Below, piece after piece: positions 1-64,000 of a stretch of 64,000 bases of DNA. The notes beneath the pieces were generated by a model. The model ran no database searches and was not told the origin of the DNA. It saw only the letters and a program-made list of their open reading frames with translations. The DNA lies in contig NZ_JAUZEE010000006.1 in the NCBI RefSeq assembly GCF_030705305.1, positions 248,001 to 312,000 of the forward strand, written 5' to 3'. A program made the translations under genes and the position numbers. How positions within the stretch are numbered: position 1 is the first letter of the stretch; each line of letters opens with the position of its first letter. The stretch comes from Leptothrix discophora. GTDB lineage: Bacteria > Pseudomonadota > Gammaproteobacteria > Burkholderiales > Burkholderiaceae_C.

Positions 1-2
1 AC

Positions 3-1829
3 GCAGGTGTCGGCAAGACGACCTTGCTGCTGAACCTGGTTGCGCGACCAGAGCGACTGGGCAACGACGTGAAGGTCGTCCTGCTGCCCTTGAAGTCCAA
101 TGACCTCGCTCAGCAAATCGGTCGCATTCCCCTTCCAAGTCAGACGGTTCTTTTGCTCGATGCATTTGATGAGCAATATGACCGAGAGCTTGGATCGGTA
201 AAAATTGGGGGATTGCAGCCTGTCCTGGAACGGGCCGCTGGATTTCGTCGGGTGATCGTGACCTGTCGTTCGACACTTTTTGCTTCGGACACTGAAGTAC
301 CCACCGATACCGGTCTGACTGGGTCGGGGCCGCGCCCTGCAGGTGATTCAGGCACGCTCAAGTTCCTTCGCTGGTACTTGATGCCGTTTGACGATGCGAG
401 GGTGAAGAAGTATCTCCAGCTCCGTATTCCATTCTGGTGCCTTGGCCGCCGTCGCCGCGTCATGCAGCATGTCCAGCGCCTCAGCCCATTGATGCGTCGG
501 CCGATGCTGCTGAAACTCGTGCATGAATTGCGTGATGACTGGCAGGGTGGCAATGAGATATATCCGCTTTTTGAACATGTGGTGAATGGCTGGTTCGTTC
601 GTGAGAGCGCCTGGTTCAAGAATCAGTTTCTCGAGCGTGCATCTCGAATCATGGCCGTCCACATCTATTCTCAAAGAGACCGCCGTCGCAAGGATTCCAT
701 CTCTGCCGGGGAGATCGATGACTTGATCGAGTCGAGTGGATTGCTCGATGCCGGCAGCAGCGACCTTTCCCAAGGGGCTCGCCGAGCGGAGCAGTGGAAG
801 TTCAAGACGCGGTCATTGATGGTGCGTGCGAGAGGCGCCACAGGCTATGTCGATGCCGAATACAAGTTCTCGCACCAGGCTATTCTTGAGTTCTTCGTCG
901 TCCAGGCATTGATTGCAGGGGATGCCAGGGTGCAACTCTGCAGCTTCACGCCTCTGATGAAGGAATTCTTCGTCAGCTGGTTGCGTACGGCGGAGGCCGA
1001 CGCCCAGGAAGCGTCCTTGCGCGCCATCAGGGAATTGGATCTGGCCAAGACCGGGCTGTTTCCCTTCGCGACCGTCCAGCGCTCAGATGTTGATCAGGCG
1101 TCCGAAGGTGAACTGGTGTTCGTGGGAACAAACGACAAGGTCGGCTCACAACTGGATGCGTCATTCATGCAGCGAACGGACGTCAAGATCTTGTTGCATG
1201 ACGTGGAACAAGGCCGTCTGTTCAAGGTGCACGACTTGATGAGTGACATGGTCATCATCGTGCCGATGATCGAGAGTGATTCGGACCTGGGCCAGATCCT
1301 CGACCTGCGCTGCACGCGAGAGGCCCTTTCGGCCGGCTTCCCGAGCGGACTGCAGGTTCCCGACGCCTTCACCTTGCGGCGTGCTTTGCGCGTGATCGAT
1401 TCGACGATCGGCCTGTCACGCGCATTCGGCCGGCGCAACATGTACTGGTGCCGTCACCGGACCATGGGCTACGCGATTTTCCGGGTCAGCTCCGCTCAGT
1501 CGGTTCCACCTGCGTTGGCGGACGATCTCGATCGGCTCGGCAGTTTCACGTTCCGGGGCCGCAGCGGAAACCATGTGGTTGAAACGTTCAAGGTCTGGAA
1601 CATTTACCAGGCAGCTTGGGTGATCAACACCCAGGAACGGGGCCTCGGCTTGCACGCCCCGCTGGACCGGACAGCAACCGACTGGGCCAGCGGGCATGTC
1701 GGTGCGCTCACCGGTCGGTCCGAAGACGAGTTGAGCGTCTGCGGGATCAGCTTCGAATCGACCCTTGGACCGAGCTTGACGACGAGGTCCCGCCTGTTGG
1801 ATGAGGGCTCCCGCCGTTCGGTGGTTTGA
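3..1829 (+). CDS. NACHT-type STAND NTPase, 5' end missing
   Basis: The gene enters from the left edge. The first readable codons, from base 3, give the end of a P-loop (AGVGKTT), upstream of any usable start codon, so the true N-terminus is outside the window. About 608 residues remain. A Walker B with the NACHT-style acidic tail (VLLLDAFDEQYD) lies near residue 60, a sensor-like VIVTCRS near 86, the NACHT 'RRPMLLKLV' segment near 163, and a winged-helix signature (YKFSHQAILEFF) near 285. The remaining 300 or so residues match no repeat or effector family I recognise; there are no leucine-rich repeats, TPRs or WD40 repeats. NACHT proteins are signal-activated oligomerising ATPases, and several bacterial ones defend against phage. 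The first ~1 kb has more A/T at third codon positions than the rest of the window, consistent with transfer. Family firm; defence role inferred. Confidence 0.8.
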   Translation, partial: AGVGKTTLLLNLVARPERLGNDVKVVLLPLKSNDLAQQIGRIPLPSQTVLLLDAFDEQYDRELGSVKIGGLQPVLERAAGFRRVIVTCRSTLFASDTEVPTDTGLTGSGPRPAGDSGTLKFLRWYLMPFDDARVKKYLQLRIPFWCLGRRRRVMQHVQRLSPLMRRPMLLKLVHELRDDWQGGNEIYPLFEHVVNGWFVRESAWFKNQFLERASRIMAVHIYSQRDRRRKDSISAGEIDDLIESSGLLDAGSSDLSQGARRAEQWKFKTRSLMVRARGATGYVDAEYKFSHQAILEFFVVQALIAGDARVQLCSFTPLMKEFFVSWLRTAEADAQEASLRAIRELDLAKTGLFPFATVQRSDVDQASEGELVFVGTNDKVGSQLDASFMQRTDVKILLHDVEQGRLFKVHDLMSDMVIIVPMIESDSDLGQILDLRCTREALSAGFPSGLQVPDAFTLRRALRVIDSTIGLSRAFGRRNMYWCRHRTMGYAIFRVSSAQSVPPALADDLDRLGSFTFRGRSGNHVVETFKVWNIYQAAWVINTQERGLGLHAPLDRTATDWASGHVGALTGRSEDELSVCGISFESTLGPSLTTRSRLLDEGSRRSVV

Positions 1830-1839
1830 GTGCTCCGGT

Positions 1840-1857
1840 GGGACCGGCGACGGTCCC
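1840..1857 (+). terminator. weak hairpin after the NACHT gene
   Basis: GGGACC and GGTCCC flank a six-base loop eleven bases after the stop codon. There is no T-run, so a terminator role is only suggested by position. The loop and 3' arm context (GGACCGGCGAC) is repeated once about 40 bases downstream. Confidence 0.25.
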
Positions 1858-1945
1858 CGCAGGTCAACCTGTTCTGGTCGGTCGGACCGGCGACACCCGA
1901 GTCGCCATGCCGCGAGAATGCGCCGGTTTCAACCAGGAGCTGGCC

Positions 1946-2839
1946 ATGAGCAACAAGACCTACGAATCCACCCCGTCGCGACGCGTCGCCTTCCTCGGCC
2001 TGGGCGTGATGGGCGGCCCGATGGCCGGCCACCTCGCCCGAGCCGGGCATCAGGTGACGGTCTACAACCGCACCGCCAGCAAGGCCGCCGACTGGGCTGC
2101 CCAGCATGGCGGGGCCCATGCCGCGACACCGCGCGAGGCGGTCGCCGGGGCGGACTTCGTGTTCGCCTGCGTCGGCAACGACGATGACCTGCGCTCGGTC
2201 GTGCTGGGCGAGCACGGCGCGCTGGCCGGCATGGCCGCCGGAGCGGGCTTCATCGACCACACCACCGCCTCGGCCGAGGTCGCGCGCGAGCTGTCGGCCG
2301 TGGCGGCGACGCAGGGCGTGGCCTTCATCGACGCACCGGTGTCGGGCGGCCAGGCCGGCGCGGTCAACGGCGTGCTGACCGTGATGTGCGGCGGCGACGC
2401 GGCCGCCTTCGAGGCCATGAAGCCGGTCGCGATGGCGTTCTCGAAGGCGGTCACGCTGCTGGGCGAGAGCGGTGCCGGCCAGCTCGCCAAGATGGTCAAC
2501 CAGATCTGCATCGCCGGCCTCGTGCAGGGCCTGTCCGAGGCCATCGCCTTCGGCCAGAAGGCCGGCCTGGACATGCACCAGGTGCTCGACGTGATCGGCA
2601 AGGGCGCGGCCCAGAGCTGGCAGATGGACAACCGCGGCAAGACCATGGTCGACGACCAGTTCAGCTTCGGCTTCGCGGTCGACTGGATGCGCAAGGACCT
2701 CGGCCTGGTGCTGGCCGAGGCCCGCCGCAACGGCGCGCGCCTGCCGGCCACCGCGCTGGTCGACCAGTTCTATGCCGACGTGCAGCAGATGGGCGGTGGC
2801 CGCTGGGACACGTCCAGCCTGATCAAGCGCCTGCGCTGA
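1946..2839 (+). CDS. NAD(P)-dependent 3-hydroxyisobutyrate dehydrogenase-family oxidoreductase
   Basis: This is a 297-residue beta-hydroxyacid dehydrogenase. The N-terminal Rossmann fingerprint GLGVMG is at residues 18-23, the substrate-binding signature DAPVSGG at 129-135, and the catalytic lysine of the family at K182 in GQLAKMVNQ, with N185 beside it. Length and motif order match 3-hydroxyisobutyrate dehydrogenase, tartronate semialdehyde reductase (GarR) and succinic semialdehyde/glyoxylate reductases; the substrate cannot be read from sequence. The start at 1946 is preceded by AGGAG at a good distance; an upstream in-frame TTG/ATG extension lacks family similarity. It stands alone between the NACHT gene and convergent dolP, with no pathway genes nearby. 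It looks native in composition, so it marks the boundary of the atypical DNA at the left edge. Confidence 0.85.
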   Translation: MSNKTYESTPSRRVAFLGLGVMGGPMAGHLARAGHQVTVYNRTASKAADWAAQHGGAHAATPREAVAGADFVFACVGNDDDLRSVVLGEHGALAGMAAGAGFIDHTTASAEVARELSAVAATQGVAFIDAPVSGGQAGAVNGVLTVMCGGDAAAFEAMKPVAMAFSKAVTLLGESGAGQLAKMVNQICIAGLVQGLSEAIAFGQKAGLDMHQVLDVIGKGAAQSWQMDNRGKTMVDDQFSFGFAVDWMRKDLGLVLAEARRNGARLPATALVDQFYADVQQMGGGRWDTSSLIKRLR

Positions 2840-2886
2840 ACGGCACCGGCGGCGCGGGAACGCCGCCGGGAACGACGCTTGAAATG

Positions 2887-2914
2887 ACGACGGCGGCCCG
2901 AGGGCCGCCGTCGT
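2887..2914. terminator. strong bidirectional hairpin between convergent genes
   Basis: ACGACGGCGGCCC and its exact complement face each other with only two bases between them (13-bp arms). It lies between the converging 3' ends of the oxidoreductase gene and dolP. No long T-run follows on either strand, only a T-rich TCGTTCCTT to the right. Confidence 0.6.
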
Positions 2915-2944
2915 TCCTTGGCGATGCCGGCTTCGAGGCCCGGA

Positions 2945-3580
2945 TCAGCGCGGCTTGCGCTCGGCCAGCTGCTCCGGCGTGATGATGTCGAGCAGGCGCA
3001 CGACCTTCTTGACGCCGGAGATGGTGCGGATCAGGTCGATCGCGCGGGTCGCCTCGGCCTCGGTCACCTTGCCCATCAGGTAGACCGTCTCGCGTTCGGT
3101 CAGCACGGTGAAGGCGTTGGCCGACAGGTCCTTGGCATCGACCAGCGTGGCCCGGACCTTGGTCGACAGCAGCAGGTCGCGCGAACGGTCCGAGGCCGAG
3201 CTGGGCCAGCCCACCACCAGGTCGTTGACGACGTTGCGCACGTTCTCGACCTTGGCCACCGCGGCCTCGATCGCGGCCTTGTCGGCCTCGCTGAAGACCT
3301 CGCCGGTCAGCAGCACCTGGCGGTCGTAGCTGGTGACGGTGACGTGGGACTTGTCGCCCACCACGTCGCGGATGCGGTTCTGCGACTTCAGCTCGATGCC
3401 CTGGTCCTCCAGCTGGGTGCCCGAGGTACGGCGGTCGGTGGCGACCATCGCGCCGCCGAGCGCGGCACCGCCGATCAGCAGCGGGGCGCAGCCCGACAGC
3501 GCGGCCAGCAGGCCGGCACCGGCGAGCATCGCGCACAGGCTGCGCGAGGGGGTGTACTTCATGGAGCGGGTCACGTTCAT
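2945..3580 (-). CDS. dolP: BON-domain outer-membrane lipoprotein (DolP/YraP)
   Basis: The 211-residue protein has a lipoprotein signal with lipobox LSGC (lipidated Cys31), then two BON domains (about residues 65-130 and 140-205). This is the architecture of DolP (YraP), an outer-membrane lipoprotein that binds anionic phospholipids at division sites and supports membrane integrity. The position supports the name: as in E. coli, it follows a DiaA-type gene and yraN near rsmI. Its ATG overlaps the diaA stop in an ATGA junction, implying translational coupling, and GGAG lies about ten bases upstream. A second in-frame ATG at 3562 is possible but would shorten the n-region. Confidence 0.88.
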   Translation of the reverse strand: MNVTRSMKYTPSRSLCAMLAGAGLLAALSGCAPLLIGGAALGGAMVATDRRTSGTQLEDQGIELKSQNRIRDVVGDKSHVTVTSYDRQVLLTGEVFSEADKAAIEAAVAKVENVRNVVNDLVVGWPSSASDRSRDLLLSTKVRATLVDAKDLSANAFTVLTERETVYLMGKVTEAEATRAIDLIRTISGVKKVVRLLDIITPEQLAERKPR

Positions 3581-4170
3581 GCGTCGGTTTCTCCGAGGAG
3601 TTGCAGGTCGATCACGTCACACAGCGTGTGGATGACCAGCAGGTGGACTTCGAGGATGCGGGCGGTGCGCTGGTGGGGCACGCAGATGTGCACGTCGGTC
3701 TCGGCCAGCGCGTCCGTCATCGCGCCGCCGCCCTGGCCGGTCAGCGCGACCACGGTCATCTCCTTCTCGTGGGCCGCCTCGACGGCGGCCAGCACGTTCG
3801 CGGCGTTGCCGCTGGTGCTCAAGGCGACCAGCACGTCGCCCGGATGACCGAGCGCGAGCACCTGCCGCGCGAAGATCTGTTCGAGGCCCTGATCGCGTCC
3901 GACCCCGGTCAACACGGAGGTGTCGCTCGACAGGCTGACCGCGGCCAGGCCCGGACGGTCCTGCTCGAAGCGACCCACCAGCAAGGCCGCGAGGCGCTGC
4001 GCATCGGCCGCCGAGCTGCCGTTGCCGCAGGCCAGGACCTTGCCGCCGCCCGTGATGCAACCCAGCACGGCATGCACGGCATCGCCGATCGGTCGCGTGA
4101 GGGCTTCGGCAGCGGCGTACTTGAGGTCGGCGCTGTCGAAGAACTGCTGCTGGATGCGCTGTTCGGACAT
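3577..4170 (-). CDS. diaA: SIS-domain protein, DiaA / phosphoheptose isomerase family
   Basis: A 197-residue single SIS-domain protein. The sugar-phosphate binding loop reads ACGNGSSAADAQ (about residues 48-59), followed by the second SIS motif ALSTSGNAANV. This family contains both GmhA (sedoheptulose-7-phosphate isomerase for LPS heptose) and DiaA (binds DnaA and stimulates initiation). The yraN-diaA-dolP neighbourhood and the absence of other heptose genes favour DiaA, but the sequence alone does not exclude isomerase activity. The start at 4170 gives a product of normal length; the 3' end overlaps dolP by four bases. Confidence 0.8.
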   Translation of the reverse strand: MSEQRIQQQFFDSADLKYAAAEALTRPIGDAVHAVLGCITGGGKVLACGNGSSAADAQRLAALLVGRFEQDRPGLAAVSLSSDTSVLTGVGRDQGLEQIFARQVLALGHPGDVLVALSTSGNAANVLAAVEAAHEKEMTVVALTGQGGGAMTDALAETDVHICVPHQRTARILEVHLLVIHTLCDVIDLQLLGETDA

Positions 4171-4198
4171 GCGGGAATGATATGCGAGCCCTTTTGGC

Positions 4199-4215
4199 CG
4201 CCTCGTGACGAGGCG
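4199..4215. repeat. 7-bp-arm inverted repeat between yraN and diaA
   Basis: CGCCTCG-TGA-CGAGGCG lies in the 86-base gap between the yraN stop and the diaA start. On the transcribed strand it is followed by CCAAAAGG, not a T-run, so it is more likely an mRNA processing or stability hairpin than a terminator. Confidence 0.4.
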
Positions 4216-4256
4216 TGCCAGACGCGCGTGTGAGACGCCCGTGCGCACGGGCCGTG

Positions 4257-4706
4257 TCAGCCGGCGTCGAAGGCCGCCTGCATCCAGTTGAGATCCTGTC
4301 CGTCGATCGCCACGAGGTCGAAGCGGCAGGGCGGCGGATCGGGCAGGCGCAACAGGTAGTGGCGGGCCGCATGGATGATCTTCGCGCGCTTGCTCGCGCC
4401 GACGCTGGCCGCCGCGCCGCCGTGCGCGCTGTTGGCCCGGCGCGAGCGGACCTCGATGAACACGAGGGTCGCGCCATCGGCCATGACCAGGTCGATTTCG
4501 CCGCCGGGCCGGCCGGGGCCGCGTGCGACTCGATAATTGCGCTCGATCAGGCGCAGGCCCTGAGCCTGCAGATGCGCCAGCGCACGGTCCTCGGCGGCCA
4601 TGCCGGGACGCTGCACCGGCCTGACGATGCCGGCCTCGACCGCCACCGTCGCAGGCTTCTCCGATGTCCCACCGAGTCCCAGCCGCTTGAACCACGACAC
4701 CGCCAT
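4257..4706 (-). CDS. yraN: UPF0102 family protein YraN (Holliday-junction-resolvase-like fold)
   Basis: The 149-residue product has the UPF0102 core: AEDRALAHLQAQGL...ERNYR, then the nuclease-like GEIDLVMADG...LVFIEVRSRR. The D and E-V-R residues correspond to the active-site pattern of the restriction-endonuclease-like fold. Function is not firmly established for the family. The start is uncertain: 4706 gives a 35-residue non-conserved leader, whereas an ATG at 4601 (MAAEDRALAH) starts right at the conserved region. The 4706 start has a GAGGA/GGGG-rich upstream stretch; 4601 has no visible ribosome site. It is divergent from rsmI and first in the yraN-diaA-dolP group. Confidence 0.85.
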   Translation of the reverse strand: MAVSWFKRLGLGGTSEKPATVAVEAGIVRPVQRPGMAAEDRALAHLQAQGLRLIERNYRVARGPGRPGGEIDLVMADGATLVFIEVRSRRANSAHGGAAASVGASKRAKIIHAARHYLLRLPDPPPCRFDLVAIDGQDLNWMQAAFDAG

Positions 4707-4734
4707 CACGCCCCCCGAGTCCTCGCCGTCGACC

Positions 4735-5718
4735 GTGTCGCTGCTGCGCCAGGCCGCCGCAGCGGCCACCGGCGGGCAGCAGCTGCCCGCCGGCGCACTG
4801 TATGTGGTCGCCACGCCGATCGGCAACCTGGCCGACATCACGCTGCGGGCGGTCCATGTGCTGGGTCTCGTCGACGCGCTGGCCTGCGAGGACACGCGCG
4901 TCAGCGGCGGCCTGATGCAGCGACTGGGCCTGCACAAGCCGCTGCTGTCGCTGCACGAGCACAACGAGGAACGTGTCGCCGCCCAGGTGGTCGCGCGCTT
5001 GCAGGCCGGCGAACGCATCGCCTACGTCAGCGATGCGGGCACGCCGGCGGTGTCCGACCCCGGCGCGCGGCTGGTCGCGGCGGTGCGGGCGGCCGGGCTG
5101 CGCGTGCTGCCGCTGCCGGGCGCGAGCAGCGTCGTGACCGCCCTGAGCGCGGCCGGCGATGTCGCCGCCGAAGGCTTCCGCTTCCTCGGCTTCCTGCCGG
5201 CCAAGGCGCAGGCGCGCCGGCAGGCCCTGCTGGCGCTGCGCGACGATGCGACCGCGCGGCTGCACAGCCAGGTGCTGTTCGAGGCGCCACACCGCATCGA
5301 GGCGCTGGCCGAAGCGCTGGCCGAGGTCCTGCCCGAACGCTGCCTGACCGTCTGCCGCGAGCTGACCAAGCAGTTCGAGAGCCTGCACACGCTCGCCGCC
5401 GCCGACCTGCCCGCCTGGCTGGCGGCCGATGCCGACCGCCGGCGCGGCGAGTTCGTGCTGGTGCTGCACGCCCTGGGCCAGCCGGCCCGCCGCGCCACGG
5501 CGGACGACGAGCCCGCCGAGGTCGACCCGGCACTGGCCGCGATCGAGCCGTGGCTGCGCGCCTTGCTGCCGATGCTGCCGCTCAAGCAGCTGGCCGCGCT
5601 GGCCTCGGGCATCAGCGGCCTGCCGCGCAACGCGCTCTACACCCGCTTGCTGGCGCTCAAGGCCGAGCTGGAGGCAGACGAGGACGACGAGGGCGAGGAC
5701 TCCGGCTTCGGCGACTGA
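4735..5718 (+). CDS. rsmI: 16S rRNA 2'-O-ribose C1402 methyltransferase RsmI
   Basis: RsmI methylates the ribose of C1402 in 16S rRNA. The tetrapyrrole-methylase-type SAM fold is clear: LYVVATPIGNLADITLRA, the ACEDTRVSG motif, the SDAGTPAVSDPG loop and LPGASSVVTAL, then LTVCRELTKQFE. A C-terminal acidic tail (EADEDDEGEDSGFGD) is unusual. The start chosen is the GTG at 4735, which leaves about 20 residues ahead of LYVVATPIG, as in characterised RsmI, and avoids overlap with the divergent yraN start. In-frame ATGs at 4600 and 4627 would add a non-conserved leader. None has a good ribosome site. Confidence 0.93.
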   Translation: MSLLRQAAAAATGGQQLPAGALYVVATPIGNLADITLRAVHVLGLVDALACEDTRVSGGLMQRLGLHKPLLSLHEHNEERVAAQVVARLQAGERIAYVSDAGTPAVSDPGARLVAAVRAAGLRVLPLPGASSVVTALSAAGDVAAEGFRFLGFLPAKAQARRQALLALRDDATARLHSQVLFEAPHRIEALAEALAEVLPERCLTVCRELTKQFESLHTLAAADLPAWLAADADRRRGEFVLVLHALGQPARRATADDEPAEVDPALAAIEPWLRALLPMLPLKQLAALASGISGLPRNALYTRLLALKAELEADEDDEGEDSGFGD

Positions 5719-5819
5719 ACGTTGCCGTCGGGTTCTTCGTGATCGCCATGGTTGGCGATCGGGTTGGAACGTATCCCAAGGGGCTGTTGCCGACGGGCCG
5801 GTCCCCCCACAATCGACGC

Positions 5820-6770
5820 ATGTTGTCGCGTCGGGTGGTGGGGGTCATCTGGATCGGTCTGGCCGTGATGGTGCTGCTCGTGCCGTCGATCCGGCAGGCT
5901 GCATGGGCTGCCGGGGCTGCCGGAACCTCGCCGCCGGTCGCGCGGGTGGTGCCCAACGAGCCGGTGCTGCCGGTGGTGCGCTTCGCGCCCGAGGCCGACT
6001 ATGGGCCCTTCGTCTACCGCGACAACGAAGGTCGCGTGCGGGGCCTGTCGGTCGACCTGCTCAACCGGGTCGTGCGGCATGCCGGCATCTCGATGCAGAC
6101 GCTGCCGGCCCGGCCCTTGGCCGAGATCCTCGAAGGCGCCCGGCGCGGTGAGGTCGACCTGATCACCTCCCTGCGCCCGACGCCCGAGCGGGCCGAGTTC
6201 CTCGGCTTCACCCGCCCCTACGTGCAGGTCGATGCCATCGTGGTCGGCCGCAGCGGCACGCAACCGCCGGACCTGCGCGATCTGGCCGGGCGCAAGGTCG
6301 CGGTGGGCGCGGGCTATGCCGTCGAAGGCCATGTGCGCAAGGGCCATCCCGGCGTGCGCTGGCAGCCGGTGGCCGATGACCGCGCCGCGCTGGCGCTGCT
6401 GCGTGCCGGTGACGTCGACGCGGTCGTGGCCGACGTCGCCAGCGTTCACTTCATCGTCGGCCAGGAGGGTTGGCCGCCGCTGTCGCTGGGCCGGCCGGTG
6501 GGCTTTAGCTATCCGCTGTCCTTCGCCTGGCGCAAGGACCTGCCGGCGCTCGGTGCGGCGCTGGAGGCCGGACTCGGCGCGCTGACCCAGGACGAGCGCG
6601 CCGAGGTGCTGCGGCGCTGGATGCCGGCCGAGGCGCTCGATCCGGCTGATGACCGTCGCCTGCCGCTGATGCTGGCCGGTGCGGCCGCGCTGGTGTTCGG
6701 TGCGGGCGCGGTGCTGCTGGGCCGCTGGCGCCGCCGTGGCAGGGCGCGGGCTGGCGGAGAACAGCCTTGA
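5820..6770 (+). CDS. periplasmic amino-acid-binding-like (SBP family 3) protein with C-terminal membrane anchor
   Basis: A 316-residue protein with an N-terminal signal segment (about 8-30), one family-3 solute-binding domain (about 45-270: VVRFAPEADYGPFVYRDNEG, RGEVDLITSLRPTPERAEFL, DLAGRKVAVGAGYAVEGHV, GDVDAVVADVASVHFIV) and a hydrophobic helix at about 287-307 followed by arginines. No permease or ATPase gene is adjacent, so it is probably a ligand sensor rather than a transporter part. Its stop overlaps the TTG start of the downstream diguanylate cyclase (TTGA), a strong sign of coupled translation and joint function. Ligand unknown. Confidence 0.8.
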   Translation: MLSRRVVGVIWIGLAVMVLLVPSIRQAAWAAGAAGTSPPVARVVPNEPVLPVVRFAPEADYGPFVYRDNEGRVRGLSVDLLNRVVRHAGISMQTLPARPLAEILEGARRGEVDLITSLRPTPERAEFLGFTRPYVQVDAIVVGRSGTQPPDLRDLAGRKVAVGAGYAVEGHVRKGHPGVRWQPVADDRAALALLRAGDVDAVVADVASVHFIVGQEGWPPLSLGRPVGFSYPLSFAWRKDLPALGAALEAGLGALTQDERAEVLRRWMPAEALDPADDRRLPLMLAGAAALVFGAGAVLLGRWRRRGRARAGGEQP

Positions 6771-9154
6771 TCCGGCGTCGCGGGCCGGAAGGCGAGCCCG
6801 GCGAGCGACCGGATGACGACCGGGGCGACGACCCGGGCAGCGACCCCGGCAACGACCCGGGCAACGAATGGATGCCCTTCGACCCCGGTCGCCGGCCGAC
6901 CTGGCCGGCTGCGCTGGCGCAGGCTGGCGTCGACCTGCCCGGTCCCGGTCCGGTCGAGGAGCCGGTGCGGATCGAGGAACAGCTGCGGCTGTGGGCCCTG
7001 CAGCAGCCCTGGCTCACGCTGCTGGTGGCCTTGCTGGGCGCGTGGTTCTGGTCCTCGGCGGCGATGTGGCTGTCGCGCTTCCCAGGGCAGGTGGCGGCCA
7101 TCTGGTACACGAACGTGTGGGGCCTGGCGCTGCTGCTGGTGCTGCCGCGACGGGCCTGGCCTGCGGCCCTGCTGGCCGCCGGGCTGGGCATCCTGGGCGC
7201 CAACCTGGCCTACGGTGACGATGTCGGCCTGGCCGCGCTGCTGGTGCTGCCCAACCTGCTGGAGATGGTCGTGGCGGCCTGGCTGCTGCGGCGCGGTGGC
7301 GACCACCGCCGTCTGCTGCACGATCCGGCGGTGATGTTGCAGGTGATGCTCAAGGGCTCGCTGCTGCCCGCCGTGCTGGGCACGGCGGCGGCCAGTGCGC
7401 TGATGGCGCTGGCCGGCCTCAACCAGACCGTGCAGGTGGCCTGGGGCTGGCTGGACAGTTCGGCGGTCGGATCGGCCACGCTGCTGCCGATCACGCTGGC
7501 GGTGCTCGCCAGCGACGCTCGGACCCTGCGCGATCACCTGTTTGACGGCCGTACCGCCGCGCTGGCGCTGATCAGCGTCGGCGTGGCGCTGCTGGCCATC
7601 CTGATGCTGCCGTTTCCCTACGTCTACATGGTGCTGCCGCTGGTGCTGGGCGCCGTGCGGCTGCGCTTCGTGTCGGTGGCCGCCGCCGTCGCGCTGGTGT
7701 CGGTGACGGTGGGCACCTTGATCGCGCAGGGCCTGTTCCCGGCGCCGCCGCAGACCGCCCATTGGCAGCAGCTGCTGCTCTACACGCCACTGCTGGCCGC
7801 GCTGATGCCGCCGCTGCTGCTGGCCGCGTCGGCCGAGCAGGTGCGACGCCAGACGCTCGAGCTGGAACGCAGCCGCGAGCGCTACCGCTCGCTGTACGAG
7901 CGCACGCCGGCCATGATGGTGTCGGTCGACCGCACCGGCCGGCTGATCGGCGTGAGCCGCCTGTGGCTGGAGCGCATGGGTCTGGCGCGCGCCGAGGTGA
8001 TCGGTCGCCGGCTGGACGATTTCATGACCGAGCCAGCCCGCCTGCTGGCCAGCCTGCAGGTCTGGCCGGCGCTGCTCAATGCCGGCAGCTGCCGCGACGT
8101 CGAGCTGGAGCTGGCGCGCAGCGACGGCCTGGCCATCGACGTGCTCGTGTCGGCCACCACCGACCGCGCCAGCGACGGCCAGGTGCTGCGTGCCCACCTG
8201 GTGCTGGAGGACATCACCCGCAAGCGCTTGGCCGAGCAGCTGGCGGCCGAGCACGTGCGCAGCAAGGTGACGCTGGAGAGCATCGCCGACGCCGTCATCA
8301 CCAGCGATGCGCGCGGGCGCATCACCTACGCCAACCCGGTCGCGCTGACATTGCTGGGCCAGACCGAGGCGGCGCTGCAGGGTCGCCCGTATGGCGAGGC
8401 GCTGGTCCGGCGCGACGTCGACAACGGTGCCGAGGTGCCCGACCCGGTCGCCCTGTGCCTGCAGCAGCGTCGCCGCCAGGTCGCGCCGCAGCGGGTCCGG
8501 CTGGCCCATGCCGGCGGTGGCGAGCATGTGGTGCAGGAATCGGTCTCGCCGATGGTGGCCGACGGCCGGGTGATCGGCGCGGTCGCCGTGCTGCACGACA
8601 TCACCGAGGCCCACGCCATGGCCTTGCAGCTGGCCCATCGGGCCCAGCACGACGCGTTGACCGGCCTGCCCAACCGCCTGTTGCTGCACGACCGCCTGGT
8701 CCAGGGCCTGCAGCTGGCGCGCCGGCAGCGCCGCGTGCTGGCGCTGATGTTCATCGACCTGGACGGGTTCAAGGCCATCAACGACCGCTTCGGCCATGCC
8801 AGCGGCGACGCGCTGCTGTGCCAGGTCGCCGAGCGGCTGCTGGAACAGTTGCGCGCCAGCGACACCGCCTGCCGGCTGGGTGGCGACGAATTCGTCGTGC
8901 TGCTGCCGCAGGTCGAGTCGGTGATCGATGCCGGCCGGGTCGCGCACAACCTGCTGGAGGCGATCTCGCGGCCCTATGCGCTGGCGGGCACGCTGGTGCA
9001 GGTCAGCGCCAGCATCGGCGTGGCCTGCCACCCGGAAGGCGGGCTGGACGAGGTCAGCCTGATGCGCAATGCCGACCGCGCGATGTACGAGGCCAAGCAG
9101 CGCGGCCGCAACCAGGTGCACTTCTTCGCGCCGCCGGCGGCACGCACGGCCTGA
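6767..9154 (+). CDS. membrane diguanylate cyclase: MASE1-like sensor, two PAS domains, GGDEF
   Basis: This 795-residue protein makes cyclic di-GMP. Order: an acidic Gly/Asp/Pro low-complexity leader (about 1-35), an 8-10 helix membrane region resembling MASE1 (about 75-355), two PAS domains (about 375-490 and 500-615) and a C-terminal GGDEF domain. The active site is intact (GGDEF, about residues 705-709), with an RxxD inhibitory site (RASD) exactly five residues before it, so product inhibition is expected. There is no EAL domain. The TTG start overlaps the stop of the binding-protein gene; an ATG at 6872 would remove the acidic leader but lose the overlap. With its partner it likely forms a periplasmic-signal to c-di-GMP pathway. 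Confidence 0.88.
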   Translation: MIRRRGPEGEPGERPDDDRGDDPGSDPGNDPGNEWMPFDPGRRPTWPAALAQAGVDLPGPGPVEEPVRIEEQLRLWALQQPWLTLLVALLGAWFWSSAAMWLSRFPGQVAAIWYTNVWGLALLLVLPRRAWPAALLAAGLGILGANLAYGDDVGLAALLVLPNLLEMVVAAWLLRRGGDHRRLLHDPAVMLQVMLKGSLLPAVLGTAAASALMALAGLNQTVQVAWGWLDSSAVGSATLLPITLAVLASDARTLRDHLFDGRTAALALISVGVALLAILMLPFPYVYMVLPLVLGAVRLRFVSVAAAVALVSVTVGTLIAQGLFPAPPQTAHWQQLLLYTPLLAALMPPLLLAASAEQVRRQTLELERSRERYRSLYERTPAMMVSVDRTGRLIGVSRLWLERMGLARAEVIGRRLDDFMTEPARLLASLQVWPALLNAGSCRDVELELARSDGLAIDVLVSATTDRASDGQVLRAHLVLEDITRKRLAEQLAAEHVRSKVTLESIADAVITSDARGRITYANPVALTLLGQTEAALQGRPYGEALVRRDVDNGAEVPDPVALCLQQRRRQVAPQRVRLAHAGGGEHVVQESVSPMVADGRVIGAVAVLHDITEAHAMALQLAHRAQHDALTGLPNRLLLHDRLVQGLQLARRQRRVLALMFIDLDGFKAINDRFGHASGDALLCQVAERLLEQLRASDTACRLGGDEFVVLLPQVESVIDAGRVAHNLLEAISRPYALAGTLVQVSASIGVACHPEGGLDEVSLMRNADRAMYEAKQRGRNQVHFFAPPAARTA

Positions 9155-9166
9155 GCGGCTCAGGCC
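9148..9166. terminator. hairpin between convergent cyclase and prlC genes
   Basis: GGCCTGAG-CGG-CTCAGGCC, with perfect 8-bp arms, spans the cyclase stop codon and sits in the 21-base gap before the convergent prlC stop. No T-run follows. Confidence 0.45.
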
Positions 9167-9175
9167 GGCGGTCGT

Positions 9176-11251
9176 TCAGGCCGGCTGGGTGGTCATGTCC
9201 TGCGGAGCCTCGCTCATGCCCTGGTGGCGCAGCAGCGCGTCGATGCGGGGTTCGCGGCCGCGGAAGGCCTTGAAGTTGTCGATCGCGTCGCGGGCGCTGC
9301 CGGCCTCCAGGATCTCGGTGCGGTAGCGCCGGCCGGTCGCCGGGTTGAGGATGCCTTCTTCCTCGAAGGCGCTCCAGGCGTCCGCGCTCAGCACCTCGGC
9401 CCACTTGTAGCTGTAGTAGCCGGCCGCGTAGCCGCCCGCAAAGATGTGCGAGAAGGTGTGCTGGTAGCGGTTGAACGCCGGCGGCACCAGCACCGCGACC
9501 TCCTGGCGGACCTCGTCGAGCGTGCGCTGGACCGCCTCGGCGCTGGCCGAGCCCGTCTCGGCATGGATGCGCATGTCGAACAGCGCGAACTCGACCTGGC
9601 GCAGCGTCATCATGCCGCTCTGGAAGTTCTTGGCCGCCGTCATCTTGTCGAACAGCGCGCGCGGCAGCGGCTCGCCGGAGTCGACGTGGGCGGTCAGTTG
9701 CTGCAGCACCTCCCACTCCCAGCAGAAGTTCTCCATGAACTGGCTGGGCAGTTCGACGGCATCCCACTCGACCCCGCTGATGCCCGAGACGCCGAGGTCG
9801 TCGACCTGGGTCAGCATGTGGTGCAGGCCGTGGCCGAATTCATGGAACAGGGTCTGGACCTCGTCGTGCGTCAGCAGCGCGGGCTTGCCGTCGATCGGCG
9901 CGGTGAAGTTGCACACCAGGTGCGCCACCGGCGTCTGCAGCGAGCCGGTGTCCGGGCGCAGCCAGCGCGAGCGCACGTCGTCCATCCAGGCACCGGGCCG
10001 CTTGCCCGGGCGGGCGTAGGGGTCGAGGTAGAACTGGCCGACGATCTGGCCGGCCCGCTCGATGCGGTAGAAGCGCACCGACTCGTGCCAGACCGGCGCG
10101 CTGTCGGGCGTGATCGTCACCTCGAACAGGGTCTCGATGATGCGGAACAGGCCGGCCAGCACCTTGGGCTCGGTGAAGTACTGCTTGACCTCCTGGTCAC
10201 TGAAGGCGTAGCGGGCCTCCTTGAGCTTCTCGCTCGCATAGGCGCTGTCCCAGGACTGCAGCTCGGTGATGCCCAGCTCGGCGGCGGCAAAGGCCTGCAG
10301 CTCGGCCAGGTCGCGCAGGCCGTGCGGCTTGGCGCGGCGGGCCAGGTCGCGCAGGAAATCGAGCACCTGCTGCGGCGTCTCGGCCATCTTCGGGACCAGC
10401 GACAGGTGGGCATAGCTGGGCAGGCCCAGCAGCGCGGCTTCCTCATGGCGCAGACGCAGGATCTCGGCCATCACCGGGCCGTTGTCGCGCTCGGCCGGGC
10501 CGGTCTCGCAGGCCCGGGTGACGTAGGCGGTGTAGAGCTCGCGGCGCAGCTCGCGGTCGTCGGCGTACTGCATCACCGGCAGGTAGACCGGCATGTGCAG
10601 CGTCAGCTTGTGGCCGTCCTGGCCGTCCTTCTCGGCCGCCGCGCGGGTGGCGCTGCGCACGTCCTCGGGCACGCCGGCCAGGCGCTCGGCCGGCACGACC
10701 CGCGCGTAGCCGTCGGTCGCGTCGAGCACATGCTCGGAGAACTTCTGCGAGGCCAGCGCCTGGGCCTCCTGGATCTGCGCGTAGCGGGCCTTGGCCTCGC
10801 CCTGCAGCTCGGCGCCGCCGAGCACGAAGTCGCGCAGGCTGTGGGCCAGTTCCTGCTGGCGGGCCCGGTTCAGCGTCGCGGCGGCCGGGCTGGCCGCGAT
10901 GGCCTTGTACTTGGCGTAGAGCCGCTCGTCGGCGCCCAGGCGCGTGTAGAACTCGGTGATGGCGGGCAGCTTCTCGTTGTAGGCCGCGCGCAGCTCGGGC
11001 GTATCGGCCACGCCCTTGAGGTGGCTGATGGCGCCCCAGGCGCGGCCCAGCCGCTCGGTGGCCACCGACAGCACGCGCGACAGCGCCTCGTAGTCGGCCG
11101 GCGTGGCGTCGCTGACGGCGCTTTCCAGGGCGGTCTCGGCCTGGGCCAGCAGCACGTCGATGGCCGGTCCGACATGCTCCGGACGGATGGCGGCGAACTG
11201 GGGCAGCGGGGCGGCGTCGAGCAGGGGGTTGTCGGTGTGCATCGTGGGCAT
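9176..11251 (-). CDS. prlC: oligopeptidase A (M3 family zinc metallopeptidase)
   Basis: The 691-residue protein is an M3 thimet-oligopeptidase-family enzyme that degrades short peptides, including cleaved signal peptides, in the cytoplasm. The zinc site is intact in LFHEFGHGLHHML (HExxH), followed by the family pattern SGVEWDAVELPSQFMENFCWE. The length matches E. coli OpdA (680). The start at 11251 (MPTMHTDNPLL) has GAGAA upstream; a second ATG nine bases later is equally possible, and a longer upstream reading has no similarity. It is a single gene, converging on the cyclase. Confidence 0.93.
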   Translation of the reverse strand: MPTMHTDNPLLDAAPLPQFAAIRPEHVGPAIDVLLAQAETALESAVSDATPADYEALSRVLSVATERLGRAWGAISHLKGVADTPELRAAYNEKLPAITEFYTRLGADERLYAKYKAIAASPAAATLNRARQQELAHSLRDFVLGGAELQGEAKARYAQIQEAQALASQKFSEHVLDATDGYARVVPAERLAGVPEDVRSATRAAAEKDGQDGHKLTLHMPVYLPVMQYADDRELRRELYTAYVTRACETGPAERDNGPVMAEILRLRHEEAALLGLPSYAHLSLVPKMAETPQQVLDFLRDLARRAKPHGLRDLAELQAFAAAELGITELQSWDSAYASEKLKEARYAFSDQEVKQYFTEPKVLAGLFRIIETLFEVTITPDSAPVWHESVRFYRIERAGQIVGQFYLDPYARPGKRPGAWMDDVRSRWLRPDTGSLQTPVAHLVCNFTAPIDGKPALLTHDEVQTLFHEFGHGLHHMLTQVDDLGVSGISGVEWDAVELPSQFMENFCWEWEVLQQLTAHVDSGEPLPRALFDKMTAAKNFQSGMMTLRQVEFALFDMRIHAETGSASAEAVQRTLDEVRQEVAVLVPPAFNRYQHTFSHIFAGGYAAGYYSYKWAEVLSADAWSAFEEEGILNPATGRRYRTEILEAGSARDAIDNFKAFRGREPRIDALLRHQGMSEAPQDMTTQPA

Positions 11252-11355
11252 GGTTCTCGTGCGGGGGATGGCGGATTCTCTGCCAGCCAGTGCCGGCCCC
11301 ATCCCATTTGGGCCTATCGGCGCGATGCACAAGTCCATTCGTCACGCGGCCCCAT

Positions 11356-11393
11356 GAACAAAGCCGCACGGACCTCGCGGTCGCGTGCGGCTT
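11356..11393 (-). terminator. probable terminator of the aldehyde dehydrogenase transcript
   Basis: On the minus strand, AAGCCGCACG and CGTGCGGCTT (10-bp perfect arms, 13-base loop) are followed by TTTGTTC. A second, larger imperfect stem (arms at 11426-11433 and 11461-11468, with an inner GGGCG/CGCCC stem) lies between this and the dehydrogenase stop. Confidence 0.5.
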
Positions 11394-11478
11394 CCAGCCA
11401 CGAAGTCTTCCTGTTCCGGTCCGGACACGTCGGCCGGGCGGGCCCCTCTCCAGCGCCCGTCCGACGTGCCGGCGCGGA

Positions 11479-12999
11479 TCAGAAGAAGCCCAGCGCGTTC
11501 GGCGAGTAGCTCACCAGCAGGTTCTTGGTCTGCTGGTAGTGGTCCAGCATGGCCTTGTGGGTCTCGCGGCCGATGCCCGATTCCTTGTAGCCGCCGAAGG
11601 CCGCATGGGCCGGGTAGGCGTGGTAGCAGTTGGTCCAGACGCGACCGGCCTGGATCGCGCGGCCCATGCGGTAGGCGCGGCTGCCGTCACGGGTCCACAC
11701 GCCGGCACCCAGGCCGTAGACGGTGTCGTTGGCGATGCGCAGGGCCTCGGCCTCGTCCTTGAAGGTGGTCACGGCGAGCACCGGGCCGAAGATCTCCTCG
11801 CGGAAGATGCGCATGTCGTTGTGGCCCTGGAACAGCGTCGGCTGGATGTAGTAGCCGCCGGCCAGCTCGCCGCCCATCAGCGCGCGGTCACCGCCGCACA
11901 GCACCTTGGCGCCTTCCTGCTTGCCCAGTTCGAGGTAGGACATGATCTTGTCCATCTGCATGGCCGAGGCCTGCGCGCCCATCATCGTGTCGGTGTCGAG
12001 CGGGCTGCCCTGCCGGATCGCGGCGACGCGCTGGAGGGCGCGCTCGATGAAGCGGTCGTAGATCGATTCCTGGATCAGCGCGCGGCTCGGGCAGGTGCAG
12101 ACCTCGCCCTGGTTGAAGGCGAACAGCACCAGGCCCTCGATGGCCTTGTCGAGGAAGGCATCGTCCTCGGCCATCACGTCGTCGAAGAACACGTTCGGGC
12201 TCTTGCCGCCGAGTTCCAGCGTGGCCGGGATCAGGTTGGCGGCGGCGGCCTGGGCGATCACCTTGCCGGTCGCGGTCGAGCCGGTGAAGGCGATCTTGGC
12301 GATGCGCTTGCTGGTGGCCAGCGGCGTGCCGGCTTCGCGGCCATAGCCGTTGATGATGTTGAGCACGCCCGGGGGCAGCAGGTCGGCGATCAGCTCGGTC
12401 AGCACGAGGATGCTGATGGGCGTCGACTCGGCCGGCTTGAGCACCACGCAGTTGCCCGCGCCGAGCGCCGGGGCCAGCTTCCAGGCCGCCATCAGGATGG
12501 GGAAGTTCCACGGAATGATCTGGCCGACCACGCCCAGCGGTTCCTGGAAGTGGTAGGCGATGGTGTGGCCGTCGATCTCGGAGAGCGCGCCTTCCTGGGC
12601 CCGCACGCAGCCGGCGAAGTAGCGGAAGTGGTCGACCGCCAGCGGGATGTCGGCGTTCAGCGTCTCGCGGATGGGCTTGCCGTTGTCGACCGTCTCGGCA
12701 TAGGCCAGCAGCTCCAGGTTCTGCTCGATGCGGTCGGCGATCTTCAGCAGGATGTTGGCGCGCTCGGCCGGCGCGGTGGCGGCCCACTTCGGCGCGGCGG
12801 CGTGGGCGGCGTCCAGCGCCCGTTCCACGTCGGCGGCGCCCGAACGCGCGGCCTGGGTGTAGACCTGGCCGCTGATCGGCGTGATGACGTCGAAGTAGCG
12901 GCCTTCGACCGGGGCGACGAACTTGCCGCCGATGAAGTTGTCGTAGCGGGGCTTGTAGGCGATCTTGGCGCCGGCGGCGCCGGGGGCTGCGTAGAGCAT
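11479..12999 (-). CDS. NAD-dependent aldehyde dehydrogenase (AldB/ExaC type)
   Basis: A 506-residue class-3 aldehyde dehydrogenase that oxidises aldehydes, in this subgroup typically acetaldehyde, to carboxylates. Catalytic residues are present: E262 in LELGGKSPN and C301 in [12 protein letters not shown]; the CTC pattern is typical of the AldB/ExaC/AcoD subgroup. The coenzyme loop FTGSTATGK is at 238-246. The start at 12999 has AGAGGAG seven bases upstream. The gene is divergent from an AcoR-type activator, and a sigma54-type promoter lies about 50 bases upstream, which fits the known control of acetaldehyde and ethanol/acetoin dehydrogenases. The exact substrate is inferred from subgroup and context. 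Confidence 0.9.
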
Positions 13000-13048
13000 G
13001 TGTGTCTCCTCTGGGGGGTGGAAGAACCGACGGGGTCCGCCGGCTACT

Positions 13049-13065
13049 TCGCATCGGCCGTGCCA
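13049..13065 (-). promoter_or_regulatory. sigma54 (-24/-12) promoter for the aldehyde dehydrogenase
   Basis: On the minus strand the sequence is TGGCACG-GCCG-ATGCG, compared with the sigma54 consensus TGGCACG-N4-TTGCA. The invariant GG and GC pairs have the correct 10-base separation. Transcription would begin near 13040, giving a leader of about 40 bases. The divergent gene encodes a sigma54 activator, which supports the call. Confidence 0.75.
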
Positions 13066-13153
13066 GGGCGGATTCGCCAGGGAAAGGCCGCTTCGGCGCA
13101 CGAACCGGCCGGCTGCGCGCGGTCCGGCGGCTGGCCTGTTCATGGCCGATGGC

Positions 13154-13179
13154 ACACCTGTCACGAAGCGGGACACCTG
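13154..13179. promoter_or_regulatory. paired direct repeats, candidate activator binding sites
   Basis: ACACCTG occurs at 13154-13160 and 13173-13179, 19 bases apart (about two helical turns), roughly 90-115 bases upstream of the sigma54 promoter. That distance suits an enhancer for the AcoR-type activator. The repeats are short, so chance is not excluded. Confidence 0.35.
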
Positions 13180-13283
13180 CCTGCGGGAATCTGCGCGATG
13201 GCTCCTGCCGCCCGATGCCGCGACAGTGCCGATGCGGTCCCGCGTGGCCGCCGGCCCTGCCGGGCCGAGCCGGAGAACCGCCC

Positions 13284-15275
<1,992 letters not shown>

Positions 15276-15281
15276 GCTGGC

Positions 15282-16130
15282 TCAAAGCCGCTCCGCCGCC
15301 TCGATCGTGTTGACCAGCAGCATCGTGATCGTCATCGGCCCGACGCCGCCGGGCACCGGGGTGATCCAGCCGGCGACGTCCTTGACGCCGTCGAAGTCGA
15401 CGTCGCCGCAAAGCTTGCCCTCGTCGTTGCGGTTCATGCCGACGTCGATCACGACGGCGCCGGGCTTGACCATGTCGGCCGTCAGCACGTCGCGCTTGCC
15501 GACCGCCGCGACGACGATGTCGGCCTGGCGGGTGTGGTGGGCCAGGTCGGCGGTGCCGCTGTGGCAGACCGTCACGGTGGCGTTGGCGGCCAGCAGCATC
15601 ATGGCCATGGGCTTGCCGACGATGTTGCTGCGGCCGATCACGACCGCGTGCTGGCCGCGCAGGTCCCGAAGGCCGATGGATTCGAGCATCTTCATGCAGC
15701 CGTAGGGCGTGCAGGCCTTGAAGCCCGGTTCACCGACCAGCAGCGCGCCGGCGCTGGCGACGTGGAAGCCGTCGACGTCCTTGAGCGGCGAGATCGCCTC
15801 GATCACCGCATGGTCGTCGATGTGCTTCGGCAAGGGCAGCTGGACCAGGATGCCGTGGATGGCCGGGTCGGCGTTGAGCGCCTCGATGCGCGCGAGCAGC
15901 TCGGCCTGGGTCATCGAGGCGTCGTGCTTTTCCAGCACCGAATGCAGGCCGCTGTCGGCACAGGCCTTGACCTTGTTGCGCACGTAGACGGCGCTGGCCG
16001 GGTTGTCGCCCACGAGGATCACGGCCAGGCCGGGCCGGATGCCGCGCGCGGCCAGCGCGGCGGCACGTTGCGCGATGTCGGCGCGGAGCTGGCGGGAAAG
16101 GGCGTTGCCGTCGATCAGTTGGGCGCTCAT
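15282..16130 (-). CDS. folD: bifunctional methylenetetrahydrofolate dehydrogenase / cyclohydrolase
   Basis: FolD interconverts 5,10-methylene-THF and 10-formyl-THF in one-carbon metabolism. The 282-residue product shows both family signatures, including [10 protein letters not shown] (with the conserved YVRNK lysine segment) and [12 protein letters not shown], followed by [10 protein letters not shown]. It uses the ATG at 16130; a GTG two codons upstream is also in frame. Only six bases separate its stop from that of the convergent activator. The 5' leader carries a 12-bp tandem repeat (16154-16183). Confidence 0.96.
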
Positions 16131-16153
16131 GGACACACTCGTCTGCGGGGTAG

Positions 16154-16183
16154 GGGCGAAGGAACGGGCGAAGGAACGGGCGA
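16154..16183. repeat. 12-bp tandem repeat in the folD leader
   Basis: GGGCGAAGGAAC is repeated twice in full and once in part (2.5 copies), 24-53 bases upstream of the folD ATG. No function is evident. Confidence 0.5.
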
Positions 16184-16185
16184 TG

Positions 16186-16219
16186 AAAACACGAGAGGCC
16201 GCACGCGGCGGCCTCTCGT
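16186..16219 (-). terminator. rho-independent terminator of the two-component operon
   Basis: On the minus strand, ACGAGAGGCCG pairs with CGGCCTCTCGT (11-bp perfect arms, 7-base loop) and is followed by GTTTTC. It lies 15 bases after the response-regulator stop and before folD. Confidence 0.75.
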
Positions 16220-16233
16220 TGGCTCAAAGATGG

Positions 16234-16857
16234 TCAGACCTTGGCGGCCGCGCCGAGCGCGATCTTCAGCAGGTCCGCCACAGTGTTGGCGTTGAGCTTT
16301 TCCATGATGTTGGCGCGGTGCGCCTCGACCGTCTTGATGCTGATGCCGAGGTCGTCGGCGATCTGCTTGTTCAGGCGGCCGGCGACGATGCGTTCGAGCA
16401 CCTGCGCCTCGCGGGTCGTCAGGCGCGCCAGCAGCGCATCGCGGCTGGCCTGTTCCTGGTGGTGCGAGAAGGAGGAGCGGGCCCGGTCCAGCATGCGCTC
16501 GACCAGCGTGACCAGCTCGTCCTCCTTGAAGGGCTTCTCGATGAAGTCCTCGGCACCCTTCTTCATCGTCGTGACCGCCATCGGCACGTCGCCGTGGCCG
16601 GTGATGAAGACGATGGGCAGGGGGCTCTTGCGCTCGAGCAGGCGGTCCTGCAGTTCCAGCCCGGTCATGCCGTCCATGCGGATGTCGGCGATCAGGCAGG
16701 CGACTTCACGCGGGTCGAAGCGGGACAGGAAGGCTTCGGCGGAGTCGAAGCACTTGACGCGGTAGTCCTTGCCTTCGAGCAGCCATTGAAGGGAGTCGCG
16801 AACGGCCTCGTCGTCGTCGACAACGTAGACCGTACCTTTCTTGGGGATCAGGCTCAT
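16234..16857 (-). CDS. FixJ/NarL-type response regulator
   Basis: A 207-residue response regulator. The receiver domain (about 8-125) has the acidic pocket VVDDDEAVRD, phospho-acceptor D58 in CLIADIRMDG, the switch Thr in FITGHGD and the Lys in EKPFKEDEL. A LuxR-type helix-turn-helix follows (about 140-200: LTTREAQVLERIVAG...KQIADDLGISIKTVEAHRANI). It is of the FixJ class. Its ATG overlaps the histidine-kinase stop (ATGA), so the two are a coupled pair. Targets are unknown; the divergent pyruvate dehydrogenase operon is the obvious candidate. Confidence 0.92.
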   Translation of the reverse strand: MSLIPKKGTVYVVDDDEAVRDSLQWLLEGKDYRVKCFDSAEAFLSRFDPREVACLIADIRMDGMTGLELQDRLLERKSPLPIVFITGHGDVPMAVTTMKKGAEDFIEKPFKEDELVTLVERMLDRARSSFSHHQEQASRDALLARLTTREAQVLERIVAGRLNKQIADDLGISIKTVEAHRANIMEKLNANTVADLLKIALGAAAKV

Positions 16858-19445
16858 GAGGACTCGGTGGACGTGTGGGAGGAATCGACGGTGGCCTGCG
16901 GGGCGGTCAGCGGCGCCGGAACCGGGGTCGCGCTGGCGGCTGTGAGTGCAGCCGAGATCGACGCCTGGACGGGCAGCAGGACCGTGAAACGGCACCCCGT
17001 CACGAGGCCGGAATTGTAGAGGTTCTCCGCCTTGATCCGGCCCTGGTGCGACTCGATGATCGAGCGGCACAGCGACAGGCCGATGCCCAGGCCTTCGGTC
17101 TTGGTCGAGAAGAAGGCCTCGTACAGGCGGTTGATCACTTCCTCTTTCAGACCGGGGCCGTTGTCGCTGACGCTGAACTCGATCACGCCCCCCAGTTCAG
17201 GGGTGTGGCGCGGCACGACGCGCAGTTCGATGTATCGGCGCTTGGGCGGCAGGGCCGCGCCGTCGATCGCCTCGGCGGCGTTCTTGATGAGGTTGAGCAG
17301 CACCTGCTCGATCAGGATCGGATCGACCTGCAGCACCGGCAGGCGCTGCGCGACATAGGTGTGCAGCGTGATGTTGCGACGGCGCAGCTCGATGCCGGCC
17401 AGCTCGACCGCGTCCTCGACGATGTCGGTCGCGCGGGCCTCCTGGCGCTGCGGCTCGCTGCGTTTCACGAAGGCGCGGATGCGGTGGATGATCTGGCCGG
17501 CGCGGTGCGCCTGGCGGCTGGTCTTCTCCAGCGCGGACAGCAGGTCCTCGTCGCTGAGCTTGCCGGCCTTGTGGCGCGAGATGATGCCGTTGCAGTAGTT
17601 GCTGATCGCCGCCAGCGGCTGGTTCAGCTCGTGAGCCACCGAGGACGCCATCTCGCCCATCGTCACCAGCCGGCTGGTCACCTGGGCCCGCTCGGCCTGC
17701 TGCGCGGCCAGCTCCTCGATGCGGCGGCGCGCGGTGATGTCCGTGGCGATCAGCATCTGCGCCAGCCGGCCGTCGGTCCACTGCAGGTAGCGGGCGCGCA
17801 CGTCGAACCACTTCTCCAGCGTGTCGACATAGACCTCGCGGGTGTCGGCGCTGGCATCGGTCAGCTCGGCGGTGGGCAGGCCGCCCAGGCCGTCGACGTC
17901 GTCGGCACCTTCGCCCTCGGAGGCCCCGTCGGCCGCATGCATGCCCGCCAGCAGCGCGTGCCAATGGGCGTCACCACCGAACCAGAGCCGGTAGGAGCGG
18001 TTGGCGAACAGCAGCTCGCTGTTCTGGACCGCCAGCACCGACACGGCCGCGTCCAGCCCTTCGAGCACGGTGGTGAAGCGCTCGTGCGAGGCGGTCAGCT
18101 GGTCGCGGATGCGCTTGGCCTCGGTGATGTTGGTCATCGAGGTCATCCAGCCGGTCTGCTGGCCGCGCGAGTCGATCAGCGGCGAGACATACATGCGCGC
18201 GTCGAACTGCGTGCCGTCCTTGCGCAGCACGCGGACCTCGATGCCGCCGGCCGGGCTGCGGCCGGCCAGTTCCTGGACCAGCAGCCGGCTGTTTTCCTCG
18301 ACCCGGTCGGGCGGCCAGGTCGGGTAGGGCGGCATGCGGCCGATCAGCTCGGCCTCGCTGAAGCCGGTCATCGCGCAGAAGGCCGGGTTGACGTAGGTGA
18401 TGCGGCCATCCTGGTCCATCGCCCGCATGCCCGTCAGCATGGAGTTCTCCATCGCGCGGCGGAAGTTGGTCTCCTGCACCAGCGCGCCCTGGATCTGCAG
18501 CCGGCGGCGCATGTGGCGCCAGGTGCCGAGCAGCATCCAGACCGTCAGCACCGACAGCGCCAGCACCATCCAGAACAGCGTGTTGCCGATCAGGCCGAAG
18601 GACGTGCGGTAGCCCTCGCCGCGCAGCGTCAGGCCCTGGCCGACGGTGCCGAAGCTGACGTCGTAGATCAGCTTGCCGCGGGTCCGTCCGGGCTGGCTGG
18701 CCATCGTGCTGGCGAGCACCGTGTCGGATGCGTCGAGCAGGCTGATGACGTGGCGTTGCTGGACGTCGACCGGCACGAAGTAGCGCAGCAGCGCCTCGAT
18801 CGAGTATTCGACCATCAGCGTGCCGACGAAGGCGCCGTGGTCGATCAGCGGTACGTGCAGCTGGACCACGCCGATGCGCTCGTCGTGCGTGAACGGGCGC
18901 GAGTAGGTCGGCAGGCGCAGGTCGCGGGCCTCGTGGAAGGCGCGGCGGGCCGGCTCGGGCAGGGGCTGGTTCGGGCCGGCCAGCGCCAGGTGCGGCAGCG
19001 CGCCGGCGAGGTCGGGCGAGATCATCCGGGCCTCGGTGCGCTGCGAGGCATCGAGCCAGCTGATGCCGATGATCTCGGGCCGGGTGCGCAGCAGCGCCTC
19101 GGCCTGGGTGTCGAAGTGCGAGTGGTCGCCGCTGCGCTGCATGACCTCGCGGGCGACGCGCACGAACTGCTCCTGGTTCTCGATCAGGCGCAGGCGGATC
19201 TGCTGCTGCACCAGCTCGGCGTCGCGCCGCACCGACTCGATCTCCCGCTCGACTTCCTCATTGCGCAGGTACCAGAACGCGGCCACGATCGCCGCCAGGA
19301 AGAGCAGCACCGACAGCAGCGGTGCCAGGGTCGCGACGCGGTCCTGGCGGGCCGGGGACATGCCCCGCCACCAGGCCCAGAACATGCGCCGGGGGCGGAC
19401 ACGGGCCTTGCCCGTCGGGTCGTGTGGAAGTCGACGATCGCTCAT
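16854..19445 (-). CDS. membrane sensor histidine kinase with extracytoplasmic sensor and PAS domains
   Basis: The 863-residue kinase has transmembrane helices at about 41-60 and 289-308 framing a periplasmic sensing region (about 61-288), a PAS domain (about 325-445), a second PAS-like segment (about 455-575), then HisKA with H605 in SSVAHELNQPL and a HATPase (NLIKNAAEAI, DNGPGL, GLGIGLSLC). The second PAS is interrupted by an acidic Gly-rich insertion (about 503-535). A Pro/Ala/Ser-rich tail follows the ATPase. Architecture resembles the DctB/TtrS/FixL-like group. It is cotranscribed with the FixJ-type regulator and divergent from aceE, which suggests control by a carbon or respiratory cue; the ligand is not deducible. 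Confidence 0.9.
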   Translation of the reverse strand: MSDRRLPHDPTGKARVRPRRMFWAWWRGMSPARQDRVATLAPLLSVLLFLAAIVAAFWYLRNEEVEREIESVRRDAELVQQQIRLRLIENQEQFVRVAREVMQRSGDHSHFDTQAEALLRTRPEIIGISWLDASQRTEARMISPDLAGALPHLALAGPNQPLPEPARRAFHEARDLRLPTYSRPFTHDERIGVVQLHVPLIDHGAFVGTLMVEYSIEALLRYFVPVDVQQRHVISLLDASDTVLASTMASQPGRTRGKLIYDVSFGTVGQGLTLRGEGYRTSFGLIGNTLFWMVLALSVLTVWMLLGTWRHMRRRLQIQGALVQETNFRRAMENSMLTGMRAMDQDGRITYVNPAFCAMTGFSEAELIGRMPPYPTWPPDRVEENSRLLVQELAGRSPAGGIEVRVLRKDGTQFDARMYVSPLIDSRGQQTGWMTSMTNITEAKRIRDQLTASHERFTTVLEGLDAAVSVLAVQNSELLFANRSYRLWFGGDAHWHALLAGMHAADGASEGEGADDVDGLGGLPTAELTDASADTREVYVDTLEKWFDVRARYLQWTDGRLAQMLIATDITARRRIEELAAQQAERAQVTSRLVTMGEMASSVAHELNQPLAAISNYCNGIISRHKAGKLSDEDLLSALEKTSRQAHRAGQIIHRIRAFVKRSEPQRQEARATDIVEDAVELAGIELRRRNITLHTYVAQRLPVLQVDPILIEQVLLNLIKNAAEAIDGAALPPKRRYIELRVVPRHTPELGGVIEFSVSDNGPGLKEEVINRLYEAFFSTKTEGLGIGLSLCRSIIESHQGRIKAENLYNSGLVTGCRFTVLLPVQASISAALTAASATPVPAPLTAPQATVDSSHTSTESS

Positions 19446-19456
19446 CCGTGAATTAT

Positions 19457-19488
19457 CCGTGGCGCCCCACGGACGAACGATCGTTCGT
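19457..19488. promoter_or_regulatory. two adjacent dyads in the divergent kinase/aceE control region
   Basis: CCGTGG-N4-CCACGG (19457-19472) is followed immediately by the 16-bp perfect palindrome ACGAACGATCGTTCGT (19473-19488). The palindrome is the size and shape of a dimeric repressor site (TetR-like operators look like this). They lie 11-43 bases upstream of the kinase start and about 130 bases from aceE. The binding protein is unknown. Confidence 0.45.
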
Positions 19489-19618
19489 GCCTGCGTTTCA
19501 TATCATGGAAGTGTGCGGCACGATTTGAAATTCGCATCCTCTTGTGCAACACTGCGCGCCGGCCTCGCGTGGTGCGGGGTCCCGAGACGCCCCCCGAGAC
19601 GCCCCCAGAGGAGACTGC

Positions 19619-22327
19619 ATGTCCGCCCAGCCACAGAGCCAGCCGAATCAGGCCGATGCCGACGCCCTGAACCAGGAAACCCGAGAGTGGCTCGACGCCC
19701 TCAGTGCCGTGATCCAGGCCGAGGGTGGCGAACGCGCCCACCAGCTGCTCGAGGACCTGCTCGAGCACGCGCGCCAGAACAGCATCGACATGCCGTTCTC
19801 GGCCAACACCGGCTACGTCAACACGATCGAGCCGAACCAGGAAGCGCGTTGCCCCGGCAACATCGAGATCGAGGAGCGCCTGCGCGCCTACATGCGCTGG
19901 AACGCGATGGCGATGGTGGTCAAGGCCAACCGCCACAACCCCGAGGACGGCGGTGACCTGGGCGGCCACATCGGCTCCTTCGCGTCGCTGGCCCACATGT
20001 TCGGCGCCGGCTTCAACCACTTCTGGCATGCCGAGAGCGAGAACCACGGCGGCGACTGCCTCTACATCCAGGGCCACGTCTCGCCGGGCGTCTACGCCCG
20101 CGCCTACCTGGAAGGTCGCCTGACCGAGGAACAGCTGCTGCACTTCCGCCAGGAAGTCGACGGCAAGGGCCTGTCGAGCTACCCGCACCCGAAGCTGATG
20201 CCCGAGTTCTGGCAGTTCCCGACCGTCTCGATGGGCCTGGGCCCGCTGATGGCGATCTACCAGGCTCGCTTCCTGAAATACCTGCATGCCCGCGGCATCG
20301 CCAACACCGAGAACCGCAAGGTCTGGGTCTTCTGCGGCGACGGCGAGATGGACGAGGTCGAGTCGCTCGGCGCGATCGGCCTGGCCGCGCGCGAGAACCT
20401 CGACAACCTGATCTTCGTCATCAACTGCAACCTGCAGCGCCTGGACGGCCCGGTGCGCGGCAACGGCAAGATCATCCAGGAGCTCGAAAGCGAGTTCCGC
20501 GGTGCCGGCTGGAACGTCATCAAGCTGCTGTGGGGCAGCAACTGGGACCCGCTGCTGGCGCGCGACAAGGACGGCGCGCTGCGCAAGCTGATGATGGAGA
20601 CGCTGGACGGCGACTACCAGGCCTTCAAGGCCAACGACGGTGCCTATGTCCGCAAGCACTTCTTCGGCCGTGACCCGCGCACGCTGGAGATGGTCGCCCA
20701 CATGAGCGACGACGACATCTGGAACCTGCGCCGTGGCGGCCACGACCCGCAGAAGGTCTACGCGGCCTACCACCAGGCGGTCCACACCAAGGGCCAGCCG
20801 ACGGTGCTGCTGATCAAGACCGTCAAGGGCTTCGGCATGGGCAAGGTCGGCGAGGGCAAGAACACCGTCCACCAGACCAAGAAGCTGACCGACGAGGACA
20901 TCAAGATCTTCCGCGACCGCTTCAACATCCCGGTGCCCGACAGCGAGCTCGCCAAGATCCCGTTCTACAAGCCGGCCGACGACACGCCCGAGATGCAGTA
21001 CCTGCACGAGCGCCGCAAGGCCCTCGGCGGCTACCTGCCGCATCGCCGCACCAAGGCCGACGAGAGCTTCACGGTGCCGGCGCTGGAGACCTTCAAGGCC
21101 GTGCTCGACCCGACCGCCGAAGGCCGCGAGATCTCGACCACCCAGGCCTACGTGCGCTTCCTGACGCAGCTGCTGCGTGACCAGGCGCTCGGCCCGCGCG
21201 TCGTGCCCATCCTGGTCGACGAGGCCCGCACCTTCGGCATGGAAGGCCTGTTCCGCCAGGTCGGCATCTACAACCCCGCAGGTCAGCAGTACACCCCGGT
21301 CGACAAGGACCAGGTCATGTACTACCGCGAGGACAAGGCCGGCCAGATCCTGCAGGAAGGCATCAACGAGGCCGGCGGCATGTCCAGCTGGATCGCGGCG
21401 GCGACGTCCTACAGCACAAGCAACCGCATCATGGTGCCGTTCTACGTCTACTACTCGATGTTCGGCTTCCAGCGCATCGGCGACCTGGCCTGGGCGGCCG
21501 GCGACATGCAGGCCCGCGGCTTCCTGCTGGGCGGCACGTCCGGCCGGACCACGCTGAACGGCGAAGGCCTGCAGCACGAGGACGGCCACAGCCACATCCT
21601 GGCCGGCACGATCCCGAACTGCATCAGCTACGACCCGACCTTCGCCCACGAGGTCGCGGTGATCATGCAGCACGGCCTCAAGCGCATGGTCGAGAAGCAG
21701 GAGAACGTCTTCTACTACCTGACGCTGCTCAACGAGAACTACCCGATGCCGGGCCTGAAGGCGGGCACCGAGGAACAGATCATCAAGGGCATGTACCTGC
21801 TCGAATCCGGCGCCGCCGGCTCGAAGCTGAGCGTCAACCTGCTGGGCTCTGGCACGATCCTGCGCGAGTCAATGGCCGCGCGCACGCTGCTGGCCGCCGA
21901 CTGGGGCGTGTCGGCCAACGTGTGGAGCTGCCCGAGCTTCAACGAGCTGGGCCGCGACGGCCAGGCCGCCGAGCGCTGGAACCTGCTGCACCCGACCGAG
22001 AAGGCCCGCGTGCCCTTCGTGGCCGAGCAACTGGCGCCGCATGACGGCCCGGTGATCGCCTCGACCGACTACATGAAGAGCTATGCGGAGCAGATCCGCG
22101 CCTTCGTGCCCAAGGGCCGCAGCTACACCGTGCTGGGCACCGACGGCTTCGGCCGCAGCGACTTCCGCGGCAAGCTGCGCGAGCACTTCGAGATCAACCG
22201 CCACTACATCGTCGTCGCCGCGCTGCGTGCGCTGGCCGACGAGGGCAAGCTGCCGGTGGCCAAGGTCGCCGAAGCGATCAAGAAGTACGGCATCAACGTC
22301 GACAAGATCAACCCGCTGTACGCCTGA
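19619..22327 (+). CDS. aceE: pyruvate dehydrogenase E1 component, homodimeric type
   Basis: AceE decarboxylates pyruvate with thiamine diphosphate and passes the acetyl group to the lipoyl domains of AceF. The 902-residue product matches the homodimeric E1 of gammaproteobacteria (887 in E. coli). Visible motifs include DLGGHIGSFAS, the ThDP-binding GDGEMDEVES...N (starting at CGDGEMDE, with NLIFVINCNLQRLDGPV) and the HEDGHSH segment near residue 660. The ATG at 19619 has AGAGGAGA directly upstream; longer in-frame starts have no similarity. First gene of aceE-aceF-lpdA, with gaps of 21 and 13 bases. Confidence 0.97.
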   Translation: MSAQPQSQPNQADADALNQETREWLDALSAVIQAEGGERAHQLLEDLLEHARQNSIDMPFSANTGYVNTIEPNQEARCPGNIEIEERLRAYMRWNAMAMVVKANRHNPEDGGDLGGHIGSFASLAHMFGAGFNHFWHAESENHGGDCLYIQGHVSPGVYARAYLEGRLTEEQLLHFRQEVDGKGLSSYPHPKLMPEFWQFPTVSMGLGPLMAIYQARFLKYLHARGIANTENRKVWVFCGDGEMDEVESLGAIGLAARENLDNLIFVINCNLQRLDGPVRGNGKIIQELESEFRGAGWNVIKLLWGSNWDPLLARDKDGALRKLMMETLDGDYQAFKANDGAYVRKHFFGRDPRTLEMVAHMSDDDIWNLRRGGHDPQKVYAAYHQAVHTKGQPTVLLIKTVKGFGMGKVGEGKNTVHQTKKLTDEDIKIFRDRFNIPVPDSELAKIPFYKPADDTPEMQYLHERRKALGGYLPHRRTKADESFTVPALETFKAVLDPTAEGREISTTQAYVRFLTQLLRDQALGPRVVPILVDEARTFGMEGLFRQVGIYNPAGQQYTPVDKDQVMYYREDKAGQILQEGINEAGGMSSWIAAATSYSTSNRIMVPFYVYYSMFGFQRIGDLAWAAGDMQARGFLLGGTSGRTTLNGEGLQHEDGHSHILAGTIPNCISYDPTFAHEVAVIMQHGLKRMVEKQENVFYYLTLLNENYPMPGLKAGTEEQIIKGMYLLESGAAGSKLSVNLLGSGTILRESMAARTLLAADWGVSANVWSCPSFNELGRDGQAAERWNLLHPTEKARVPFVAEQLAPHDGPVIASTDYMKSYAEQIRAFVPKGRSYTVLGTDGFGRSDFRGKLREHFEINRHYIVVAALRALADEGKLPVAKVAEAIKKYGINVDKINPLYA

Positions 22328-22348
22328 CGCAGCAACGGAGACGACAAC

Positions 22349-24025
22349 ATGGCACTGGTTGAAGTGAAGGTCCCTGACATCGGGGACTTCAAGGAAGTGG
22401 CGATCATCGAACTGCTGGTCAAGCCCGGCGACACGATCAAGGCGGAACAGAGCCTGATCACGGTCGAGTCGGACAAGGCGTCGATGGAGATCCCCTCGTC
22501 GCATGCCGGCGTGGTCAAGGAACTCAAGGTCGCGATGGGCGACAAGGTCAGCGAAGGCACGCTGCTGCTGCTGCTGGAGGTCGCGGGGGCGGGCGCTGCT
22601 GCTGCGCCGGCAGCGGCCCCGGCCGCTGCGGCACCGGCCACTGCGGCACCGGTCTCTGCACCGGTGGCCGCCGTCGCTGCGCCGGCAGCCGCCGCGAGCG
22701 GCCCGATCGACATCTTCGTGCCCGACATCGGCGACTTCGCCGAGGTCGCGGTGATCGAGCTGCTCGTCAAGCCCGGCGACACGGTCAAGGCCGAGCAGAG
22801 CCTGATCACGGTCGAGTCGGACAAGGCCTCGATGGAGATCCCGTCGAGCCATGCCGGCGTGCTCAAGGAGCTGAAGATCAAGATCGGCGACAAGGTGAGC
22901 AAGGGCTCGCTGATCGCTGTGATCGAGGGCGCCGGCGGTGGCGCTGCGCCGGCAGCCCCGGCTGCGGCAGCCCCTGCCGCCCCTGCTGCGGCACCCGCAG
23001 CTGTGGCGGTGGCTGCTGCACCGGCCGCACCGGTGGCTGCGGTCGCCGGCGCGCCCGCGCACGACCCGACCGCGCAGAAGCTCAACCTGCCGCATGCCTC
23101 GCCGTCGATCCGCAAGTTCGCCCGCGAGCTGGGCGTGCCGCTGGACGAGGTCAAGGGCACCGGCCACAAGGGCCGCATCACCCAGGACGACATCCAGGGC
23201 TTCGTCAAGGGCGTGATGGGCGGCGCGGTGCAGACCGCGGCCCAGAAGGCCAAGGCACCCGCTGCCGCGCCCGCTGCGGCCGGGGGCGCCTTCCCGGGCC
23301 TGCTGCCCTGGCCGCAGGTCGACTTCGCGAAGTTCGGCCCGGTCGAGCGCAAGGATCTGTCGCGCATCAAGAAGATCAGCGGCGCCAACCTGCACCGCAA
23401 CTGGGTGGTGATCCCGCACGTCACCAACCACGACGAGGCCGACATCACCGAGCTGGAAGCCTTCCGCGTCCAGACCAACAAGGAGAACGAGAAGTCCGGC
23501 ATCAAGGTCACGATGCTGGCCTTCATGATCAAGGCCGCCGTGGCCGCGCTCAGGAAGTTCCCCGAGTTCAACGCCTCGCTGGACGGTGACACGCTGGTTC
23601 TGAAGAACTACTTCCACATCGGCTTCGCGGCGGACACGCCCAACGGCCTGGTGGTCCCGGTGATCAAGGATGCCGACAAGAAGGGCATCTTCCAGATCAG
23701 CCAGGAGATGGGCGATCTCGCCAAGAAGGCCCGCGACGGCAAGCTCGGACCGGCCGACATGACCGGCGGGTGCTTCAGCATCTCGTCGCTGGGCGGCATC
23801 GGCGGCAAGTACTTCACGCCGATCATCAACGCGCCCGAGGTCGCGATCATGGGCGTGTGCAAGAGCACCATCGAGCCCAAGTGGGACGGCAAGGCCTTCC
23901 AGCCACGCCTGATCCTGCCGCTGTCGCTGTCGTGGGACCACCGCGTCATCGACGGCGCCGCCGCCGCACGCTTCAACGTGTACTTCGCATCGCTGCTGGC
24001 GGACTTCCGCCGCATCGTCCTCTGA
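22349..24025 (+). CDS. aceF: pyruvate dehydrogenase E2, dihydrolipoamide acetyltransferase
   Basis: The 558-residue E2 forms the core of the complex. It has two lipoyl domains (about 1-75 and 118-193; lipoyl lysines K43 and K159 in ESDKASME), Ala/Pro-rich swinging linkers, a peripheral-subunit-binding domain (about 250-290, [12 protein letters not shown]) and the acetyltransferase domain with H531/D535 in SWDHRVID. E. coli has three lipoyl domains in E2; here the third is carried by E3. The lipoyl-coding DNA is nearly identical between domains and to lpdA. Confidence 0.97.
22449..22494. repeat. lipoyl-domain DNA repeat, copy 1 of 3
   Basis: A 46-base block coding for the lipoylation site is found at 22449-22494, 22797-22842 (one mismatch) and 24139-24184 (identical to copy 1). 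Third codon positions are conserved too, so it reflects recent duplication or gene conversion rather than protein constraint alone. Confidence 0.8.
22797..22842. repeat. lipoyl-domain DNA repeat, copy 2 of 3
   Basis: Second lipoyl domain of aceF; it differs from copy 1 at one base (GCG to GCC, synonymous). Confidence 0.8.
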
Positions 24026-24038
24026 TCGGGAGCACGAC

Positions 24039-25862
24039 ATGGCATTGATCGAAGTGCAAGTGCCCGACATCGGCGACTTCAAGGACGTCGGCGTCATCGA
24101 GATCCTGGTCAAGCCGGGTGACACGGTGAAGGCCGAGCAGAGCCTGATCACGGTCGAGTCGGACAAGGCGTCGATGGAGATCCCGTCCTCGCATGCCGGC
24201 GTGGTGCAGGCCGTCAAGGTCGCGATCGGCGACAAGATGAACCAGGGCAGCGTGATCCTGACGCTGGAGGCGTCGGGCGCGGCATCCGCGCCGGCCCCGG
24301 CGGCTGCGCCTGCTCCGGCGGCTGCGGCTCCCGTGGCCGCGCCGGTCGCGGCAGCGGTGGCCGGTCCTGCCGGCAGCCATGCCGGCGCGGCCGACGTCGA
24401 GTGCGACGTGCTCGTGCTGGGCGCCGGTCCCGGCGGTTATTCAGCCGCCTTCCGCGCCGCCGACCTGGGCCTGAAGGTCGTCATCGTCGAGCGTTACGCG
24501 ACGCTCGGCGGCGTCTGCCTGAACGTGGGTTGCATCCCGTCCAAGGCGCTGCTGCACGTGGCCGCCGTGATGGACGAGGTCAGCCACATGGCCGACCTGG
24601 GCGTGTCCTTCGGTGCGCCCAGCGTCGACGTCGACAAGCTGCGCGGCCACAAGGAAAAGGTCATCGGCAAGCTGACCGGCGGCCTCGCGGCGATGGCCAA
24701 GATGCGCAAGGTCACGACCGTGCGCGGCATCGGCACCTTCCTCGACCCTTACCACGTGCAGGTCAGCGAGACCACCGGCACCGGCACCGAGGCCAGCGGC
24801 GGCAAGAAGGTCGTGAAGTTCAAGCACGCCATCATCGCGGCGGGCTCGCAGTCGGTGAAGCTGCCGTTCTTCCCGCAGGACGATCGCATCGTCGACTCGA
24901 CCGGCGCGCTGGCGCTGACGTCGGTGCCGAAGAAGATGCTGATCGTCGGCGGCGGCATCATCGGCCTGGAGATGGGCACGGTCTACAGCACGCTGGGCGC
25001 CCGCCTGGACGTGGTCGAGATGCTCGATGGCCTGATGCAGGGCGCCGACCGCGACCTCGTCAAGGTCTGGGAGAAGATGAACAAGGGCCGCTTCGACAAG
25101 ATCATGTTGAAGACCAAGACCGTCGGTGCCGAGGCCACGCCCGAAGGCATCAAGGTGCAGTTCGAGGGCCTCGACGGCACGAAGAGCGAAGGCGTCTACG
25201 ACCTCGTGCTGCAGGCGGTCGGCCGCAGCCCGAACGGGAAAAAGATCGGCGCGGACCAGGCCGGCGTCGTGGTGACCGACCGGGGCTTCATCCCGGTGGA
25301 CATCCAGATGCGGACCAACGTGCCGCACATCTTCGCCATCGGCGACATCGTCGGCCAGCCCATGCTCGCCCACAAGGCGGTGCACGAGGCGCACGTGGCC
25401 GCCGAGGTCATCGCCGGCACGCTGCAGGGCAACAAGGAACTCGCGGCGGCGGCCTTCAACGCCCGGGTGATCCCGAGCGTGGCCTACACCGATCCGGAAG
25501 TGGCCTGGGTCGGCCTGACCGAGGACCAGGCCAAGGCACAGGGCATCAAGGTCAAGAAGGGCCTGTTCCCGTGGACGGCTTCGGGCCGCGCCATCGCCAA
25601 TGGCCGCGACGAAGGTTTCACCAAGCTGCTGTTCGATGACTCGCCCGAGGCCCATGGCCACGGCAAGATCCTCGGCGGTGGCATGGTCGGCACGCATGCC
25701 GGCGACATGATCGGCGAGATCGCGCTGGCCATCGAGATGGGCGCGGACGCGGTGGACATTGGCAAGACCATCCACCCGCACCCGACCCTGGGCGAGAGCA
25801 TCGGCATGGCCGCCGAGGTCGCGCACGGCTCCTGCACGGACCTGCCGCCCAGCAAGCGCTGA
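24039..25862 (+). CDS. lpdA: dihydrolipoamide dehydrogenase (E3) with N-terminal lipoyl domain
   Basis: E3 reoxidises dihydrolipoamide and reduces NAD+. This 607-residue form carries its own lipoyl domain (about 1-77, K43) and an Ala/Pro linker before the flavoprotein part: FAD fingerprint [13 protein letters not shown] (from about 125), redox-active disulfide C160/C165 in [16 protein letters not shown]-binding [14 protein letters not shown], and the C-terminal HPHPTLGES base motif. Lipoyl-E3 fusions are known in betaproteobacterial and neisserial PDH complexes. The position after aceF makes this the PDH-dedicated E3. Confidence 0.96.
24139..24184. repeat. lipoyl-domain DNA repeat, copy 3 of 3
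   Basis: The lipoyl-coding block of lpdA, identical over 46 bases to copy 1 in aceF although it lies in a different gene 1.7 kb away. Confidence 0.8.
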
Positions 25863-25898
25863 AGCACGTGCCAAAGGGCCTGCCCGGCCCGCTGCACC

Positions 25899-25932
25899 AG
25901 CCGCCCCGGCTCCGGCCGAGGGCGGCTTTTTT
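25899..25932 (+). terminator. rho-independent terminator after the PDH operon
   Basis: AGCCGCCC pairs with GGGCGGCT (8-bp perfect arms) and is followed by six T residues, 36 bases after the lpdA stop. Confidence 0.9.
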
Positions 25933-25937
25933 CATGC

Positions 25938-26957
25938 TCAGGCGGCCTGCTTGGCCAGCCAGATCGCCAGACCCTGGCCGTTCAGGCGGATGTCGATGTC
26001 CAGGCGCTCCGCGGTCGCCTCGTCGCTCAGTGGCGAGCCGGCGCGGCGGGCGGCGTCGAGCAGGATGTGGCGCATCAGCGCGACCATCCCGACCTCGCGC
26101 GTGGCTGCGTCCGCGCCGGGGTGGGCGCGGGCCCAGGCCAGCGCGCCGTGCTCGAAGGCATCGACCTGTTCGAGGACCTGCGCGGCCAGCGCCGGGACGT
26201 TGCCGAGGCGGCCGTAGTGGGTCGGGTAGATCCAGTCCGGCTGCGCGGCCAGCATGCGCGCGATGGAGGCCCGCATCGCGTCGGGCTCGAACTGCACCGG
26301 CGTGCTGCTGGGCATGATGTAGACGCGTGGCGCGCCACCGGGCTGCAGCGGCGCGCCGTCCAGGTCGCGGTAGCTGATGCCGAAGGTGTCGCCGGTGAAC
26401 CAGCCGCGGCTGGCCTCGTCCCAGATCGCGTGGTGATGGCGGGCATGGCCGGGGCTGTCGATCAGCCGCAGCGCGCGGCTGCCCAGATTCACGCGCATCT
26501 CGTCGTGGCTCTCGACCACGCGCCCGGCGTCGATCGGCAGGACATGGCCGTAGGTCCGCAGCACCTCGTCCGGTCCGTAGACCGCCCGTGCGCCCTCGAC
26601 CAGCGCCAGCGGGTTGATCAGGTGACGTGCGCCACGCGGGTGGATCAGCGCGCGGGCGTTCGGCAGGTTGGCCATCAACAGGCCGGCGCCGCCGGCATGG
26701 TCGAGGTGGACGTGGGTCGGGATGACCCAGTCGACCGCGTCGCGGTGCAGCCCGGCATGCACCAGCGCGGCCAGCAGGCGCGGCACGGCGGCGTTGTGGC
26801 CGGTGTCGATGAAGGCGGCGCGGCCCTCGGGGCTGACGACCAGGTAGGCGGCATCGAAGTCGGCCCGGTGGAAGCCGGTGTCGACCACGGTGATGGCATG
26901 GTCCAGCGGCTGCAGGAAGGTGTCCGGTGACTCGGTCGAGGCGGGGATCAGGCTCAT
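25938..26957 (-). CDS. metallo-beta-lactamase-fold hydrolase
   Basis: The 339-residue protein has the MBL-fold metal site THVHLDHAGG (HxHxDH, about residues 101-110), later ligands in SPGHARHHHAIW and WFTGDTFG, and a C-terminal helical extension of about 90 residues resembling the C-terminal domain of some MBL-fold esterases/alkyl sulfatase-like proteins. No substrate can be assigned. Its stop is six bases from the terminator of the convergent PDH operon; it is divergent from the glutaredoxin-like gene. Start ATG at 26957 gives the family-like beginning. Confidence 0.85.
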   Translation of the reverse strand: MSLIPASTESPDTFLQPLDHAITVVDTGFHRADFDAAYLVVSPEGRAAFIDTGHNAAVPRLLAALVHAGLHRDAVDWVIPTHVHLDHAGGAGLLMANLPNARALIHPRGARHLINPLALVEGARAVYGPDEVLRTYGHVLPIDAGRVVESHDEMRVNLGSRALRLIDSPGHARHHHAIWDEASRGWFTGDTFGISYRDLDGAPLQPGGAPRVYIMPSSTPVQFEPDAMRASIARMLAAQPDWIYPTHYGRLGNVPALAAQVLEQVDAFEHGALAWARAHPGADAATREVGMVALMRHILLDAARRAGSPLSDEATAERLDIDIRLNGQGLAIWLAKQAA

Positions 26958-27085
26958 GGTCGTCGCGTCGCGCGGCAGGGCGCGAGAGTCGGTGCGGGCG
27001 CGATGATGCCAGCGGCCACATCGGCGGACCTGACCCGCTGATACGATCCTTCGACGATGAAGCCTGCCGCCGCGTGGAGAACCGC

Positions 27086-27733
27086 ATGAACCCTGTTGCC
27101 GACCTGTGCCGGCTTGCCCTGGGCGTCGTGGCGCTCGCCCTGCCTGTGCTCGTGCAGGCGCAGTTCAAGGTCGTGGCGCCGGACGGCACGGTGACCTACA
27201 CCGATCGACAGCCGGTTGACCGCGGCCTGAAGGTCCAGCCGCTGCGGCGCGACGGCTCGGCCGCCGGCGGCAGCGGCGCCGCAGCGGCGGTGGAACTGCC
27301 CTTCGCGCTGCGCAGCGTCGTGGCGCGTTATCCGGTCACGCTCTACACCGCGCCGAACTGTGCCGCCTGCGACAGCGCCCGCGCGGCGCTGCGGGCCCGG
27401 GGCGTGCCGCACACCGAGCGGGTCGCCTCCGACGACGACGGTGTGCGCGAACTGCGTCGGCTTGAGCAGACCACCGAGGTGCCCGTGCTGCGCCTCGGTC
27501 GCCAGCAGCTGGTCGGCTATGCGGCCGACGAGTGGCAATCGACGCTGGACGCAGCGGGCTACCCGCGCAGCTCGGTGCTGCCCACCGGCTGGCGCCAGCC
27601 GGCACCCGAGCCGCTGGCCGTGGCGCGGCAGGAAGATGCCGCTGCGGCGGCCGCACCGGCGGTCGTCGCCCGCCCGACGCCCCCTTCGCCGGTGGCGCCC
27701 GCCAACCCCGGCGCCGGCGGCATACGGTTCTGA
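27086..27733 (+). CDS. exported DUF4124-type / glutaredoxin-like protein
   Basis: A 215-residue protein with a cleavable signal (about 1-25, ending VLVQAQ), a DUF4124-like start of the mature chain (FKVVAPDGTVTYTDRQPV), then a glutaredoxin fold (about 78-155: VTLYTAPNCAACDSARAAL, TEVPVLRLGRQQLVGY). The redox motif is CAAC and the cis-proline segment TEVPV is intact, so thiol-disulfide activity in the periplasm is likely. The tail is Pro/Ala-rich. GGAGA precedes the ATG at 27086. A -10-like TACGAT lies at 27042-27047. Specific partner unknown. Confidence 0.8.
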   Translation: MNPVADLCRLALGVVALALPVLVQAQFKVVAPDGTVTYTDRQPVDRGLKVQPLRRDGSAAGGSGAAAAVELPFALRSVVARYPVTLYTAPNCAACDSARAALRARGVPHTERVASDDDGVRELRRLEQTTEVPVLRLGRQQLVGYAADEWQSTLDAAGYPRSSVLPTGWRQPAPEPLAVARQEDAAAAAAPAVVARPTPPSPVAPANPGAGGIRF

Positions 27734-27776
27734 ATCGCAAGCATCCGGCCCGCCGTCGCGTTCTGGAGCGGACATG

Positions 27777-27799
27777 AAAAAGCCCGCTGGAAGCGGGCT
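27777..27799 (-). terminator. rho-independent terminator of the cold-shock gene
   Basis: On the minus strand, AGCCCGC-TTCCA-GCGGGCT is followed by TTTT, 34 bases past the cold-shock stop codon. It may also stop the convergent glutaredoxin-like transcript. Confidence 0.75.
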
Positions 27800-27832
27800 G
27801 TCGAATCTGGCGTCCTCTGGCTCGGGTCGGCT

Positions 27833-28066
27833 TCAGCCGGGTGCCACCGACCGCAGCGCGCCTTCGGCGGCGCGGATGTTCTGGGCCAGCTTCCCCTTCG
27901 GACCATCGACCAGGTCGAAATCGACCGTCGAGCCTTGCTTGAGTGTCCGGAAGCCGTCCATCTGGATGGCCGAGAAATGCGCGAAGACATCGTCGCCGCC
28001 GCCTTCCGGTTCAATGAATCCGAAACCCTTCACGTCATTGAACCATTTGACGATGCCGCGTGCCAT
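27833..28066 (-). CDS. cold-shock domain protein (CspA family)
   Basis: A 77-residue single cold-shock domain. RNP1 is KGFGFIEP and RNP2 is DVFAHFSAI (DVFxHF). The protein starts [10 protein letters not shown] and has a ten-residue C-terminal tail beyond the usual 67-70. Members bind single-stranded RNA/DNA as RNA chaperones. GAGGAG lies about nine bases before the ATG. A promoter with a perfect TTGACA box is visible just upstream. The long 5' leader typical of cold-induced csp genes is absent if that promoter is used. Confidence 0.95.
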
Positions 28067-28099
28067 CTTGTGTCTCCTCGATCTGAGTTTTGTATCAAG

Positions 28100-28129
28100 A
28101 TTTTCCGTAACCCTTTTCGACCTTGTCAA
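28100..28129 (-). promoter_or_regulatory. sigma70-type promoter of the cold-shock gene
   Basis: On the minus strand, TTGACA (28129-28124) and GAAAAT (28105-28100) are separated by 18 bases. The start would be near 28093, leaving a leader of about 27 bases. Confidence 0.55.
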
Positions 28130-28223
28130 CGCAGGAAAGACCCTGCCCGTGAACGATTGCGAGCACGCATTTTGGCTGCATCCGAGAGTTCCGCCCGCTG
28201 TCGTCAAGGCGTCATTTCCGCGC

Positions 28224-28252
28224 TTGGGCGTACCCAGGAAGCCGTCTATAGA
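28224..28252 (+). promoter_or_regulatory. sigma70-type promoter abutting clpS
   Basis: TTGGGC (28224-28229), a 17-base spacer and TATAGA (28247-28252). The predicted start falls at 28258-28261, on or just before the clpS ATG (28261), so the mRNA may be leaderless. Confidence 0.5.
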
Positions 28253-28260
28253 ATGGGCTC

Positions 28261-28604
28261 ATGACCGAGCGCAAGCCTGACCTACCGCGTGTGCCGCCGT
28301 CGCCCGACGACGGCCAGGGCGCGGTCATTGCCGAGAAGCAGCACCAGCGCACGGAACCCCCGCGCGTCTATCAAGTCCTGATGCTGAACGACGACTTCAC
28401 ACCCATGGAGTTCGTCGTGATGGTGTTGCAACAGTTCTTTCGTCACGACCTCGAGACCGCCACGCACATCATGCTGAAGATCCATCATGAGGGCCGGGCG
28501 GTCTGTGGTGTCTATACCCAGGATGTCGCCGCCACGAAAGTGGAGATGGTGATGGCAGCCGCACGAAGGGCGGGTCATCCGCTGCAGTGCACCATGGAGG
28601 TCGC

Positions 28605-28608
<4 letters not shown>
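28261..28608 (+). CDS. clpS: ATP-dependent Clp protease adaptor ClpS
   Basis: ClpS delivers N-end-rule substrates to ClpAP. The 115-residue product has the disordered N-terminal tail followed by the core: [18 protein letters not shown], with the N-degron pocket residues N and D of LNDD and the conserved HxxGxAVCG-like segment ([12 protein letters not shown]). No Shine-Dalgarno sequence precedes the ATG, and the best promoter lies immediately against it. The stop overlaps the clpA start (ATGA). Confidence 0.96.
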
Positions 28609-30926
<2,318 letters not shown>

Positions 30927-30951
30927 AGCGGAGACTTGCGCCAACCCGGAA

Positions 30952-30977
30952 AGTCCCGCTTCTGCGGGACTTTTTTT
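30952..30977. terminator. terminator shared by clpA (+) and selC (-)
   Basis: AGTCCCGC-TTCT-GCGGGACT followed by seven T residues on the plus strand, 25 bases after clpA. On the minus strand the same hairpin follows the CCA end of tRNA-Sec, with a shorter TTT tail, so it can serve both transcripts. Confidence 0.9.
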
Positions 30978-30980
30978 GTT

Positions 30981-31076
30981 TGGCGGAAGGGAATGGGAGT
31001 CGAACCCACCCGGCGACGCATGGCGCCACCCACCGGGTTTGAAGCCCGGCCGACCCACCAGGATCGTTTCCCCTCC
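30981..31076 (-). tRNA. selC: tRNA-Sec (UCA anticodon)
   Basis: A 96-base tRNA with encoded CCA. It has the 8-bp acceptor stem peculiar to tRNA-Sec (one G-U pair), a GGTTCGACTCC T-arm, a long variable arm, and anticodon TCA (complement 31040-31042) in the loop CTTCAAA, as in E. coli selC. Only 29 bases separate it from the selB stop and no promoter is obvious there, so it may be processed from the selB transcript. Confidence 0.97.
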
Positions 31077-31105
31077 AGGGATGTCTGGCCGCTGTCGCGC
31101 CCGTC

Positions 31106-33106
31106 TCAGGACGCAGCAGCGGGCGTGATCGTCGTCGTGTCCTCCGGCCGAGGGGAAGCCGCCCCGTCGCGGAACAACTGGCTGTCGGCACGCAGGCGAT
31201 GGACGTCACCGATGCGTCGCAACAGGCCGATGCGATCGAGGTATTCGAGGATCTGGATCGCCCGCTTGCGGCCCAGCGACGTGGCGTCGCGGAACCGGGC
31301 GGCCGTGACCTCGCCGTCGTGGGCGTGGGCGACCTCGCGGGCGATGCTGCAGAGTCTCGCCATCGTGGCCGGTGGGTAGTAGAGGTCTTTCACCACTTGC
31401 ATCAGTTCGCCGCGCTGCGCGAGCCGGGCCAGCGTGACGCGCATCAGCGGCTCGGATTCCTGCGTGTCGCGCGCCAGGTCGCGCACCCAGGCGCCCTCGA
31501 AACCGGCGGCGGCCAGGCCCGGGCTCACCTTCTGAGCCAGTCGCTCTTCGGTCGCCGACAGCTTGATGCCATGTTCGGGCAGGTGCACGAAGGCGCCGCG
31601 CACGTGCAGGCGCGCATCGGTCTGAAGACGCGCCAGCAGCGCGCGGAAGAGCGGCTCCGGCAGGCGAGGCAGGGCCAGGCGACGCAGCCGCGCGGCATCC
31701 GGGCCCAGTTCTTCCGGGTGACCGGCATGGAAGCGCGCCAGCGCCGCCAGCAGGGCCTCACCGGCCAGGGCGGTCTGGACCGCGCCGAGTGCCCAGCCGT
31801 CGGGCGTGCGCAGCGTGACGGCCTCGTCGAGGCCGCTCAGCAGGCTCGCCAGCGACTGGCCCTGCGCGGCCGCCAGCCGGGCCAGGTCGACGCCGTGCGG
31901 GGCGACGTCGACCAGCGCCGCGACCCGCTCGGGCAGCGTCGGCAAGGCCAGCGCGGACAGCTCGGCCAGGCGCTGCGGCGTGCGGCGGTAGCGCACGGGG
32001 GCATGCGGGTCGAGCACCATGCCGCCGGCCAGCGTTCGGCTGGCCGATGCGTCGCGCAGCACCACGCGGTCACCGTGCCAGGCGCCGACGGGGCTGCGCA
32101 GCACCAGCTGGACGCGGGCGCTCGCGCCGGGCATCAGGCGGTCGCCTTCCTCGTGCCCATCGAGGATCGCGACGGTGCCGGGCATGTCGATCGCGCCGAT
32201 GTGCACATGCACCGGCGTGCCGCTGCGCAGCGGCTTGGCCTCGTCGTGCCAGAGCGTCAGGCTCGCGTCGAGGCGATCGGTGCTCAGCATGGCGGCCGGC
32301 GCGACCAGCCACTGGCCGCGCGCGATCTCGTCCTTGGCCAGGCCAACCAGGCCGATCGCGCAGCGCTGGCCGGTCTCGGCCTGCTCGACCACGCGGTTCT
32401 GTGCATGCAGGCTGCGCACCCGCACGCGCTGACCGCCCGGCACGCGCACCAGCTCGTCGCCGATCTCCACCCGTCCGGCATGGACCGTGCCGGTGACGAC
32501 CGTGCCGACGCCGCCGAGCGTGAAGGCCCGGTCGATCGCCAGCCGGAAGGCCCCGTCGCCACGGGCATCGCGGCCGGCATGGCTTCTGGCCGCTGTCCAC
32601 AGGCGCTCGCGCAGCTCGGCCAGGCCGGCACCGGTGTGGGCCGAGACCGTCAGCACCGGTGCGCCGGCCAGCGAGCTGCCTTGCACCAGCGCGGCGGCCT
32701 CGGCCTGCACGGCGGCCAGCCGGGCTGCGTCGACCCGGTCGGCCTTGGTGACGACCACCGCGCCCTCGCGCAGGCCCAGCAGCGACAGCACGGCCAGGTG
32801 CTCGCGCGTCTGCGGCATCACGCCGTCGTCGGCGGCGACCAGCAACAGCGCATGGTCGATGCCGGTGGCGCCGGCCAGCATGGTGTGGACCAGCCGCTCA
32901 TGGCCGGGCACGTCGATGAAGCCGATCGATGCGGCCGCTTCGGCCTTGGCCGGGTCCGCGCCGGGCAGGTCCAGGAAGGCGTAGCCCAGCTCGATGCTGA
33001 TGCCGCGCTTCTTCTCCTCGGGCAGTCGGTCGGTGTCGACGCCGGTCAGCGCTTTCACCAGCGTGGTCTTGCCGTGGTCGATGTGGCCGGCGGTGCCGAC
33101 GATCAT
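31106..33106 (-). CDS. selB: selenocysteine-specific elongation factor SelB
   Basis: SelB is the EF-Tu-like GTPase that delivers Sec-tRNA to UGA codons marked by a SECIS hairpin. The 666-residue protein starts with the G1 motif [12 protein letters not shown], then [12 protein letters not shown] (G3) and VVTKAD (G4); domains II-III follow, and the last ~270 residues are winged-helix repeats that bind SECIS RNA. It is longer than E. coli SelB (614). GGAGA precedes the ATG. Last protein gene of the selenium operon, directly before selC. Confidence 0.97.
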
Positions 33107-33161
33107 GGGTGTCTCCGCAGCGGGTTCGGCATGGGCTCAGGCCATGAGCCTGCGCAGTGGC

Positions 33162-34292
33162 TCAGGTCGTGAGCTCGCGGGCGCTGATGACGTACTTGAA
33201 GGTGTCGGGCGCCAGCTCGTCGAAGCGACCGCTGGCGTTCTCGCCGTTCGGGTACATCAGGAAGGACTTGGTGCCGGTGTCGGCGCTGCCGGGCAGGACC
33301 AGGTCGTTGACGGTGTTCCAGCCCACCCAGTTGCCTTCCCAGCCGCCGAACAGGCCCTTCATGACCGGCGCGACGACCGGGTGCGCCGGGTCCTTGATCC
33401 AGTCGGGCGTCTCCTGGCGCATCACCTTGAGCACGTCGGCCGGGTCCATGGCGACCCAGCCCAGGCCGGCGAGGTGGACCTCGGCGCGGCAGTGCTGCGC
33501 GCCCTTCAGGTTGGCCGGGTTGCCGCTGAGTTCCTTGTAGCCAAAGGCCGACGGGACCAGGCGCAGGCCGTAGACATCGCGGGCCGGCACGCCGACCGCG
33601 CGGCACAGGCCGACGAAGACGGCGTTCAGGTCGGCGCACTTGCCGCCCAGGTTGCCGGTCTCCAGCATGGTCTTGATGTCGCCGGTGCCGCAGCCGCGGG
33701 TCTTGGGCTCGCGGTAGGCGTGGGCCACGACCCAGCCGTAGAGGGCGCGGACCTTGTCCAGATCGGTCTTCGCGCCACGGGTCGCTTCCAGCGCGGTCTT
33801 GCGCACGATGCCGTCCAGCGGCTTCAGTTCGGTGGGCTGCAGGTTGGCCTTGAGCACGGCCGGGTCCTCGGCGACGGTGCCGCGGCCATTCCAGTCGACG
33901 GCGCGGTTGCGGGTGCGCAGCGTGCTCGTCAGCGTCACGGTCGGCTGGGTCGTCTCGGGCGCGAAGGCCGCGTGCAGCATCCGCACGCCATGTTTCGGAT
34001 CGCGCGTCAGGCCGATGGTGCGGGCGTTGCCGGTCCAGCTGTTGTCGACCGACCGCTGGTAGTCGGATTCGATGTCGGGCACCGGCAGCCAGAGCTGGGT
34101 CGCGCCCTGCACGTCGGCGATCTGGACGGTGGTCGTGACCTCGAAGGTGCGCCAGCCACCGACCTGCGGCTCGAAGCGGCGCTCGGCCGGTGCGGCGGTC
34201 TGGGCGCGGGTCAGGCCGGGCACCAGCAGCGGGGCGGCGAGGGCAGCGGTGGAGGCCAGCAGGCTGCGGCGGTCGAGTCGGATGTTCTTCAT
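33162..34292 (-). CDS. transglutaminase-fold protein with Tat signal, in the selenium operon
   Basis: A 376-residue exported protein. The N-terminus has a twin-arginine motif ([10 protein letters not shown]) and a hydrophobic stretch ending near LTRAQ. A beta-rich N-terminal region (about 45-130) is followed by a transglutaminase-like core with a complete Cys-His-Asp triad: C219 in [13 protein letters not shown]273 in [10 protein letters not shown] and D283 in AMDPAD. Bacterial members are usually thiol proteases or amidases rather than cross-linkers. It lies between tlpA-like and selB genes (gaps 81 and 55 bases) on the same strand, so it is probably cotranscribed with formate dehydrogenase assembly genes. 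No known role in selenoprotein biology; function unknown. Confidence 0.8.
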
Positions 34293-34340
34293 GGTGCGGG
34301 TTCCAGGAGACGTTGACGTTTCGGGGGAGAGGGTTCGAGG

Positions 34341-34364
34341 CGTGGGCGTGGGCGTGGGCGTGGG
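34341..34364. repeat. CGTGGG hexanucleotide, four copies
   Basis: Four exact CGTGGG units in the gap between the tlpA-like stop and the transglutaminase start. Being six bases and outside coding sequence, it would not shift a reading frame. Confidence 0.7.
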
Positions 34365-34373
34365 GGCGAAGGC

Positions 34374-34985
34374 TCAGACCAGCTCGCGCATCCAGCGGCG
34401 GGCGGCCGGACCGGCCCAGTCGAGTTCGCCGATGACGCTGAAGGCGGCCCGGCCCTTGCGATCGACCACGACGGTGGTCGGGAACACACGGGCGCCCCAG
34501 GCCCGCGAGGCGGCGCCGTCGCGGTCGCGCAGCACCGGCAGGCTCAGCGGTTCGGCGGCGAGGTAGCGGCGCACGGCGGCGTCGGTCTCGCGGTGGTTGA
34601 CGGTGACGACCTGCACGCGGTCGTCCAGGTGGCGCTGCGCCAGCAGCTCCAGCGACGGCAGTTCGGTGCGACAGGGCTCGCACCAGCTGGCCCAGAAGTT
34701 GATGACGACGACCTGGCCGCGGGCATCTGCCAGACGCCAGGCCGGGCCGTCCCAGGTCGGCAGTTCGAGCGCCGGCGTGGCTTGACCGCGTGGCCACGCG
34801 GTGCGCTGGGCGCCGGGGGGATCGCCGTTGGCGAGGCAGGCGGCCGGCGCGGCGCTGAGGCTGGCGGCCAGTCCGGTGGTCGATGTCAGCAGCGAGAGCC
34901 CCTGTCGCAACGCCTGGCGCCGGGCGGGCGAGGGCGGTGCACCGGCTCCCGCCGGACCGGCGAGGAACGGATGATCAGGCGTCAT
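34374..34985 (-). CDS. TlpA-like periplasmic thioredoxin-fold protein, in the selenium operon
   Basis: A 203-residue protein with an N-terminal export signal (RR at 22-23, hydrophobic 28-48) and a TlpA/ResA-type thioredoxin domain (about 68-203): VVVINFWASWCEPCRTELP with C102/C105, and the cis-proline loop VFPTTVVVD. TlpA proteins are membrane-linked or periplasmic reductants. The gene follows selA by 27 bases. It could keep a cysteine or selenol reduced during maturation of the exported formate dehydrogenase, but that is inference from position only. Confidence 0.82.
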   Translation of the reverse strand: MTPDHPFLAGPAGAGAPPSPARRQALRQGLSLLTSTTGLAASLSAAPAACLANGDPPGAQRTAWPRGQATPALELPTWDGPAWRLADARGQVVVINFWASWCEPCRTELPSLELLAQRHLDDRVQVVTVNHRETDAAVRRYLAAEPLSLPVLRDRDGAASRAWGARVFPTTVVVDRKGRAAFSVIGELDWAGPAARRWMRELV

Positions 34986-35012
34986 GGTCGTGGTTCGTTG
35001 GCAGACGTCGGG

Positions 35013-36491
35013 TCAGGCCAGCCGATCGGCCAGCAGCGGCAGCTGGGCTGCCAGGAGGGCGTGATTCTCGACGCAACGCAGGTCGAGGATCAGCCGGTCG
35101 TCCGTGATGCGGCCGATAACAGGGCGCGGCAGGCTGCGCAGCGCGCTGGCCAAGTCGTCCAGCGCGCGGCCGGCGCCCTTTTTCTGTGTCGGCGTGATCG
35201 CCAGGCCGGCCGAGGGCAGGCGGTCGACCGGGAGCGAGCCCGAGCCGATCTGGCCGAGCAGGTCATCGACCACGGCGACGTCGACGCGCGGCGCAAGCGC
35301 CTGTGTGAACGGCGCGTGCAGCGCTTGCGCGGTCGCCAGGATGTCGGCCAGCGGGCGCGTCAGCAGCCGCAGCGTGGGCAGGTCGCGGCGGAGGCGTTCC
35401 GGGCGCAGGTAGAGCCGCAGCGTGGCCTCCAGCGCGGCCAGTGGCAGCTTGCTGACGCGCAGCGCGCGCTTCATCGGGTGCTTGCGGATGCGCTCGATCT
35501 CGGCACGGCGGCCGACGATCAGGCCGGCCTGCGGGCCGCCCAGCAGCTTGTCGCCGCTGAAGGTGACGACCTGGCAGCCGGCGGCCAGCTGTTCCTGCGG
35601 CATGGGCTCGCGCGGCAGGCCATGGGCCGACAGGTCGATCAGCGAGCCGGCCCCAAGGTCGCTGACCAGCGGCAGGCCATGGCGCTGCGCGATGCCGGCC
35701 AGCGTGGCCTCGTCGACGCTGGCGGTGAACCCCTGCACCACATAGTTGCTGGTGTGGATCTTCATCAGCAGCGCGGTGCGCTCGCCGATGGCCTGTTCGT
35801 AGTCGCGCGGGTGGGTGCGGTTGGTGGTGCCGACCTCGACCAGTCGGACGCCTGCCGCGGTCATGACATCGGGGATGCGGAACGCGCCGCCGATCTCGAC
35901 CAGTTCGCCGCGCGAGACGATCACCTCGCGGTCACGCGCCAGTGCGGCCAGCGTCAGCAGCACGGCCGCCGCGTTGTTGTTGACAACGGTGGCCGCCTCG
36001 GCGCCGGTGAGCTGGCACAGCAGGTCCTCGACCAGACTGTCGCGATCGCCGCGGCCTCCGCTGGCCAGGTTGTATTCGAGGTTGTTCGGGCTGGCCATCA
36101 GCGCCAGCACCTGCTGCAGGGCCGCGTCGGCCAGCAGTGCGCGGCCGAGGTTGGTGTGGATGACGGTGCCCGTGCAGTTGAAGACGGCACGCATCGCGGG
36201 CGCGAGCGCCGCGTCGACGCGCTGGCCCAGCGCATGGCCCAGGGCGGCCGGTGCGACGGCCTCGCGTGCCAGCGTGCCGGCCAGCGCCTGCACGCGCAGG
36301 CTGTCCAGCAGCGACCGGGCGTGGCCGGCGACCAGCGTGTGGCCATGCTCGGCCACCAGCGCCGCGACCTCTGGCTGGCGCAGCAAGCGATCGACGGCGG
36401 GAAGGTCCTTGGGGCCGGCCGGCTCGGAGGGTGAGCCTGTCTCGCCGGGGGCCTTGGAACCGTGAACCACGGATTCGTCGGGCCGCGCCAT
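35013..36491 (-). CDS. selA: L-seryl-tRNA(Sec) selenium transferase SelA
   Basis: SelA converts Ser-tRNA(Sec) to Sec-tRNA(Sec) using selenophosphate. The 492-residue product has the PLP lysine K315 in FSGDKLLGGPQAG and the upstream FNCTGTVIHTNLGRA signature. It carries about 25 extra N-terminal residues compared with E. coli (463). The ATG shares one base with the fdhE stop (TGATG), so translation is coupled. Selenophosphate would come from SelD, which is not encoded in this window. Confidence 0.97.
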   Translation of the reverse strand: MARPDESVVHGSKAPGETGSPSEPAGPKDLPAVDRLLRQPEVAALVAEHGHTLVAGHARSLLDSLRVQALAGTLAREAVAPAALGHALGQRVDAALAPAMRAVFNCTGTVIHTNLGRALLADAALQQVLALMASPNNLEYNLASGGRGDRDSLVEDLLCQLTGAEAATVVNNNAAAVLLTLAALARDREVIVSRGELVEIGGAFRIPDVMTAAGVRLVEVGTTNRTHPRDYEQAIGERTALLMKIHTSNYVVQGFTASVDEATLAGIAQRHGLPLVSDLGAGSLIDLSAHGLPREPMPQEQLAAGCQVVTFSGDKLLGGPQAGLIVGRRAEIERIRKHPMKRALRVSKLPLAALEATLRLYLRPERLRRDLPTLRLLTRPLADILATAQALHAPFTQALAPRVDVAVVDDLLGQIGSGSLPVDRLPSAGLAITPTQKKGAGRALDDLASALRSLPRPVIGRITDDRLILDLRCVENHALLAAQLPLLADRLA

Positions 36492-37576
36492 CACGCGCCT
36501 CCGGGATCGGGTGGCGCGCTGCCGGGGTCGGCGCCGGACGTGCCCTGCTCGTCCTGGGCATCCGGATCGCCGAACAGCAGCATCAGGTTCAGGCCGTGGC
36601 GCTGCAGGCCGGTCTCGGCAACCAGCAGGTCCAGCGTGATCGAGGCGAGGTCGTCGGCCACCGCGTCGATACCGGGATCGCGGTCGGTGTGCAGGATCTT
36701 CAGGTAGTGGCCGCAGTCGTCGCAGGTCTCGGCCTGGACCGCCGCCTGGGCGGCGCGGGCCGAGCGCGCGGCGTTCTCGTCCTCGTCGAGGCCGTCGGCC
36801 AGCTCGGCGGTGTCGAGTGACTGGAAGGCGATGGCCTTGCCGCTGCCGCAGTGCGCGCACTGGATGCGCACGCGGTGCCATTCGGTGTTGCACAGGCCGC
36901 AATGCAGGTAGCGCTGGCCGAGCGATTCGCCCTCGCTTCGGGTGACGCTGGCCACCGGACGGCTGCCGCAGCAGGGGCAGACGCCGCTGGCATGGTCATC
37001 CGGACGACCGAAGGGCTGTCCGCCGCCGATGTGGGCACGCTGCACCGACAGCACGAGGTGGGTCCAGTAGACCTGGAGGGCGGCGGCGATCAGCGGCGCG
37101 GTGCCGAGGTCCAGCCCCCGCATCAGGCCGGTCAGCAGGCGGTCGGCCTGGTGTTCGAGGTGGTCGTTGCTGGCCTGCAGAAGGCCGTCGATCAGGGCGG
37201 CGACCGGCGCAGGGGCCTGAGGTCGCAGCGTGCCGCAGATCTGACGCAGCGCGGCCTGCCAGGCGGGGTCGCGTGGCCAGTCCAGCGTGGACAGCGGGGG
37301 CTCGCCGCGCTGCGCGGCGCGGTCGAGCGCGGCGGCGTCGGGCAGGGGCACGCCGCTGGGGAAGTCCTGCAGCGCCTGGTGCTGGGCCAGGGCAAGGTCG
37401 GCCATGAAGCCGAGGAAGTCGCCCATCGCGTGGCCGCGCGCGAGCTGGCGCAGGCGCATCGCGCGCTCGGCGAACAGCGTCTCGCGCTGCGGCCAGCGGA
37501 AGTAGGGCGTCTCGCCGGCAGGACGCGAGGCGATCTCTTCCGGGGTCATCACGCGGACCGTGGCGGTCGCTGTCAT
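36491..37576 (-). CDS. fdhE: formate dehydrogenase accessory protein FdhE
   Basis: FdhE is required for assembly of respiratory, Tat-exported formate dehydrogenases in E. coli and binds iron through CxxC motifs. The 361-residue protein has four cysteine groups: CPCC (200-203), CGLC (226-229), CAHC (240-243) and CDDC (285-288). An acidic/Ala-rich insertion (about 255-282) precedes the last pair, and a Pro/Gly/Asp-rich tail ends the protein; both are extra to the E. coli form (309). It is separated from fdnI by a hairpin and coupled to selA. Confidence 0.93.
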   Translation of the reverse strand: MTATATVRVMTPEEIASRPAGETPYFRWPQRETLFAERAMRLRQLARGHAMGDFLGFMADLALAQHQALQDFPSGVPLPDAAALDRAAQRGEPPLSTLDWPRDPAWQAALRQICGTLRPQAPAPVAALIDGLLQASNDHLEHQADRLLTGLMRGLDLGTAPLIAAALQVYWTHLVLSVQRAHIGGGQPFGRPDDHASGVCPCCGSRPVASVTRSEGESLGQRYLHCGLCNTEWHRVRIQCAHCGSGKAIAFQSLDTAELADGLDEDENAARSARAAQAAVQAETCDDCGHYLKILHTDRDPGIDAVADDLASITLDLLVAETGLQRHGLNLMLLFGDPDAQDEQGTSGADPGSAPPDPGGA

Positions 37577-37630
37577 CGGGCGGGTTCCTTGGTGTGACGG
37601 GCGGGAGGGAAGAGGGATCGCATCAGCGAT

Positions 37631-37670
37631 CGGGCCGGGATTCTGTCTGCGACGCGACGATCCCGGCCCG
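37631..37670 (-). promoter_or_regulatory. 11-bp-arm intercistronic hairpin between fdnI and fdhE
   Basis: CGGGCCGGGAT and ATCCCGGCCCG are perfect complements around an 18-base loop, in the only sizeable gap (115 bases) between the structural and assembly genes. No T-run follows on the transcribed strand. It is suited to partial termination or to protecting the upstream mRNA from 3' decay, which would keep FdnGHI levels above assembly-factor levels. Confidence 0.6.
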
Positions 37671-37691
37671 GGTGGAAAGACCGATGGCGCG

Positions 37692-38312
37692 TCAACGGCG
37701 ACGCGTCATCTCCTCATGCCAGAGCGGATGGTTCAGCCGCGCCCAGTTCTCGGACACCGTGCCGCGCGTCATCGCCCGGACCGTGCCCTTGACCCAGATC
37801 GCCGCATAGACATGCACGATCACCGACAGCACCAGCACCACCGCCGAGACCGAGTGCAGCAGCACGGCGATGCGCAGCACGTTGATCGGGAACAGCGGCG
37901 CGAACCACGGGCGCCAGAACATGATGCCGGTGACCACCAGCACGGCCAGGCTGATCGACATGGCCCAGAACACCCGCTTCTGGCCGGCGTTGTACTTGCC
38001 GACCGGCGGCAGGTTGGCCTTGTTGCCACGCAGCATCTCGCCCATGTGCTTGGACCACTCCTTGTCGGCCGGCGTCATCACGTTCTCCTTCCACAGCCGC
38101 AGGAAGAGGCCCAGGAAGGCCACGACCATCAGCAAGCCCATGAAGGGATGCAGGATGCGTGTCCACGGGCCGCCGCCGAACAGGTTGGAGAAGAAGAACA
38201 GGCTCGGGTGGAAGAAGGCCAGGCCCGACAGGCCGGCCAGCACGAACATCAGGGCGATGAACCAGTGGTTCATGCGCTCCGAGTCGCCATAGCGCTGGAT
38301 CAGCTTGCTCAT
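37692..38312 (-). CDS. fdnI: formate dehydrogenase cytochrome b556 (gamma) subunit
   Basis: The 206-residue membrane subunit takes electrons from the beta subunit to quinone. Four transmembrane helices are visible (about 15-37, 53-73, 113-133, 145-170), with heme-ligand-type histidines in [24 protein letters not shown] and VIVHVYAA. Length and pattern match FdnI/FdoI (217/211). Its ATG overlaps the fdnH stop (ATGA). Confidence 0.95.
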
Positions 38313-39175
38313 GACTTTTCCTCCTCCGACTCGACCGGGCCGACCTTCATGTAGTGGAAGAAGCCGGCCACCACCGCGCCGACCATGCCGGCCACCGCGA
38401 GCGGCTTGGCGATGCCCTTCCAGACCGACACCATCGGGTTGATCGACGGATTGGCGGGCAGGTCCTCCAGCTCGGGCTTGTCGGCATGCTTGAGCACGTA
38501 CATGACGTGCGTGCCGCCGACGCCCTGCGGGTTGTAGAGGCCCGCGTTCTGGAAGCCGCGATCCTTCAGCTCACCCGCGCGCTTCTCGCCATACGCCACC
38601 ATGTCTTCCTTGGTGCCGAAGCCGATCGCGCCGGTCGGGCAGGTCTTGACGCAGGCCGGCTCCAGGCCCACGCCGACACGGTCCGAGCACAGCGTGCACT
38701 TGTAGGCCTTGTTGTCGGCCGCGCTGATGCGCGGCACGTCGAACGGGCAGCCCTTGATGCAGTAGCCGCAGCCGATGCAGTTCTCGCTGATGAAGTCGAC
38801 GATGCCGTTGCTGTACTTGACGATCGCGCCGGGTGAAGGACAGGCCTTCAGGCACCCCGGGTCCTCGCAGTGCATGCAGCCGTCCTTGCGGATCAGCCAC
38901 TCGAGGCTGCCGTTCTCGGGCTCGACCTCGAAGAACTTCATCACCGTCCAGCTGCTGGCGGTCAGGTCGCTGGGGTTGTCGTACACGCCGATGTTGGTGC
39001 CCACCTCGTCGCGCAGGTCATTCCAGTTCATGCAAGCCACCTGGCAGGCCTTGCAGCCGATGCACTTGGACTCGTCGATGAGCTTGGCGACCTGCGGCGC
39101 GTTGGTTCGCACCTGGGGCGTCGGGGACGTCGTGGCTGAGCGTGCAACCACGTCTTGCGATTGGAGGCTGGCCAC
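38309..39175 (-). CDS. fdnH: formate dehydrogenase iron-sulfur (beta) subunit
   Basis: A 288-residue ferredoxin-like subunit with cysteines for four [4Fe-4S] clusters: [37 protein letters not shown] and CTLCSD...CVKTCP. A C-terminal transmembrane helix (about 251-275) anchors it, as in FdnH. It starts with GTG three bases after the fdnG stop. It is exported with FdnG on the latter's Tat signal (known for the family). Confidence 0.95.
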
Positions 39176-39178
39176 TTG

Positions 39179-42100
39179 TCAGCTCACTTTCTCGATGTTG
39201 ACGAGGAAGGCCTTGAACTCCGGTGTCTGCGAGTTCGCGTCGCCGACAAACGGTGTCAGGGCATTGGCCAGGTAGCCGTTCTGCGTCACCCCCTTGAAGC
39301 CCCAGTGGATGGGAATGCCGACGTGATGGACCTTCTTGCCGTTGACCTCCAGCGCCTTGATGCGCTTGGTGACCACGCAGGCCGCGACCAGCTCGCCGCG
39401 CTTGCTGCGCACCTTGACCTGGTCACCCTGCTTGATGCCCTTCTCCTTGGCCAGGTCCTCGCCGATCTCGACGAAGGGCGCTGGCTGGACGATGGCATTG
39501 CTGCGCGAGTGCTTGGTCCAGTAGTGCAGGTGCTCGGTCAGGCGGTAGGTCGTCGCGGCATACGGGAACTCGTCCTGCTTGCCGAAGTTCTCCCGGTCAC
39601 CCTTGTAGACCCGGGCCGCCGGATTGCTGACCGCGCCCGGGTTGGTCGGGCACATCAGGTTGACGCCCAGCGGGGTCTCGAAGGGTTCGTAGTGCTCGGG
39701 GAAGGGGCCCTCGTTCATGCCCACCGCGTGCAGCCTCGCGACGCCCTCGGGGTTCATGATGAAGGCACCGACGCCCTGCTCCGGCGCGGCATCCGGACGC
39801 ATGTCCGGCACGTCCGCACCGCCGGCCCAGCTCGTGCCGTTCCAGGCCAGGTACTTGCGCGACGGATCCCAGGGCTTGCCATCCTTGTCGGCCGAGGCGC
39901 GGTTGTAGAGGATGCGGCGGTTGGCCGGCCAGGCGAAGCCCCAGTTCGGGAACACGCCCAGGCCAGTCGGGTCGCTGTTGTCACGCCGGGCGGTCAGGTT
40001 GCCGCTCGGGCCCCAGCAGCCGGCGTAGATCCAGTTGCCGCAGCTTGTCGTGCCGTCGTCGCGCAGCACCGCGAAGCCCGGGATCTGCTCACCGGCCTTG
40101 ACCAGCGGAGCGACCGGCGCCGCAGGTGCGGCCGCAGCGGTGGCGGTTGCCGGCTTGGCACCCGCGCTCGCAGCCACCGCAGGCTTGGCACCCGCAGCCG
40201 GTGCAGCGGGCGGCGGCGGGTAGAGGTCGGCCAGCGCCTTGCCGGAGATCTCCCGCAGCAGCTCGCCCGGCTGGGGCACGTTGGCGTTGAGGTAGGGCCA
40301 GCTCAGCGCGGCGATCGGCTCGGGCAGCGCACCGCCGTCCTTCGCGTACATGCCGCGCAGCTTGACGAACAGCCGCGCCATGATTTCCGAGTCCGGCTTG
40401 GCCTCGCCCGGGGGATCGACCGCCTTCTCCTTCCAGCTGATGACGCGGCTGGAGTTGGTGAAGGAGCCGGTTTCCTCGGCGAAGCAGCTGGTCGGGAAGC
40501 GGAAGACCTCGGTCTGGATCTTGGAAGGATCGGCATCGTTGAGCGGGCCGAAGTTCTTCCAGAACTCGCTGGTCTCGGTCTCCAGCGGGTCCATCACGAC
40601 CAGGTACTTCAGCTTGGCCAGGCTCTCCGAGAGCTTCTTCTTGTTGGGCACGGCCGCCAGCGGGTTGAAGCCCTGCACGACGAAGCCGTTCATCTTGCCC
40701 TGGTGCATGCGCTCGAAGATCGCCAGGATGTCGTAGGCGCCATCGCGCTTCGGGATCCAGTCGTAGGCGAAGCTGTTGTCGGCCGTCGCGGCATTGCCGT
40801 AGTAGGCCTTCATCAGGCTGGTCTGCCACTTCGCGAAGTTCTGCGTGAAGGCCATCTGCCCCGGACGCAGCGGCTTGCCGGTGCGTGCGGCCAGGTAGGT
40901 CGCACGGTCAGCGTCGGCGTCGGTCGGTGCACCGATGTAGCCCGACAGCACCTCGGTGTAGGCACACATGTCGGTGATGCCCTGCACGTTGGCATGGCCG
41001 CGCAGTGCGTTGATGCCGCCACCCGGGCGTCCCATGTTGCCCAGCAGCAGCTGGATCATGGCCATCGTGCGGATGTTCTGCGAGCCCACCGAGTGCTGGG
41101 TCCAGCCGAGCGCGTAGCAGATGGTCATCACCTTGTCCGGCGCCGCGGTGCCGGCCAGCATCTCGCACACCTTGAGGAACTTGTCCTTGGGCGTGCCGGT
41201 GATCTGGCTCACCAGCTCCGGCGTGTACCGGGCGTAGTGCTTCTTCATCTGCTGGAAGACGCACTGCGGGTTCTGCAGCGTGTCGTCCGTCTTCACGAAG
41301 CCGTCCTCGCCCATCTGGTAGCCCCAGGTGGACTTGTCGTAGCTGCGCTTCTCGGCGTTGTAGCCGCTGAAGAAGCCGTTCTCGAAGGCGTAGCCCTCCT
41401 TGACCAGGAAGGCGGCATCCGTGTTCAGCTTGACGTAGTCAAGGTGAATCTTGTCGCTGCTCAACAGGTAGTTGATGACACCGGCCAGGAAGGCGATGTC
41501 GGTGCCGACCCGGATGGGCGCGTAGAAGTCCGCCACGGCGGCCGAGCGCGTGAAGCGCGGGTCGACCACGATGAGCTTGGCCTTGCGCTGCTGCATGGCC
41601 TCCACCACCCACTTGAAGCCGCAGGGGTGGGCTTCGGCGGCATTGCCGCCCATCACCAGGACGAGATCGGTGTTCTTGATATCCGTCCATGAATTGGTCA
41701 TCGCTCCGCGACCGAAAGTCGGGCCCAGACTGGACACCGTCGGTGCGTGTCAGATGCGCGCTTGCGTGTCCAGGGCGACCATGCCCAGGCCACGAGCGAT
41801 CTTGACGCTCAGATAACCGGATTCATTCGAGGAGGCGGACGAGATCAGGAAGCCGGTGGTGTTCCAGCGGTTGACCGTGACGCCCTTGTCGTTGGTCTTG
41901 ATGAAGTTGGCGTCCCGGTCGGCCTTCATGTGGGTGGCCACGCGGGTCAGCGCGTCTTCCCAGGACAGGCGCTTCCATTCGTTGCTGCCGGGTTCGCGAA
42001 CCTGCGGGTACTTCACGCGGTCCTTGGACTGGATCATGTCCATCACGCCGGCACCCTTGGGGCACAGCGTGCCGCGGTTGACCGGGTGATCCGGGTCGCC

Positions 42101-42337
42101 CTCGACGTGGACGATGGTCGACTTGACGTTCTTCGACTTGTCGCCCAGCGTGTACATGATCAGGCCGCAACTGACCGAGCAATACGGGCAGATGCTGCGG
42201 GTCTCGGTGGTCCTGGCCAGCTTGAAGTTTCGCGTCTCGGCCAGAGCGGCCGTGGGCGAGAAGCCCAACGCGACGAGGCTGGACGCTGCCAGCCCCGCTC
42301 CACTGACCCGGAAGAACTGTCTCCGGTCCATGTCCAT
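39179..42337 (-). CDS. fdnG: selenocysteine-containing formate dehydrogenase catalytic (alpha) subunit
   Basis: One continuous gene of 1,052 residues read through an in-frame TGA (complement 41750-41752) as selenocysteine, residue 196, the same position as in E. coli FdnG. The context ARI-U-HAPTVSSLGP matches the family. Earlier: Tat signal MDRRQFFRVSG, and the [4Fe-4S] ligands C50, C53, C57 and C92 (CPYCSVSCG, LCPKG). The rest is a molybdopterin oxidoreductase (GRGAMTN, VMGGNAAEAHP) and a C-terminal dinucleotide-binding-like domain. It oxidises formate in the periplasm. An Ala/Pro-rich insert of about 50 residues (DNA about 40090-40220) precedes GFAVLRDDGTTSCGNW. Conceptual translation stops at the TGA, so automated calls would give two fragments. 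AGGAGAT precedes the ATG at 42337. Confidence 0.97.
41705..41752 (-). promoter_or_regulatory. bacterial SECIS element in fdnG
   Basis: Directly after the UGA, the transcript folds into a stem with a small apical hairpin CCA-GUC-UGG (41733-41725) inside outer pairing CCGA...UCGG. Counting from the U of UGA, U17, G23 and U24 are all present; these are the positions known to matter for SelB binding in the E. coli fdhF SECIS. Confidence 0.8.
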
Positions 42338-42389
42338 GGGTGGGATCTCCTGCGGGCCTGCGGCCCCTTGCGTTCGATGCGAGCGAGCC

Positions 42390-42422
42390 TGCACGTGCAT
42401 GCCAGCGCCTGCAAGCTGGCAT
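42390..42422. promoter_or_regulatory. palindromes upstream of the formate dehydrogenase operon
   Basis: TGCACGTGCA (42390-42399) abuts the dyad ATGCCAGC-N8-GCTGGCAT (42399-42406 / 42415-42422), 53-85 bases upstream of the fdnG ATG. This is where a regulator of formate metabolism would bind. No standard promoter boxes are convincing here. Confidence 0.45.
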
Positions 42423-42520
42423 TCCGGCAGGACTGTGAGGATTGAATCGCCACCGCGCCCCGCCAGCCATCCGGAAGTGCCCGTGCGCGGCCGCGTCAAC
42501 TTGTCGCGGCGGGCTGTCCA

Positions 42521-42550
42521 GGGCAGGGGCAGGGCAGGGGCAGGGCAGGG
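42521..42550. repeat. 11-bp G-rich tandem repeat
   Basis: GGGCAGGGGCA repeated 2.7 times between mtfA and fdnG, just after the mtfA stop on the other side. Its G-runs could form a quadruplex. Confidence 0.6.
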
Positions 42551-42555
42551 AGACC

Positions 42556-43389
42556 TCAGGGTCGCCGGTCTGCGGCCCGTGGCTTGCGGGGTGCGCGGGG
42601 CCGCAGCACGGCCGGGTCGGCGTCGACGGAGGCCGGGTCCTGGCGGAAGTGGCTGGCCAGCAGCGCGTACACGGCCGGCTCGTGTGCCAGCAGCAGCTCC
42701 GGCGCGACGAAGAAGGCCTCGCTGGCGACCGGGAAGTACTCTTCCAGGCCGTGCACGCCGTAGGGATCGAGGGCGGTCGGCTCGCCGGACTCGACCTGCC
42801 GGACCAGCCGGGCATGGGCTGCCTGCATGACCTGCAGCCAGTGGCGGCGCGCGCCCGCGTCGGGCAGCGGCGGCACGCCGTCGGCCTCGCCGTCGAGCAT
42901 GTCCAGCACATGCACGAACTCGTGGATGACGACGTTGTAGCCGTCCTCGGCGGTCTCGCCGCTGGCGGCGACCTCGCTCCAGGCCAGCATCACCGGGCCG
43001 CCGGGCATGGCCTCGCCGGCCAGTTCCTCGCTGCCTTCATGGCAGACGCCGTCCTCGTCGATCCACTGGCGCTGTGCCGTCACCTCGCCGGGGTGCAGGA
43101 CGATGCCGACGAAGCCGTCGTAGGCGGCCAGGTCCAGGTGCAGCACCGGCAGGCAGGCCTGCGCGGCGATCGCCACGGCCATCTCGTCGGTCACGACCAG
43201 GCCGCCCGCGCCGTGGAACTCGTGGCGGTCCAGGAAGACGGCGCAGTCCTGCCGCAGCTTGAGCAGGTCGGCCAGCGGCCGGCGTTTCAGGAAGGGCAGG
43301 CGGCGCAGCGTGTCCAGCCACAGCGCGTCCGGAATGGCCCGCTGCTGCCGGGCCCGTGCATCGCGCCAGCGGCGCCACCAGGTCAACAT
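42556..43389 (-). CDS. mtfA: zinc metallopeptidase of the MtfA family (M90)
   Basis: The 277-residue protein has the zinc site HEFVH at 156-160 and the downstream EEYFPVASEAFF segment that contributes the third ligand. In E. coli MtfA is a peptidase that interacts with the repressor Mlc and so affects glucose PTS expression; in Burkholderiales the target is unclear. It is last in the envelope operon, 13 bases after lpxH. The C-terminal tail is basic and Pro-rich. Confidence 0.9.
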   Translation of the reverse strand: MLTWWRRWRDARARQQRAIPDALWLDTLRRLPFLKRRPLADLLKLRQDCAVFLDRHEFHGAGGLVVTDEMAVAIAAQACLPVLHLDLAAYDGFVGIVLHPGEVTAQRQWIDEDGVCHEGSEELAGEAMPGGPVMLAWSEVAASGETAEDGYNVVIHEFVHVLDMLDGEADGVPPLPDAGARRHWLQVMQAAHARLVRQVESGEPTALDPYGVHGLEEYFPVASEAFFVAPELLLAHEPAVYALLASHFRQDPASVDADPAVLRPRAPRKPRAADRRP

Positions 43390-43402
43390 GGTGGTGCGGC
43401 CC

Positions 43403-44242
43403 TCAGGCGGGCTGGACGCCGGGCAAGGTGCGGCGCTGCAGGCCGTCGGCGCACCAGCGCAGCAGGTCGGCGCGCATCAGGCTGCGCTCGACCGGGTGAT
43501 CGTGCCAGTCGCTCAGGACCCAGCGGCTCAGGCCGTCGCCGAGGTCATGGCAGGCCGGACGGTGGGTGTGGCCATGGACCAGCGTGCGGGCACCGGCTTG
43601 CACCAACGCGGCGCGCACGGCGTCGGCATCGAGGTCGCCATAGGACTCGACGCCCTGGTCGCGCTTGCGGGCCTCGCTGGCCTCGCGCAGCTGGCGCGCG
43701 ATGGCGCGACGTTCGGACAGCGGACGGGCCAGGAAGGCGTCCTGCCAATCGGTGCTGCGGACCTGGGCGCGGAAGGCCTGGTAGGCCGTGTCGTCCAGGC
43801 ACCAGGCATCGCCGTGCCCGACCAGCAGGCGTTCGCCCCAGGGCGCGACCAGCACGGTCGGATCGGCCATGGCCTGCAGACCGGCGGCGCGGCAGGCTTG
43901 CGGTCCGAGCAGGAAATCGCGGTTGCCGACCAGCAGGGCGAGGCCGAGCGGCCGATGCCGGGCCTGGACGGCCGCCGTCAAGGTGGCGAAGGCGCGGGCT
44001 TCGAAGCTGTCGGATTCGTCGAGGCTGTCGTCGCCGATCCAGACCTCGAAGATGTCGCCCAGCAGCAGCACCGCGTCGGCATCGGTGCCGCGCAGGTGCG
44101 CCGCGAGCGCCGCCAGCGTGGCCGGGGTGTCCTCGGCCAGGTGCAGGTCGGCGATGAACTCGACGGCGCGCCAGTGGGCCGGCAGGACCCAGGCGGACGC
44201 CGGCGTGGCGGCGTCCGCAGGGCGATCGCTCGCCAGGGTCAC
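43403..44242 (-). CDS. lpxH: UDP-2,3-diacylglucosamine diphosphatase (lipid A synthesis)
   Basis: LpxH makes lipid X from UDP-2,3-diacylglucosamine. The 279-residue calcineurin-like phosphoesterase has all metal motifs: [34 protein letters not shown] and LVHGHTHRP. It begins with GTG overlapping the ppiB stop (GTGA); no better in-frame ATG exists near the start. The N-terminus has about 25 extra residues over E. coli LpxH. Confidence 0.95.
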
Positions 44243-44754
44243 GCCGTGACGACCACGGCCTTGGTGATGATGACGTCCTCGACCGGCACGTCGTCATGGT
44301 GACCGCGGGTGCCGGTGCGGACCTTCTCGATCTGGTCGACGATCTCGGTGCCGGCGATGACGCGGCCGAAGACGGCATAGCCCCAGCCCTGCGGCGACTC
44401 GGAACGGAAGTTCAGGAAGTCGTTGTTGACCGTGTTGATGAAGAACTGCGCGGTGGCCGAGTGCGGCGCGTTGGTGCGCGCCATGGCCAGCGTGTACTTG
44501 TCGTTCTTCAGGCCGTTGTTGGCCTCGTTCTGGATCGCGGCCTGGGTCGGCTTCTGCTTCAGGCCCGGCTCCATGCCGCCGCCCTGGACCATGAAGCCCT
44601 TGATGACGCGGTGGAACACCGTGCCGTCGTAGTGGCCGCTGTTGACGTAGTTGAGGAAGTTGGCGGCCGACAGGGGCGCCTTGGCGTCGTCGAGCTCGAT
44701 GCGGATGACGCCAGCGGTGGTGTGCAGATCGATTTGGGGTGCTGCCATGTTCAT
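44239..44754 (-). CDS. ppiB: cytoplasmic cyclophilin-type peptidyl-prolyl isomerase
   Basis: A 171-residue cyclophilin without a signal peptide. Catalytic-site motifs are [13 protein letters not shown] and [17 protein letters not shown], followed by [10 protein letters not shown]. It overlaps ppiA (ATGA) upstream and lpxH (GTGA) downstream. The internal ATG at 44748 is an alternative start. It is a paralogue of the neighbouring ppiA and the pair probably arose by duplication. Confidence 0.94.
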
Positions 44755-45320
44755 TTCTCCAGGGTGGCCTTCTTGATGATGACGGGTTCGTTGGGCACGT
44801 TCTGATGCATGCCGCGGTTGCCGGTGGGCACGGCGCGGATCTTGTCGACCACGTCCATGCCTTCGACGACCTTGCCGAAGACGGCGTAGCCGTTGCCGTC
44901 CTGCGAGTTCGGCTGGTCGAGGAAGTTGTTGTCCTTGACGTTGATGAAGAACTGGGCGGTTGCCGAGTCCGGCACCATCGTGCGGGCCATCGCGATGGTG
45001 CCGCGCGCGTTGGACAGGCCGTTGCGGCTCTCCAGCGGGATCGCGGGCTTGGTCGCCTTCTCCTTCATGCCGGGCTCCATGCCACCGCCCTGGATCATGA
45101 AGTTCGGGATCACGCGGTGGAAGATCGTGCCGTCGTAGTGGCCGCTCTTGACGTAGCCGAGGTAGTTCTCGACGGTCTTCGGTGCCTTGGCGGCGTCGAG
45201 CTCGACCACGATGTCGCCCATCGTGGTCGACAGCCGGACCTTCTGCGCGAGGGCGAGGCCACTCATCGCAAGGCCCAGGGTGATGGCGGCCGCGCCGCGG
45301 GCCAGGGTGGCCAGTTTCAT
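44751..45320 (-). CDS. ppiA: periplasmic cyclophilin-type peptidyl-prolyl isomerase
   Basis: A 189-residue cyclophilin with a cleavable signal ([16 protein letters not shown]...ALAQ, about 1-26). The active site reads [13 protein letters not shown] and [22 protein letters not shown] stands before the ATG at 45320. The start overlaps the stop of the transpeptidase-like gene. It folds exported proteins in the periplasm, distinguishing it from ppiB. Confidence 0.94.
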
Positions 45321-47305
45321 TCGAGGACTCCTTCGGAAAAGATGCGCCATTGTCCGCTCTCACGCGTCCAGTACTGGCGCCGCATCAGCCCGTGCGTGCT
45401 GCCGCGCAGCCGTTCACGGAAGGTCACGACCAGCATCTCGTGCGGGTCGTTCCAGCTCAGCACGCTGAGCTCGTCGAGCTCGCGTTCGCGGCCCTGCCCG
45501 GCACGGGATTCGGCCTGCAGGCGCTCGCGCCACGCATCGTAGCCATCCTCGCCGTTGTCGAAGTGCATCGAGTACATCGCCATCAGCCCGCCCAGGTCGC
45601 TGTGCATGCGGGCCCGCCGCCAGCTCTCGACCAGGCCCAGCGCGGTCTGGCGCTGGGCCATCAGCGCACGCGGCGCGACCCACTCCAGCCGCTCGGCCAC
45701 GATCACCGGCGTGTGACGCGGCGCGAGCAGCCTGAGCCAGCGCGACAGGTCGTCGTTGGCCATGACGATGCAGCCATTGGTCGACAGCGGCGCGCGGGCG
45801 TACTGGCCGGTCGGCGTGCCGTGGATCCAGATGTTGGCGCCGGTGCGGCCGAGGTGGCGGTCGAGGTCGTTGGGGTAGTTCAGCGGCAGCGCGCCGGCGC
45901 CATAGAAGTCGCCCAGCTGGCCGCCGTCGAGGTGGCTGGTGATGCTGTAGATGCCCAGCGGCGTGCGCTGGTCGCCCTCGCTGCGCTTGCCGGTGCCGCG
46001 GCTGCCGATCGAGACATAGTGGTGGCCGACGAGGCGTGGCGTGCCGGCCTGGTTCTCGATCACGTAGAGCCGGGCGCGCGAGGTGTCGACGGCCACCACG
46101 TGGCGCACGCTGCCCGACAGCTGCAGCACCTGGCTCGGCCAGCTGCCCGGCGCGGGCGGGTCACGCAGCGCCTGCAGCCGCAGCACGGCCTCGCGGCGCA
46201 GCGCCTGGGCCTGGGGACTGGTCTGGGCCGGCGTGCCGGCCGGTGTCAGGTCGCCGGTCGAGGCCAGCAGCAGGTCGCCGTAGACGAGTTGCCCCAGCGC
46301 GAACTGCGGCACGTCGCGCACCAGGGACTCGATCGCTGCCAGGGCCTGCGGCAGGCGGGCCTCGCCGATCAGTCGGTAGACGGCGATCAGGCGCGCCTCG
46401 GGTGCCTCGCCACGGTGGCGCAGCGGCTCGTCGTCGACCTCCTGTCGGGTGGCCTCGAAGGGCAGGGCCGCCGTGTTCGTCGCCGTGCGGGCGTTGGCAT
46501 CGACGGGCGCCCGGTCGTCCGTTGCCCGGCCGCGCGCCCACACCGCCGACAGGCCTGCGGCGAGCAGCAGCAGCGAGCCGAGCGCCACCCACAGCAGGCG
46601 CTGCAGAGGGATCGGCGTGGACGTCGCGGGGATGTCGGAAGCGGGCGTGGGCACGTCGGATGCGGAAGGGGTGGGCGGGAGCGCGGGAGCCTGGGATCCG
46701 GCCGTGCCGGGGGTGGTGGATGAGGCTACGTCGGACGCGGCAGCAGGCCCCGCGGCCACGCGCGACGGTCCCGGCGCCGAGGCTGGCGGACCGGCGATCG
46801 TCGCCGTCGTGGTGGTCCACGGCAAGGCCAGCGGCGGAGCGTCCGATCGTGCCGTGCCGAGCGCCCGGTCGTAGGCCTGGCGGGCCATCTGCGCATGCAA
46901 GAGTTGCAGCAGTTCGTAGGCCCGCGCATGGGCCGCGCTGGTGCGCAGCGCCGCTTCAAGATGGGACCGCGCGGCCGCAGCGTCCTGGTCCTGGATCGCC
47001 AGCGTCGCGAGGTTCATCTCGGGCTCGGGACGTTGCGGCCAGCGCCGCGCCAGGTCTTCCAGGCGGGCCCTCGCCAGGTCGCGCTGGCCGCTGCGTGCCA
47101 GGGCCACGGCGGCATCGACTTCGGCCATCAGCGGATCGTCGGACGCGGCAGGCGATCGGACCGGTGCAGGGACCGTGGGGGGTGTGTCGGCCGCCATCGC
47201 GGCGTGCGCGCCGCAGCCCAGCAGCAGGGCCAGGACGACCTCTCGCAGGACGGTCACGAGACCGGTGCGGAGGTGTCCGATGACCTCAGGCGGCAGGTCG
47301 TGCAT
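45317..47305 (-). CDS. L,D-transpeptidase-fold (YkuD) protein with TPR-like and NTF2-like regions
   Basis: A 662-residue multi-domain protein. Order: N-terminal signal/anchor (about 14-38), TPR-like helices (about 55-145), a Pro/Ala/Ser/Thr linker (about 165-233), a strong hydrophobic helix at about 236-258 ending in arginines, more helical repeats (about 303-350), a YkuD domain (about 392-545, catalytic H495 in IWIHGTP and C512 in STNGCIVM) and an NTF2/SnoaL-like tail (about 555-662). The usual SxGCxRM arginine is replaced by Val, as in DpaA/YafK-like enzymes, which can cleave rather than form cross-links. First gene of the operon, overlapping ppiA. The ATG at 47305 was preferred over an upstream TTG at 47326. 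Confidence 0.82.
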
Positions 47306-47387
47306 CAGTCGACGGCCCTGAGACAAACGACGTGCCGCGAGGGCTGGCGGAGGGGCGGCACAGGGCTCACGTCAGGGGGTCCAGGGC

Positions 47388-47393
47388 TATACT
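47388..47393 (+). promoter_or_regulatory. -10 box of the cysS leader transcript
   Basis: TATACT matches the sigma70 -10 consensus at five of six bases; no convincing -35 is seen. The start would be near 47400, giving a leader of about 178 bases before cysS. Confidence 0.4.
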
Positions 47394-47416
47394 GATTTGA
47401 TTCTAGGGGAGGCTGT

Positions 47417-47489
47417 GCAAGGGCCTGATCAGGCCCTTGCCGTGGGCGACCGAGGGGAGTGCGACACGCCGTTGTCAAGCCTGCTCCCC
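47417..47489 (+). promoter_or_regulatory. structured cysS leader with 24-bp perfect palindrome
   Basis: GCAAGGGCCT-GATC-AGGCCCTTGC (47417-47440) is a perfect palindrome starting about 17 bases after the predicted transcript start. A further GGGGAG/CTCCCC stem follows (47454-47459 / 47484-47489). No T-run follows either stem. It could be a leader control element or a separate small RNA. Confidence 0.4.
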
Positions 47490-47577
47490 CGTGTTCGAGT
47501 GGGTCTTGACGGCCTGTCGAGGGCCCTCCCCGCATCGATGTCTCTTAATCGCGAAGCGCCCGGAGTTGCGTCGTTCT

Positions 47578-48969
<1,392 letters not shown>

Positions 48970-48977
48970 GCGCCCCG

Positions 48978-49634
48978 ATGAGCACGCCTGCGGCCCTGGC
49001 GCTGGTCACGCCCGACTATTGGGACGAGGCCTGCAAGCACCTGATGAAGCGCGACCGGGTCATGAAGAAGCTGATCCCGCGCTTCGGCGAGGCCCGCCTG
49101 CAAAGCCGCGGCGACGCGTTCACGACGCTGGCCCGCTCGATCGTCGGCCAGCAGATCTCGGTCAAGGCGGCGCAGTCGGTCTGGCTGCGCTTCCTGGCGC
49201 TGGGCGCCGCAGCCGACGCGCCGCTGCAGCCGGGCTGGGTCATCGACCTGGGCGTCGAGACCATGCGCTCGGCCGGCCTGTCGGCCCGCAAGTGCGACTA
49301 CCTCCGCGACCTGGCCCAGCACTTCATCGACGGCGCGGTGCATGAGACGCACTGGTCGGCGATGGACGACGAGGCCATCATCGATGAGCTGGTGGCGATC
49401 CGCGGCATCGGTCGCTGGACCGCCGAGATGTTCCTCATCTTCCACCTGATGCGCCCCAACGTGCTGCCGCTGGACGACCTCGGCCTGATCAAGGGCATCA
49501 GCCTGAACTACTTCAGCGGCGAGCCGGTCTCGCGGGCCGAGGCGCGCGAGGTCGGCGATGCCTGGGCACCCTTCCGATCGGTTGCGACCTGGTACGTCTG
49601 GCGCAGCCTGGATCCCTTGCCGGTGGAGTACTGA
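48978..49634 (+). CDS. DNA-3-methyladenine glycosylase II family (helix-hairpin-helix)
   Basis: The 218-residue enzyme excises alkylated bases. It has the HhH motif IRGIGRWTAEMFLIF followed by LPLDDLG, whose aspartate is the catalytic residue in AlkA-type glycosylases. It lacks the N-terminal TBP-like domain of E. coli AlkA and resembles the short bacterial AlkA/yeast Mag1-like form. It starts eight bases after cysS, a conserved arrangement in Burkholderiales. Confidence 0.9.
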   Translation: MSTPAALALVTPDYWDEACKHLMKRDRVMKKLIPRFGEARLQSRGDAFTTLARSIVGQQISVKAAQSVWLRFLALGAAADAPLQPGWVIDLGVETMRSAGLSARKCDYLRDLAQHFIDGAVHETHWSAMDDEAIIDELVAIRGIGRWTAEMFLIFHLMRPNVLPLDDLGLIKGISLNYFSGEPVSRAEAREVGDAWAPFRSVATWYVWRSLDPLPVEY

Positions 49635-49755
49635 TCTACACTGCCAACCCCATTTCTAGCCACGTGCTGGCCCGACAAATGCTAGTGACCTCGCCAGGCA
49701 ACGTGCTTGTCCCAGGCCCCGGGCCCTTGTCGAACCAGCCACAGGAAAGGCGCTC

Positions 49756-50724
49756 ATGAGCAAACGACACTTCCTCGAATTCGAGCAACCCATCGCCGAA
49801 CTCGAGACCAAGATCGAAGAGCTGCGCTACGTGCAGAACGAGTCTGCGGTCGACATATCCGAGGAGATCGACCGGCTCTCCAAGAAGAGCCTGCAGCTCG
49901 CCAAGGACATCTACTCGAGCCTCTCGCCCTGGCAGGTCACGCTGATCGCCCGGCATCCCCAGCGGCCCTACACGCTGGACTACATCAACGAGATCTTCAC
50001 CGACTTCCAGGAACTGCACGGCGACCGCCACTACGCCGACGACCTGTCGATCGTGGGTGGCCTGGCCCGATTCAACGGGCAGCCCTGCATGGTGCTAGGC
50101 CACCAGAAGGGCCGCGACACCAAGGAGCGCGCCGCCCGCAACTTTGGCATGTCGCGTCCCGAGGGTTACCGCAAGGCCCTGCGCCTGATGAAGCTGGCCG
50201 AGAAGTTCGGCCTGCCGGTCTTCACCTTCGTCGACACGCCCGGCGCCTATCCCGGCATCGGTGCCGAGGAGCGCGGCCAGTCCGAGGCCATCGGCCGCAA
50301 CATCTTCGAGATGGCGCAGCTGGAAGTGCCGATCATCACGACCATCATCGGCGAAGGCGGGTCCGGCGGCGCGCTTGCCATCAGCGTGGCCGACCAGGTG
50401 CTGATGCTGCAGTTCTCGGTCTACTCGGTGATCTCGCCCGAAGGCTGCGCGTCCATCCTCTGGAAGACGTCCGAGCGCGCCAGCGATGCGGCCGAAGCCC
50501 TGGGCATCACCGCGCACCGCCTGAAGGCACTGTCACTGATCGACAAGATCGTCAACGAGCCGGTCGGTGGCGCTCACCGCGACCCGAAGGCCATGGCGGC
50601 GTCGCTCAAGCGCGGCCTCAACGATGCGCTGCGTCAGGTCTCGGACCTGAAGACCCGCGAACTGCTGAACCAGCGCTATGCGCGCCTGCAGTCCTACGGC
50701 CGCTACAACGACACCAAGTCCTGA
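49756..50724 (+). CDS. accA: acetyl-CoA carboxylase carboxyltransferase alpha subunit
   Basis: With AccD, AccA transfers carboxyl from biotin to acetyl-CoA to make malonyl-CoA. The 322-residue protein (319 in E. coli) shows [19 protein letters not shown], the oxyanion/CoA-binding [17 protein letters not shown] and [19 protein letters not shown] precedes the ATG. The 121-base gap before it shows no clear promoter. Confidence 0.97.
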
Positions 50725-50793
50725 CAGGGCCTCGGCCCTTGCCCTCGACGGCCGTCCCGGCATGACCGGGCCGGCCGTTTCGCCGTTCTGGCC

Positions 50794-52191
50794 ATGAATC
50801 CGATCCATGACCCTGGCCGATCGTCGTCGGCAGCACCACCGGTCGTTCGGCGCGATGACCTGGCCGCGCTGCCGATGCTGGCCGGCCACACGCGTGTCGC
50901 GGTGGCCTACAGCGGCGGGCACGACTCGACCGTGCTGATGCACGCGACCTGCCTGTGGGCGGCGGCACGGGGCGCGCAGGTGCACGCTCTCCATGTCCAG
51001 CATGGCCTGAGCCCGCATGCGGCGCATTGGGAGGCGCACTGCGCGGCGCAGGTCGACGGCTGGACTCGCATCGCGCGGGTCAGCCTGCACATCCGACGCC
51101 TGGCGCTGGTCGTGCCGCCCGGTGCCAGCCTTGAGGCCCATGCGCGCGCCGCGCGCTATGCGGCGCTGGCCGACATGGCGCGCGAGGCCGGCTGCGACAC
51201 CGTGCTGCTGGCGCATCACCTCGATGACCAGGTCGAGACCTTCCTGCTGCAGGCGCTGCGCGGCGCCGGTCCGGCCGGCCTGTCGGCCATGCCGGTCGAC
51301 ATCCGGCGCGACGGGCTGCGCTGGGTCCGGCCCTGGCTGGACCGGCCGCGGGTCGAGCTGGCGGCGCATCGGGAGGCTCACGGATTGAGCCACATCGAGG
51401 ACGACAGCAACGCCGACCCCCGCCTGGCCCGCAACCGCCTGCGGCTGTTGGTGCTGCCGGCCTTGCGCGCGGCCTTCCCGCAGGCCGACGAGACCCTGAG
51501 CGCGTGCGTGCGCCAGGTCCAGGACGCGCGGGTCTGCGTCGATGCGCTGGCACGCATCGACCTCGAAGGCCTGCGGGATGTCGACGGCGGGCCGGCCTTG
51601 TCGGTGTCGCAGCTCCTGGAGCTGGCGCCGGCGCGGCAACGCCATGCGCTGCGGCGATGGCTGATCGAGCGCAGTGGTCACGCACCGAGCCAGGCGCTGC
51701 TGATGCGCCTGTCGACCGAGGTCGAGCATGCACCCGATGGCCGCTGGCAGGGCCGTGGCGGCTTGGTGCATGCGCATCGCGGGCGGCTGGCCTGGGTCGC
51801 CGAGACGGGTCGTTGCCCGGCTCCGCCGACTTGCCGTGTCTCGCTGCGGCCGGGTCGGCATCCGGTGCCGGACTGGGGTGGCGTGCTCGTGATCGAGCCC
51901 GTGCTGCGGGGCGGCATTTCCCAGGTGGGCGGTGACATGGTCGAACTGCGGCCGCGTCAGGGCGGCGAGCAGTTCCAGTCGCATCCGCAGGGTGTGCCGA
52001 GGTCCTTGAAGAAGCAGTTCCAGGATGCGGGCGTGCCGTCCTGGGCGCGCGCGGCGCCGCTGGTGTGGCGAGACGGCCTGCTGGTGCAGGTCGAGGGACT
52101 CGGCGTCGATGCCCGTGCCCGGGTGCGCGATGGCGAGCCTCAGTGGTCGCTGCGCTGGGAGGCTGGCGAGCAGGCGGTCGCAGGTCGTTAA
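50794..52191 (+). CDS. tilS: tRNA(Ile)-lysidine synthetase
   Basis: TilS makes lysidine at C34 of tRNA-Ile(CAU), switching it to read AUA. The 465-residue protein has the N-type PP-loop SGGHDSTVLMH, LAHHLDDQVETFLLQALRG and the ED-containing IEDDSNADPRLARNRLR motif; the C-terminal domain holds ELRPRQGGEQF and SLKKQFQDAGVPSWAR. It follows accA by 69 bases. The stop codon overlaps a TAAAAT box that may be part of the lysC promoter. Confidence 0.95.
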   Translation: MNPIHDPGRSSSAAPPVVRRDDLAALPMLAGHTRVAVAYSGGHDSTVLMHATCLWAAARGAQVHALHVQHGLSPHAAHWEAHCAAQVDGWTRIARVSLHIRRLALVVPPGASLEAHARAARYAALADMAREAGCDTVLLAHHLDDQVETFLLQALRGAGPAGLSAMPVDIRRDGLRWVRPWLDRPRVELAAHREAHGLSHIEDDSNADPRLARNRLRLLVLPALRAAFPQADETLSACVRQVQDARVCVDALARIDLEGLRDVDGGPALSVSQLLELAPARQRHALRRWLIERSGHAPSQALLMRLSTEVEHAPDGRWQGRGGLVHAHRGRLAWVAETGRCPAPPTCRVSLRPGRHPVPDWGGVLVIEPVLRGGISQVGGDMVELRPRQGGEQFQSHPQGVPRSLKKQFQDAGVPSWARAAPLVWRDGLLVQVEGLGVDARARVRDGEPQWSLRWEAGEQAVAGR

Positions 52192-52226
52192 AATATCTGG
52201 TTCTCCGCACGGCAGTCGTGCCGGAG
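52189..52226 (+). promoter_or_regulatory. possible lysC promoter and leader hairpin
   Basis: TAAAAT (52189-52194) resembles a -10 box and is followed by a hairpin with arms CTCCG-CACG and CGTG-C-CGGAG (52203-52226, one bulge). No -35 box is convincing and there is no room for a lysine riboswitch. Confidence 0.3.
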
Positions 52227-52245
52227 CATCCTTTCATCAACCGAC

Positions 52246-53514
52246 ATGGCCTTGATCGTTCACAAGTACGGCGGCACATCGATGGGCTCGCCCGAGCGCA
52301 TCCGCAACGTCGCCAAGCGCGTCGCCAAGTGGGCGCGTGCCGGCCACCAGATGGTGGTCGTGCCCTCCGCGATGAGCGGCGAAACCAACCGCCTGCTGGG
52401 CTTGGCCAAGGAGGTCTCGCCGGCCGTCCAGACGCCGGCCGTGCTGCGCGAACTCGACATGATCGCCTGCACCGGCGAGCAGGTCTCCGTGGGCCTGCTG
52501 GCGCTGGCGCTGCAGGCCGAAGGCATGGAAGCCATCAGCTACAACGGCTGGCAGGTGCCCATCAAGACCGACCAGGCCTACACCAAGGCCCGCATCGAGA
52601 GCATCGACGACAGCCGCGTGCGCGCCGACCTGGCCGCTGGCCGCGTGGTTGTCATCACCGGCTTCCAGGGCATCGACGGCGACGGCAACGTGACCACGCT
52701 GGGTCGCGGCGGCTCGGACACCTCGGCGGTCGCGGTCGCGGCGGCGATGAAGGCCGACGAGTGCCTGATCTACACCGATGTCGACGGCGTCTACACCACC
52801 GATCCGCGCGTCGTGCCCGAGGCGCGCCGGCTGCACACCGTCAGCTTCGAGGAGATGCTGGAGATGGCCAGCCTGGGCTCCAAGGTGCTGCAGATCCGTT
52901 CGGTCGAGTTCGCGGGCAAGTACCGCGTGCCGATGCGCGTGCTGTCGAGCTTCACCCCGTGGGACATCGCCATCGAGGAAGAAGCCAAGTCGGGCACGCT
53001 GATCACTTTCGAGGAAGACGAGAAGATGGAACAAGCCGTTGTGTCGGGCATCGCGTTCAACCGCGACGAAGCCAAGATTTCCGTGATGGGCGTGCCGGAC
53101 AAGCCGGGCATCGCCTACAGCATCCTGGGCAAGGTTGCCGATGCCAACATCGACGTGGACGTGATCATCCAGAACGTCTCGCACGACGGTCGCACCGACT
53201 TCTCGTTCACGGTCCACCGCAACGACTTCCAGCGCACCGTCGACCTGCTGAACAAGGACGTCGTGCCGGCCCTGGGCGCCAAGGAAGTCGTGGGCGACAC
53301 CAAGATCTGCAAGGTCTCGATCGTCGGCATCGGCATGCGATCGCACGCCGGCGTGGCCAGCACGATGTTCCGCGCGCTGAGCGAAGAGGGCATCAACATC
53401 CAGATGATCACGACCAGCGAGATCAAGACCTCCGTCGTGATCGACGAGAAGTACATGGAGCTGGCGGTGCGCGCGCTGCACAAGGCCTTCGATCTCGACC
53501 AGCCGAACGCCTGA
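52246..53514 (+). CDS. lysC: aspartate kinase
   Basis: The first step of the aspartate family pathway, phosphorylating aspartate. The 422-residue protein starts ALIVHKYGGTSMGS, with the kinase motif GRGGSDTSAVAVAAA and aspartate site EMLEMASLGSKVLQ, then two C-terminal ACT domains (about 265-340 and 345-420) for feedback control by lysine/threonine. It is monofunctional (no homoserine dehydrogenase). The second enzyme, asd, lies 5 kb downstream in a separate group. tRNA-Ser follows. Confidence 0.97.
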   Translation: MALIVHKYGGTSMGSPERIRNVAKRVAKWARAGHQMVVVPSAMSGETNRLLGLAKEVSPAVQTPAVLRELDMIACTGEQVSVGLLALALQAEGMEAISYNGWQVPIKTDQAYTKARIESIDDSRVRADLAAGRVVVITGFQGIDGDGNVTTLGRGGSDTSAVAVAAAMKADECLIYTDVDGVYTTDPRVVPEARRLHTVSFEEMLEMASLGSKVLQIRSVEFAGKYRVPMRVLSSFTPWDIAIEEEAKSGTLITFEEDEKMEQAVVSGIAFNRDEAKISVMGVPDKPGIAYSILGKVADANIDVDVIIQNVSHDGRTDFSFTVHRNDFQRTVDLLNKDVVPALGAKEVVGDTKICKVSIVGIGMRSHAGVASTMFRALSEEGINIQMITTSEIKTSVVIDEKYMELAVRALHKAFDLDQPNA

Positions 53515-53633
53515 TCGACACCGCACGGATCTCCGTTGATCCGTGCTGGCTTGCGAGTTTTGACGCGCCGATTCTGGTTTGAAGTGCCGGGGGCTGGTAC
53601 CGGAAGGGATTCCGGCTATACTCCCGCTTCTTC

Positions 53634-53724
53634 GGAGACGTGACCGAGTGGCCGAAGGTGCTCCCCTGCTAAGGGAGTATGCGCCAAAAGCGCATCGAGG
53701 GTTCGAATCCCTCCGTCTCCGCCA
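53634..53724 (+). tRNA. tRNA-Ser (GCU anticodon)
   Basis: A 91-base class II tRNA with a long variable arm (ATGCGCCAAAAGCGCAT), T-arm GGTTCGAATCC and encoded CCA. The anticodon GCT is at 53668-53670 in the loop CTGCTAA. A -10 box TATACT (53617-53622) lies 12 bases upstream and a terminator follows. Confidence 0.97.
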
Positions 53725-53760
53725 AGACCTGCCGATCTGGCTGGAAGAATTGGCCGAATG

Positions 53761-53786
53761 AGCCTCCGCCCTGCGGAGGCTTTTTT
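53761..53786 (+). terminator. rho-independent terminator after tRNA-Ser
   Basis: AGCCTCCGC-CCT-GCGGAGGCT (9-bp perfect arms) followed by a run of six T. Confidence 0.92.
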
Positions 53787-53800
53787 CGTTCTGGCGTCGA

Positions 53801-53816
53801 ATATCTCGCGAGATAT
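53801..53816. repeat. 16-bp perfect palindrome
   Basis: ATATCTCGCGAGATAT stands 15 bases past the tRNA-Ser terminator and 170 bases before the LysR gene. It is unusually A/T-rich for this window; possibly a regulator site. Confidence 0.45.
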
Positions 53817-53880
53817 CGCGGCCCTTGCGGACTTTGTGGTGGTCCCTGACGGGAAGGCTGCGACGGCGGGGTGGCGATTA

Positions 53881-53901
53881 GCCTTCGCCTGCCGCGAAGG
53901 C
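53881..53901. promoter_or_regulatory. LysR-type operator upstream of the LysR gene
   Basis: GCCTTCGC-CTGCC-GCGAAGGC is a perfect dyad (8-bp arms) and contains the T-N11-A LysR box (T53885, A53897). It is 85 bases upstream of the regulator's start. TTGACG at 53906-53911 could be a -35 box. Confidence 0.6.
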
Positions 53902-53986
53902 ACAATTGACGACCTTCGATGGGCCCGCCTTCGACCGCATGCGACGATGACGGTCTCGTTGCTGACCGGGCCCCGGGCAGCCTTCC

Positions 53987-54940
53987 ATGCGCTTCGATCT
54001 CGTCACGCTCAACCTCGTGCTGGCCATCGCCGAAACCCGCAGCATCACGCGCGGCGCGCAGCGTGAACACCTCGCGCTGGCCGCTGCAAGCAAGCGCTTG
54101 AGCGATCTGGAGTCGCGCCTGGGCGTGCAGCTGTTCGAGCGCCGCGCCCGCGGCATCGAGCCGACCTCGGCCGGTCAGGCGCTGGTGCGGCACATCCGCT
54201 CGCTGCATGCCAGCCTGCATGCGCTGGAGGAAGAGGTCGCCGAATACGCCGACGGTGTGCGCGGCACGCTGCGCATCGTGGCCAATTCCTCGGCCATCGC
54301 CGAATGCCTGCCGCCCGACCTCGCGGCCTTCTCGCAGGCCCATCCGGGCGTGCAGGTGAGCCTCGAGGACGAGACCAGCACGCAGGTGCAGCGCGCGGTG
54401 CTGCAGGGTCAGGCCGACGTCGGCATCTTCGTGCCGCCGGTGATCGAGAGCGGCTTGCGGACCTGGCTCTACCGCCACGGCGAGCTGTCGGTGATCGCCC
54501 CGCGCACCCATCCGCTGGCACGGTGTGCGTCCTTGAAGCTGGCCGACCTGCTTGACGTGGACTTTGTCGGCCTGCACGTTGGCGCGGCCGCGCAGGACAT
54601 CATCCTTGCCGAGGCGGCCGCGCAGGGCCGCAGCCTGAAGGCGCGGCTGCAGGTCCGCGGCTTCGATGCGATCGCGCAGCTGGTCGCGGCCGGACTGGGC
54701 GTGGCGATCATGCCCACCGGTGTCGCGCAGCGGCTGTCGCAGGCCTACGCGATCGGGCTGGTCGCGCTCGACGAGGCCTGGGCGCGGCGCGACTACCTGG
54801 TCGCGGTGCGTGCGCAGGAGGTCCTGCCCGCCGTCACCCGTCGTTTCGTGGACCTGCTGCGCCAGGGCGCGCCCGGATCCGACGCTCCCCTTGCCAGCGA
54901 CGTCGCCAGCGCGTCGTCGCCCCCTTCCACCTCCCCTTGA
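53987..54940 (+). CDS. LysR-family transcriptional regulator upstream of leuC
   Basis: A 317-residue LysR-type regulator. The N-terminal winged helix-turn-helix (about 5-62: [40 protein letters not shown]) is followed by a substrate-binding effector domain (about 90-295: [41 protein letters not shown]). A Ser/Pro/Ala tail ends the protein. It is co-directional with leuC, 20 bases upstream. A LysR box lies in its own promoter. Control of the leu operon is likely by position; in Burkholderiales many such genes are annotated without a known ligand. Confidence 0.9.
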
Positions 54941-54960
54941 ACCGCCCGACAGGAGCTGCC

Positions 54961-56385
54961 ATGACCGGACGCACCCTCTACGACAAGCTGTGGGACGAAC
55001 ACGTCGTCCACACCGAGGAAGACGGCACCGCCGTGCTCTACATCGACCGCCACCTGGTTCATGAGGTGACCAGCCCGCAGGCCTTCGAGGGGCTGCGGCT
55101 GGCCGGACGCAAGGTCTGGCGCGTCAGCTCGGTGGTGGCCACGGCCGACCACAACACGCCGACGACCGGCTGGGAGCAGGGCTACGACGGCATCGCCGAT
55201 CCGATCAGCAAGTTGCAGATCCAGACCCTGGACAGCAACATCCGGGAGTTCGGCGCGGCGGCCTATTTCCCGTTCATGGACCAGCGCCAGGGCATCGTGC
55301 ACGTGATCGGCCCGGAGAACGGCGCGACCCTGCCGGGCATGACCGTCGTCTGTGGCGACAGCCACACCAGCACGCACGGCGCCTTCGGTGCGCTGGCGCA
55401 TGGCATCGGCACCAGCGAGGTCGAGCACGTCATGGCCACGCAGACGCTGCTGGCCAAGAAGGCGAAGAACATGCTGGTCAAGGTCGAGGGCTGGCTGTCG
55501 CCGGGCCTGACGGCCAAGGACATCGTGCTGGCCATCATCGGCCGCATCGGTACCGCCGGCGGCACCGGCTACACGATCGAGTTCGGCGGCAGCGCCATCC
55601 GCGCATTGAGCATGGAAGGCCGCATGACGGTCTGCAACATGGCCATCGAGGCCGGTGCCCGTGCCGGCCTGGTGGCGGTTGACGAGACCACGCTGGCCTA
55701 CGTCAAGGGTCGTCCGTTCGCGCCCAAGGGCGTCGAGTGGGATCAGGCCGTGAGCCACTGGCGCACGCTGCACAGCGATGCCGACGCGGTCTTCGACGTG
55801 GTCGTCGAGCTGGACGCCGCGCAGATCCGCCCGCAGGTCACCTGGGGCACCAGCCCGGAGATGGTGCTGGCGATCGACGAGCGCGTGCCCGATCCCGACA
55901 AGGAGAAGGACGACGTCAAGCGCTCGGCCATCGAGCGGGCGCTGACGTACATGGGCCTGGAGCCGAACAAGGCGATCGCCGACGTGCGCATCGACAAGGT
56001 CTTCATCGGCTCGTGTACCAACAGCCGCATCGAGGACATCCGCGAGGCTGCCGCCGTGGTACGTCGCATCGGCGGCCGCGTGGCCGGCAACGTCAAGCTC
56101 GCGATGGTCGTGCCGGGCTCGGGCCTGGTGAAGGCGCAGGCCGAGGCCGAGGGCCTGCACGAGGTCTTCCGTGCCGCAGGTTTCGAATGGCGCGAGCCGG
56201 GCTGTTCCATGTGCCTGGCGATGAACGCCGACCGGCTCGAGCCGGGCGAGCGCTGCGCCTCGACCAGCAACCGCAACTTCGAGGGCCGTCAGGGGGCTGG
56301 TGGCCGCACCCACCTGGTCAGCCCGGCCATGGCCGCTGCCGCCGCCATGAACGGCCACTTCGTTGACATCCGCCGCATCGTCTGA
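54961..56385 (+). CDS. leuC: 3-isopropylmalate dehydratase large subunit
   Basis: With LeuD it isomerises 2-isopropylmalate to 3-isopropylmalate. The 474-residue protein is aconitase-like with cluster ligands in FIGSCTNSR and [11 protein letters not shown], and active-site [18 protein letters not shown]. The ATG at 54961 is preceded by CAGGAG; an in-frame ATG eight codons earlier lies in the regulator's 3' end. leuD follows after 12 bases. Confidence 0.97.
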
Positions 56386-56397
56386 GCGAGGAACACC

Positions 56398-57045
56398 ATG
56401 CAAGCCTTCACCGTGCTCAAGGGCCTGGTCGCCCCGATGGACCGTGCCAACGTCGACACCGACGCGATCATCCCGAAGCAGTTCCTGAAGTCGATCGCCC
56501 GGACCGGCTTCGGTCCCAACCTGTTCGATGAGTGGCGCTACCTCGACAAGGGCGAGCCGGGCCAGGACCCGGCCAGCCGCAAGCCCAATCCCGACTTCGT
56601 GCTGAACCAGCCGCGCTACCAGGGCGCCTCGGTGCTGCTGGCGCGCGAGAACTTCGGTTGCGGTTCGAGCCGCGAACATGCGCCGTGGGCGCTGGATCAG
56701 TACGGTTTCCGTGCCGTCATCGCGCCGAGCTACGCCGACATCTTCTTCAACAACTGCTTCAAGAACGGCCTGCTGCCGATCGTGCTGCCGGAGTCGGTCG
56801 TCGCGCGTCTGTTTGACGAGGTGCACGGCTTCGTCGGCTACCAGCTGACGGTCGACCTGCCGCGCCAGGTCGTGGTCAAGCCCGATGGCACCGAGATCCC
56901 TTTTGACGTGCAGCCCTTCCGCAAGTACTGCCTGGTCAATGGCTTCGACGACATCGGCCTGACGCTGCGTCATGCCGACAAGATCCGCAGCTACGAGGCC
57001 GAGCGGCTGGCGCGCATGCCTTGGCTGGCGCAACGCGCGCTGTGA
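56398..57045 (+). CDS. leuD: 3-isopropylmalate dehydratase small subunit
   Basis: The 215-residue small subunit carries the swivel domain, with the substrate loop [15 protein letters not shown] (from about residue 85) and N-terminal [15 protein letters not shown]. The ATG has GAGGAACA upstream. It ends 45 bases before leuB; the gap shows no other gene (some Burkholderiales have an entericidin gene here). Confidence 0.97.
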
Positions 57046-57090
57046 GCGGCGCGGCGCGCGTCCCGAACACCCACTCCTGAAAGCATCCCC

Positions 57091-58203
57091 ATGAAGATTG
57101 CCATCCTGCCGGGCGACGGCATCGGCACCGAGATCGTCGCCGAGGCGGTCAAGGTCCTGAAGGTCCTGGACCTGTCCTTCGAGATGGAGGCCGCGCTGGT
57201 CGGCGGTGCCGCCTACGAGGCGCATGGCCACCCGCTGCCCGAGTCGACGCTGAACCTGGCGAAGGCCGCCGATGCGGTGCTGTTCGGTGCCGTCGGCGAC
57301 TGGAAGTACGACAAGCTCGAACGGGCGCTGCGCCCGGAGCAGGCCATCCTGGGCCTGCGCAAGAACCTGGGCCTGTTCGCCAACTTCCGTCCGGCGATCT
57401 GCTACGAGCAGCTCACGCACGCGTCGAGCCTGAAGCCGGAGCTGGTCGCGGGCCTGGACATCCTGATCATCCGCGAGCTGACCGGCGACATCTACTTCGG
57501 CCAGCCGCGTGGCCGCCGCACCGCCGTCGACGGCCTGTTCCCGGGTGCCGAGGAAGCCTTCGACACGATGCGCTACAGCCGCCCCGAGGTCGAGCGCATC
57601 GCCCACGTGGCCTTCCAGGCCGCGCGCCGGCGCAACAAGCGCGTGACCAGCGTCGACAAGGCCAACGTGCTCGAGACCTTCCAGTTCTGGAAGGACATCA
57701 TGATCGAGGTCGGCCAGCAGTACCCGGACGTCGCGCTGGATCACATGTACGTCGACAACGCGGCGATGCAGCTGGTCAAGGCGCCGAAGAAGTTCGACGT
57801 GGTCGTCACCGGCAACATGTTCGGCGACATCCTGTCGGACGAGGCCGCGATGCTCACCGGCTCGATCGGCATGCTGCCCTCGGCGTCGCTGAACGACCGC
57901 AACCAGGGCCTCTACGAGCCCAGCCACGGCAGCGCGCCGGACATTGCCGGTCAGGGTGTTGCAAACCCGCTGGCTACAATCCTGTCCGCTGCCATGATGC
58001 TCCGCTACTCCCTCAACCAGCCCGAAGCTGCCGACCGGATCGAATCCGCGGTCAGCGCCGTCCTGTCCACCGGTCTGCGCACCGGCGACATCTGGTCCGA
58101 AGGCACGCAGCGGGTCGGCACGCGGGAGATGGGCGACGCCGTTGTCGCGGCCCTGGTCGGCAACACCAGCGGCAAAACCATTACCACGATGACCAAGAGC
58201 TAG
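57091..58203 (+). CDS. leuB: 3-isopropylmalate dehydrogenase
   Basis: The 370-residue NAD-dependent enzyme oxidises and decarboxylates 3-isopropylmalate. It has [12 protein letters not shown] at the N-terminus, the catalytic [10 protein letters not shown] and the metal/NAD signature [21 protein letters not shown], with [14 protein letters not shown] for NAD binding. Third gene of leuCDB; asd follows after 92 bases that contain alternative hairpins. Confidence 0.97.
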
Positions 58204-58233
58204 TCAGCTCCGGATCGTCTCGCCCCCACACCT

Positions 58234-58270
58234 GGACCCCGGCGAAGCGAGCCGGGGAATACGGGGGTCC
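58234..58270 (+). promoter_or_regulatory. mutually exclusive hairpins between leuB and asd
   Basis: CCCCGGC (58237-58243) pairs with GCCGGGG (58251-58257). Alternatively GGACCCC (58234-58240) pairs with GGGGTCC (58264-58270). Both use the same CCCC, so only one can form. The second structure ends 25 bases before the asd ATG. Such switching resembles attenuator logic; there is no T-run and no visible leader peptide. Confidence 0.4.
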
Positions 58271-58295
58271 GGAAATCAACTGAAAGGCTAAGGAA

Positions 58296-59423
58296 ATGGC
58301 ACTCGTAGGATTGGTCGGCTGGCGTGGCATGGTCGGCTCGGTCTTGATGGACCGCATGCAGGCGGAAGGCGACTTCGACCTGTTCGAGCCGATGTTCTTC
58401 TCGACCAGCAATGCCGGCGGCCCTGCCCCGGCGATGGCGAAGAACGAGACGAAGCTGCAGGACGCGTTCGACATCGACGCGCTCAAGCGCTGCGAGATCA
58501 TCATCACCGCGCAAGGCGGCGACTACACCTCCGACGTCTTCCCCAAGCTGCGTGCGGCAGGCTGGAACGGCCACTGGATCGACGCCGCCTCGACGCTGCG
58601 CATGAAGGATGACGCCGTCATCATCCTGGACCCGGTCAACATGCCGGTGATCAAGGACGCGCTGGCCAAGGGTGGTCGCAACTGGGTGGGTGGCAACTGC
58701 ACCGTCAGCTGCATGCTGATGGGCGTGGGCGCGCTCTACAAGGCCGGTCTGGTCGAGTGGATGAGCACCCAGACCTACCAGGCCGCATCGGGCGGCGGTG
58801 CGCAGCACATGCGCGAGCTGCTGACGCAGTTCGGCACGCTCAATGCCGAGGTCCGCTCCCTGCTGGACGACCCCAAGAGCGCCATCCTCGAGATCGACCG
58901 CAAGATCATCGCCAGGCAGCGTGCGCTGACCGAGGCCGAGACCGCCAACTTCGGCGTGCCGCTGGGCGGTTCGCTGATCCCCTGGATCGACAAGGACCTC
59001 GGCAACGGCACCTCCCGCGAAGAGTGGAAGGGCATGGCCGAGACCAACAAGATCCTCGGCCAGGGCGACGGCTTCAGCGCGCCGGCGATCCCGGTCGACG
59101 GCTTCTGCGTGCGCATCGGCGCGATGCGCTGCCACAGCCAGGCGCTGACCTTCAAGCTCAAGCGTGACGTGCCGCTGGCCGACATCGAGGCCATGATCGC
59201 CGCCGACAACGCCTGGGTGAATGTCGTGCCGAACACCCGCGAGGCGACCGTGCGTGACCTGACGCCGGTGGCCGTGACCGGCACGCTGACCATCCCGGTC
59301 GGTCGTCTGCGCAAGATGGCGATGGGCCCGGAGTATCTCGGCGCCTTCACCATCGGCGACCAGTTGCTCTGGGGTGCGGCCGAGCCGCTGCGCCGCATGC
59401 TCCGCATCCTGCTGGACGCCTGA
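58296..59423 (+). CDS. asd: aspartate-semialdehyde dehydrogenase
   Basis: Reduces aspartyl phosphate, the branch-point step to lysine/diaminopimelate, threonine and methionine. The 375-residue protein has the catalytic cysteine C135 in [12 protein letters not shown], identical in position to E. coli, and the histidine in [13 protein letters not shown]. The NADP motif [10 protein letters not shown] begins the protein. AAGGA precedes the ATG. It sits between leuB and fimV, the standard betaproteobacterial arrangement. Confidence 0.97.
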
Positions 59424-59426
59424 TCG

Positions 59427-59452
59427 CCAGACGCCGGCCCTGCGGCGTCTGG
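59427..59452 (+). terminator. hairpin directly after asd
   Basis: CCAGACGCC and GGCGTCTGG (9-bp perfect arms, 8-base loop) three bases past the asd stop. It is followed by TCCTGCGC, so any termination would lack a proper T-run. Confidence 0.45.
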
Positions 59453-59537
59453 TCCTGCGCGTCTGATCCGGGGCGACATACCCGGCGACCGTCCCGGGTC
59501 GTCGCGTCCCGGAATACCCGTCTGACGACCGGACATC

Positions 59538-59565
59538 ACCGTCGTTGTCGACCGACAACGACGGT
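59538..59565. promoter_or_regulatory. 28-bp dyad: 13-bp perfect arms, 2-bp centre
   Basis: ACCGTCGTTGTCG-AC-CGACAACGACGGT. The two-base centre argues against an RNA hairpin and for a DNA site bound by a symmetric protein. It is about 60 bases upstream of the probable fimV promoter. Confidence 0.5.
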
Positions 59566-59620
59566 TACAACAACCTGCACATTCCTCCGTGCGTTGCAGA
59601 ACATCAGGCAATGCATGAGC

Positions 59621-59649
59621 TTGTCTTTGTATCTGCTTGATGTTATTGT
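59621..59649 (+). promoter_or_regulatory. probable fimV promoter
   Basis: TTGTCT (59621-59626), 17 bases, TATTGT (59644-59649), in the only A/T-rich stretch of the region. Start near 59656. Confidence 0.45.
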
Positions 59650-59830
59650 GTTTTCAGGGATTTTGAGTGGTCGGCTTGGTGGTTGAAGGAAGGCTGTGCA
59701 GCAGCCTTGCGGGTGAAGACCAGGGTTCTGGATGACGCCAGGGTGGGCCGCTCGAAGACCGACACCACGTACGTTTGACGCACTTTTGCTCGACCTGAAG
59801 CGCCGGTTTGTGCGCGAGCCAAGCTGGGGC

Positions 59831-62569
59831 ATGGGAGAAGCCTTGAAAACCGATATGTCTGGCACGGGGCGAATCGCTCTGAAGCAGGTGGCGGCCGCCG
59901 TCGCCCTGTCCGCATTGCTCGCGGGCGCGCCGTCGGCCTGGGCCTTGAGCCTGGGACGATTGACGGTGCAGTCCGCATTGGGGGAGGGATTGCGGGCGGA
60001 GATCGACGTCACCAGCCTGACGCCCGAAGAGGCGGCGAACCTGCGTGTGCGCATCGCGCCACCGGATGCCTACCGCATCGCCGGCGTCGACTACAACCCG
60101 GTGCTGCCGCAGACCTCCGTCGCGCTGCAGCGCCGGCCGGATGGCTCGGCCTTCCTGCGCATCTCCAGCAACCAGTCGGTGCAGGAACCGTTCGTCGACG
60201 TGATCCTAGAACTGTCCTGGTCGAGCGGTCGCCTGCTGCGTGAATACACGCTGCTGTTCGACCCGCCCGCCACCGCGAAGGCGCCGTCCGCGCCCGCTCC
60301 GGCAGTCGCTGCTGCACCGCCGGTGGCCACGCCGGCACCGGTCGCCGTCGTGCCTGCCGTTCCGGTGGCGCCGCCTGCTCCCGCCCTGGCCGCCGCGCCC
60401 GAGCCCGCACCCGCACCCGCACCCGCGCCGGTGGCGAACGCGCCTGCTGTCGAATCCGCACCGACCGCGCCCGCCGCCGCGCTCGGCAAGGGCGAACTGG
60501 CCGTTCGCAACAAGGGCAAGGCGCGTGCCGACGTTGCTGCCGCTCCTGCTGCGCCAGCGCCAGCCGCGTCCGATGCGGCGGCCGCCGAGCTCAAGGTCCG
60601 TTCGGGCGACACGCTGTCGTCGATCGCCCGCAAGGTCCAGCCCACCGGTGTCTCGCTCGACCAGATGCTGGTCGGCCTGTACCAGGGCAACCCGCAGGCC
60701 TTCGTCGGCAACAACATGAACCGCCTGCGTTCGGGCGTGATCCTGAATGTGCCGGCCGGCGAACAGCTGTCGACCATCGACCCGCAGGAAGCGCGTCGCG
60801 TGATCGTTGCCCAGAGCAGCGACTTCAACGCCTACCGCCAGCGCCTGGCTGCTGTCGTTCCGGCGCCTGCCACCGATGCTGCGCCGGCCCGCCAGGGCAG
60901 CGGCAAGGTGACCGCCGAGGTCCAGGACCAGAAGCAGGCCGCCGCGCCGCAGCAGGACCGCCTCAAGCTCGACAAGGGCAAACCGGCCGATGGCAAGACC
61001 CAAGTCGCGTCGGCCGAGGACAAGATCGCCGCCGATCGCGCCGCCAAGGAAGCCAGCGCCCGCGCCAGCGAACTGGCCCGCAACGTCGAGGAACTGAAGA
61101 AGCTGCAGGCCGCCTCGGCTGCGGTGCCTGCCGCTCCGGCGCCGACGCCGGCCGTGGCCTCCGCACCGGCTCTGCCGACGCCGGCCTTGCCGGTGGCCAA
61201 GCCGGCTGAGCCGGTGGCGGCTCCGGCGGTCGATCCGGTGGTGGCGTCCGCGCCGGCTGCCGAGGCCGTCGCATCGGCGCCGTCTGCCGCAGATGCCGCG
61301 CTCGCCGCCGCTTCGGCCGCGATGTCCGGCGCTGTCGAGGCAGCCAGTGCACCGGCATCCGCCGTGCCGCCTGCACCGATCGCCGCCGACGAGCCTTCGC
61401 TGATCGACAGCCTGTCCGAGAACCCCTGGGTGCTGCCGGGCGCTGGCGTGGTCATCGCGCTGCTGGCCGGCCTGGGCTACTACCGGCTGCGTGGCCGCAA
61501 CAAGGAAGACGCCGGCGTGACCTCCTTCCTGGAGAGCCGCCTTCAGCCGGACTCGTTCTTCGGTGCCAGCGGTGGGCAGCGCGTCGACACGCGCGATGCC
61601 AACGGCGCGCCGTCGTCGATGAGCTATTCGCTGAGCCAGATCGATGCCATCGGTGACGTCGACCCGGTTGCCGAGGCCGACGTCTACCTGGCCTACGGTC
61701 GTGACCTGCAGGCCGAGGAGATCCTGAAGGAGGCGATGCGCGCCAACCCGGATCGCCTGGCCATCCGCACCAAGCTGCTGGAGGTCTACGCCAAGCGCCG
61801 CGACACGAAGGGCTATGAACTGCTGGCCGGCGAGCTCTACGGCCTGACCGGCGGCCAGGGCGAGGACTGGACCCGTGCGCAGGAACTCGGTCGATCGATC
61901 GATCCGGACAATCCGCTCTACGAGCCGGGCGGCCAGCCGGGCATCGGCAGCACGGCCGAGGCCGGCGGCGGCGAGATGCTGGGCGCGAGCACGATGCCGC
62001 AGTCGATCGTGCCGTCGCCCTCGCGCTTCGAGCACAGCGTGCCGGACCTCGACCTCAGCGCCGACCCGCTGGGCACGCCGAGCGCAGCGGTGGACCTCGA
62101 CATCTCGGTGCCCGCCGCGATGGACGATCCGCGCCCGGCCTCGTCGGTGTCCAACACCTTCCCGAGCGTGCCAGCAGCCTTTGGCAGCGGCCCGGCGGCC
62201 TTCGACAGCCGTCCGTCCGGTGACGACTTCCAGGGCAGCGCCAGCCTCGATTTCGAGCTGGATGACCTGCCCCGCAACGCCCCGGCGGCTGCGCCGAGCC
62301 CGACGATCGACCTGGCCGACCTGTCGCTGGACCTCGATGCACCGCTCAGCCGTCCGGGTTCGATCCCGGCGCCGCTGAACGTCGAGGCCTACGACAGTGG
62401 CGTGGGCGACGACGGCTCCGACCCGCTGGCGCGCAAGCTGGAGCTGGCCGAGGAGTTCAACCAGATCGGCGACTACGAAGGCGCTCGCGACCTGCTGCAG
62501 GAAGTGATCGACAACGCCGACGGCACCCTGCGCGCCAAGGCGCAGGCCATGCTCGACAAGCTCGCCTGA
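59831..62569 (+). CDS. fimV: FimV-type pilus/polarity hub protein
   Basis: FimV is an inner-membrane peptidoglycan-binding protein needed for type IV pilus assembly and polar organisation. The 912-residue protein has a signal segment (about 15-38) followed by the FimV N-terminal domain ALSLGRLTVQSALGEGLRAE, an Ala/Pro-rich region, a LysM domain (about 253-306, LKVRSGDTLSSIARKV), a long Ala/Pro/Lys-rich part, one transmembrane helix (about 533-550), an acidic cytoplasmic region and the conserved C-terminal FimV domain (KLELAEEFNQIGDYEGARDLL). The start is uncertain among 59831, 59855 and a TTG between them; none has an ideal ribosome site. Confidence 0.93.
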   Translation: MGEALKTDMSGTGRIALKQVAAAVALSALLAGAPSAWALSLGRLTVQSALGEGLRAEIDVTSLTPEEAANLRVRIAPPDAYRIAGVDYNPVLPQTSVALQRRPDGSAFLRISSNQSVQEPFVDVILELSWSSGRLLREYTLLFDPPATAKAPSAPAPAVAAAPPVATPAPVAVVPAVPVAPPAPALAAAPEPAPAPAPAPVANAPAVESAPTAPAAALGKGELAVRNKGKARADVAAAPAAPAPAASDAAAAELKVRSGDTLSSIARKVQPTGVSLDQMLVGLYQGNPQAFVGNNMNRLRSGVILNVPAGEQLSTIDPQEARRVIVAQSSDFNAYRQRLAAVVPAPATDAAPARQGSGKVTAEVQDQKQAAAPQQDRLKLDKGKPADGKTQVASAEDKIAADRAAKEASARASELARNVEELKKLQAASAAVPAAPAPTPAVASAPALPTPALPVAKPAEPVAAPAVDPVVASAPAAEAVASAPSAADAALAAASAAMSGAVEAASAPASAVPPAPIAADEPSLIDSLSENPWVLPGAGVVIALLAGLGYYRLRGRNKEDAGVTSFLESRLQPDSFFGASGGQRVDTRDANGAPSSMSYSLSQIDAIGDVDPVAEADVYLAYGRDLQAEEILKEAMRANPDRLAIRTKLLEVYAKRRDTKGYELLAGELYGLTGGQGEDWTRAQELGRSIDPDNPLYEPGGQPGIGSTAEAGGGEMLGASTMPQSIVPSPSRFEHSVPDLDLSADPLGTPSAAVDLDISVPAAMDDPRPASSVSNTFPSVPAAFGSGPAAFDSRPSGDDFQGSASLDFELDDLPRNAPAAAPSPTIDLADLSLDLDAPLSRPGSIPAPLNVEAYDSGVGDDGSDPLARKLELAEEFNQIGDYEGARDLLQEVIDNADGTLRAKAQAMLDKLA

Positions 62570-62623
62570 GCCTGTCCATGAAGTTCCGCATCCGATGACC
62601 GTCACCACCAGGGGCTCGGTGCC

Positions 62624-63430
62624 GTGCGACTCGCGCTCGGCCTGAGCTACCGGGGCACCGCCTACAGGGGCTGGCAGAGCCAGCAGGGCGGTGGCACGGT
62701 GCAGGATGCGCTCGAAGCGGCCCTCGGCCGCTTCGCCGCTTGTGAGGTCCGCACCCTCTGCGCCGGCCGGACCGACGCGGGCGTTCACGCGCTGAACCAG
62801 GTCGTCCACCTGGACACCGACCGTGATCGCGAGAACTACGCCTGGGTGCGCGGCACCAACACCTTCCTGCCGCCGGACATCGCGGTGCAGTGGTGCCGGC
62901 GCGTGCCGGATCACTTTCACGCCCGCAACGGCGCGCGTGGTCGGCGCTACGTCTACCTGCTGCTGGAGTCGCCGGTGCGCCCGGCGATCGAGTCCGGCCA
63001 GCTCGGCTGGACCTTCCGCCCGCTGGACGGCGCGCGTCTGCGTGCGGCGGCCGATGTGCTGGTCGGCGAGCATGATTTCTCGGCCTTCCGCTCGTCGGAA
63101 TGCCAGGCGCTGTCGCCGGTCAAGCAGCTGCGCGAGATCTCGATCCGCCGCCAGGGCGCGATCTGGCGGCTGGAATTCGAGGGATCGGCCTTCCTGCACC
63201 ACATGGTCCGCAACATCATGGGCTGCCTGATCACGGTGGCCAGTGGCAGGCGCGAGCCCAGCTGGCTGGCCGGCGTGCTGGCCTCGCGCGACCGCAAGCT
63301 GGCCTCTCCGACCTTCATGCCCGACGGGCTGCATTTCATGGGCCCGCGATACGATGTCGAGCTGGCCGTGCCCGAGCGCACGCCTGCCTTCGACGCGCTG
63401 CCCGCCGACACCGCCGTCCTGTCCTACTGA
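62624..63430 (+). CDS. truA: tRNA pseudouridine(38-40) synthase
   Basis: TruA modifies U38-U40 in the anticodon stem-loop. The 268-residue protein (270 in E. coli) begins RLALGLSYRGTAYRGWQSQQ, has the catalytic aspartate in CAGRTDAGVHALNQVVH, and ends with VRNIMGCLITVASGRR. It uses a GTG start at 62624; a nearby ATG at 62595 is out of frame. It follows fimV by 54 bases and precedes trpF by three. Confidence 0.96.
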   Translation: MRLALGLSYRGTAYRGWQSQQGGGTVQDALEAALGRFAACEVRTLCAGRTDAGVHALNQVVHLDTDRDRENYAWVRGTNTFLPPDIAVQWCRRVPDHFHARNGARGRRYVYLLLESPVRPAIESGQLGWTFRPLDGARLRAAADVLVGEHDFSAFRSSECQALSPVKQLREISIRRQGAIWRLEFEGSAFLHHMVRNIMGCLITVASGRREPSWLAGVLASRDRKLASPTFMPDGLHFMGPRYDVELAVPERTPAFDALPADTAVLSY

Positions 63431-63433
63431 TCG

Positions 63434-64000
63434 ATGCCATCGATGCCGCCGCTGTCCCCGTCCCTGTCCCCGCCTGCCCGCACCCGCATCAAGATCTGCG
63501 GCCTGACCCGCTCCGAGGATGTCGATGCGGCCGTCGCCGCCGGTGCCGACGCGATCGGCTTCGTCTTCTACGCCCGCAGCCCCCGAGCGGTGACGCCCGG
63601 TCAGGCGGCCGAACTGGCGCGTCGCCTGCCGCCCTTCGTGACGCCGGTGGGCCTGTTCGTCAACGCCCCGCCGGCCGAGATCGCCGATGCCTGCGAGCGC
63701 ATCCCGACGCTGCTGCTCCAGTTCCACGGCGACGAGACCGCCGACCAGTGCGACGCGGCGGGACGTCCCTACCTGCGGGCGGCCAGGGTGGCGCCGGGGT
63801 TCGACTTGCTAAACTTCGCCCGCTCCTTTCCCGCTGCCCAGGCCCTGCTCCTGGACGCCCATGTCGAGGGCTACGGGGGAGGTGGAAAGGTCTTCGATTG
63901 GTCGCTCATTCCCGCCGACGCCCCCGCTCCGGTCGTTTTGTCTGGTGGGTTGAATCCTGCAAACGTGACCGATGGGATCGCCCGCGTCCGGCCCTGTGCC
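63434..64000 (+). CDS. trpF: phosphoribosylanthranilate isomerase, 3' end cut by window edge
   Basis: TrpF catalyses the Amadori step in tryptophan synthesis. 189 codons are visible from the ATG at 63434 to the window edge, without a stop. The (beta/alpha)8 signatures are present: RIKICGLT with the catalytic cysteine, GADAIGFVFYARSPRAV, LLQFHGDE, LLLDAHVEGYGGGGKVFDW with the catalytic aspartate, and VVLSGGLNPANV. A Pro/Ser-rich leader precedes the first strand; the internal ATG at 63443 is an alternative start. The gene starts three bases after truA. trpB and trpA are expected next in this order. Confidence 0.95.
   Translation, partial: MPSMPPLSPSLSPPARTRIKICGLTRSEDVDAAVAAGADAIGFVFYARSPRAVTPGQAAELARRLPPFVTPVGLFVNAPPAEIADACERIPTLLLQFHGDETADQCDAAGRPYLRAARVAPGFDLLNFARSFPAAQALLLDAHVEGYGGGGKVFDWSLIPADAPAPVVLSGGLNPANVTDGIARVRPCA

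Follow-up and report, generated by a model that had tools for sequence, protein, structure and literature searches.

Why would genes for a thioredoxin-like protein and a transglutaminase-fold protein lie between selA and selB, among genes otherwise concerned with selenocysteine and formate dehydrogenase? We examined this in the window, a stretch of 64,000 nucleotides of Leptothrix discophora DNA. Both open reading frames were recovered on the minus strand, in the order fdnGHI–fdhE–selA–tlpA–tgl–selB–selC (Table 1), with intergenic gaps that measure, in order from selA to selC, 27, 81, 55 and 28 bp, bearing out the original prediction of a tight, same-strand pair lodged between selA and selB. 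The surroundings that it had described were also recovered: fdnG with an in-frame UGA (residue 198 of the frame read, the start of which is not fixed) and a SECIS_3 match inside its span, fdnH, fdnI, fdhE, selA, selB and a tRNA-Sec. The start codon of selA is most likely the ATG at 36491. A scan of positions 30900–36600 found no sigma-70-like promoter, weak evidence that a single transcript may run across this interval. In the C-terminal half of the window FdnG there is also a low-complexity stretch rich in Ala and Pro (PPPPAAPAAGAKPA...).

Table 1. Positions of the genes of the window and of genes discussed at other loci
Feature	Coordinates	Strand	Basis
fdnG, selenocysteine formate dehydrogenase catalytic subunit	39179..42343	-	translation with TGA=U
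SECIS_3 match inside fdnG	41697-41755	-	
fdnH, iron-sulfur subunit	38309..39175	-	TIGR01582, 437 bits
fdnI, cytochrome b subunit	37692..38312	-	TIGR01583, 188 bits
fdhE	36491..37576	-	TIGR01562, 267 bits
selA	35013..36491	-	TIGR00474, 569 bits
tlpA-like gene, 203 aa, WCEPC	34374..34985	-	ORF and translation; AhpC-TSA and Redoxin matches
tgl, 376 aa, transglutaminase fold	33162..34292	-	ORF; Transglut_core match
selB	31106..33106	-	TIGR00475, 446 bits
selC, tRNA-Sec (UCA)	30981..31077	-	ARAGORN; Rfam RF01852, 80.3 bits
FCSD-type gene	L038:7944-9338		
FCSD-type gene	L054 about 8002-9351		
FCSD-type gene	L058:8004-9335		
FCSD-type gene	L048 about 4990-6309		
FCSD-type gene	L200:6994-8379		
FCSD-type gene	L225:7512-8879		
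Family-5 periplasmic solute-binding protein	L246:7871-9427	-	in-frame TGA
Family-5 periplasmic solute-binding protein	L276:7951-9477	-	in-frame TGA
Family-5 periplasmic solute-binding protein	L283:1891-3534	+	in-frame TGA
tRNA beside divergent selB	L047:15850-15942	-	tRNA-Sec by Rfam, 67.9 bits
GcvH-like and DsrE-like genes	L225:12092-12956		typed on this locus

The TlpA-like protein matches the Pfam families AhpC-TSA (80.1 bits) and Redoxin (75.1 bits), and the intact WCEPC site ascribed to it is present in the translation. It has the Redoxin fold and WCxxC in common with exported thiol-disulfide oxidoreductases of the TlpA/ResA type, but differs from them in being often paired with tgl and in scoring under the curated NCBIfam cut-offs: the nearest models were ResA (84.8 bits against a cut-off of 170), TlpA (66.7 against 230), DsbE (54.6 against 123) and StoA, each below its own cut-off. 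By reading of the translation, its N terminus is hydrophobic with an arginine pair, and the protein is probably an exported, thioredoxin-fold one. WCxxC is found in 89 of the 90 TlpA candidates of tgl loci. Of 139 loci, 76 have a TlpA gene less than 700 bp away from tgl and 14 have one farther off; in the other 49 none was found, with some loci stopping at contig ends. Because relatives keep both genes together in this way, tlpA–tgl is not a chance pair of open reading frames.

Tgl matches Transglut_core (PF01841) with 73.3 bits against a gathering cut-off of 23 and belongs to the transglutaminase-like superfamily, whose papain/transglutaminase fold it has; no NCBIfam model matches it at E 0.001. 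In an alignment of 139 relatives, C201, C219, H267, C268 and D283 are invariant in all 120 main-clade sequences. The triad first proposed, C219-H273-D283, was therefore right in its cysteine and aspartate and wrong in its histidine: the column of H273 varies between Y, F, W and H, and the predicted catalytic triad is C219–H267–D283, a role that we infer from the superfamily. C268 adjoins the catalytic histidine in the sequence. A disulfide between C201 and C268, or between C201 and C219, was rejected as a simple rule, as homologues retain either cysteine without the other. In our Tgl tree, which comes from a quick search under a simple model and has long branches, a weakly rooted first clade of 19 sequences is mixed, with serine replacing C219 in 12. 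Among the distant homologues at loci L166–L183 the catalytic cysteine has become serine in 12 of 18, and many of these loci adjoin a phospholipase/carboxylesterase-type gene (checked by Pfam on L155 only); the distant homologues are likely to be inactive or repurposed.

A twin-arginine-like N terminus was found by pattern match in 133 of the 139 Tgl sequences, which makes export of Tgl plausible. The AlphaFold structure model has a single N-terminal helix (residues 8–14) ahead of a beta domain at residue 48. TgpA, by comparison, consists of a membrane-embedded N-terminal part plus a periplasmic domain, an architecture that the 376-residue Tgl, with its Tat-like signal, does not appear from its model to match. 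The TgpA periplasmic domain (6g49/6g4h) and 3isr, a putative cysteine protease of Cytophaga hutchinsonii, share 17–19% identity with Tgl, and Tgl differs from both in its two further invariant cysteines, C201 and C268. A sequence search of the PDB found no strong relative (best E 0.035), and none of the fold relatives pointed to a substrate.

To place the pair among genomes, we used a sample of 300 genomes from the window's order, Burkholderiales, and called Tgl at E ≤ 1e-40. Tgl was found in 57 of them, in 42 at ≥40% identity. In a class-wide draw of 229 genomes, Tgl appeared in 2, of which one belongs to the window; no selenium gene lies within some 9 kb of the sole match outside the order (G443). 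SelB, SelD and MnmH were over cut-off in 85, 215 and 214 of the 300 genomes. Both Tgl and SelB are present in 22 genomes, Tgl without SelB in 35 and SelB without Tgl in 63; the co-occurrence of the two is weak (22/57; p 0.07 for all Tgl and 0.005 for the 42 at ≥40%). SelD is present in 52 of 57 Tgl-positive genomes versus 163 of 243 Tgl-negative ones, and Tgl is held by 21 of 44 families with SelD against none of 7 without it (p 0.033); this association reflects mostly differences between families, since families with Tgl nearly all have SelD and vary little within themselves. The five Tgl genomes in which SelD was not detected (G033, G146, G153, G170 and G215) include incomplete ones. Tgl is absent from 163 of the 215 SelD genomes and is thus dispensable for selenium use.

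A link between the pair and selenium genes, as the window suggested, is supported by gene neighbourhoods. We examined 41 of the 42 loci at ≥40% Tgl identity with long flanks (G052 was left out, and longer stretches took the place of loci L007–L035 and L116–L145, which had about 1.5 kb of flank). In 11 of the 41, from nine families, tgl lies within 10 kb of selAB/fdn, selD or mnmH, against a chance expectation of about 0.6 under a rough model (three selenium loci per genome, 10-kb reach); the 1.5% chance per genome in this model was estimated from the numbers of genes and the size of the genome and does not come from a measured control. In ten of the 11 the distance to selB, selD or mnmH is about 1.1 kb at most; at the remaining one, in G250, tgl stands about 1.3 kb from fdnG and about 9 kb from selB. 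None of the 18 distant homologues below 40% identity (L166–L183) is selenium-linked (one-sided Fisher p 0.011 versus 11/41).

The arrangements at these loci are varied. Next to selAB/fdn we found selA–tlpA–tgl–selB (the window, G000), selA–tgl–selB (G083), selA–(three predicted ORFs)–tlpA–tgl–selB with an FCSD-type flavoprotein as the last of the three ORFs (G187), selB–selC–tgl (G030 and G158), tgl–tlpA flanked by selC and a divergent selD (G138, which has a selD neighbour as well as sel genes) and tgl divergent from fdnG (G250). In three genomes selB is absent and tgl is in line with selD and/or mnmH, as tgl–selD–mnmH (G015), selD–mnmH–tgl (G214) and tgl–tlpA–selD (G225), and in G271 tgl–tlpA adjoins and faces mnmH. 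The identities of SelD and MnmH were checked by curated models on eight proteins. As a yardstick, among 87 selB loci from this sample only 5 had selD in the sequence read around them.

Among named contigs, at least 13 of 80 tgl loci are linked, eight through sel genes and five through selD, with mnmH present as well in four of the five; the figure is a lower bound because many of these contigs stop before the flank does. The 80 include at least two (L052 and L101, both unlinked) from the same genomes as G210 and G234. SelA was called at 200 bits, which excluded L057, where a partial SelA (50%, 131 bits) lies 1.7 kb downstream at a contig end. Conservation of the exact placement between selA and selB, the lack of which would have told against the original prediction, proved partial: tlpA follows selA immediately in the window and in L062, one extra gene intervenes after selA in L038, L054 and L058, and most relatives carry the pair elsewhere. 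In eight loci from three families (L153, L155, L157, L164, L165, L167, L175 and L179) a mogA-type gene stands directly beside tgl; the one checked, that of L155, is a molybdopterin adenylyltransferase.

The gene that intervenes in L038, L054 and L058, between selA and tlpA, encodes an FCSD-type flavoprotein of the sulfide dehydrogenase flavoprotein family. At E 1e-20, such genes occur in 5 of 15 sel-linked tgl loci versus 0 of 124 others. The family was assigned by Pfam for L225, L058, L038 and L200. The FCSD-type gene lies ahead of tlpA–tgl–selB in L200 and after selA in L048, where the pair follows selB; in L225 it lies between selA and selB, with tgl absent there. All six FCSD-type genes in sel operons (Table 1) have twin-arginine-like starts, five of the six loci have tlpA–tgl on the same contig, and identity is 66–71% among three compared (71% between L200 and L058). 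The flavoprotein would suggest that the compartment of the pair also hosts redox chemistry of chalcogenides. A further FCSD-type copy, with 61% identity, is found upstream of fdnG in L263.

Our preferred answer to the question of the locus, offered tentatively, is that tlpA–tgl may form a two-protein periplasmic module that serves SelD-dependent selenium use in general in Burkholderiales, not the selenol of an exported formate dehydrogenase. Tgl would be exported in folded form through Tat, and its C219–H267–D283 residues, together with the two other invariant cysteines, would cleave or capture selenium on small thiols or peptides as substrates. TlpA, as redox partner, would pass on electrons that keep the Tgl cysteines reduced, reduce selenium species, or both. 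The direction of the pathway would be inward, with usable selenium then delivered to SelD in the cytoplasm for selenocysteine and, in other species, for tRNA 2-selenouridine. In some sel-linked relatives the sulfide-dehydrogenase-type flavoprotein would join TlpA and Tgl, which fits chalcogenide redox chemistry. We favour a mechanism of periplasmic selenium supply, which would suit the extra cysteines, the pairing with a thioredoxin, the flavoprotein of some relatives and TrxA as a precedent. A more specific version, in which the pair (with the FCSD-type protein in some relatives) acquires selenium in the periplasm upstream of SelD, the three invariant cysteines of Tgl bind or release it (as a perselenide or selenotrisulfide carrier, or as a peptidase for selenium-bearing thiols) and the pair's own thioredoxin recharges them, we consider unlikely as worded.

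Thioredoxin 1 (TrxA) is a cytoplasmic protein. In Pseudomonas stutzeri, according to the abstract of PMC8538045, TrxA reduces selenite, passing through a protein–Se intermediate, and supports the synthesis of selenoproteins, so that a thioredoxin-fold protein in selenium supply has a precedent. Thioredoxin-fold cysteines act there on selenite, a point of similarity to the proposed action of TlpA; the difference is that the protein is the general thioredoxin and that a transglutaminase-fold partner is not named in that abstract. How bacteria gather selenium and hand it over to SelD is poorly understood, and Lin et al. (PMC5322559) count a transport system specific to selenium, a chaperone for its trafficking and regulators among the factors that may still await identification. 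The candidates put forward in the accessible parts of Zhang 2008 (PMC2432076) and Lin 2015 (PMC5322559), namely SirA-like, HP1/HP2 (YqeB/YqeC), YedE, YedF, LysR_Se and DUF3343, were, like tlpA–tgl, found by recurrent neighbourhood with selD or selAB; an exported thioredoxin–transglutaminase pair is not named among them in those parts. Further selenium-linked genes are described in PMC9312934 and PMC13188914, again as far as their available text goes. The word transglutaminase occurs once in PMC5322559, in a row of a STRING table, and is absent from PMC2432076, PMC9312934 and PMC13188914. Among the matches listed in searches of the open-licence literature, no paper joined a TlpA or transglutaminase-like protein with loci of selD or selAB.

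If correct, the more specific version would make tlpA–tgl the first dedicated exported selenium-handling pair for selenocysteine and selenouridine alike, as far as the literature searched shows. Found beside selAB, selD and mnmH in different genomes, this lineage-specific, probably exported pair is a testable candidate for the gap in selenium gathering ahead of SelD. It would also separate the supply of selenium from the maturation of selenoproteins, because the pair persists in genomes that have neither SelB nor FDH-N.

The strongest competitor is a general envelope function, in which TlpA would keep a transglutaminase-like peptidase of the periplasm reduced at its catalytic cysteine, and proximity to selenium genes would result from hitchhiking, co-transfer or an inherited order of genes instead of function. 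Most tgl loci at ≥40% identity (30 of 41) have no selenium link in the stretch read, and many Comamonadaceae-type contigs carry the pair away from selenium genes, frequently behind an alaS-type gene (the one checked, in L188, encodes alanyl-tRNA synthetase). Nor is the sel-linked label more clustered on the Tgl tree than after shuffling (14 changes versus a shuffled mean of 14.4, with 230 of 500 shuffles as low); linkage has accordingly been gained or lost many times, and gain and repeated loss look alike on the tree. Hitchhiking, however, hardly accounts for recurrent placement beside selenium loci of three kinds, across nine families and in varied orders, when selD itself is so seldom seen near selB. 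On balance we find a general envelope function somewhat unlikely.

A second possibility keeps the selenium connection: the pair would repair or remove thiols and proteins of the envelope that selenite or selenide has modified, and would for that reason be kept near selenium genes. The same excess of selenium neighbours speaks for such a defence, and a thioredoxin fold beside a cysteine-peptidase fold suits repair and removal. Nothing specific speaks against this defence; we rate it as quite unlikely.

The original prediction held that the pair protects or reduces the selenol of exported FDH-N, or trims its catalytic subunit FdnG. Its position in the operon in the window and in relatives speaks for this, as do the apparent export of TlpA, Tgl and FdnG alike and the presence of tgl near fdn genes in L199 and L200. 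As a general role, however, the idea fails: 22 of the 42 genomes whose Tgl has ≥40% identity lack SelB over cut-off, and in none of these 22 does the FDH-N alpha subunit exceed its curated cut-off (17 have weaker, related molybdoenzymes) or the beta subunit its own (three weaker matches), whereas SelD is present in 19. SelB genomes, conversely, mostly do without Tgl (63 of 85). Because tgl stands beside selD and mnmH where selB is absent, and FDH-N is over cut-off in none of the 22, the pair appears to be tied to selenium use generally and not to the formate dehydrogenase selenol. We therefore rejected selenol protection and FdnG trimming as the common role and hold them very unlikely to explain the pair, which may still have a function at the formate dehydrogenase selenol as an additional role in selenocysteine users.

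Most improbable of all is that tgl aids exported molybdoenzymes, FDH-N included, a reading for which the eight mogA-type neighbours, a molybdoenzyme-type iron-sulfur subunit gene near tgl in L148 and the weaker formate-dehydrogenase-like molybdoenzymes seen in 17 of the 22 SelB-less Tgl genomes could be cited, but which leaves the selD and mnmH placements unexplained, while the mogA adjacency may be inherited gene order and four of its eight loci fall in the first clade, where 12 of 19 sequences are without the catalytic cysteine.

Several other features came to light at sel loci. In the family-5 solute-binding gene of L246, L276 and L283 the in-frame TGA is followed by a hairpin whose core is identical in the three genomes; the gene is in line with a TlpA-like gene, selB and selA in L246 and L276, and L283 ends inside selB. 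The protein is a candidate new selenoprotein. It reaches no NCBIfam cut-off, and a search of two other genomes of one family gave no homologue at E 1e-60. In Rubrivivax sp. A210 (L047), where tlpA–tgl follows selA, the tRNA that adjoins the divergent selB is read by ARAGORN as tRNA-Cys with a GCA anticodon, and by Rfam as tRNA-Sec, which suggests that a cysteine codon could be read there as selenocysteine. Finally, a GcvH-like and a DsrE-like gene both lie downstream of selB in 9 of 87 sel loci and, going by their neighbourhood, are a possible selenium-trafficking pair.
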